Shown in pieces: positions 1 through 32,660 of a stretch of 32,660 nucleotides of DNA. The notes under the pieces are model-generated. The model was not told where the DNA came from. It worked only from the letters and a program-made list of their open reading frames with translations, and made no database searches. The stretch comes from Acidimicrobiaceae bacterium (GTDB lineage Bacteria; Actinomycetota; Acidimicrobiia; Acidimicrobiales; Bog-793), in contig PLDN01000170.1 of the NCBI GenBank assembly GCA_003136185.1, positions 3,218 to 35,877 on the forward strand, in the 5' to 3' direction. The position numbers and the translations under genes are program-made. Within the stretch, counting starts at the first letter, position 1, and each line of letters opens with the position of its first letter.

Positions 1-279
1 AGTACCGCGCGATCCAGCGGCTTCACGGCCGCAAGTCAAGCATCTGACATCTCGGGTCGTCGATCACCTCGAGGGTCGAGTACCGGCGCCACTACGCCGT
101 TAACGGCACCATCGCAGAAGAGGAAGCTTGACGCTGGGAAGGTCGCCTCGCTTGTCCGCTCGTCGTGAGCGTGACTCCAACGAACGTGCCAAGAGCGCTG
201 GTTGAGGGGCCTTCCCCGCTCTCTTCTTCGTGCGCCGGCGTCGGCGGACTTCGTGGCCGGCGGGCCACTGCCCGGTAGT

Positions 280-1962
280 TCAGCCCAGGCCAGCCAATGC
301 TCCTTCGTAGCCGTCGAGGTGGAGCGCGTGATCGCACCAGGTCTTGAGCATGTCGATGGCCGCCTGTGCCGGCTGCTGGCCGCCTCGCTCTGCGACGAAG
401 TAGCTCGGGAAATGCGGCTTGGCCATCGAGCCACGGACCTGGTCGAACGAGGTCGTGTCAACAAGCGCGCCGCCGCTGGGCTGGGCTTCGAGGCACACTC
501 CGATCTGGACCGTCGGGTGATCGTAGGTCTCGACCTCGACTTCCTCACTCAGAAAGTCCGCGAAGGCGGCCGGAAGCTCAAGTGCCGTGACGAGCCGCTC
601 ATGCCATCGCGCCAGCGTGACGGGTGATGCCGGGGCGCCTGTTGCATCGCGCGGCTCGACGACCAGGATTAGCTCGGCGCACCGGCGGTTCTCGAGCTCA
701 CGCGTCGCTTGGTTGTCATGCAGGTTGAGGATCGCCGAAGCGATAGGCGCACTCTTCTCGTCATTGACGTCGCCGAGAACGGCACCGAGCATCAATCGGC
801 CGTTGCCGTCGTAGTTGGACCACGACACGTCGCTTGGTATCGCTGTCAGCTGCCCCACGAGGCTCCGTACCGGCGACCCTTCGAGGAACGCGAGGAACGC
901 CGCCCGTAGCGCGGACGCCGAGGGCTTCTCGCCGAGCGGATCGCACGCAACGAGCAGTCCGAAGCGCACGATCGGCGGTTCCGTCCCGGATACCCGTGCC
1001 CCGTAACCGGGATGATTGAGTCGCTTCTGCAGGCTGTTCATCGCACCGGCGGCGACCATGCCTTCCGACGTGTGCCGCCATGTGGCCGTGTACGCCGGAC
1101 CGCCATGCGCCGAACCGGTCTTGACGTCCGCCAGCGAGACCGGCTCGTTATCACTACCCGCCATGGCCGGGTCGGCTTGTCTTGCAGCGGGCGGAGCTGC
1201 AGTTCCTGTTGGTGCGAGACGAGCGGCTCTCAGCTCTGCCAGGAGGTCACTCTTCCAGTTCCCGGAGAGCTTCTTGTAGAGGACGCCGGATAAGTCGGAG
1301 GGTAGCTCGATGCCGTCCTCGTAAAGCGCGACGACTCGTTTCCGCCCCAGCTTGCCGATGAAGTAGCCGTGCTCGAAGACGACGTTCTGTCGGGCTCGTG
1401 CACTCAGGGCCGCGGTATCTTGTGCCTTACCCTCGTCGTCGGCAGTCAGCAGCACCACAGCGAAGCCGGCGGCCGAGCCGTGGTGCTCGAGCTTCTCGAT
1501 GATCGTTTGGCTCTGGTCAGCCTGTTCGTGCAGGATGACCGGCCATTCGCCCGTTTCTTGCTGTATAAAGCGAGCGACCTCGAACTTCCTCCCATCGGCG
1601 TGACCATGCACGAGGAAGATGCTCGACTCTCCCGATGACGTATCGGACATTGGCACAGACAGCTCCTCCTGCGTTGCCTCCACCTCGGCGACCGCTCCTT
1701 TCAAAACTGCTACGACCTTGCCGACCCCGGACCTTCTGGCGTTGTCGAAGTCCTGGTCGGTGGTGGTCGAGGTGATCAGAATGGGCGAGAACGTCGCTTT
1801 CTTCACGCTAGCGATGGTCGGATGATCGTGACCCATCGTCGCCCGGAGGACGGCGAGCACCTTCTCGCACCACTCCCGCGTTGCCTTGCTCGAAGCACCT
1901 GCAGCGTCCGCCTCAGCAATCACGCCGTTGAGAAGCTCGAGCCTCCTCGCAGTCGACACCAC
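280..1962 (-). CDS. TIR-like domain (CAP12/PF10137 type) protein with unknown C-terminal half
   Basis: Residues about 115-250 form a TIR-like nucleotide-binding domain: IFLVHGHADG begins it, then HEQADQSQTIIEKLE, VVLLTADDEG, and RARQNVVFEHGYFIGKLG, whose Glu197 sits where this family keeps its catalytic acid. Family members cleave NAD+ or act as effectors in anti-phage systems. The first 105 residues (WCEKVLAVLRATMG, then FSP) resemble the N-terminal domain usual in these proteins. The C-terminal half, from about residue 265, is unrecognised. The GTG at 1962 was chosen because upstream codons look non-coding, but the frame stays open to 2247. An internal GTG at 1656, six bases after GGAGGAG, could give a shorter product. 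No defence partner adjoins it in the window. The TIR assignment is strong; the start is uncertain. Confidence 0.8.
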   Translation of the reverse strand: MVSTARRLELLNGVIAEADAAGASSKATREWCEKVLAVLRATMGHDHPTIASVKKATFSPILITSTTTDQDFDNARRSGVGKVVAVLKGAVAEVEATQEELSVPMSDTSSGESSIFLVHGHADGRKFEVARFIQQETGEWPVILHEQADQSQTIIEKLEHHGSAAGFAVVLLTADDEGKAQDTAALSARARQNVVFEHGYFIGKLGRKRVVALYEDGIELPSDLSGVLYKKLSGNWKSDLLAELRAARLAPTGTAAPPAARQADPAMAGSDNEPVSLADVKTGSAHGGPAYTATWRHTSEGMVAAGAMNSLQKRLNHPGYGARVSGTEPPIVRFGLLVACDPLGEKPSASALRAAFLAFLEGSPVRSLVGQLTAIPSDVSWSNYDGNGRLMLGAVLGDVNDEKSAPIASAILNLHDNQATRELENRRCAELILVVEPRDATGAPASPVTLARWHERLVTALELPAAFADFLSEEVEVETYDHPTVQIGVCLEAQPSGGALVDTTSFDQVRGSMAKPHFPSYFVAERGGQQPAQAAIDMLKTWCDHALHLDGYEGALAGLG

Positions 1963-2482
1963 AATCGGCAAGGCTACGTCGTCGCTTTTCGCCGGGGGCG
2001 GGTTTGAGTCGCGCCTGGCACATCCGCCCCGTCGGCAAGCACGCCATAGTGAAGGAGGCGCCACCCAGCGGGATGGGCGACGTAGGCCCGCGTGCGTGGC
2101 TCGAAGCGCATGGCAGTGCCCGGATCCGGTAGTGGTCAATAGCTGGCGCCGCACGTTTTCCCCAAGCGTGTCAGTCAGGGGCACGGATCGGGCAAGCCTC
2201 GTGGGTTCGGTCTCCTTGACGAGCTCGTCGAGCTGACGGGATGGCACCGCGACCAGGTTCGCCGGGCACCGAGATCGGTGAGCACGGTGCGACTGTCGAC
2301 GCTGGGCTCGTCACGACTTTCCTAGCCTCAGGGCTCGTGGCTGAATGGCACGACAGAACATTTGCTTGACAGCTTGTTCTGTCTCAGCATACATTTTCAA
2401 TGTCAAATCCGGAGAAACCCCTGCTGCGCCTCATTGAGCGTTGTGTGGCGGGGCCAGAAGCCGTGAGGGAGAGCAACCAGTC
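1963..2482. other. Intergenic region between TIR-like gene and transporter operon
   Basis: No convincing gene lies here, although the TIR reading frame remains open on the minus strand as far as 2247. The right part carries the promoter and inverted repeat described separately. The perfect 12-base direct repeat GAGGGAGAGCAA begins at 2465 and again at 2499, bracketing the first start codon of the lipoprotein gene. The first copy serves as its ribosome binding site. Confidence 0.5.
2352..2395 (+). promoter_or_regulatory. Promoter with 9-bp inverted-repeat operator for the transporter unit
   Basis: A sigma70-type promoter is visible: TTGACA at 2366-2371, an 18-base spacer and TACATT at 2390-2395. 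GACAGAACA (2352-2360) and TGTTCTGTC (2375-2383) form a perfect inverted repeat around the -35 hexamer. A protein bound there would be expected to block RNA polymerase. The downstream half-site GTTCTGT stands exactly six bases before ATACA, as it does in the promoter at 9502-9530. The inferred binder is the XRE-cupin regulator encoded between the two units. Confidence 0.7.
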
Positions 2483-3412
2483 ATGTATCTCGTGTCTAGA
2501 GGGAGAGCAAGATTGCTGAAGCCGATGTCACGGAAAGGCAGGATCCCGAAAGTTGTCGGCATGCTTGCAATCGCCTGTAGTCCGCTACTTCTGGCGGCCT
2601 GCTCGAGCGCCGCTGGGTCGCCGAGCGGTAGCGGCTCAGGCAGTGGCCTCATATCGACGATCGAATCGTCGCACGTCATGACCTTCGGCGCCGCCAGCTA
2701 CGAGCCCGACAATTATCAACTGCCTAACGGCCAGTGGACGGGCACGGTAATCGCGATGGCCAATTTGCTGGCCAAGTCGTTCGGCGCCAAGGCGCAGTTC
2801 GTAAACACCTCGTGGGCGAACATGGTCGCCGGACTCCAGGCCGGAAAGTACGAGTTCGCCATCGATCTCACTGAGACGCCTGCTCGGGAGCAGGCGATCG
2901 ACTTCACCGTGCCGGTGTACACCGACCTGGACGCCCTGATGGTGGATCCTGCCAGAACCGGCATCCGCAGCTGGGCCGAGGCGACTGGCAAGGGAAAGAC
3001 CATCTGTGTCGACCAGGGCGCCTCTCCTGCCCTGACGATCACGAAGCTCCATCTGGCCGCGACCATCACTCCGCTCTCGAGCGAGGACGACTGCAACCTG
3101 GCGCTGATCGCAGGCCGCACGGATTCTCACGACAGCGGCGTCTATGCCAACGCGGGCTTCGCGGAGGCGCACCCGGGCTACAAGCTCATCTTCCCGCCGA
3201 GTCCGATCGACACTGGACCTGTTGCGTACGGTCTTCCCAAGGACACTCCGAAGAGCGCCCTCCAGACGATCAATTCACACTTGCAGAAGCTCATCAACGA
3301 AGGCGAGTGGGTGAGTATCTCAAAGCGCTACAAGGTCGTTGTGCCAACCTCGGTTGCTATCCAGCCGGTCCCCGAGTACGTATACAAGGCCGAAAACTAC
3401 GGAAAGAAGTGA
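2483..3412 (+). CDS. ABC transporter substrate-binding lipoprotein, polar amino acid type
   Basis: This is an extracytoplasmic solute-binding protein of family 3, which delivers amino acids or related small solutes to an ABC permease. From the ATG at 2483 the signal peptide has a basic start (SRKGRIPK), a hydrophobic core and the lipobox LLLAAC with Cys40, followed by a Ser/Gly-rich linker. The mature domain shows the family pattern: GxWTG near the N-terminus, then AGLQAGKYEFAIDLTETPAREQAIDFTVPVY, and near the end LPKDTPKSALQTINSHLQKLINEGEW. The start follows GAGGGAGAG at nine bases. ATG 2525 is an alternative and the frame is open from 2441. It is first in the operon, 119 bases ahead of the permease. 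The ligand cannot be deduced. Confidence 0.9.
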   Translation: MYLVSRGRARLLKPMSRKGRIPKVVGMLAIACSPLLLAACSSAAGSPSGSGSGSGLISTIESSHVMTFGAASYEPDNYQLPNGQWTGTVIAMANLLAKSFGAKAQFVNTSWANMVAGLQAGKYEFAIDLTETPAREQAIDFTVPVYTDLDALMVDPARTGIRSWAEATGKGKTICVDQGASPALTITKLHLAATITPLSSEDDCNLALIAGRTDSHDSGVYANAGFAEAHPGYKLIFPPSPIDTGPVAYGLPKDTPKSALQTINSHLQKLINEGEWVSISKRYKVVVPTSVAIQPVPEYVYKAENYGKK

Positions 3413-3531
3413 CTGGACGCTCGCAGGTCGCGGGCACTTTACTCGTAGGTGAACGGATTTACTGAACGGAGGTACGGGGTCAATGCACGTGTCGGGCGCC
3501 TCGCCCCTCGCCGAGGAGGTGCAGGGCAGTC

Positions 3532-4398
3532 ATGAGCGTGAAGCGCAACGGCACTTGGATCGCATTGCTCGTGGCAGGAGGCGGTTTGCTGCTGGCCGGG
3601 TGCAACGGCGGCGCTGCCTCCTACCACTGGGACTGGGGAGTAGCAGTCAAGTTCCTGCCCTACCTCCTTCGTGGTCTCGAGCTCTCTCTAGCCATCACCG
3701 TCATCAGCGGCGCCTGCGGCGTTCTCCTCGGCGTGCCCGTTGCGGTAGGCCGAATGTCCCGTGTCTGGCCCGTACGAATGCTGACGACCGGGTACATCGA
3801 AGCCTGGCGCGGGACGCCCGTGTTGGTGCAACTCGTCTGGTTCTATTACGCTTTTCCTGTTTTGGTAGGAATCTCGATGTCGGCTGTCGTCGCCGCGACG
3901 CTCGCGCTGACCTTGAACATGTCGGCCTTTGCCGGCGAGGCGTTTCGTGCCGGCATCCAGGCCTTGTCCCGCGAGCAGTTGGAGAGCGCAGAGGTCCTCG
4001 GGCTGCGCCGCGTGCAGCGGCTCCGCTACGTCATCGTTCCACAGGCGTTCCGCAATGTCCTCCCGGTGCTGATCTCGCTTGTGGTGAGCCTCTTCAAGGA
4101 CACCTCGCTGGTGTCTACCTTGGGAATCGCCGACCTCATGTACAACGGGAACAATGCGGCGACTCTGACGTACCGGCCGCTCGAGATCCTGACGACCGTG
4201 GCGGTCATCTACTTCCTTGTGGCGTTCCCCTTCACCCTGTTAATGCGGAGACTGGAGGTGAGGCTTCGGCGGCACCTGAACCCAATCGGTGTGGCGTCCG
4301 TCGCAGCAGCACAACGTACGTCATGGCTGAGGAGGGGGAGAAGCAGCGCCTCACCTCTGCCTCCTGTTGGAGAGGAGACCTCTGTTGGCACCGAGTAG
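3532..4398 (+). CDS. Amino acid ABC transporter permease (HisM/GlnP type)
   Basis: This is a membrane permease of the polar amino acid uptake family. It has several hydrophobic segments and the cytoplasmic EAA loop at residues 136-178 (GEAFRAGIQALSREQ then QAFRNVLP), which docks on the ATPase. RGTPVLVQLVWFY (93-105) is characteristic of the family. GGAGG lies about 13 bases before the ATG. The N-terminus is odd: a short basic stretch, a hydrophobic run and LLLAGC at 19-24 read like a lipobox, which permeases do not normally have. The C-terminal 40 residues are Ser/Arg-rich and go beyond the usual end. Its 3' end overlaps the next gene, whose ribosome binding site is inside it. Only one permease is present, so the channel is probably a homodimer. 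Confidence 0.9.
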   Translation: MSVKRNGTWIALLVAGGGLLLAGCNGGAASYHWDWGVAVKFLPYLLRGLELSLAITVISGACGVLLGVPVAVGRMSRVWPVRMLTTGYIEAWRGTPVLVQLVWFYYAFPVLVGISMSAVVAATLALTLNMSAFAGEAFRAGIQALSREQLESAEVLGLRRVQRLRYVIVPQAFRNVLPVLISLVVSLFKDTSLVSTLGIADLMYNGNNAATLTYRPLEILTTVAVIYFLVAFPFTLLMRRLEVRLRRHLNPIGVASVAAAQRTSWLRRGRSSASPLPPVGEETSVGTE

Positions 4399-5752
4399 CA
4401 GGAGCTTGCAACTCGCCGAGGCGGTGTACGACATCACTTGGAGCGATTTGCCGGAGAGAGTTCAACGGCTTGCGCTGCGAGCCTACAAGGACATAGTCGG
4501 CGTAACAGTTGGCGGCTCCGCGGTCCGGTCATCGCGAATCGCTGCGATGGTAGGCGTTCGTCCTCCCAGTGGCGCAGCTGCGCAGAGGCGCCCTTTCATC
4601 CCAGCTGCTATGCCTGCCTTCGCCTACGGCATCGCGGCAAGCAGCCTCGACTACGACGACGGCCACAATCTCGCCGGCATCCATCCGGGCGCCGTCGTGG
4701 TGTCGGCGCTGCTGGCAGCAGTCGAGTCCGGGATACAGCTAGAGCTTGAAGCGTTCCTGACTGCGCAAGTGCTTGGCTACGAGCTGGCCCTACGTGCGGG
4801 CAGGATTCTCTTCGTCCGGGGGACTGAGGAGACGCACTGCTCGGGAACAGCGGGTGCGATCGGAGCTGCAGCGGCTGTTGGCAAGGTGCTCGGGCTCGGG
4901 AAGTCGCAGCTTGTAGCCGCGATGGAAATCGCATGGGCACACGCGCCAGTTGCTTCGCTGCAGCTGTCGCAGGTGAAGGAGTCAGTCGGGTGGGGCGCGC
5001 ATACGGGCTTCGTCTCGGCGTGCCTCGCCGAAGCTGGATTCGGCGGCCAACGAGGGCTGCCGGGCTTCCCGTCGGCGACTCCGTTCGACTGGGACCGAGC
5101 AGAGAACTTGTGGAGCTCGTGTCCGTTCGGAGAGCACTTCGAGATCGACACGTTGTACTTCAAGCCCTACGCCTGCTGCCGGTACATCCATTCGGCCATT
5201 GATGCTCTCGATGAACAGATGCGTCAGGGAGGTCTGAGCGAAGATGAGATTGGAGCGCTTCGGGTCTTCGTGCCTTCGTGTGCTGCAAGCCTGACAGAAC
5301 AGCAGCCGCGGTCTCTTGAAGAGGCGCAATACAGCTTTCCGTTCGCCCTCGCCTGTCATGCCGTGCAGGGAGGAGTCACGCACCACGAACTTAGTGAGCG
5401 TCACCTTCGAGACGAGCAGATACTGGACTTCGCGTCCCGAGTGCACGTAGAGCAGGACAAGGAGATGGACCAGCTTTTTCCGTCGCACCGCCCGGCGCGC
5501 CTTGAGATCGAAGATCGGTACGGAAACATCTCGAGCGCCATCTGGACGTCGGCCACCGGCGATCCATCGCGTCCTATGAGCACCGAGATGCTCGACAAGA
5601 AGTTCGACCAACTCGTGAAGCCTCTGCTAGACGACTCGGGATGGCGCAGGCTGAAGGAGGACGTGACCACGTTTGGGTCGCCCGATACCGTGTCCGGCGC
5701 AGTGAAGCGACTTGCGTCGCTCCGCGATGCCCTCATGATGGAAGGGGATTAG
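4385..5752 (+). CDS. MmgE/PrpD family protein
   Basis: It belongs to the MmgE/PrpD family, which includes 2-methylcitrate dehydratase, cis-aconitate decarboxylase and less defined lyases or isomerases. Family features seen are the helical start (LQLAEAVYDITWSDLPERVQRLALRAYKDIVGV), the ALDYDDGH-like SLDYDDGHNLAGIHPGA, the ELALRAGR segment, FKPYACCRYIHSAIDA and the late KFDQLVKPLL. The TTG at 4385 is preferred because GGAGAGGAG at 4370-4378 stands six bases ahead. It overlaps the permease by 14 bases, implying translational coupling. Two bases separate its stop from the ATPase start. Placement inside an importer operon suggests it acts on the imported solute or an early product. Family membership is secure; the reaction is unknown. 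Confidence 0.88.
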   Translation: MAPSSRSLQLAEAVYDITWSDLPERVQRLALRAYKDIVGVTVGGSAVRSSRIAAMVGVRPPSGAAAQRRPFIPAAMPAFAYGIAASSLDYDDGHNLAGIHPGAVVVSALLAAVESGIQLELEAFLTAQVLGYELALRAGRILFVRGTEETHCSGTAGAIGAAAAVGKVLGLGKSQLVAAMEIAWAHAPVASLQLSQVKESVGWGAHTGFVSACLAEAGFGGQRGLPGFPSATPFDWDRAENLWSSCPFGEHFEIDTLYFKPYACCRYIHSAIDALDEQMRQGGLSEDEIGALRVFVPSCAASLTEQQPRSLEEAQYSFPFALACHAVQGGVTHHELSERHLRDEQILDFASRVHVEQDKEMDQLFPSHRPARLEIEDRYGNISSAIWTSATGDPSRPMSTEMLDKKFDQLVKPLLDDSGWRRLKEDVTTFGSPDTVSGAVKRLASLRDALMMEGD

Positions 5753-5754
5753 CC

Positions 5755-6549
5755 ATGTTGGGCGAAAAGGACAGACTTCCCGTGGTAGGTCACTCGCCAG
5801 TATCGATGGTGGCATCAGGAATCAGGAAGAAGTACGGCAACACTGAAGTGCTGCGCGGCGTCAGCGTGACCGTCGAGTCAGGACACACGACGGCGATCAT
5901 CGGAGCGAGCGGGTCAGGCAAGAGCACTTTGCTGCGGGTCATGATCGGGCTCGAGAGCGCCGAAGACGGAGAGATTCGTCTCGACGAAGCTCCCTTGATG
6001 TCCTATGTGCACGGCAAGGTCAAGCGTGCTCCGGACTTTCACAGCGAGCGTCGCAAGATAGGCATGGTGTTTCAGCACTTCACGCTCTTCCCGCAGCTGA
6101 CGGTCCTGCAGAACGTCATGCTCGCCCCACGGAAAGTCCTGTCGCTCTCGAAGGCAGCGGCTGAAGCTCGTGCGCGGGTCGTTCTGGACCGCGTCGGTCT
6201 CTTGGAGAAGGCCGCCGCGTATCCGGGACATCTGTCCGGCGGTCAGCAGCAACGCGCCGCGATAGCGCGCGAGCTGGCAATGGATCGACGTGTCCTGCTC
6301 TTCGATGAAGTCACTTCTGCTCTTGACCCAGAGCTTGTCCGCGAAGTGCTGGCGACAATGCGAGAGTTGGCCGCGGACGGCATGACGATGGTCGTCGTCA
6401 CCCATGAGATGGGCTTTGCGAGACACGTTGCCCAACAGGTCGTCTACATGCATGACGGGGAGGTCGTCGAGACCGGCACTCCGGAACAGATCTTCGGCGG
6501 AGATGCGCAGGAACGTACCAAGCGGTTCATCAGTCACAGCCTCAGTTGA
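5755..6549 (+). CDS. Amino acid ABC transporter ATP-binding protein (GlnQ/HisP type)
   Basis: This is the ATPase of the importer encoded just upstream. All hallmarks are in place: Walker A GASGSGKS at 50-57, Q-loop VFQHFTLFPQLTVLQN, the ABC signature LSGGQQQR at 160-167, Walker B VLLFDE at 180-185, the D-loop SALDPE and the switch His217 in VVVTHEMGF. GGAAGGGG precedes the ATG. Length (264 residues) is slightly above the usual 240-250 because of an N-terminal extension and a charged insert near residues 83-100 (HGKVKRAPDFHSERR), which is also common in HisP-like members. The nucleotide-binding domain would pair with the EAA loop of the permease encoded at 3532-4398. Confidence 0.94.
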   Translation: MLGEKDRLPVVGHSPVSMVASGIRKKYGNTEVLRGVSVTVESGHTTAIIGASGSGKSTLLRVMIGLESAEDGEIRLDEAPLMSYVHGKVKRAPDFHSERRKIGMVFQHFTLFPQLTVLQNVMLAPRKVLSLSKAAAEARARVVLDRVGLLEKAAAYPGHLSGGQQQRAAIARELAMDRRVLLFDEVTSALDPELVREVLATMRELAADGMTMVVVTHEMGFARHVAQQVVYMHDGEVVETGTPEQIFGGDAQERTKRFISHSLS

Positions 6550-6577
6550 CCAGTCCTAATGGAGAGCAGGCAGCCCC

Positions 6578-8566
6578 ATGATAGATAGCGCGCTGACGAC
6601 GTCGCGGTTCCCGCGGTTGTTCGAGCCACTCGAGTTCCGCGGTCGCACAGCACCGAACCGGATCATCTGTCCGGGCCACACCACTGGCTACACGCGGGAC
6701 AGCACTTTCCCGCCGAAGCTGCTGCAGTACTACGAAGCACGAGCCGCCGGCGGAGCCGGGATCATCGTGACGCAACCGTGCTACGTGACTCCCGAATACG
6801 GCGCGGTCAAAGCGGACGACGATGCGATCGTCGAGGAGTTCCAGCGGCTGGCGAAGGTCATCCAACCGCACGGCAGCCTTGTCTTGGCACAGTTGTCCCA
6901 TCCTGGAGGTCAGGGTGTCTATACGGGCGGTTACTCCGCCAGCTACTTGGCACCGTCAGCGGTCCCGGTGCGGAAGTTCGGCGTGGAGTGGCGAGTTCCC
7001 CGAGAGATGACGACTCGCGACATCGAGCAAGTGGTCGAGCAATTTTCCCGGTCTGCAGCACGGTCCATCGCGGGGCAACTGGATGGCGTCGAACTTCACT
7101 TCGCTCACGGGAATCTCATCGACCAGTTCTTGAGCCCGGTCACGAACCAACGCGACGACAGTTGGGGCGGTGATCTTGATTCGCGGCTCCGCTTGCCGCT
7201 TCTCATCATCGATGCGGTGCGGCAAGCTATCGGAGAGCACTGCGTGCTCGGAGTACGACTCACGGGATTCGACTTCGACGGTTCAGAGAGAAACCGCGCT
7301 CTCAGGCTGGACTCCGACAGGCTTCAGATCGCAGGCACGATCGCTGAGACAGAACTTGTGGACTACCTCTCGCTCTCGGTGGGCCACTACTCCGACGCCT
7401 TGGCGACGGCACGGAACATCCCTGACATGTCGTACCCGCCCGCCGCCTGGGCTGCACAACTAGCGGATGTCGCTCGCGCCATCGACATCCCCGTAGCAGT
7501 CGTTGGAAGGATCAATCACCCAACCGTCGCTGAGCGCCTTTTGGCTGACGGCGCGTGCCAGTTGGTCGCGATGGCACGAGCGCTGATCGCCGACCCATAC
7601 CTGCCGTTAAAGGCGCGAACTGGACGCGTGGAGGAGATCCGGCCGTGCGTGGGTGCCGTCGAGGGCTGCTGGGGCAATGTCTACCGTGGTCGGCCCATGC
7701 GCTGCGTGTACAACCCGACGGTCGGACGAGAGGACACATGGTCCGAGGAGCATCTGGGCCTCAGCCCGACGCCACACAGCGTGCTTGTCGTCGGTGCCGG
7801 TCCGGCCGGTCTCGAGTGTGCCCGCGTTGCCGCGCTGCGTGGACACTCCGTTCGTCTCGTCGAGCGTGAAGACGTCGTCGGAGGACAGCTCAGGTTGGCA
7901 TCGCGCGCCCCGCACCGAAGCGAGCTCGCCACAGTCGTCGATTGGCTGTTGGAATCGTGTCTGCGTGCAGGCGTCGAAGTCAGTTGCGCAGTTGATGTGG
8001 ACGCGATGTACCTCTCCTCTGTATCGGCGGACACCGTGGTCCTCGCGACGGGCGCTCTGCCTGACGTCGGCCGCGTCATCGGACGCGAGCATGCGGCGGT
8101 CGGATGGGACCTCTTAGCCGGCCGTGTTCCTGCGACCATGTTAGGGGAGCGAGTACTCGTCTATGACGAGGAGAGCTCACGCGAGGGCCTCTCCGTCGTC
8201 GAGTGGCTGGCAGAGAGGCGCATCGGTGTTACCTGGGTAACACCGATGCAGGCCGTCGGCTCGAGCCTCGACCCCTTTGGCTTGGCTCCGGCTCTCGAGC
8301 GTTTGCAAGGCTGCGCGGTCAACGTTCTGCCACTTCAGGAGCTCGTCCGCGTCGAGGACGAGCACACCGCGATCCTGTCGTCGAGAGTCAATGGAGACGA
8401 GACCGTTCACAAGAACGACTCGATCATCCTCGTGCCGCTACGGAAGGCAAATGAGGCGCCGGCAGCTTCGACTCGCATACCGCCAACGCGTATTGGTGAT
8501 CTTGTCGCTCCTCGTAACCTTGAGATGGCTACTGTCGACGGCTTCGCGGCAGCCATGCGTCTCTGA
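6578..8566 (+). CDS. Two-domain OYE/2,4-dienoyl-CoA-reductase-like FMN oxidoreductase with altered iron-sulfur motif
   Basis: Residues 1-350 form an Old Yellow Enzyme barrel (FRGRTAPNRIICPGHT, HFAHGNLIDQFLSPVTNQR, then MARALIADP). Residues about 390-660 form a Rossmann flavin/NAD(P) module starting VLVVGAGPAGLECARVAALRG. The family includes FadH, trimethylamine dehydrogenase and histamine dehydrogenase, which bind FMN, FAD or ADP and one 4Fe-4S cluster through C-x2-C-x3-C-x11-C. Here the motif reads Cys357, Ala360, Cys364, Cys376: the spacing is exact but the second ligand is alanine. A possible role is reducing an enoyl or dienoyl intermediate or oxidising an amine. A perfect 14-bp inverted repeat lies within codons at 8220-8249. 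GGAGAGCAGG precedes the ATG. It ends the first unit and converges on the regulator. Confidence 0.88.
   Translation: MIDSALTTSRFPRLFEPLEFRGRTAPNRIICPGHTTGYTRDSTFPPKLLQYYEARAAGGAGIIVTQPCYVTPEYGAVKADDDAIVEEFQRLAKVIQPHGSLVLAQLSHPGGQGVYTGGYSASYLAPSAVPVRKFGVEWRVPREMTTRDIEQVVEQFSRSAARSIAGQLDGVELHFAHGNLIDQFLSPVTNQRDDSWGGDLDSRLRLPLLIIDAVRQAIGEHCVLGVRLTGFDFDGSERNRALRLDSDRLQIAGTIAETELVDYLSLSVGHYSDALATARNIPDMSYPPAAWAAQLADVARAIDIPVAVVGRINHPTVAERLLADGACQLVAMARALIADPYLPLKARTGRVEEIRPCVGAVEGCWGNVYRGRPMRCVYNPTVGREDTWSEEHLGLSPTPHSVLVVGAGPAGLECARVAALRGHSVRLVEREDVVGGQLRLASRAPHRSELATVVDWLLESCLRAGVEVSCAVDVDAMYLSSVSADTVVLATGALPDVGRVIGREHAAVGWDLLAGRVPATMLGERVLVYDEESSREGLSVVEWLAERRIGVTWVTPMQAVGSSLDPFGLAPALERLQGCAVNVLPLQELVRVEDEHTAILSSRVNGDETVHKNDSIILVPLRKANEAPAASTRIPPTRIGDLVAPRNLEMATVDGFAAAMRL
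8220..8249. repeat. Perfect 14-bp inverted repeat with 2-base centre, inside a coding region
   Basis: GCATCGGTGTTACC at 8220-8233 is followed by TG and then its exact reverse complement at 8236-8249. It lies in the NAD(P)-module codons of the flavoprotein gene, encoding RIGVTWVTPMQ. The arms do not extend further. It could be an operator, a cruciform or mRNA hairpin, or chance. It is not followed by a T-run, so it is not an ordinary terminator. Confidence 0.85.
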
Positions 8567-8593
8567 ACAGCTGAAGGTCTTTGGGCAATGCCG

Positions 8594-9250
8594 TCAATGA
8601 CGTAGCGTCGCCCAGATTGCCCGAGTTGGCTTGGGACTGTCATTCCAGAACCGATGGGGCAAGCCAGAGTCAAATGCTATGGAGTCTCCGGTCTTGAGGG
8701 CGAATTCTTCGAATACGATCTGGATGCGGAGGATACCCTCAAGCACCACCCCGTACTCTCGCCCAGGGTGCCGGATGAGAGCACCGTCTTCTGCAGAGGC
8801 AGAACTCGGTGCGTAAATGTACTCGCAGAAGTCGAAGCCGTCCTCGGGAGCCGGAAGGAGCAGCTCAGCGGTCACGCCGGATCGCATGTAGATACGGCGG
8901 CGCTCTTCGCGTCCGATTAACAAGCGAGTACGAGGCGGGGTCTCGGTGGCGTGCTGACCATCTTCCAGTGGAACATCGGGACCAAACACGGCCTCCATTG
9001 ACAGCTCGAGATGGGTGACGATCGCGATGAGAAGACTCACCGAAGGTTCTACGAGTCCGCGCTCGACTTGGGAGACGTGTCCAGGTGAGCAACCGAGCCT
9101 CCTCGCGAGTTCCCGCACGCTCCATCCGCGCGCCTCGCGGGTCGACCGTAGCCGACTCCCGAGGGCAGCCATGGTGATGGGGGCGGGGGCGGGGGCCTCG
9201 GTTCGCGGCACTGCTGCTGGCTTCTTATTGACCCGTGAGCCGCTGGACAC
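8594..9250 (-). CDS. XRE-family transcriptional regulator with C-terminal cupin domain
   Basis: The helix-turn-helix (LGSRLRSTREARGWSVRELARRLGCSPGHVSQVERG) is followed by a cupin barrel (GREYGVVLEGILRIQI, then LKTGDSIAFDSGLPHRFWND), the layout of the PuuR/SutR-like regulators that sense a small metabolite. It is transcribed opposite the two catabolic units and lies between them. It is therefore the likely controller of the matched promoters at 2352-2395 and 9502-9530. The start is uncertain: GTG 9250 gives a proline/alanine-rich leader before the HTH, ATG 9172 starts directly at it, and the frame is open to 9472. Neither start has a clear ribosome binding site. Whether it represses or activates cannot be read here. 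Confidence 0.87.
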   Translation of the reverse strand: MSSGSRVNKKPAAVPRTEAPAPAPITMAALGSRLRSTREARGWSVRELARRLGCSPGHVSQVERGLVEPSVSLLIAIVTHLELSMEAVFGPDVPLEDGQHATETPPRTRLLIGREERRRIYMRSGVTAELLLPAPEDGFDFCEYIYAPSSASAEDGALIRHPGREYGVVLEGILRIQIVFEEFALKTGDSIAFDSGLPHRFWNDSPKPTRAIWATLRH

Positions 9251-9629
9251 CTGCTCAAGGTTAACAGGTCCGACCCGTTCATAGGGCGCCGCATGGCCGT
9301 CATTGTTCAAGTTCTCTGCCTCCCCAGAAAGGCATTGGCACCGGAGAAGAAGAGGCGGCTCAGGGTCGATCAGCCAACCAACTGGCCGGTGCCCTAGGCG
9401 TGGTCGAACTGGCGGCATGTCGGCGCCTTGAGGAATAGCGGTTCGGTGAGACTCTGCGCGGGTGGCGAGCACCGCGAGGGAGCTGAAGAGTTTGCTCTTA
9501 CTTGACAGGCGTTCTGTACGAAAATACAGTTGTCGCCAAGCGAATGATGGGTTGAGAAGGTTGTCCGGAGCGACGCCGAAGCGGCGGTCGACTTATTCGT
9601 GCCCATATTTAGGTGCGGAAGGAGCATCG
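9251..9629. other. Divergent intergenic region between regulator and second catabolic unit
   Basis: It holds the plus-strand promoter at 9502-9530 and the ribosome binding site GGAAGGAG at 9617-9624. Frames stay open on both strands toward the flanking genes. Plus-strand codons upstream of 9530 precede the promoter and cannot belong to a transcript made from it. Confidence 0.5.
9502..9530 (+). promoter_or_regulatory. Promoter with operator-like repeat for the second catabolic unit
   Basis: TTGACA at 9502-9507, a 17-base spacer and TACAGT at 9525-9530 make a good sigma70-type promoter. CTGTA-n6-TACAG is an inverted repeat reaching into the -10 element. The run TTGACAG, GTTCTGT and, six bases on, ATACA matches the promoter at 2366-2394 almost base for base, apart from one base less between the first two blocks. 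The 5' leader to the GTG at 9630 would be about 95 bases. Confidence 0.7.
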
Positions 9630-10529
9630 GTGTCCACGGGAGAGCTGTCAACTGCGGCTTCGCCAGGAACGAGCCAAGAGAGATACCGCCACATCTCTCT
9701 CACCAGGCCTGTAGAGGGCGTCGCCCTCATGACGTTCAAGCGGCCCGAGGTGCGTAACGCCCTCAGTGGTCAGGAGATGATCTTGGAGATCGCCGCGGCG
9801 GTAGCGTTCTGTGACAGCTCCCACACCGCGGCCCTCGTGATCACCGGCGAAGGCAAATCTTTCAGCGCCGGTGGAGATGTGAAGCACATGGTGTCTAGGA
9901 CAGGACTCTTCCAAGATGCAGACACGCTGGAGATCATCGAGCGATATCGCCACGGCATCCAACACCTACAAACGACGCTTCAGCACGTCGATCTCGTCAC
10001 CGTCGCTGCGGTGAACGGCGCCGCCGTAGGAGCCGGAATGGACCTCGCGCTTGCCTGCGATCTTGTCTATTGCTCCGCCCGGGCGGTCTTTTCCGCCCCC
10101 TTTATCACATTGGGGCTGGTTGCCGGCGACGGCGGCATCCCGCTCCTGATCCGATCTCTCGGTCGTCAGCGATCAGCAGAGTTGTTGTTTGCCGGCAAGA
10201 GACTGACAGCCGCGGAGGCCCGCGATGCGGGGCTGGTCGCCGAGGTGCTGAGCGACGGCAAGCTCTTGGATCGAGCGCTAGAAGTAGCCGGCGCGATCGG
10301 GATGCGCCCGCGACAGGCTACGCGATTGACCAAGCGGCTGCTGCGACTTGCGTCGGCGGAGACGGGTCCAGTGCTGTCTGAGTTGAGCGCTGCCTATCAG
10401 GCAATCTTGCAGAACGGGCTGGAGCACCAGGAGGCCGTGCGAGCTCTCGGCTCTGCCAGCCGTCCGGCTGCGGATCGCGAGCCATCGAGCACGATGCGGG
10501 CAGCGGCCGACCGAGGTGCTGTCCTTTGA
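9630..10529 (+). CDS. Enoyl-CoA hydratase/isomerase family protein
   Basis: This is a crotonase-fold enzyme acting on an acyl-CoA. The oxyanion-hole segments are FSAGGDVKHM and NGAAVGAGMDLALACDL. The hydratase Glu164 equivalent appears to be kept (RSAELLFAGKRL), but the Glu144 position is Phe in SAPFITLGLVAGDGG. An isomerase or other crotonase chemistry is therefore as likely as plain hydration. GTG 9630 is chosen because GGAAGGAG ends six bases before it and the promoter lies at 9502-9530. The frame is open further upstream. The TGA overlaps the TTG start of the next gene by four bases. It opens an eight-gene unit that also holds a CoA ligase and an acyl-CoA dehydrogenase. Confidence 0.88.
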   Translation: MSTGELSTAASPGTSQERYRHISLTRPVEGVALMTFKRPEVRNALSGQEMILEIAAAVAFCDSSHTAALVITGEGKSFSAGGDVKHMVSRTGLFQDADTLEIIERYRHGIQHLQTTLQHVDLVTVAAVNGAAVGAGMDLALACDLVYCSARAVFSAPFITLGLVAGDGGIPLLIRSLGRQRSAELLFAGKRLTAAEARDAGLVAEVLSDGKLLDRALEVAGAIGMRPRQATRLTKRLLRLASAETGPVLSELSAAYQAILQNGLEHQEAVRALGSASRPAADREPSSTMRAAADRGAVL

Positions 10530-11431
10530 ACGCCCTTCTGGTCGGCGCCGTCGACACCCATGTGCACTCGTCACCCGACGTGGTCCCGCGACGCCTGGAC
10601 GACCGCGGCGTGACGGCAATGGCGGCTGACGCGGGTCTGCGTGCGATCGTCCTGAAGAACCACCATGGCTGCACCGCAGCTCGGGCGACGTTGGCGCAGG
10701 TGGTCTGCGACAACGTGAGGGTCCTTGGCGGCTTGGTGCTCAACAACTCCGCCTGCGGCGGGTTCAATGCCGACGCGGTGCGGGTCTCTCTCAAGCTAGG
10801 CGGCAAGGTCGTCTGGATGCCGACCGTGTCTGCGGCCAACCACATCGAGTACATGCGCCAGCATCCAGATGACCGACATGTCGTCTCCCTCGGACACGGT
10901 CTCCAGTCCGAAGGGCTGACTCCTCTGCGTAACAAAGACACCTTAGGCGACGACGTGCTCGAGATACTCGACCTCATCGCCGAGGCGGATGCCGTGCTGG
11001 CCACTGGACACCTGTCGGCCCTCGAGTCGTGCGTCATGGTGACACAAGCATTTCGCCGGGGAGTTAGCAGGGTCTTGATCACGCATCCCGAGGCGCCCCA
11101 GATAGCGATGCCGAGGGAGATCCAGTGCGATCTCGCTGGGCAGGGGGCCATGCTCGAGCGCTGCTACTACTCGTTGCGCGCTGGCTATCCGGCCGAAGAA
11201 ATGCTGTCAGAAGCACGAGCATGCGGCATCGAATCGACCGTCTTCGCGACGGATCTCGGGCAAGTTCACAATCCGCTTCCGACTGACGGGTTGCTCGCTT
11301 TCCATAACGAGCTCGCTAGCCGCGGGCTGACCGAGGACGAGTGGTGGCGAGCCTCAGCGTTCAATCCGAGCGAACTGCTCGGTCTCGAGAAGGAGAGCAC
11401 GATCCTCCGGGCACGAGACGCCATCTCATGA
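10526..11431 (+). CDS. DUF6282-type amidohydrolase-like metal-dependent hydrolase
   Basis: The N-terminus has the metal-binding motif DTHVHSSPD, as in amidohydrolase-superfamily barrels. Later come LKNHHG, ATGHLSALES, LITHPEAPQ and a conserved acidic ATDLGQ, in the order expected for the histidines and aspartate of a TIM-barrel hydrolase. I recognise it as DUF6282-like; the reaction of that family is not established to my knowledge. The TTG start overlaps the previous stop (TTGA), and its own stop overlaps the next start (ATGA), so translation is coupled across three genes. In context it might open a ring or split an amide or ester during breakdown of the imported compound. Confidence 0.82.
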   Translation: MNALLVGAVDTHVHSSPDVVPRRLDDRGVTAMAADAGLRAIVLKNHHGCTAARATLAQVVCDNVRVLGGLVLNNSACGGFNADAVRVSLKLGGKVVWMPTVSAANHIEYMRQHPDDRHVVSLGHGLQSEGLTPLRNKDTLGDDVLEILDLIAEADAVLATGHLSALESCVMVTQAFRRGVSRVLITHPEAPQIAMPREIQCDLAGQGAMLERCYYSLRAGYPAEEMLSEARACGIESTVFATDLGQVHNPLPTDGLLAFHNELASRGLTEDEWWRASAFNPSELLGLEKESTILRARDAIS

Positions 11432-12987
11432 CCACCCAGATTCACACCGTGACCGACCTCTTCGCGACGAGCACGAGCAGATGGGCCGCCCAGCGGGCGG
11501 TGATCGATGACCGCGGCGAGCTGACATACGCCGAGCTCGCTCGTTGGGCGGACCGAGCAGCCGCGGTACTCGCCGCACAGGGAGTGCGGCAGGGTGACCG
11601 TGTCGCAGTGGCGATTTCCAATTGCCGGGAGTACCTCTTCGTATGGTTCGGAGCGGCGAAGCTGGGCGCCATCCTCGTGGCAGTGAACACACGGTTGCGC
11701 GGCGAGGCGCTCATGCATCAACTAACGTTCACGGAGCCCTCGTGCATACTGATGGAAGACGAGCTCTTCGCAACACTGTCCGACGAGGAACGGGCCAGGT
11801 TTCGCAAGATTCCAGTCTTCTTGCACGATCCAGGATCCGGCGCAGGTGAGCTGGGCGACCTACTGCGAGAAGCAGGAGAGTCGCCGCTTCAGGAAGCAGC
11901 GACGGTTCGCGAGGGCGACCCGCACGTCATCATGTACACCTCCGGGACGACCGGTCGGCCGAAAGCCGCCGTCATACCTCACTACGCCTACGTGCAAGCA
12001 GCTTTCGAGCTGGCGGAGATCATGGAGATGACGGAAGCGGACTGCACCTACGTCTGTCTCCCCCTCTATCACGGAAACCCCCAAGTGATGAGCGTGATGC
12101 CCACCCTTGCACGAGGTGGGAGCCTCGCGATCGCTAGAGGGTTCTCTGCGTCGAGATTCTGGGATGACGTCGCCCGCTTCGGGGCAACGGTCTTCACTCA
12201 TATCGGGGGAGTGATCGAGGTTCTGTTGAAGCGCGAGCCGTCTGAGTCAGATCCGGATAACAGTTTGCGACTGGCTTTCGGGGGTGCCCCAGCGACAGCA
12301 GTGGCGGAGTTCGCCGAACGATTCCAATGCCGGATGCTCGACGGCTGGGGGATGATCGAGATCGGCTGCAACACCACGGCTTCTTACGCCGACGGCCTCC
12401 TCGGTCAGCATGGGCTTGCGCGACGTGCCTTCGAGGTGGCCGTCGTGGACGATGCGGATCATCACCTATCTGTGGGTGAGGTCGGCGAGATCGTTGTCCG
12501 ACCCCGCTCTCCTCATGTGATGTTCACGGGCTACTACGGCGAGCCTGACCGAACTCTGGAGCGCCTTCTCAATCTGTGGTTTCACACCGGGGACCACGGA
12601 CGTCTCTACTCGGACGGCAGCCTCCAGTATCTCGGCAGGCAAGGCGACGGCATCCGCCGTTCCGGCGAGAACCTCCCCACCGAGACGATCGAGTTTGAGA
12701 TCGCCCGCTTTCCGGGAGTCGCCGAGGTTGCCGTCGTCGGGACTCCCGCTCCGATTGTCGGACAGGAGCTCGTTGCCTGTGTCGTCCCGGTGGATGGCGC
12801 CCAGTTGAGTCCCGAGCAAATCGTCTCCTTCGTCGACGAGAGGCTGGGCAAAACCATGGCGCCTCGCTTCGTGAGGATTTGCGGAGCTCTCCCGCGGACA
12901 GCATCCGAGAAGGTTCAGCGATACAAGCTTCGCGAGATGGGAGTGATCGATGCATGGGATCGGGAGGCAAACCCTGTTGAGAGCTGA
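11428..12987 (+). CDS. AMP-dependent acyl-CoA ligase (CaiC-like)
   Basis: This adenylate-forming ligase activates a carboxylic acid to an acyl-CoA through an acyl-AMP intermediate. Core motifs are all present: YTSGTTGRPKAA at 170-181, GWGMIE at 306-311, FHTGDHG at 385-391, GRQGDGIRRSGENL at 403-416 and the C-terminal catalytic Lys495 in TASEKVQRYK. Overall it is most like carnitine/crotonobetaine-CoA ligases and other medium or short-chain acid ligases. The ATG overlaps the preceding TGA by four bases. Together with the hydratase, dehydrogenases and acyl-CoA dehydrogenase it places the pathway at the CoA-thioester level. The acid it activates is unknown. Confidence 0.92.
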   Translation: MTTQIHTVTDLFATSTSRWAAQRAVIDDRGELTYAELARWADRAAAVLAAQGVRQGDRVAVAISNCREYLFVWFGAAKLGAILVAVNTRLRGEALMHQLTFTEPSCILMEDELFATLSDEERARFRKIPVFLHDPGSGAGELGDLLREAGESPLQEAATVREGDPHVIMYTSGTTGRPKAAVIPHYAYVQAAFELAEIMEMTEADCTYVCLPLYHGNPQVMSVMPTLARGGSLAIARGFSASRFWDDVARFGATVFTHIGGVIEVLLKREPSESDPDNSLRLAFGGAPATAVAEFAERFQCRMLDGWGMIEIGCNTTASYADGLLGQHGLARRAFEVAVVDDADHHLSVGEVGEIVVRPRSPHVMFTGYYGEPDRTLERLLNLWFHTGDHGRLYSDGSLQYLGRQGDGIRRSGENLPTETIEFEIARFPGVAEVAVVGTPAPIVGQELVACVVPVDGAQLSPEQIVSFVDERLGKTMAPRFVRICGALPRTASEKVQRYKLREMGVIDAWDREANPVES

Positions 12988-13011
12988 TAACTGCCGAAAG
13001 GGCGTTCCAAG

Positions 13012-13908
13012 ATGAAGTCCGTCGGATTCGTCGGGTTCGGTGAGGCCGCTCGTTGCTTTGCAGGAGCGTTCTCGAATACGGACACTGCTGTTGGCATATT
13101 CTGCAACGGGCGAAGCAACCGTCCTCCATACTCCACTGTGTTTCTCTCCGACGTCGAAGCCTGTGGGGCCAAGGCATATTCCGCCATCGAGTCCTTGCTG
13201 GCCGAGACAGAGGTGGTCGTGTCGGCGGTCACTGTCGACACTGCCGAGGCGGTCGGTATGGAGGTCATCGAGAAGGCTCGAGCAGATCAGCTGGTTGTCG
13301 ACATCAATGCGTCGACCCCTTCGGTCAAGCGTCGACTCTCGGAGGCGGCGTTGGCACGTGACGTTCCGTATTCCGACGCCAGCATCATGGGAGCGGTCAG
13401 CATCTACGGGGTTACGGTTCAGATACTGGCATCGGGATCGGGTGCCCATCGCTTTGTTAAGGAGTTCGAGCCCTACGGGTTCCGCATCGACGTGTTGGAG
13501 AACGACCCTGTCGCGGCCGCCGGCGTCAAGATGCTGAGAAGCGTGGTGACGAAGGGGATGGAAGCCCTGCTGGTCGAAGCCCTGACAGCGGCCCAGCTGC
13601 TCGGGATCGTGCCCGCGGCCTTCGAGGGGATCTGTGGCCCGATGGACGCGACGACGTTCAGCGACTTCGCGAGGATGTGCATCAAGACCGATGTACTCCA
13701 CTCTGGTCGACGCGAGGTGGAGATGCGCGAGATTGCGGAGGAACTGATCTCGCTCGGAGTTGATCCCGTCATGTCGCAGGCAACTGCGGCGAGGTTGCAA
13801 ACCTCAGCGTCCTTCGGCTTGAGGGAGCGCTTCCTTGGCAAGGCGTCATACGACTACGAAGAGGTTCTGGCGGCCTATGCCGAAGTGCTCGCCGCTGCCC
13901 TTGGCTAG
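13012..13908 (+). CDS. NAD(P)-dependent dehydrogenase of the 6PGDH-like/DUF1932 family
   Basis: The N-terminal Rossmann fold opens with SVGFVGFGEAA (the GxGxxA dinucleotide motif) and continues with VVSAVT and VVDINASTPSVKR. The C-terminal helical domain, with LRSVVTKGMEALLVEALTAAQ (Lys in the usual catalytic-lysine helix), matches DUF1932. Relatives of this fold oxidise beta-hydroxy acids such as 3-hydroxyisobutyrate. DUF1932 members themselves are poorly characterised. It begins 24 bases after the ligase and is followed by an 83-base gap to the aminotransferase. A beta-hydroxyacid or beta-hydroxyacyl intermediate formed by the hydratase would be a sensible substrate, which is inference only. 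Confidence 0.87.
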   Translation: MKSVGFVGFGEAARCFAGAFSNTDTAVGIFCNGRSNRPPYSTVFLSDVEACGAKAYSAIESLLAETEVVVSAVTVDTAEAVGMEVIEKARADQLVVDINASTPSVKRRLSEAALARDVPYSDASIMGAVSIYGVTVQILASGSGAHRFVKEFEPYGFRIDVLENDPVAAAGVKMLRSVVTKGMEALLVEALTAAQLLGIVPAAFEGICGPMDATTFSDFARMCIKTDVLHSGRREVEMREIAEELISLGVDPVMSQATAARLQTSASFGLRERFLGKASYDYEEVLAAYAEVLAAALG

Positions 13909-13991
13909 AGAAGCAGCGCTCTCAACGCCATGGCATCAACGAGGGATCACGTGAACACAGCAGAGCATCGGAGAAAGGTGAGTGGAGCGAC

Positions 13992-15176
13992 ATGTCTATA
14001 ACAGAGCGCGTAGCGGACCGGATGGGATTGATTGAGGAATCTGCCACCTTTGCCGTCGCCGACCAGGTCAAGAAGCTGCGAGCCGAGGGGCGGGAGGTCT
14101 GGGACCTCGGAGGCGGCGATCCAGACTTTGCGACGCCCGATCATGTGAACGGGGCGGCGATCGAGTCGATGGAACAGGGCAACACGCATTACGTTGCGAG
14201 TCGCGGCCTTCCGGAGCTGCGGACGGCAATATCGAAGAAGTTCGAAGAGGACAATGGTCTCGACTATGACCCGCTGGAGCAGATCATAGTCACGCCCTCA
14301 GCAAAGCACGCCCTCTTCATAGCATTGCTCACCACAGTGAATCCGGGCGACGAGGTGCTGCTGCCCTCTCCTTCATGGGTGAGCTATGAGGCGATCATCC
14401 GCTTCGTGGGCGGCGTTCCGGCATTCGTGCCCCTCGAGAGTGAACAGGGATTCGTGCTCACAGCCGAACGATTGCGAAGTGCCCTCACTCCCCGGACGCG
14501 AATGATCTTGGTAAACAGCCCGAACAATCCTACCGGTCGTGCGTTGACTCGCGAAGAGGTCACCGCTGTGGCAGAGGTCGCAGAGGAGGCGGACCTTCTG
14601 ATCATCTCCGACGAGATCTACGAGAAGATTCTCTATGACGATCGAGAGGCCATCAGCCTCGGGACGATGCCCGGTTGTCTAGAGCGCACACTGACGATCA
14701 ACGGGTTCTCGAAAGCGTACGCGATGACTGGATGGCGGCTCGGCTACGTGGCGGGCCCTCAGGAGATCATCGCCGAGGTACTGAAGGCGCAGCAGCACAC
14801 CGTTGGATGTGCCGGATCGTTCGTGCAGGCTGGTGGGCTGGCGGCGCTCACGGGCTCACAGGACTGCGTCGCAGAGATGGTTGCCGAGTACGCGACTCGC
14901 AGGAACTTCATCGCCGAGGCACTGGACGAGCTCCCAGGAGTTCGCTGCCCGAAGCCCGACGGGGCGTTCTACGTCTTCCCGCAGGTAGAGGCATCGATGT
15001 TCGGGGACGACACCGCCTTCACGAACTGGCTGTTGGAGAGCGCAGGCGTCGCGGTCACGCCGGGGTGTGCCTTTGGTCCAGGCGGCGCGGGACACGTCCG
15101 AATGTCTTTCGCCAACAGCCAGACAATTCTGGAAGGAGCTCTCGAGGCGATGCGCCGAGTGTGGCCCAGCAGCTAG
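13992..15176 (+). CDS. Class I/II PLP-dependent aminotransferase
   Basis: This is a fold-type I aminotransferase of the aspartate aminotransferase (AspC, subgroup Ib) kind. Motifs are GGGDPDFATPDHV near the N-terminus, NSPNNPTGRALTREE, ISDEIYEKILYD, and NGFSKAYAMTGWRLGY with the PLP-binding Lys241. Arg in GGAGHVRMSFA is the usual alpha-carboxylate contact. The full length of 394 residues is typical. The gap of 83 bases before it and a GGAG at about seven bases give it its own ribosome binding site. It would remove or exchange an amino group from the imported solute, or recycle nitrogen with glutamate or pyruvate. Substrate range cannot be told from sequence. Confidence 0.93.
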   Translation: MSITERVADRMGLIEESATFAVADQVKKLRAEGREVWDLGGGDPDFATPDHVNGAAIESMEQGNTHYVASRGLPELRTAISKKFEEDNGLDYDPLEQIIVTPSAKHALFIALLTTVNPGDEVLLPSPSWVSYEAIIRFVGGVPAFVPLESEQGFVLTAERLRSALTPRTRMILVNSPNNPTGRALTREEVTAVAEVAEEADLLIISDEIYEKILYDDREAISLGTMPGCLERTLTINGFSKAYAMTGWRLGYVAGPQEIIAEVLKAQQHTVGCAGSFVQAGGLAALTGSQDCVAEMVAEYATRRNFIAEALDELPGVRCPKPDGAFYVFPQVEASMFGDDTAFTNWLLESAGVAVTPGCAFGPGGAGHVRMSFANSQTILEGALEAMRRVWPSS

Positions 15177-15214
15177 GCCGAGTCGAACGCCCGATGTAGC
15201 AACTGCACAATCCG

Positions 15215-16432
15215 GTGACGCTACAGACCCCATCGCTTGTTGCTCCGGGCCGGTTCTACTGGGCCGCCGGCTGGACTTCCCCTGCCCTGGTCACGCTGAG
15301 CGTGTCGCTTGGGATCTCACTGCTCGGAGGGCTTGCCGTTCAGATGGAGCACAGCTTTGGCTTCGGTCCGACCTTCCTCGGCACCCTCGTGGCACTCTAC
15401 TACCTGGGCTGGTCGATCGTCTCGATGGCGGCGGGAAACGCCGCGCAGCGCTTCGGTGACGTCGCGTTGATGGCCCTCGCCGTCGGACTGTCCGTGATCC
15501 TGCTCGCCTGGATCGCGGTATCTGCCCTCGACCGTACGCTGCTGGCGATTCTTGTCTTCGGCTGCGGGGTAGCTGCTAGCACGTCGCAGCCGGCTGCCAA
15601 CAGCTTCCTTGCAAGACGGGCGCATTCGGCCCACGTCGGGCTCGCCTTTGGGGTGAAACAGGCCGTACCGACGGCTGCTGGGCTGCTCGGCGGCTTGGCG
15701 GTGCCGACAATTGCCGTCACGGTTGGTTGGCGGTGGGCGTTCGCCAGTGCGGCGATCTTGTCGGTGTTAGTGCTTGTCCACGTTCTCCTGACCGGGCGGG
15801 GAGATCGCAGCTCGTATGCCGCCCCCCCCACTGTCCTGCAAGGCGGCAGGCTGCTCGGGCTCGAAGGGCTACTCCTCGCCGCCGGTGTCGGAGTCGGTTC
15901 GATGAGCTCGAGCGCCATCACGACCTTCTTGGTGAGCTCTGCAGTGGCCGACGGGCTCTCAGAGACGTGGGCCGGGACTCTGTTGGCAATCGCCAGTCTG
16001 GCGGCCCTCCTGACGAGAGTCTCCGCCGGGGCACTTGCCGATCGGCGGCGGAGCAATCATCTGGTTCAGGTCTCGGGGCTGCTCGCGCTCGGCTCGATTG
16101 GATGCGTGGTGCTCTATGTCGCGTCGCAGGATCACGTCCCGCAACTGTTCCTACCCGGCGCCATCGTAGCCATAGGAGCCGGGTGGGGATGGGTAGGCAT
16201 CTTCTACCTGGCTGTTATCGAGCGCTTCTCGGGCAGAGAAGCACGCGCGACATCCGCGATGCAGCTTGCGAGTGGGGTGGGTACTGGCGTTGGACCGCTC
16301 GTCTTCGGTGAGGTGTGTGCTGCCACGTCCTACGGTGCGGCCTGGGCGACGGTCGGTGCCATCAGTGCCGCTGGTGCCGTCGTCATGCTCCTCGGCGCCC
16401 GCTGTCCAGGTTCGTTCGCGACGCGATCATGA
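15215..16432 (+). CDS. MFS transporter
   Basis: This is a major facilitator superfamily protein with about twelve hydrophobic segments. After the second segment comes the loop AAGNAAQRFGDV, and after the eighth ALADRRRSNHLVQ, both corresponding to the family's cytoplasmic signature loops. A long hydrophilic middle loop (LLTGRGDRSSYAAPP) divides two six-helix halves. The GTG start at 15215 lacks a clear ribosome binding site. Its stop overlaps the next ATG (ATGA), so the next gene is translationally coupled. It is a second transporter in a cluster that already has an ABC importer, so it may export a product or import a related substrate. Confidence 0.88.
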   Translation: MTLQTPSLVAPGRFYWAAGWTSPALVTLSVSLGISLLGGLAVQMEHSFGFGPTFLGTLVALYYLGWSIVSMAAGNAAQRFGDVALMALAVGLSVILLAWIAVSALDRTLLAILVFGCGVAASTSQPAANSFLARRAHSAHVGLAFGVKQAVPTAAGLLGGLAVPTIAVTVGWRWAFASAAILSVLVLVHVLLTGRGDRSSYAAPPTVLQGGRLLGLEGLLLAAGVGVGSMSSSAITTFLVSSAVADGLSETWAGTLLAIASLAALLTRVSAGALADRRRSNHLVQVSGLLALGSIGCVVLYVASQDHVPQLFLPGAIVAIGAGWGWVGIFYLAVIERFSGREARATSAMQLASGVGTGVGPLVFGEVCAATSYGAAWATVGAISAAGAVVMLLGARCPGSFATRS

Positions 16433-17706
16433 AGGCGCCTTCCGTGATTGTCGTGGGAGCGGGCATCGTTGGCTCATGCTGTGCATTGGAGCTCGCCCGA
16501 GCCGGCGTGGACACCCTGGTGATCGAGAAGGGACTGTCCGTTGGCTGGGAAGCTTCTTCGCGAAGCATGGGCAGCCTCCGAATTCAGGGCCGCGAGCCGG
16601 CGGAGATCCCGCTGGCGGTCGAGGCGCTGCGAAGGTGGCGTGAGCTGGCGAGCAAGGCCGAATTCGAGTTCGTGGAAGGCGGCAACCTCTATCTGGCGGA
16701 GCACGATCGGGAACTCGACGTTCTCAGGTCACTGCACGAGCAGGCCGTGAGCGGGGGGCTCGAAGACGTCCGCCTGCTTGACTCCCGAGGCGTAGAGAGA
16801 CTCGTTCCGCTCCGTGACGGGGCGAGTAAGGGCGGTCTCTACAGCCCATACGACGCGCAATGCGATCCGCAGCGGGCCGTCGCCGAGGTCGCCCGACTGG
16901 CGGAGCAAGTAGGGGCACGCTTTTTGCTTGGTGAACGGGTGACAGAAGTGCTCGTCCGGGGTGAGAAGGTTCGCGGAGTCGCTACCGCTGCGCACGGCTC
17001 GATCATGTGCTCGCACGTCGTCGTCGCCTGCGGCGTCGGCACACCCCGGCTGATCCGCACGCTCGGGCTAGAGCTTCCAATCAAAGCAGTCGGCGTTACT
17101 CAGGCCGAGTCGCGAGCGGTGTCGGTCACATTCCGTCCAACGCTGAGGGCGATGAGGTTCAGCGCTCGCCAGCGTCCGGACGGAAGGCTCGTGCTCGGCG
17201 CCGGCCTCGAGACCCGCGCCGACCAATTCGTCTCCTTGTCCGACTTCACTCGCCTTGTCGAATGGCTACCGAGATACTGGGTTCACCGGCGCAACATCAG
17301 GCTGAGCTTCGATCTCTGGCCCAGAGGTTGGCAGTATGTCAGAGGCGGTGTCGAAGGGAGAAGCGGGGAGCTGGCATATCCCGGGCCGAACCAGGCGCTC
17401 ATCGATCGAGCTGCTCGAGGGCTGTCATCGGTGCTCGCGGGCTCGCCCGAGATCGTGATCGATCGGTACTGGATCGGTCTCGTCGATCACACACTCGACG
17501 GGCTCCCGGTGATCGAGTCTCTGGACAGACCTGCAGGTTTGCAACTAGCCGCAGGATTCAGTGGCCACGGCCTCGGTATCGCTCCCGCAGTCGGGGGAGT
17601 CGTCGCGGCGGCCGTGCTCGGTGCCACCCCTCCGCTGGACATCGGCGCGTTCTCTATCCGGCGTTTCGCGGCAGGCCGAGTCCCGATACCGGAGAGGTTC
17701 ATCTAA
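16429..17706 (+). CDS. FAD-dependent oxidoreductase, DAO family
   Basis: This is a flavoprotein of the D-amino-acid-oxidase/glycine-oxidase/sarcosine-oxidase type. The FAD motif VIVVGAGIVGSCCALELARAG starts at residue 6, followed by the Glu of VIEKG. Near the C-terminus LQLAAGFSGHGLGIAPAVGG is the second flavin-binding segment typical of the family. The middle, beta-rich part would bind the amine or amino acid. It starts within the stop of the MFS gene and ends 24 bases before the acyl-CoA dehydrogenase gene. With the aminotransferase it gives the cluster two ways to attack a C-N bond, which supports a nitrogen-containing substrate. Confidence 0.9.
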   Translation: MKAPSVIVVGAGIVGSCCALELARAGVDTLVIEKGLSVGWEASSRSMGSLRIQGREPAEIPLAVEALRRWRELASKAEFEFVEGGNLYLAEHDRELDVLRSLHEQAVSGGLEDVRLLDSRGVERLVPLRDGASKGGLYSPYDAQCDPQRAVAEVARLAEQVGARFLLGERVTEVLVRGEKVRGVATAAHGSIMCSHVVVACGVGTPRLIRTLGLELPIKAVGVTQAESRAVSVTFRPTLRAMRFSARQRPDGRLVLGAGLETRADQFVSLSDFTRLVEWLPRYWVHRRNIRLSFDLWPRGWQYVRGGVEGRSGELAYPGPNQALIDRAARGLSSVLAGSPEIVIDRYWIGLVDHTLDGLPVIESLDRPAGLQLAAGFSGHGLGIAPAVGGVVAAAVLGATPPLDIGAFSIRRFAAGRVPIPERFI

Positions 17707-17730
17707 CGCATGGGAGAAGGAGTATGAGAG

Positions 17731-18873
17731 ATGTATGAAGTGCTGGAGTCACGGTTCGGCAGTGAATGGCTGCAGGCGCTTACGGACGAGATGAGGCTAT
17801 TTGGCAACAAGTACCGCCAACAGCTAGATGCCTTCACGAAGGAAGGTATGTTTCCTCGGGACATCTACGTCGAGATGGGACAACGGGGCTGGGTCGGTCC
17901 CACCACGGCGACTGCACAGGGCGGACTGGGAGGGGGCGTAGCCGAGTACTGCGCGATCTGCGAGCAGGTGGCTCGGCACTCACTCATTTCTCCGCAAATC
18001 TCCGTGCAAGGTCAGCAATGGCTGAACCGATGGGGAACGCCTCAGCAACAGGCAAGGTACCTGCCAGGGATCGCCCAGGGAACACTGATCTTCGCTGAAG
18101 CGATATCTGAGCCAGACGCCGCATCCTCGCTGAAGGCGCTGACATGTAGAGCAGAACAGTCGGGCTCGGAGTTCGTCATCAACGGGCGGAAGACACACGT
18201 GAACCTGGGTGTCGAGGCGGACGTGCTGCTGACCTACGCCATAGTTCCAGAAGCTGGCCTCACGGCCTTCCTCGTACCTGCGAACGCTGTCGGGATGACT
18301 CGGAGGCAGACCGACCCCATCGGTTTGCGGCTGCTGCCCACCTCCGAGATCACCTTTGACAATGTTCGTGTCGCCGAGGATTCAGTGCTGGGTAGGGTCG
18401 GAGGTGGATTCGAGACGTTCGTGACGACCTTCAACGTGAGTCGACTAGGGAACGCGTCGGAGATCATCGGATTCTCCGAACGAGCGCTGCGCAACGCCAT
18501 CGACTACGCGAAAGCGCGGCCGGTCGGCAGCAGCGTCGTCACAGACTTTCAAGGCAACCAATGGATAGTGGCGGAGGCTTATAGCAAGATTTACGCTGCA
18601 TCGCTTGCTCGCGACCGAGCAGCGAACCTGGCCGACGCTGGTGAGGATGTTGCGCTGCCGACAACGCTGGCGAAGCGACTTGCGATTGAGGCCGGCGAGT
18701 ACACCGTCAACGAGTGCTACTCGCTCATCGGCTCGCACGGTCTCTATACGGACACAGACTATGGACAGTTGCTGCACGACATGAAGGTCTACCGTGTGGC
18801 CGGTGGATCTCTCGAGATTCTGAAGAACTACATCGCGAAACGTGTCCTGTCGGACGACGGGTTGCTGCGGTGA
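17731..18873 (+). CDS. Acyl-CoA dehydrogenase family protein
   Basis: The fold is that of FAD-dependent acyl-CoA dehydrogenases: a helical N-terminal domain, the beta-domain segment FAEAISEPDAASSLKALTCRAE and INGRKTHVNLG, then the C-terminal helical domain with SLIGSHGLYTDTDYGQLLHDMKVYR. The two places where the family carries its catalytic base look changed. The YEGT-type Glu is Gly in RVAGGSLEILK, and the helix-G Glu (x-E-R-L) is Ser in FNVSRLG. It may use another residue or catalyse something other than alpha,beta-dehydrogenation. AAGGAG stands eight bases before the ATG. It is the last gene of the unit and is followed by a hairpin. Confidence 0.9.
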   Translation: MYEVLESRFGSEWLQALTDEMRLFGNKYRQQLDAFTKEGMFPRDIYVEMGQRGWVGPTTATAQGGLGGGVAEYCAICEQVARHSLISPQISVQGQQWLNRWGTPQQQARYLPGIAQGTLIFAEAISEPDAASSLKALTCRAEQSGSEFVINGRKTHVNLGVEADVLLTYAIVPEAGLTAFLVPANAVGMTRRQTDPIGLRLLPTSEITFDNVRVAEDSVLGRVGGGFETFVTTFNVSRLGNASEIIGFSERALRNAIDYAKARPVGSSVVTDFQGNQWIVAEAYSKIYAASLARDRAANLADAGEDVALPTTLAKRLAIEAGEYTVNECYSLIGSHGLYTDTDYGQLLHDMKVYRVAGGSLEILKNYIAKRVLSDDGLLR

Positions 18874-18885
18874 TGGAGCCCCAGC

Positions 18886-18903
18886 ACCTGGCTTGCGCCA
18901 GGT
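18886..18903 (+). terminator. Hairpin after the catabolic unit
   Basis: ACCTGGC (18886-18892), loop TTGC and GCCAGGT (18897-18903) form a perfect 7-bp stem, 12 bases beyond the stop codon of the acyl-CoA dehydrogenase gene. No run of T follows, so it is at best a U-tract-free terminator or an mRNA-stabilising hairpin. Confidence 0.5.
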
Positions 18904-18941
18904 TCGCAACGGCCCGGCCAGGTCGAAGACCGCGATCGACG

Positions 18942-19168
18942 TGAAGGGCGCCAATTGTGAATCGGCGCTTGTCGATGCCGGTTGAGGTGACTCGAAGCGT
19001 GCAACAGCCGAGGCGACCTGAAGGGTCCAATTACGGATCTACGCGACGGCGACGTCGTTGCCATGTAATCGGGGTGTGGTTGCCGGGCGTCAATGCTCCG
19101 GCAGGCGGAAGCGCCTGAAGGTCGAAATAATCGGACCCGTCCCATCGATATTCAGATGGCACCCTTCA
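18942..19168. repeat. Relic insertion-sequence ends, possibly a MITE-like remnant
   Basis: The 435 bases between the acyl-CoA dehydrogenase stop and the next insertion sequence (18874-19308) hold no convincing gene but several terminal-repeat-like blocks. TGAAGGGCGCCA lies at 18942-18953, TGAAGGGTCCA at 19019-19029, and the inverted TGGCACCCTTCA at 19157-19168 with ATCGATATTCAG just before it. These resemble the ends of the element at 19309-20614 (TGAAGGGCACCAGAA). They look like ends of related elements that lost their transposase or were deleted internally. Confidence 0.5.
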
Positions 19169-19308
19169 GGACTTCATGAAGGCGCTCGCGAGGATCAGAC
19201 GAGCGATCCGGTCGGCCACGGCTTGACTGCGGCCGTCGGTTGCACGCCAGCGTCTTCGACAATCTTCTGAGCCTCGAGACGGAGCCCTGAGGTGATCAGT
19301 CACTAAGG

Positions 19309-20614
19309 TGAAGGGCACCAGAACCCCGATCAGACCCTTGAGCTGGACCGCCGCGCCCGCCACAGGCCATCATCGGCTGTGTTTTTCTCCCTCCTCTACC
19401 TCGGACTCTGCCGGCTCTTCGGACTGATTCGGTCATCTCGACGATCCGTGTCGGACAAGGACGTCGAGCTCATGGTGCTCCGTCACGAGGTCCGCATCCT
19501 GGAACGTCAGCTGCACGGGTGCCTTCGCTACCGACCGGCAGATCGGGCGATCCTCGCGGCGCTCAGCCGGTTGCTCCCGCGAGCACGTTGGCGGTCGTTC
19601 CTCGTCACGCCCGAGACCTTGCTCCCTTGGCACCGCGAAGCAGCCAACATCAAGTGGCGCAGATGGGGCCGCCAACGTGGTCCTGGCAGACCGCCCTTGA
19701 GCGACGATCTTGTCGACCTCGTCGTCCGTCTCGGCCGGGAGAACCGCTCCTGGGGGTGCGTGCGCATCCAGGAGAGCTTCGAAAGCTCGGCGTGTGCCTG
19801 TCGGCGAGCTCGATCCGCCGTGTGCTTGGCCGCCACGGGCTCGGTCCGGTTCCACGACGAACGCCTACTTGGTCGGAGTTCCTCCGCACGCAGGCGAAGA
19901 GCGTGCTCGCGACGGACTTCTTCACCGTCGGCACCGTGAGGTTGACAAGGCTCTATGTGCTCTTCGTCGTCGAGCTCTCGACGCGCGAGGTGCACATCCT
20001 CGGGATCAGCGAGCATCCCACCGGGGCCTTCGTCACCCAACTGGCGCGCAACCTCGTCGCCGAACTGTCCGACCGCCGTCGGTCCGTCAGGTTCCTCGTC
20101 CGCGACCGGGACACCAAGTTCACTGCCAGCTTCGACGAGGTGCTTTCCTCTGAAGCCATCCGCGTGATCAAGACGCCGGTCCGCTCCCCTCGGGCAAACG
20201 CCTACGCGGAGAGATTTCTAAGGACGGCGCGGACCGAGTGCCTCGACCACATCCTCATCCTGGGCGAGCGCCATCTCGAGGGGGTGCTTCACAACGAGCA
20301 ACGGCCTCATCTAGGCATCGATCTCGGCGTGCCCGCCGGCTCGGCCGAACCCTCAGTACCGATCCTTGACGTCCAGCGCCAGGACGTGCTCGGCGGCCTC
20401 ATCCACGAGTACTACCCGGCGGCTGCGTGATCGATCGGTCTCGCGGACACCAGTCGTCCGCCCTGGCGCGCATGGCCGCAGTCTTGAACTTGTCAAGGCG
20501 GGGTCCTGCTCCCTGATCGCTTCGAGCAGATGAGCCGATCACTGCTCCTCTTCGCCGCCGGCAGCGACGATCAACTGACCGCGCACGGCGCGATCGACAT
20601 TCTGGTGCCCTTCA
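19309..20614 (+). mobile_element. Decayed insertion sequence with 15-bp terminal inverted repeats
   Basis: TGAAGGGCACCAGAA at 19309-19323 recurs as its exact reverse complement at 20600-20614, and CGATC lies a few bases inside both ends. Between them is one DDE transposase reading frame, broken as described in its own entry. Total length about 1.3 kb fits an IS481/IS3-like element. No target-site duplication is evident, which agrees with an old or rearranged insertion. Confidence 0.8.
19379..20430 (+). pseudogene. Frameshifted DDE (rve-type) transposase, IS481/IS3-like
   Basis: The first part, in the frame of the GTG at 19379, carries ELMVLRHEVRILERQL and RPADRAILAALSRLLPRARW, the N-terminal region of a common actinobacterial integrase-core transposase. 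Near 19770 the frame must change. Inserting one base after ATCCAG restores GELRKLGVCLSASSIRRVLGRHGLG, so a single-base deletion has occurred there, with no slippery heptamer. The rest encodes the DDE core: Asp in ATDFFTVG, Asp in LVRDRDTKF and Glu in NAYAERFLRTARTECLDH. Further on, HLEGVLHNEQRPHLG lacks several residues expected between VL and the NEQRPH motif (usually REYVAHY-like), indicating a second lesion. It is almost certainly inactive. Confidence 0.85.
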
Positions 20615-20697
20615 GCCTGATGGCGTCTACGACGGGGCCTTTCGCTCCCGAGAAGCCAGCCACTCTTCGTAACCTCGGGCCGCTTGCAAGCCGACCT

Positions 20698-21609
20698 TCA
20701 CGGCGCGGCTGGCGGCAGGGAATGGGCGGCGAGTTCCATGAGCCCATTCACGGCTTCTGACGACAGCACGGCTCGTCTGTTCTCGATGTCCCGCACAAGG
20801 CGGCGACCGCCGGAGATGACACGCACGCCGTCGATCTCGAACCTGTGCCGCGGGAGCTCGGCGCCGAGAACGCACATCACCGGCTTCACGTCGGGCGATT
20901 CCCCAACTAACGGACCGGACAAGGACTGAGACACCCGCTCGGCTTCCCACCGTGTCACCGCCAACGTCTTGGTGAGGGGATGACGGCCGTGCCAAAGCGT
21001 CCCCTTCGACAAGGTCAGCTTGCCCGAGTAGTTCTTAGCGTCCACAGCGAAGACGCCCGTGGGCCCGATCACGAGGTGGTCGACGTTCGCCTGTGATCCC
21101 GGCACAAGCCTGTCGTGGAGGACGCGGAAGCCGTGCTGTTCAAGCTTCTGGAGCCGCCGGCCGAGCCTCTCCTCGCCCTCGGCTCCCTTGCGCCATGCCC
21201 CGGTCTCCTCGCGTGGGCCCCAGAATGCCCTTGCGAGGGCGATTGCGACGAAGCATGCGACCAAGAGCGCGAGCACGTTGGCCTCGTGCCCGCCGACCGG
21301 CGCCCTCGAGACGACCTGCGTCGCAGCGGACGTCCGCAACCCGAAGCCGTGTTCGAACCAGTGGTTGAAAGCCGTAACAGCGAAACGGGCTGCCAGGTAC
21401 ACACCGACCGGGCCGACGACGGCAAGCGGGAGGGTCCAGTGCAAATAGCGACGGATGTTCTGCCTGTCCTGTTCGCGCCTGCGCCGGTACTCACTTCGTG
21501 CGGAGCGACCTGCGTCGTTGGCTCCGGGCGGCCTTTCCCCCAAGGCAGGTCCACGACGAGGTGCCAAAATGACACCCGGGCGCGGGTCATCGTCTCTCGG
21601 TCCGCTCAT
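20698..21609 (-). CDS. NERD-domain membrane protein (nuclease-related)
   Basis: An N-terminal basic region (SARSEYRRRREQDRQ) is followed by two predicted membrane segments at about 57-77 and 111-130, then a NERD domain at about 138-245. Its core has GAEGEERLGRRL, NVDHLVIGPTGVFAVDAKNYSG with Asp177, Asp190 and Lys192 in a PD-(D/E)xK-like arrangement, and a C-terminal cysteine-poor tail. NERD domains are related to restriction-type nucleases, but most proteins carrying them have no known function. ATG 21609 follows AGGGGG at seven bases. An upstream in-frame ATG at 21717 overlaps the stop of the small gene before it (TGATG), so a 36-residue longer coupled product is possible. It lies between an insertion sequence and an integrase remnant. 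Confidence 0.83.
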   Translation of the reverse strand: MSGPRDDDPRPGVILAPRRGPALGERPPGANDAGRSARSEYRRRREQDRQNIRRYLHWTLPLAVVGPVGVYLAARFAVTAFNHWFEHGFGLRTSAATQVVSRAPVGGHEANVLALLVACFVAIALARAFWGPREETGAWRKGAEGEERLGRRLQKLEQHGFRVLHDRLVPGSQANVDHLVIGPTGVFAVDAKNYSGKLTLSKGTLWHGRHPLTKTLAVTRWEAERVSQSLSGPLVGESPDVKPVMCVLGAELPRHRFEIDGVRVISGGRRLVRDIENRRAVLSSEAVNGLMELAAHSLPPAAP

Positions 21610-21716
21610 GTGTCTGCCCCCTAGTCCAACTCTGTTATCGACGGGATGGCTCTGCAGCTTGAGGAGGCGGGCGCGTGCCACTTGGTTGCATCGCTGCAGA
21701 TCTAGCTTCCGGGCCA

Positions 21717-21878
21717 TCACCGGGAAGCCGTGCCTTGCCAGCGGGAGACGATGAGAGCGACGAGCGTATCGAGATCTACCCCAAGGTGTCGGGCGTCTTC
21801 CTCGAGGCTTCGAAGGAGGACGTCAGGCACACGTAAGGTCACTTCAGTCCATGAAGCACATCCGTCCGGGTTCGCCAT
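21717..21878 (-). CDS. Small ribbon-helix-helix-like protein
   Basis: This encodes 53 residues: MANPDGCASWTEV, then a strand and two helices (TLRVPDVLLRSLEEDARHLGVDLDTLVALIVSRW). The pattern, a short beta strand followed by helix-turn-helix spacing, resembles ribbon-helix-helix DNA-binding proteins or antitoxins such as the CopG/Arc group. It overlaps the 3' end of the integrase remnant in another frame. Its ATG lies in a 13-base tandem duplication (ATGGCGAACCCGG twice), so the start may be a by-product of that duplication. It may regulate the NERD gene directly downstream. Confidence is moderate because the protein is short. Confidence 0.5.
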   Translation of the reverse strand: MANPDGCASWTEVTLRVPDVLLRSLEEDARHLGVDLDTLVALIVSRWQGTASR

Positions 21879-22128
21879 CCGGGTTCGCCATCGTCCGTAG
21901 CGATTCGAGCGATCGACTCTGAGCGAGCTCGGATAGGGAGGCGGCGATCTTGAAGTCTCGGTCGGGCGTCGCGTGCTGGTAGCGGAGGGCTGCCTCTGGT
22001 GACGCATGACCGAGGCGGTTCATCAGCTCACGCGTTGAAGCGCCAGTTCCAACAGCGAGGGTGTTGCCGGTGTGTCTCAGATCGTGGAATCGCAGGTGCG
22101 GCAGACCGACTGCCGATGCGACTCTACG
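21844..22128 (-). pseudogene. Tyrosine recombinase (phage-type integrase), C-terminal remnant
   Basis: A minus-strand frame encodes VGLPHLRFHDLRHTGNTLAV, then TGASTRELMNRLGHASPEAALRYQHATPDRDFKIA. This contains the HxLRH box, the LGH box and the nucleophile Tyr of a tyrosine site-specific recombinase of the kind used by actinobacterial integrative elements. An in-frame TGA stands directly upstream near 22129 and no catalytic-domain start or N-terminal DNA-binding arm is found, so only about 95 residues survive. It marks where an integrated element was cut or replaced. Confidence 0.87.
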
Positions 22129-22235
22129 TCAGACGATGGATAAACGAGTGGGATCTGAGGCGGCTCTACCCCGGGGAGCACATCAAGTTCCTAGGGGAGC
22201 ACGTCGAGCTGCGATCAGGTCAGGATGTGACGTGA
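22116..22235 (+). CDS. Short unknown ORF overlapping the CHAT gene start, possibly a gene remnant
   Basis: From the ATG at 22116 it encodes 39 residues with a coding-like composition (RRWINEWDLRRLYPGEHIKFLGEHVELRSG), ending at a TGA that overlaps the GTG of the CHAT gene (GTGA). Its first codons fall inside the integrase remnant on the other strand. It is therefore more likely the 3' end of a gene truncated by the rearrangement than a complete small gene. I do not recognise it. Confidence 0.35.
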   Translation: MRLYVRRWINEWDLRRLYPGEHIKFLGEHVELRSGQDVT

Positions 22236-24961
22236 GCAAAGTAGCCACTGCCCGGGCTCGGTCGATCCTTCGCGGCGTTGAAACGCCGGGGTCGTGGCAG
22301 GAGATAGAGGAACTCGCCCATCAGGTCGCTCCGTCTGACCGGGCAGTAGCGGCACAGCTGCTCTTACTTGCCTGCCGGCGCGCGATGGCCAGCGGCGAGA
22401 ACATCGAGGCCACGGGTCTGGCTGGTGCCGCCGCGTACATCGCCAGCACGTTCCATCCGTCTATCTGCCGCGAAGCGGGCGACGTTGTGCTCGTTGCCCT
22501 GGAGCGAGTCGTCGATCCCTCGGAGTACTTCCAGGGAGCCAACGAGTTGGCGGCTTGCTTCACGGCGACCGGGTTGACTGAAAATGGCGTCAGATTGGCC
22601 CGCGTCGCGGTGGCCCGAGCCGCTGCTCTACCACCCTCGGAGTCGAGCGCAGTCATCCATTCCCAGGCGTTGTCCAGCTTGGCCTCAGCACTCATCAGGG
22701 CTGAGCACTTCGCGGACGCCCTCACTGTCCTGGTTGACGCACGAGGAGCTGTGCCGGCAGACGCGTACGAGGTGATCGGCAACATTGAATTCAACGAGGG
22801 TCTCGCGCAGGCAGCCGTGAACCAGATCGGCAAAGCGCGTAGCGCCTACGCGCTATCGCGTTCTGCTTTCCATCTGGGAGCAGACGAAGTTGGTCAGGCT
22901 TATGTAGATCGTTCGGAAGCCGCCACGTTGGCTCGTTCCGGCAGGTACGGCGAGGCGCTGGAGCTGTACGAGCGAGCCCTGGAGACGTTCAGTAGGCGAC
23001 AACTGAGTCTTGAGATGGACCAGACGACCGCAGGCCTCTTGGCAACGCTCAGCAGCCTCGGCCAGCGGTGGACTGAAGAGGATCTTGAGCGGTACGAAAC
23101 ACTGGCGTTCAGCTTGCCCCCAGCAGAGTCTTTGGCGCTCGGCCTCAATGTTGCGAACATAGCGCACCGCCAGCAGGACGCCGCCAGGGCTGATCGCCTC
23201 TATCAGAGACTCGCTCAAAAGGCTCGGGAGCTACAGCGTCCCGTTGACCTCGCGCGCTGTGAGAGCGCGTACGCCGTGGCTCTTCGTGAAGTCGGCGACC
23301 TCGACGGCGCTTGGCGGGCGAATCGATCGGCCGCAGCGAGATTCGAGGATGCCGGGCTGCTTCGAGAATCAGCCAATACCGACAACAACGCCGCGTTGCT
23401 GCTCGCAGACCTCGCCCGACGGACGGCCGACGACGACCAGAGACGCGACATGCGGAACCAGGCTGCCGACCACGCGCTTCGTGCCATCGTCCGCCTCGAC
23501 GCTTTTCGGCACTCGCTTCCCGAAGCTGCAGATCGGCGGGCGCTCCAAGGCCAGGTCTATCCGCACATCTTCGCTGTGGCTATCGACGCGTGCGTGCGGG
23601 TCGAACGTTGGGACGAGGTTGCTTCGCTCGTTGAGAAGTCACGTATTCAGCCGGTGCTGACCGACGAGGGCGGTGGGTTCGTCGAACCGGCTCCGCTGGC
23701 AGCTCGACCGGGTATCAAGCCGGTGGGGGATTCGGGAACGCCAATCGTGCTGTCCGACCTGGCGGACGATGGCGGAAGGCGCCTGGGTGCCTGGCACGGT
23801 TGGTGGAGCGACGGGGCCCGCGTCGTGCAGTGCCGCTCCCAATCCGACCGTGTCGACGTAGACGTACGCGACCTCGAACAACGCACGCTCGACCTCTTTG
23901 CCGGGGCCCTTCCCGTCGTGCTGCCTCTGGATCTGGCAGCCGCCGGGGGCGACGAACAGAGGGCGCAGCTTTTGGCCACGTGGCGCGCCACGCGCGGACC
24001 ACTGCTCGACGACGCTGCCGCGGCGGAGGCGTTGGAATCGGTGCTACCTCGGTCGGTGCGAGCCCATGTTCGCAGCGACCCCACCATTGCCGAGTGCCTC
24101 GCGATGAGCGCTGACGAGCTGCTCTGGCGTCTCACTACGCAGCTGTTCGCCGCGCATTGGCTCGATGACTTGCGCGAGTCTGGCGAGTCACGTTCGCACA
24201 TGGTTGTTGCCCCGCCAGCGCTCCTCGGGAGGATTCCATGGGCGGCTCTGCCGCTCAGTGATCCTTCTGGCGGCACGCCGATCCAACTCGTAGAAGCTGC
24301 GGACGTCGTGGTGGGATTGCCCGCCACGCTCGCCGGCGGACTCCGAACACGGTCGCGGACGAGGTCCGCCTCGAAAACGGAAGGTCTGGTGATCGCCGAT
24401 CCGCTCGGTAATCTCGGCTTCGCGCGACGGCTTCAGCCGCGTGGCATGCAGACACTCGGCTACGGCGCACCAGCTCCGGCGACGAGAGCCGCGCTTGAGG
24501 CGGCGCTCAGACGAGGCCCCGCAATGCTGATAGTAAACGCTCACGTGGAGCCCGGCTCGGATGACAACCCAGCGTCGTCCGCGCTGCTACTCCGGGGCGC
24601 GGACAGCAGCGTGGATCGCATGCGAGTACTTGACTTTGCAGACCTGGAGATCCCGCCCCAGTGCCTGATCCTCGGATGCGACGGCGCAGGAGCAGCGACC
24701 GGCACAGAGTGGACCGGGCTTGCCACGGGTCTTGTCTGGGCGGGCGCCACGGAGGTGATCACGACGACCGCACCCGTCCTCGATGACTTGATCACCGCCA
24801 GGCTGGACGCGGCGCTCGTCGAGGAAGTGCGACGCCACGGTGGGACCGATGGCTTGCTCTCGTGGCAGCGTCGAATGGCGCGGCAGCGACGTGGCCAACC
24901 CGCGGACCCTCAGTACGCCCCGTACCGATGGGCTCAGATCGTTGCACTGCGATCCGGCTAG
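22232..24961 (+). CDS. TPR-repeat CHAT-domain protease
   Basis: Residues 1 to about 560 are helical with tetratricopeptide-like repeats (for example SGRYGEALELYERALETF near 233 and VGDLDGAWRANRSAAARF near 353). The C-terminal part, about 620-905, is a CHAT domain, a caspase-like cysteine protease. His771 in MLIVNAHVEPG and Cys816 in CLILGCDGAG form the expected catalytic pair. Such proteins act in conflict and cell-death systems, cutting a partner after a signal sensed by the repeats or by another component. The GTG start overlaps the preceding short frame's stop. A hairpin follows the gene, then a metalloprotease-like gene, an effector-associated-like gene and a SIR2 gene on the same strand. 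Confidence 0.88.
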   Translation: MSKVATARARSILRGVETPGSWQEIEELAHQVAPSDRAVAAQLLLLACRRAMASGENIEATGLAGAAAYIASTFHPSICREAGDVVLVALERVVDPSEYFQGANELAACFTATGLTENGVRLARVAVARAAALPPSESSAVIHSQALSSLASALIRAEHFADALTVLVDARGAVPADAYEVIGNIEFNEGLAQAAVNQIGKARSAYALSRSAFHLGADEVGQAYVDRSEAATLARSGRYGEALELYERALETFSRRQLSLEMDQTTAGLLATLSSLGQRWTEEDLERYETLAFSLPPAESLALGLNVANIAHRQQDAARADRLYQRLAQKARELQRPVDLARCESAYAVALREVGDLDGAWRANRSAAARFEDAGLLRESANTDNNAALLLADLARRTADDDQRRDMRNQAADHALRAIVRLDAFRHSLPEAADRRALQGQVYPHIFAVAIDACVRVERWDEVASLVEKSRIQPVLTDEGGGFVEPAPLAARPGIKPVGDSGTPIVLSDLADDGGRRLGAWHGWWSDGARVVQCRSQSDRVDVDVRDLEQRTLDLFAGALPVVLPLDLAAAGGDEQRAQLLATWRATRGPLLDDAAAAEALESVLPRSVRAHVRSDPTIAECLAMSADELLWRLTTQLFAAHWLDDLRESGESRSHMVVAPPALLGRIPWAALPLSDPSGGTPIQLVEAADVVVGLPATLAGGLRTRSRTRSASKTEGLVIADPLGNLGFARRLQPRGMQTLGYGAPAPATRAALEAALRRGPAMLIVNAHVEPGSDDNPASSALLLRGADSSVDRMRVLDFADLEIPPQCLILGCDGAGAATGTEWTGLATGLVWAGATEVITTTAPVLDDLITARLDAALVEEVRRHGGTDGLLSWQRRMARQRRGQPADPQYAPYRWAQIVALRSG

Positions 24962-24980
24962 CACACACATTCCGTCGTAG

Positions 24981-25003
24981 TCGGCCCCGTCCTGGTGGGC
25001 CGA
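24981..25003 (+). terminator. GC-rich hairpin after the CHAT gene
   Basis: TCGGCCC at 24981-24987, a nine-base loop and GGGCCGA at 24997-25003 make a perfect 7-bp stem, 20 bases past the stop. There is no T-run. It may end or attenuate the CHAT transcript, which would make the next gene depend on its own promoter. Confidence 0.45.
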
Positions 25004-25090
25004 GTCGCCCTGTAGGAGGTGACCAGGGCAGCGCTCTGTCCGCAGCCTTGGATGCGACGACCTGCCTGTGTCTTTGGTAATTAGAAGCCC

Positions 25091-25864
25091 GTGCCGTCCA
25101 TCGATGAGTTCTCCTTTCGCGAGGTGCGGGCCGGCGGGCTCGCCTTTCGGAATGCCGCGCGCGATGCTCTCGCTCGGATACTGGGCTGGGGCGGGGGTTC
25201 CGCGGAGTTTCGGGCCCTTCCGGAACTGGTCCACGCCGGCGACCTGCCTTCGCTGGCGAGCTTTCTTGGGCTGGAGTGGCGCGAAAACTGGCCGGAGCCC
25301 CTGCGCCACCAGCCTGCCGTGGTGTTCTACGACGATGACAGAGTGCCAGGATGTCACCCCCACTATTACTCCAACCTCGCCACCTTCAGCGAAGGTCTCG
25401 ATTTACTTCCGCTGCATGGACTGATGGTCTTTCCTGGAGACGACCCAAGATTGCTGCGCGAGCTTCTAATGGTTGCCGTGGGCAGTCTGGGCGTTGGGCT
25501 GTCGCGGTTCGCCAGCGTGTCGTTTCACGGTGAGTACAGACCTGAGACGGCCCGCTTGCTGTTGCGCAACGAATTCACAGATCTCAACGAAGAGATCTAC
25601 GTCTTAGCCCATGAAGTCGCCCACATTCTCGACGTCCCACCCGACCCCAGCCACAGCGCGACTGAAGAGGAGGTGTGCATGAGCGAACACATTGCGTACG
25701 AGGCCGCCGCCGTCGCTTGCGAGGCGTGGGGTTTGGATTTCGTCAGCTGGGCCGAGCAAGTGCGACCACACGACTACGTCGGCCGAGCGAAGCTGACTGC
25801 GGCCGAGCGAGCCTCCGCCCACCGGATCGCAGAACGACTGCTCGAAACTGTCGCAGGTCTCTAG
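25091..25864 (+). CDS. HExxH-motif putative zinc metalloprotease
   Basis: I do not recognise the family, but residues 174-178 read HEVAH within EEIYVLAHEVAHIL, a classic zincin active-site helix. A helix 20-30 residues on (MSEHIAYEAAAVACEAWG) offers Glu204 as third zinc ligand, as in gluzincins and ImmA-like proteases. The N-terminal 150 residues are unassigned. The GTG start has no good ribosome binding site; TAATTA stands seven bases before it and could be the -10 element of a leaderless transcript. Upstream in the same frame a strong AGGAGG precedes 21 open codons ending in TAG. Sitting between CHAT and effector-associated-like genes, it could activate, or be activated by, the CHAT protease. 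Confidence 0.7.
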   Translation: MPSIDEFSFREVRAGGLAFRNAARDALARILGWGGGSAEFRALPELVHAGDLPSLASFLGLEWRENWPEPLRHQPAVVFYDDDRVPGCHPHYYSNLATFSEGLDLLPLHGLMVFPGDDPRLLRELLMVAVGSLGVGLSRFASVSFHGEYRPETARLLLRNEFTDLNEEIYVLAHEVAHILDVPPDPSHSATEEEVCMSEHIAYEAAAVACEAWGLDFVSWAEQVRPHDYVGRAKLTAAERASAHRIAERLLETVAGL

Positions 25865-25917
25865 CGGTCCGATACGCAGCAGCATTGCGTCTGCCGCGCG
25901 TTTGCCATACTTGGCTT

Positions 25918-26328
25918 GTGGAGACGGACGCTTCGCCGGGAGAGGAAGAAGAACCCTTAGGCATCCTCGTCGCCGTGCCCGAGGATGGTGTCGACGAGCT
26001 GGTCAGCGCTGGCCTCGTGAAGGTCATTCCAACCATCCGCGGAGCTGTACTCGATGCCGTGGTTACCGTGGGCTCCGACGCCGCCGTTCTCGTCACTCTT
26101 CTGCAAGCGCCCCAGACGATCCGGGAATTCGCTGGTTGGGTGGTCGCACGATGCCACCGGAGAAAGACAACGCTGGTGATCACGGCACGGCGAGGTGAAC
26201 AGCACCTGGAACTTCGAGTCGACGGCGATATTCCCGTCGAGGCGGTTACCCGGTTCCTCGTTGACGCCGTCGGCCAAATTTCGACCGACATTCCGGATAG
26301 TCAGCCACAGACGCCGGACTCCTCCTAA
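25918..26328 (+). CDS. Small protein resembling effector-associated constant component 1 (EACC1)
   Basis: This encodes 136 residues. An acidic start is followed by a compact alpha/beta domain: GAVLDAVVTVGSDAAVLVTLLQ, a helix FAGWVVARCHRR, then strands LVITARRG and HLELRVDGD, and a final helix VEAVTRFLVDAVG. The order and the glycine-rich helix resemble the effector-associated constant components described in actinobacterial conflict systems with peptidase, CHAT or caspase effectors. This is pattern recognition, not a profile hit. CATACT lies six bases before the GTG and no ribosome binding site is seen, so it may be translated leaderless. The location between a HExxH protein and a SIR2 protein fits a role as adaptor. 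Confidence 0.55.
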   Translation: METDASPGEEEEPLGILVAVPEDGVDELVSAGLVKVIPTIRGAVLDAVVTVGSDAAVLVTLLQAPQTIREFAGWVVARCHRRKTTLVITARRGEQHLELRVDGDIPVEAVTRFLVDAVGQISTDIPDSQPQTPDSS

Positions 26329-26501
26329 GGGTTCCGTGACAAACGCACTGATGACCAGCCAGGCGGTCGTCTGGTACTCCCTCAATGAAATGCACGAGAA
26401 CAGCACGCTAGCCATCGGTCGCCGAGCGGATCCTGCCAAGGCGACAGCTCGTCGTCTTATGACGACTTTGCTCGTTCCATCAACAGCTTACGATTGGTCG
26501 G

Positions 26502-27587
26502 GTGGCTACCTTCGACTGGGACGCATGCGACTGGTCCGAGGCTGGCAGGACCGTCGTCCTGGTGGGCGCCGGGGGCTCCGCGGACCTTGGTCTTCCCGTA
26601 GCCGATGAGCTTCACAACCAACTTGTTGAGCGGTTGCCTCCGTTATACGCGAACCTTGCTCGGCTCGTCTTCGCCGACGGGGCACCGGTTGACGTCGAGC
26701 GACTGTTTCGAGTTATCCAGTTCCTCCACGCGTTGGAGACAAAGGAGCGACCCCTCGATCAGCGTCTCTCCCACGATGGCCTCGACATCGCCTTGCTTGT
26801 CGCAGGCTGGGAGCAAAGTGTCGGGGAGTACCTGGCCGCCCAGCGCAACTCCGTGCAGGGGTCCGCGACGGGGCGCCTCATCGACTCACTGTGGGACGCG
26901 CTCTTCGAGATTCTCTGGCTCAATGCCGGCCAGCCCCCGGACATTGGTTATCTCAGATGGCTCCTCAAATCGATGCAAGGCGGAACCATCGTTACCCTCA
27001 ACTATGACAACGGTCTGGAGGTCGCTGCGATCCAACCAGCAGCGCAGCCGGTCGACGCCGACCCGTATCCCAGACCCGCAACAGCAGTTCCGGGCTTTCC
27101 TGATCCGGCCCACCGCGTGCGGATTATCAAACTGCACGGTTCTCTGAACTGGAGTACCGACCCGGTAACGGGCACCACGACCGTTCTTTCGGACAACGAC
27201 CTCCGGAACAGACGATGGGCAAGCCAGATCACTCCAAGCCGCCCTGCACCGGGGATCATCTTCGGCGCGGGAAACAAGCTCCGGCCAGACGGGCCTTACC
27301 TCGACATGTACGTTGAGTTCAAGAAGGCGCTCGCGACGGCGGATCGATTCGTCGTGATCGGCTATGGCTGGGGCGACGCGCACGTAAACGAACTGATTCG
27401 CCGATGGCTACAGCATCGCGGGGTGGCTCGAGAGTTCCGTGTAGCTCGCGTCGACGGGCCAGAACTCCCGAGTCTTCCGCGCAGCTGGGTGACAGGGAAC
27501 GATTCGGTAGACGTGAGCGTCTTCCGGGGCCGCGCAATAGACACGATCGTCGAAGTGACCCGACCAAGCCCGACCCTGCAGCGATGA
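26502..27587 (+). CDS. SIR2-family domain protein
   Basis: A SIR2-like NAD-binding fold spans most of the protein: VVLVGAGGSADLGLP (18-32), TLNYDNGLE with Asn167 (165-173), IKLHGSLNW with His212 (209-217), and VVIGYGWGDAHVNELI (284-299). This subgroup is common in anti-phage systems, where it hydrolyses NAD+ to stop infected cells; catalysis here is inferred from the retained Asn and His. No separate sensor domain is obvious, so recognition may come from a partner. The GTG lacks a ribosome binding site but has TACGAT seven bases upstream, as expected for a leaderless promoter. It ends the plus-strand series and converges on a small minus-strand gene 21 bases away. Confidence 0.82.
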   Translation: MATFDWDACDWSEAGRTVVLVGAGGSADLGLPVADELHNQLVERLPPLYANLARLVFADGAPVDVERLFRVIQFLHALETKERPLDQRLSHDGLDIALLVAGWEQSVGEYLAAQRNSVQGSATGRLIDSLWDALFEILWLNAGQPPDIGYLRWLLKSMQGGTIVTLNYDNGLEVAAIQPAAQPVDADPYPRPATAVPGFPDPAHRVRIIKLHGSLNWSTDPVTGTTTVLSDNDLRNRRWASQITPSRPAPGIIFGAGNKLRPDGPYLDMYVEFKKALATADRFVVIGYGWGDAHVNELIRRWLQHRGVAREFRVARVDGPELPSLPRSWVTGNDSVDVSVFRGRAIDTIVEVTRPSPTLQR

Positions 27588-27608
27588 GGCGGCTCGAATT
27601 CCGGGCCT

Positions 27609-28001
27609 TCACCAGTGTGCCTGCGGGCCGCTATACGGTATTGCCTGAGCGTGCACGACTGAATTTCCCAATCTGGCCTCAGACTGTCCGGCCCGTGGCG
27701 TTCGCAGCCATGCGATGATTGCGCGATCGTTCTGGGTCACAAGCACTCCGCCCACAAGGATCCGCGGATCAGCAACTGGTTGCGTCACGGTGCGTAGCGG
27801 CACCACCAACAAACCGATCTGCCGCGGATTCATGAGGACGGCTGCCGCCATCATTGGAAAGAGCTCCCCTGTGAACGCTTTCGTGTATGGCGCCGTCCCG
27901 AGCAGTTTGCCCGTACGGAACACATCCCGCTCCAGCTGCCGTTCCCTGTCTTTGTTCCGGCGTTTGCGCAGTTCACGAACTGGCAACTCAAGCTGATCCA
28001 T
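27609..28001 (-). CDS. Unknown 130-residue protein
   Basis: I do not recognise a family. The N-terminus is charged and probably helical (VRELRKRRNKDRERQLERDVFR). The rest alternates short hydrophobic strands (IGLLVVPLRTV, ILVGGVLVTQNDRAIIAWLR) in a way compatible with a small beta-rich domain such as a PH-like fold. GGAGGGG about six bases before the ATG is one of the best ribosome binding sites in the island and supports a real gene. It overlaps the end of a short upstream frame by 14 bases. It lies after the HNH gene on the same strand and converges with the SIR2 gene. Confidence 0.65.
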   Translation of the reverse strand: MDQLELPVRELRKRRNKDRERQLERDVFRTGKLLGTAPYTKAFTGELFPMMAAAVLMNPRQIGLLVVPLRTVTQPVADPRILVGGVLVTQNDRAIIAWLRTPRAGQSEARLGNSVVHAQAIPYSGPQAHW

Positions 28002-28119
28002 TCCTATCCCCTCCGTAGCTTCTGCGCTCGGCCTGCTTGATCGTGCCTGATGACTCTTTCAGCGGTGTCCGCACTCGCAGCAGATCATGTCCTACGTCGG
28101 CGAGGGCTCCAAACCTCAT
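27988..28119 (-). CDS. Possible 43-residue small protein or gene fragment
   Basis: From the ATG at 28119, with GAGG eight bases ahead, a short frame encodes MRFGALADVGHDLLRVRTPL, then KESSGTIKQAERRSYGG. The composition looks coding, and the frame stays open upstream with similar residues (HEERVDYRRRPRLP). Its stop lies inside the next gene, suggesting coupling. It could be the tail of a longer, truncated gene. No function can be given. Confidence 0.35.
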   Translation of the reverse strand: MRFGALADVGHDLLRVRTPLKESSGTIKQAERRSYGGDRNGSA

Positions 28120-28204
28120 TGGGAGCCTCGGACGACGTCGATAGTCAACGCGCTCTTCATGTTTCGCACTTGGGCAAGCTTCGCGATCCTGACCTGAGGG
28201 CTGT

Positions 28205-29179
28205 CTACGCCTCGTAACCATTCGGAAGCCCCCGTGCGAGGTCAATGAACTTGATCGGCTGTCGCTGCTTTTGTGCGACGAAGACGGGGGCCCACATGTT
28301 GGCCGGAACACCCGGCGCGAAGAGTCCGGTGGGAAGCACCCAGCCCATTAGCGACATCACGAAAGCGGTACTCGGGCCTTCGGCGTAGCGCGGCTCAACC
28401 CCGATAAGCAGGGTGGTTGCCGACCCTGTTACGTCGCTCGGATCGGCTTCGTACTTCGCCAGCAACGCTTGCGCCTTGTCCATCGTCTCGCTTGTATCGA
28501 AGCTCCTGGTTGCCGCCCCTTCGCCATCAGGGTCGGCTTGAGGAGGCCTTCTGACTGAAGTTGGCCACTCTCTCGGAGCATCCAGCACCTCACGCAGCCA
28601 GGTCGCCAGTGTCGTCTCTACGAAGGAGTCGCCCTGAAGGTAGGTGAGCACACAGAGGGCCGTCTTCGCGACGAGACGGCGAAGATCTGCCATGTGGACT
28701 GACACGAACACGTTCAGCCAATCGGGTTCCGAGTCCGGCGACCCAATCTGTTCGCTCAACACTTCAAGCGGCGGGCCGTACTTTTCATCGAGTCCAGCCC
28801 TAATCCGCGCCACTTCTTCAGGGCTGCCAAACACCTTGAAGGTCTTCCCACCGTCAGCGTCCGTGCTCACGACTTCGACGGAGGCGCGCGCCGTATGCTC
28901 CCCGGTCGCGAGGTCAACCATGAAGTCACCGAGTGGATGCGTGGCTTTGAGCAGTCCGTGCGGTAGTCCGGACCCTTGCAGGAACAGGGTGAACGGCGAC
29001 TCTGGCCCAAACAGTTTGCCTTCGACCCCGGAACCGATGCCACTATTGCAGTCCTTGCAAGCAACGATCGTGCCTTGACCACCGAAGGCATCGGGGAAGA
29101 TGTGATCTCGTGTCGCGCCACCCCCTTCGATGGGAGGCCGCGCACAGTGCGGACACAGGATGTTGTTTGTCACGACCAT
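28205..29179 (-). CDS. HNH endonuclease family protein
   Basis: The N-terminal 50 residues are a zinc-bound HNH module: Cys9-x2-Cys12, RDHIFP at 24-29 giving the catalytic His26, and Cys41-x2-Cys44-Asn45 (CKDCN). The remaining 270 residues have no recognised domain. They include VFVSVHMADLRRLVAKTALCVLTYLQG and a C-terminal strand-rich part. HNH enzymes with long unassigned tails are common in restriction and other anti-phage systems, and the tail may receive a signal. It starts 52 bases after the nucleotide cyclase gene on the same strand, so the cyclase product is a possible activator. No classical cyclic-nucleotide-binding motif is visible. Confidence 0.82.
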   Translation of the reverse strand: MVVTNNILCPHCARPPIEGGGATRDHIFPDAFGGQGTIVACKDCNSGIGSGVEGKLFGPESPFTLFLQGSGLPHGLLKATHPLGDFMVDLATGEHTARASVEVVSTDADGGKTFKVFGSPEEVARIRAGLDEKYGPPLEVLSEQIGSPDSEPDWLNVFVSVHMADLRRLVAKTALCVLTYLQGDSFVETTLATWLREVLDAPREWPTSVRRPPQADPDGEGAATRSFDTSETMDKAQALLAKYEADPSDVTGSATTLLIGVEPRYAEGPSTAFVMSLMGWVLPTGLFAPGVPANMWAPVFVAQKQRQPIKFIDLARGLPNGYEA

Positions 29180-29231
29180 CGAGCATCAATCTCCGATGAC
29201 CCATTCAGGTCGATACATCTCGTGGGAGGCG

Positions 29232-30290
29232 TCATCGCTTCTTCGCACGCACGAAGGGCCTGAAGGTGATGTAGTTCTTGGTTCTGATGCCGAGGAACCA
29301 AGACTCATTCTTGTCCGGCACGCTGGCAGTCAGTCGCTTGATCTCGTCGAACGAGATCACCACGACCGTACCCTGGGGGTGACGTTCCAGTCTCCCGCGC
29401 GTTTCATACCAGCGGTGCTTTTTTGAGACCTTGCCCGCGCTGTCAACGAATGGGTACTCGATCCAGACTCGCCCCACTTCGTCGGACTGCGGCGGGCGGG
29501 GTAGGTAGAACGCATGACCGGAAGTGGAGCGGACCTCCTCCACCGACATCATGTGGGACTCACCCCAATCGTCGTCCTCTTCGGTCGGCACCCTGTCCGC
29601 TGGCCGAATCTTCACTTGCGCCGTCACTTGGATCGGAATGGGGACGCGCTCTGCTATTCCACGTATGCACACTTCGTCGTCACTTAGCACCAACGCGAGC
29701 TCGTCGTCGATGAGGTCGGCTGCGTGGGTATCTGCGAACACGACCCCGAGCGGCCTGGCCTTGTCCATGGCTCTTGCCGCCAGGTTCAGACAACGACCGG
29801 TGTAGTCGAGAATCGCACCATCCTTCGCTATCAGGCACGTTGCGGGACCCCGAGCGACTCCGATCCCCAGCGCCGTGGGCAAGTCTCGTATCGTCACCAT
29901 CACGTCATCGGCTGCGATGCTGTTGAACTCGTAGACGAGCTTGATCGCGCGCTTTAGAACAGAAGCGAGGGTGCTACGCAGGGCCTGTTCACTGTCGGGA
30001 TGCTCATAAACGACGAGAAGCCCGTCGCCGGTGAGCTTGAAGAATGTGGCGTCATGGAAATAGCGATCAAGTATCCCGGTCACCGCAGCTCTGAGGTACT
30101 TAGCGATTGCAAGGGACTCGTTCCGTTCGGAGAAGCTGGAGAATCCTCGGATATCCGCAAAGAGGGCGACTACCTCGCAGCTCCGTCCACCCGCCGAGCG
30201 AAGTGAGCTCCTTAGCTGTCCATGGAGATGCGACAGGGAGTCCTGCAGGCCTGTTGTCGCCGGATCGGCTGGCTCGTCGGTCTCGCCCAT
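29232..30290 (-). CDS. Class III nucleotide cyclase with unknown C-terminal domain
   Basis: Residues about 38-210 form a class III adenylate/guanylate cyclase domain: VALFADIRGFSSFSE with metal ligand Asp46, FFKLTGDGLLVVYE with Lys85 and metal ligand Asp89, and LDYTGRCLNLAARAM with Asp162, Asn169 and Arg173. Asp162 to Asn169 to Arg173 keeps the family's seven- and four-residue spacing. Lys plus Asp at the base-contact positions is the adenine-type pair, so cAMP is the default expectation. Residues 220-352 (WIEYPFVDSAGKVSKKHRWYETRG and beyond) are unrecognised. No membrane segment is present, so it is cytosolic. It starts three bases after the XRE regulator gene and precedes an HNH nuclease gene, so a signalling role in defence is plausible. 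Confidence 0.85.
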   Translation of the reverse strand: MGETDEPADPATTGLQDSLSHLHGQLRSSLRSAGGRSCEVVALFADIRGFSSFSERNESLAIAKYLRAAVTGILDRYFHDATFFKLTGDGLLVVYEHPDSEQALRSTLASVLKRAIKLVYEFNSIAADDVMVTIRDLPTALGIGVARGPATCLIAKDGAILDYTGRCLNLAARAMDKARPLGVVFADTHAADLIDDELALVLSDDEVCIRGIAERVPIPIQVTAQVKIRPADRVPTEEDDDWGESHMMSVEEVRSTSGHAFYLPRPPQSDEVGRVWIEYPFVDSAGKVSKKHRWYETRGRLERHPQGTVVVISFDEIKRLTASVPDKNESWFLGIRTKNYITFRPFVRAKKR

Positions 30291-30293
30291 CGC

Positions 30294-30647
30294 CTAAGCG
30301 CTCCCAGAGGCGACATCGAGAGCCCAACAAATCCGCGCGGCGGTATCAAGGCTCGGGGCTCGCTCACCTCGCTCGATCATCGCCAAGCCAGTAACCGAGA
30401 GGTTCGCAATCTGCGACAGCTGCTGCTGCGTTAGCCCCGCAGCTTCACGGGCACGGCGAAGCTTGTCGGAAAAACTCTCCTTGAAGTGCCTGGACATCCC
30501 CTGTAGCCACTTCTGGGTAGCACGGTCGGGATCCATCCGGCCGGCTGTTGGCGACGGCGTGATGGCCGCTGCCTGCTGATCGTACTGGTCGGCTCGGTAG
30601 AGACTGAGCCATAGCTTCTGTCCTGGGGTGTCGCGTGTCCCGGCCAC
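30294..30647 (-). CDS. XRE-family helix-turn-helix regulator
   Basis: The C-terminal 60 residues are a Cro/C1-type HTH (DKLRRAREAAGLTQQQLSQIANLSVTGLAMIERGERAPSLDTAARICWALDV). The GTG at 30647 is chosen because TATAGT lies seven bases upstream on this strand with no ribosome binding site, typical of leaderless actinobacterial transcripts. ATG 30536 would give an 80-residue form and the frame is open to 30800. An inverted repeat covers the -10 region, consistent with autoregulation. It heads the minus-strand series XRE, cyclase, HNH, with three bases between its stop and the cyclase start. Confidence 0.8.
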   Translation of the reverse strand: MAGTRDTPGQKLWLSLYRADQYDQQAAAITPSPTAGRMDPDRATQKWLQGMSRHFKESFSDKLRRAREAAGLTQQQLSQIANLSVTGLAMIERGERAPSLDTAARICWALDVASGSA

Positions 30648-30654
30648 AGGGGTG

Positions 30655-30670
30655 ACTATAACAGGTGTTA
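30655..30670 (-). promoter_or_regulatory. Likely leaderless promoter and operator of the XRE-cyclase-HNH operon
   Basis: On the minus strand TATAGT (30660-30655) is followed by seven bases and the GTG at 30647. TAACA-n2-TGTTA (30659-30670 on the plus strand reads TAACAGGTGTTA) overlaps the upstream edge of this -10 element, the usual place for autoregulation by a small HTH protein. Confidence 0.5.
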
Positions 30671-30858
30671 CAGCAGAGAGCCGTCGGAAGGGTCTCAGCT
30701 CCCTCGCGGCTCCGAATGCTGCCCGAGGGCCTTCCCCCGCTTTGATGGGATCTCCGAAAAGGATGTTCGAAAGTTCACATCGGATTGAATCGAAGAACAA
30801 CCAGTCTGCTAATTCGACCGAAACATCCTTAGCTTGTAACTAAACCTCCACGACCTGT

Positions 30859-32211
30859 TCAAGCAGCCTTTTTGACCGCCGGATAGCGGGTTTTCGGAGG
30901 TTTTCGGGTCCCTTTAGGTCTTCCCGGCCCAGGCGTTTGGGATTTCGGTGGACTGGCCGGCGTGCCGAGCGTTGTACGAAGTCGTCGAAACCCCCGGCGC
31001 ACGCGTGCAGGCGTGAGCCGCGTCGGGTGCTGGGGCTTCTCCCACGGGAGACGGAGGTCGCAGACGAGACCGCGCGCGAGGCGGAGCTCGGTGAGCACGG
31101 CCGCGACGATGAGGCTCCAGCGGTCGGCCTGCTGGGGTGTCTGGACCTTCGGCGTCGTCCAGCCGAGGGTCTGCTTCGCGAACCGGAAGGTGTGTTCGAT
31201 GTCGAAGCGGCGGAGATAGGCGCGCCAGCACCGGTCGAGGTCCGGGGTGCCCTCGCCCGACCACCACAGCCACAGCGTCTTCTTCGCGCGCGACGTGGGC
31301 CGCGGCAGGTGCTCGACGTGGACGCGGATCACCGAGCCGCGCACGATGGGCGGCTGTTCGAGCCCCGCCCAGTGCCCGCGGCAGAGGAGTCTCGGGTGCA
31401 TGCCGTGCCACGCGGTGACCGTGATCATCCCGTAGCGCGGATCAGACGCGGTGAGGTGCGCGTCCGGTTCCGACCAACTCGTCTCCTCGGAGCACTTCCA
31501 CCGCCTTCCGTGACGCGGCGGTCGCCCACCGCTCTCCGGCGGCCGGTTCGGCCGTGGCGGTGCGTCGGCATAAAAGACGCGGTCGTCGCGAATGCGACAG
31601 AGGATCTCGCATCGCTCGTCAGCGAGGTCGTGGCCGATCGCGATCGGGTCGTAGCCGGCGTCGAAGACGAACAGCGGCACCTCGCCCTGATCAGGCAGCA
31701 ACGCGACGAGCTGCCGCAACTGGGCGACCGTCGCCGAGGTCGGATCCTCGGTAGGTGAGATGCGACCGATGTCGACCGGCGCGGTCCAGCTGTCCGGCGA
31801 CCACGAGAGCTGGCAGATCCACTGGTAGTGCCACCCGGCGACGATCGGCTGGCCAGCCGAGTGGCGCGAGGCGGAGTAGTAAAAGCCGCGCTCGGGGCTG
31901 CACTCGGCATCGCAGCGCTCGACCGTCGACGCGTCGACGGCGAAGACCATCGGCCACTCCACGGGGCGGTTCGCGACGAGCAGTCGACGGAACGCGTCCG
32001 CGTCGATCGAACCGCGCTCGAGCGCCTTGTAAAGCGAGCCATGGCTTCTTTGGAACTCGGGCTCGAGCGAGAGCTGGGGCAGCGAGGTGACCGGGCCGGC
32101 CGCACACAGCACGGCGTCGGTGAGCTCGAAGAGTGCGTCGCCCCATGAGCGGAACGTCGCGTACAGGTCGCGACGGAACGCGCACAGCGGGCCCTTCTCG
32201 GCGGAGACCAT
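30859..32211 (-). CDS. DDE transposase, IS701-like/NF041680-type
   Basis: From the ATG at 32211 the protein is about 450 residues. The DDE core is visible in VFAVDASTVERCD (first Asp), LFVFDAGYDPIAIGHDLAD (second Asp) and FDIEHTFRFAKQTLGW (Glu). FYYSASRHSAGQPIVAGWHYQW between the first two is typical of this actinobacterial transposase group. The C-terminus is a basic Pro/Lys-rich tail (PKGTRKPPKTRYPAVKKAA). The frame continues ten codons further upstream, through the operator, so ATG 32211 is preferred. It is divergent from the small DUF6788-type gene within the same element. Confidence 0.9.
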   Translation of the reverse strand: MVSAEKGPLCAFRRDLYATFRSWGDALFELTDAVLCAAGPVTSLPQLSLEPEFQRSHGSLYKALERGSIDADAFRRLLVANRPVEWPMVFAVDASTVERCDAECSPERGFYYSASRHSAGQPIVAGWHYQWICQLSWSPDSWTAPVDIGRISPTEDPTSATVAQLRQLVALLPDQGEVPLFVFDAGYDPIAIGHDLADERCEILCRIRDDRVFYADAPPRPNRPPESGGRPPRHGRRWKCSEETSWSEPDAHLTASDPRYGMITVTAWHGMHPRLLCRGHWAGLEQPPIVRGSVIRVHVEHLPRPTSRAKKTLWLWWSGEGTPDLDRCWRAYLRRFDIEHTFRFAKQTLGWTTPKVQTPQQADRWSLIVAAVLTELRLARGLVCDLRLPWEKPQHPTRLTPARVRRGFRRLRTTLGTPASPPKSQTPGPGRPKGTRKPPKTRYPAVKKAA

Positions 32212-32213
32212 AA

Positions 32214-32235
32214 CCGATAGTCTGACTACTATCGG
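32214..32235. promoter_or_regulatory. Inverted-repeat operator between transposase and passenger gene
   Basis: CCGATAGT (32214-32221), six bases, then ACTATCGG (32228-32235) is a perfect 8-bp inverted repeat. It sits three bases from the transposase start codon. Its position suggests repression of transposase expression, perhaps by one of the element's own proteins. Confidence 0.6.
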
Positions 32236-32275
32236 ATACAACTTGGTGGATCCCCTCCCGCGGGAGACTTGCGAC

Positions 32276-32632
32276 GTGGCACGAGCGAAGCGACCGACCC
32301 TCGATGAGTACGAGCGGCGCTATCGCGCACTCCTCGAACAGATCACCGAGGTCGGCTTCATCCGCTCCGGCAGCGTCGCCCCGCGCTTCAACTACTGCGG
32401 GAAGCCCAACTGCCGTTGCCACGCGGACCCGCCGCAGCCCCACGGGCCGTATTGGCAGTGGACGGCGAAGGTCGACGGCAAGACGGTGAACCGCCGACTC
32501 ACTTCCCAACAGGCCGAGCGTTATCAGGAGTGGATCGGCAACGGCCGGAAGCTCCGCGCCCTCATCGACGAGCTGCGCACCGTCGCCGAGGCGGCGACAA
32601 ACCTCATCCTCGAGGCAGAAGCGAAGGTTTAG
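32276..32632 (+). CDS. DUF6788-type small protein of the insertion sequence
   Basis: It encodes 118 residues. The central YCGKPNCRCHADPPQPHGPYWQW contains three closely spaced cysteines and histidines suited to a zinc site, and the C-terminus is a long helix (AERYQEWIGNGRKLRALIDELRTVAEAATNLILEAEAK) able to coil. I recognise the family as DUF6788, seen beside transposases of this kind; its role in transposition or its control is not established. GTG 32276 follows GGGAGA at about eight bases. The stop lies at the inner edge of the right terminal repeat. Confidence 0.8.
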   Translation: MARAKRPTLDEYERRYRALLEQITEVGFIRSGSVAPRFNYCGKPNCRCHADPPQPHGPYWQWTAKVDGKTVNRRLTSQQAERYQEWIGNGRKLRALIDELRTVAEAATNLILEAEAKV

Positions 32633-32660
32633 TTACAAGCTTAGAGCCCGCGCGGATTGG

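Follow-up and report, generated by a model that had tools for sequence, protein, structure and literature searches.

An iron-sulfur flavoenzyme of the OYE type with alanine at the second cluster ligand, a replacement that recurs among its relatives

A 662-residue Fe-S flavoenzyme of the OYE/TMADH/FadH type, encoded in an Acidimicrobiaceae genome, has alanine (Ala360) in the place of the second cysteine ligand of its cluster motif. The same cysteine is missing, with the other three retained, from related proteins of several bacterial phyla, so that Ala360 looks like a genuine variant within the enzyme family rather than an error. We give a probability of about 60% to the reading of the protein as a TMADH/HADH-like Fe-S flavin dehydrogenase using a three-cysteine cluster as its electron relay, in which cysteine 2 has been replaced repeatedly. 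Within the window, that is, the whole analysed stretch of 32,660 nucleotides, the enzyme and its relevant sites are located as follows.

6578-8566, + strand: OYE/TMADH/FadH-type Fe-S flavoenzyme, 662 aa (ORF, Pfam, NCBIfam and predicted model).
7646-7705, + strand: Fe-S ligand motif C357-x2-A360-x3-C364-x11-C376 (sequence and alignment).
7655-7657, + strand: codon GCC of Ala360, in the column of the second ligand, FadH Cys338; two base changes from a Cys codon.
8153-8227, + strand: residues 526-550 (VLVYDEESSREGLSVVEWLAERRIG), where FadH has its NAD(P)H glycine motif, with a YDE-type sequence here (alignment).

The part of the translation that contains the motif is EIRPCVGAVEGCWGNVYRGRPMRCVYNP, and its letters are C357-V-G-A360-V-E-G-C364-x11-C376, with the codons of Cys357, Cys364 and Cys376 at 7646-7648, 7667-7669 and 7703-7705. 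In the tree alignment, C357, A360, C364 and C376 fall in the columns of C335, C338, C342 and C354 of E. coli FadH, so that the four cysteine ligands of a [4Fe-4S] cluster are reduced here to three, with Ala360 at ligand 2. The residues, spacing and interval named in the original prediction agree with both the ORF and the FadH alignment. Cys1, Cys3 and Cys4 are retained in all 183 rows of an enlarged alignment, which includes 32 rows from motif-scan loci preselected for these three cysteines, and likewise in all of the 119 rows sampled by whole-protein similarity; each of the eight other cysteines of the window protein occurs in 1-16% of the 183 rows. As judged from these alignments, the conservation of the three retained cysteines exceeds chance, and with ligand positions assigned by homology, a three-cysteine cluster would be the natural reading of the motif.

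The protein consists of a TIM barrel (Oxidored_FMN, residues 14-351), the Fe-S linker, a dinucleotide-binding domain from about residue 401 (Pfam) and a third alpha/beta domain that lacks the FadH NAD(P)H glycine motif. Its predicted model is confident (pLDDT 91.3) and matches NCR, TMADH, DCR, histamine dehydrogenase and HisD along the whole chain, with query-normalised TM values of 0.87-0.90 for the best chains and Z of 49.6-53.1. Thus, the architecture of Fe-S OYEs, a TIM barrel and Fe-S linker followed by two alpha/beta domains, is present from end to end, which bears out the proposed assignment to OYE-type enzymes with an Fe-S motif. E. coli FadH shares the domain order, the fold, three of the four Fe-S cysteines in register and the C-x2-C-x3-C-x11-C spacing; the window protein differs from it in having Ala360 for Cys338, Asn179/Tyr271 for the Tyr/His dyad and no NAD(P)H glycine motif. 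TMADH and histamine dehydrogenase (2tmd, 6de6, 3k30) resemble it by their full-length fold (Z 49.6-52.8), 6de6 also by a YDD-like third domain, and an HxxH of the window protein lies at what we take to be the position of TMADH Y169/H172. Unlike the window protein, the TMADH chains and 6de6 have the spacing C-x2-C-x2-C with every cysteine present; indeed, the second cysteine is found in all of the solved full-length enzymes NCR, DCR, TMADH, Rhizobium histamine dehydrogenase and HisD. The best NCBIfam match, TIGR03997 (mycofactocin-system FadH/OYE oxidoreductase 2), covers nearly the whole length with 492.8 bits against a curated cut-off of 793.15, so that the protein is a relative and not a member of mycofact_OYE_2; four TIGR03997 members above the cut-off (L049-L052) have all four cysteines, unlike the window protein.

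The flavoenzyme gene belongs to a run of genes on the same strand and has a regulator gene on the opposite strand downstream of it.

2441-3412, + strand: family-3 solute-binding protein of an ABC transporter, in the same gene run ahead of the flavoenzyme.
3532-4398, + strand: ABC transporter permease (BPD_transp_1).
4367-5752, + strand: MmgE/PrpD family protein.
5641-6549, + strand: ABC transporter ATPase, directly upstream of the flavoenzyme.
8594-9472, - strand: helix-turn-helix-cupin regulator, downstream of the flavoenzyme.

Further neighbours encode an enoyl-CoA hydratase, an acyl-CoA ligase, an aminotransferase, a DAO-family FAD oxidoreductase and an acyl-CoA dehydrogenase, and the neighbouring genes would fit a catabolic cluster, inside which a DUF6282 protein is also encoded (10526-11431, + strand). 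Elsewhere in the window, a protein of 655 aa (280-2247, - strand) carries a CAP12/Pycsar TIR effector domain and strongly matches the PADLOC candidate PDC-S35. A gene with a weak adenylate/guanylate-cyclase domain and weak PADLOC Pycsar-cyclase hits (29232-30290, - strand) lies 27 kb from it and adjoins genes for an HNH_5 protein (28205-29179) and a DDE transposase (30859-32241). A SIR2_2 protein (26502-27584, + strand) matches the PADLOC SIR2 and Aga_SIR2 models, and its region also harbors a NERD protein (20698-21720) and an integrase-like frame (19519-20427).

That Ala360 stems from a mistake in sequencing or assembly, or from decay of the gene, is very improbable. Such an account could point to a genome broken into 193 contigs and to the long terminal branch of the window protein (1.01), but the 662-aa frame is unbroken, GCC is not a single-base neighbour of a Cys codon, and the same Ala occurs in a paralogue on another contig and in many other genomes. 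In eight Ala-type relatives whose codons were checked, alanine is encoded by GCA, GCC, GCG or GCT, and from none of the nine codons, that of the window protein included, can a Cys codon be reached in fewer than two base changes. The paralogue, a second full-length Fe-S OYE of the same genome with C-x2-A-x2-C, is 42% identical, and no closer full-length relative turned up. Searches of 35 family, 397 order, 395 class and 396 phylum genomes, drawn as samples from larger groups and each searched with a separate E limit, gave no full-length homologue above that identity; in the class and phylum samples the paralogue alone appeared at E up to 1e-110, and in the family and order samples, with laxer limits, full-length matches reached up to 40%. 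A close-homologue scan of genome contigs with the window protein confirmed no relative. A local match of 47.5% over 181 residues (L056, in genome G718) likewise has Ala at ligand 2, so that the check proposed with the original prediction, whether Ala is conserved in the nearest homologues, came out in favor of Ala in both. A homologue in the same gene context with the cysteine present, named there as the finding that would speak for a local mutation or sequence error, does not occur among these nearest homologues; a distant one from Lichenicola (L077, 32% identity) keeps Cys2 (CVACEQAC) and is encoded directly behind amino-acid ABC transporter genes. As L077 has Cys2 despite similar neighbours, context alone does not track Ala.

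The frequency of the replacement was estimated in a sample drawn independently of the motif, by searching 256 phylum genomes with a Rokubacterial MAG protein (L099) at E up to 1e-50 and scoring up to four candidates per genome. Of 124 listed matches 119 were read, and five were left out: the window itself, a contig-end fragment from the same genome, an N-terminal piece ending before the motif and two short frames (335-342 aa). All four cysteines are present in 104 of the 119 relatives, and Cys2 is missing from 15, which include the window's own paralogue and have Ala (8), Gly (2), Ser (2), Thr (1), Met (1) or Val (1) instead; the query L099 itself has Ala with the other three cysteines and may enrich its own pattern, yet the 104 four-cysteine proteins were recovered with it as well. 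None of the 119 lacks Cys1, Cys3 or Cys4, and the 15 Cys2-less proteins, 33-45% identical to L099, keep these three without exception, meaning that replacement in the sample is restricted to ligand 2. Among 11 plasmid relatives of an Agrobacterium Ala-type protein, chosen from a spread list of 40, Ala is found in six and Cys in five, and the other three cysteines in all 11. A motif scan of genome contigs returned at least 119 stretches, and 118 of these encode a flavoenzyme with C-V-G-A among the matches listed (84 from Pseudomonadota, 28 Actinomycetota, 3 Bacillota, 1 Rokubacteria, 1 Acidobacteriota and 1 unassigned); since the scan presupposed the other cysteines, it bears on breadth alone. 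In two Ala-type loci, L334 (4001-6019) and L335 (1-2004), the C3-C4 loop has 6 and 7 residues instead of 11 with both cysteines kept, and this shortening might mean an altered metal site.

Furthermore, the replacement is scattered on trees. The more careful one, calculated without the motif columns, has 64 rows (32 motif-scan loci, 27 motif-independent rows and five from plasmid protein searches), and a second, quick tree was made from the 119-protein sample with the window protein, FadH and HpbA, thinned to 65 rows of which 14 are Cys2-less. By parsimony, which does not separate losses from regains, each of the two needs seven changes between Cys2 and its absence, a count made unsure by several long branches, with at least two forced by starred, well-supported branches in the 64-row tree and at least three in the 65-row tree; the 27 motif-independent rows by themselves need four. 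A single clade for all 41 Cys2-less rows of the 64-row tree is rejected (p-AU 0.00028). Judged from these trees, replacement of Cys2 had more than one origin, or was partly reversed by regain. The window protein pairs with its own paralogue with support of 100/99 in the 64-row tree and 99 in the 65-row tree, and HpbA belongs to another starred clade than this pair.

HpbA of Paracoccus aminovorans, annotated as N-methyl-L-proline N-demethylase, is a named Cys2-less relative. Its motif is CVGANYC, as is that of its homologue on S. meliloti pSymB. The N-methylproline demethylase gene stcD is located on pSymB according to PMC12239276, and we infer that the S. meliloti locus is stcD. HpbA and StcD share with the window protein an alanine as ligand 2 beside three retained cysteines, and HpbA also has amino-compound ABC transporter genes nearby, of the betaine/proline type in its case; hpbA stands close to betaine ABC-transporter and pyrroline-5-carboxylate-reductase-like genes. 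It differs in its C-x2-A-x2-C spacing, in an identity of 29-30% to the window protein and in forming a separate supported clade. Alanine is thus the wild type in a family whose catalytic role is assigned by annotation. The original prediction of a lost second cysteine therefore stands as a replacement of ligand 2 but not as a private loss, since many relatives, the paralogue in the same genome and the annotated HpbA share the substitution.

The same exchange is deleterious in FadH. Its Cys338Ala mutant was drastically reduced in activity in vitro in earlier work cited in PMC12691678, and none of the four Cys-to-Ala mutants complements in vivo according to the same source, indicating that three cysteines are insufficient in the FadH scaffold. 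As Ala is natural in the Cys338 column of the relatives, a change that kills FadH is the wild type of a widespread set. The FadH catalytic dyad is Tyr166/His252 (PMC12691678); if these numbers are taken as one lower than a count from Met1, its columns hold Asn179 and Tyr271 in the window protein. In the third domain, VLVYDEESSREG is found in place of the FadH glycine motif. Most of the widespread Cys2-less set likewise lacks this motif. It is absent from 52 of 56 scored Cys2-less rows vs 38 of 103 Cys2 rows (Fisher p ~9e-13 with kinship ignored; 24 too-short rows were left out and motif-scan loci are included), and in the 119-protein sample, with 95 scored, from 13 of 15 vs 23 of 80. Tested on phylogenetically independent pairs, of which two starred ones were usable, the association is not significant, and the motif is also missing from many enzymes with Cys2. 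L252 and L258, with the glycine motif present and Gly at ligand 2 (CIRGNEGC), are genuine exceptions and the clearest counterexamples to a dehydrogenase-only reading; two other apparent cases, L089 and L131, look like chance regular-expression hits. From the glycine-motif and dyad comparisons, an oxidative, TMADH-like role of the window enzyme is proposed with moderate confidence.

Two other accounts of the metal site have to be weighed. An ordinary [4Fe-4S] cluster might be completed by a His, Asp, Glu, Asn or Ser from elsewhere in the protein with function unchanged, which we consider unlikely. Some columns do differ between the groups, and His34 is found in 46 of 56 Cys2-less vs 36 of 127 Cys2 rows, next to an alignment column that presumably holds TMADH Cys30; His34 is, however, also present in most Cys2 rows without the glycine motif, so that it does not mark the absence of Cys2 as such. 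In the 25 columns that best separate the two groups, there is no polar residue universal in Cys2-less and absent from Cys2 rows, nor any compensating conserved polar residue specific to the Ala group, and no compensating cysteine is common in the alignment columns of that group (at most 25%). Or the cluster may be gone, with FMN, perhaps with FAD, working alone and the three cysteines being structural or binding another metal. Failure of FadH C338A in vivo (PMC12691678) makes a broken site a plausible start of such decay, but all 15 Cys2-less proteins of the sample retain the other three cysteines and the remaining cysteines of the window protein are hardly conserved. Because of this full retention, complete cluster loss is the less likely course, and we rate it a little lower still than a replacement ligand.

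Under the preferred reading of a dehydrogenase with a three-cysteine relay, a substrate would be oxidised at FMN within the TIM barrel and electrons would exit singly via a cluster on Cys357, Cys364 and Cys376. In this superfamily the cluster links FMN with a second site; in NCR its distance is 6 A from FMN and 9 A from FAD, and in TMADH and histamine dehydrogenases, where ADP is bound instead, electrons of the cluster go to ETF (PMC6502838). With Ala at ligand 2, the cluster would be either a native [3Fe-4S] or a [4Fe-4S] whose unique iron has water or another non-cysteine ligand; we rank the [3Fe-4S] form first and, only slightly below it, a [4Fe-4S] whose fourth site is open or has another ligand. 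A native [3Fe-4S] centre serving FMN is described for glutamate synthase (PMC8097209). Probably, NADPH-driven reductases such as FadH require the fourth cysteine, and enzymes oxidising toward another, presumably ETF-like acceptor may tolerate or even favour its loss; we propose that the same cysteine was replaced again and again for this reason. A more far-reaching version, which we offer tentatively and at somewhat less than even odds, would see a class of Fe-S OYE dehydrogenases that is widespread, has evolved repeatedly and works with a native cluster on three cysteines, so that the substitution which kills NADPH-dependent FadH is adaptive in it. The cluster, tuned for oxidative turnover, would then be either a [3Fe-4S] relay whose potential is shifted or a [4Fe-4S] next to FMN whose fourth site is open to exchange.

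The general picture of Fe-S OYEs, which act in bile-acid, bilirubin, fatty-acid, aromatic and betaine metabolism, is that of enzymes with a [4Fe-4S] cluster on four cysteines. A report of a natural Fe-S OYE without Cys2 did not turn up in the open-access literature searched, which is weak evidence of absence. The three-cysteine variant can be tested with one EPR sample and one point mutation. If a sizeable share of the family uses a three-cysteine cluster, the cofactor and potential assumed for those enzymes would be wrong. The Cys-to-Ala change that abolishes FadH function is the wild type in HpbA-like enzymes, and the family would, if the reading is true, be a natural experiment on the role of the fourth ligand.
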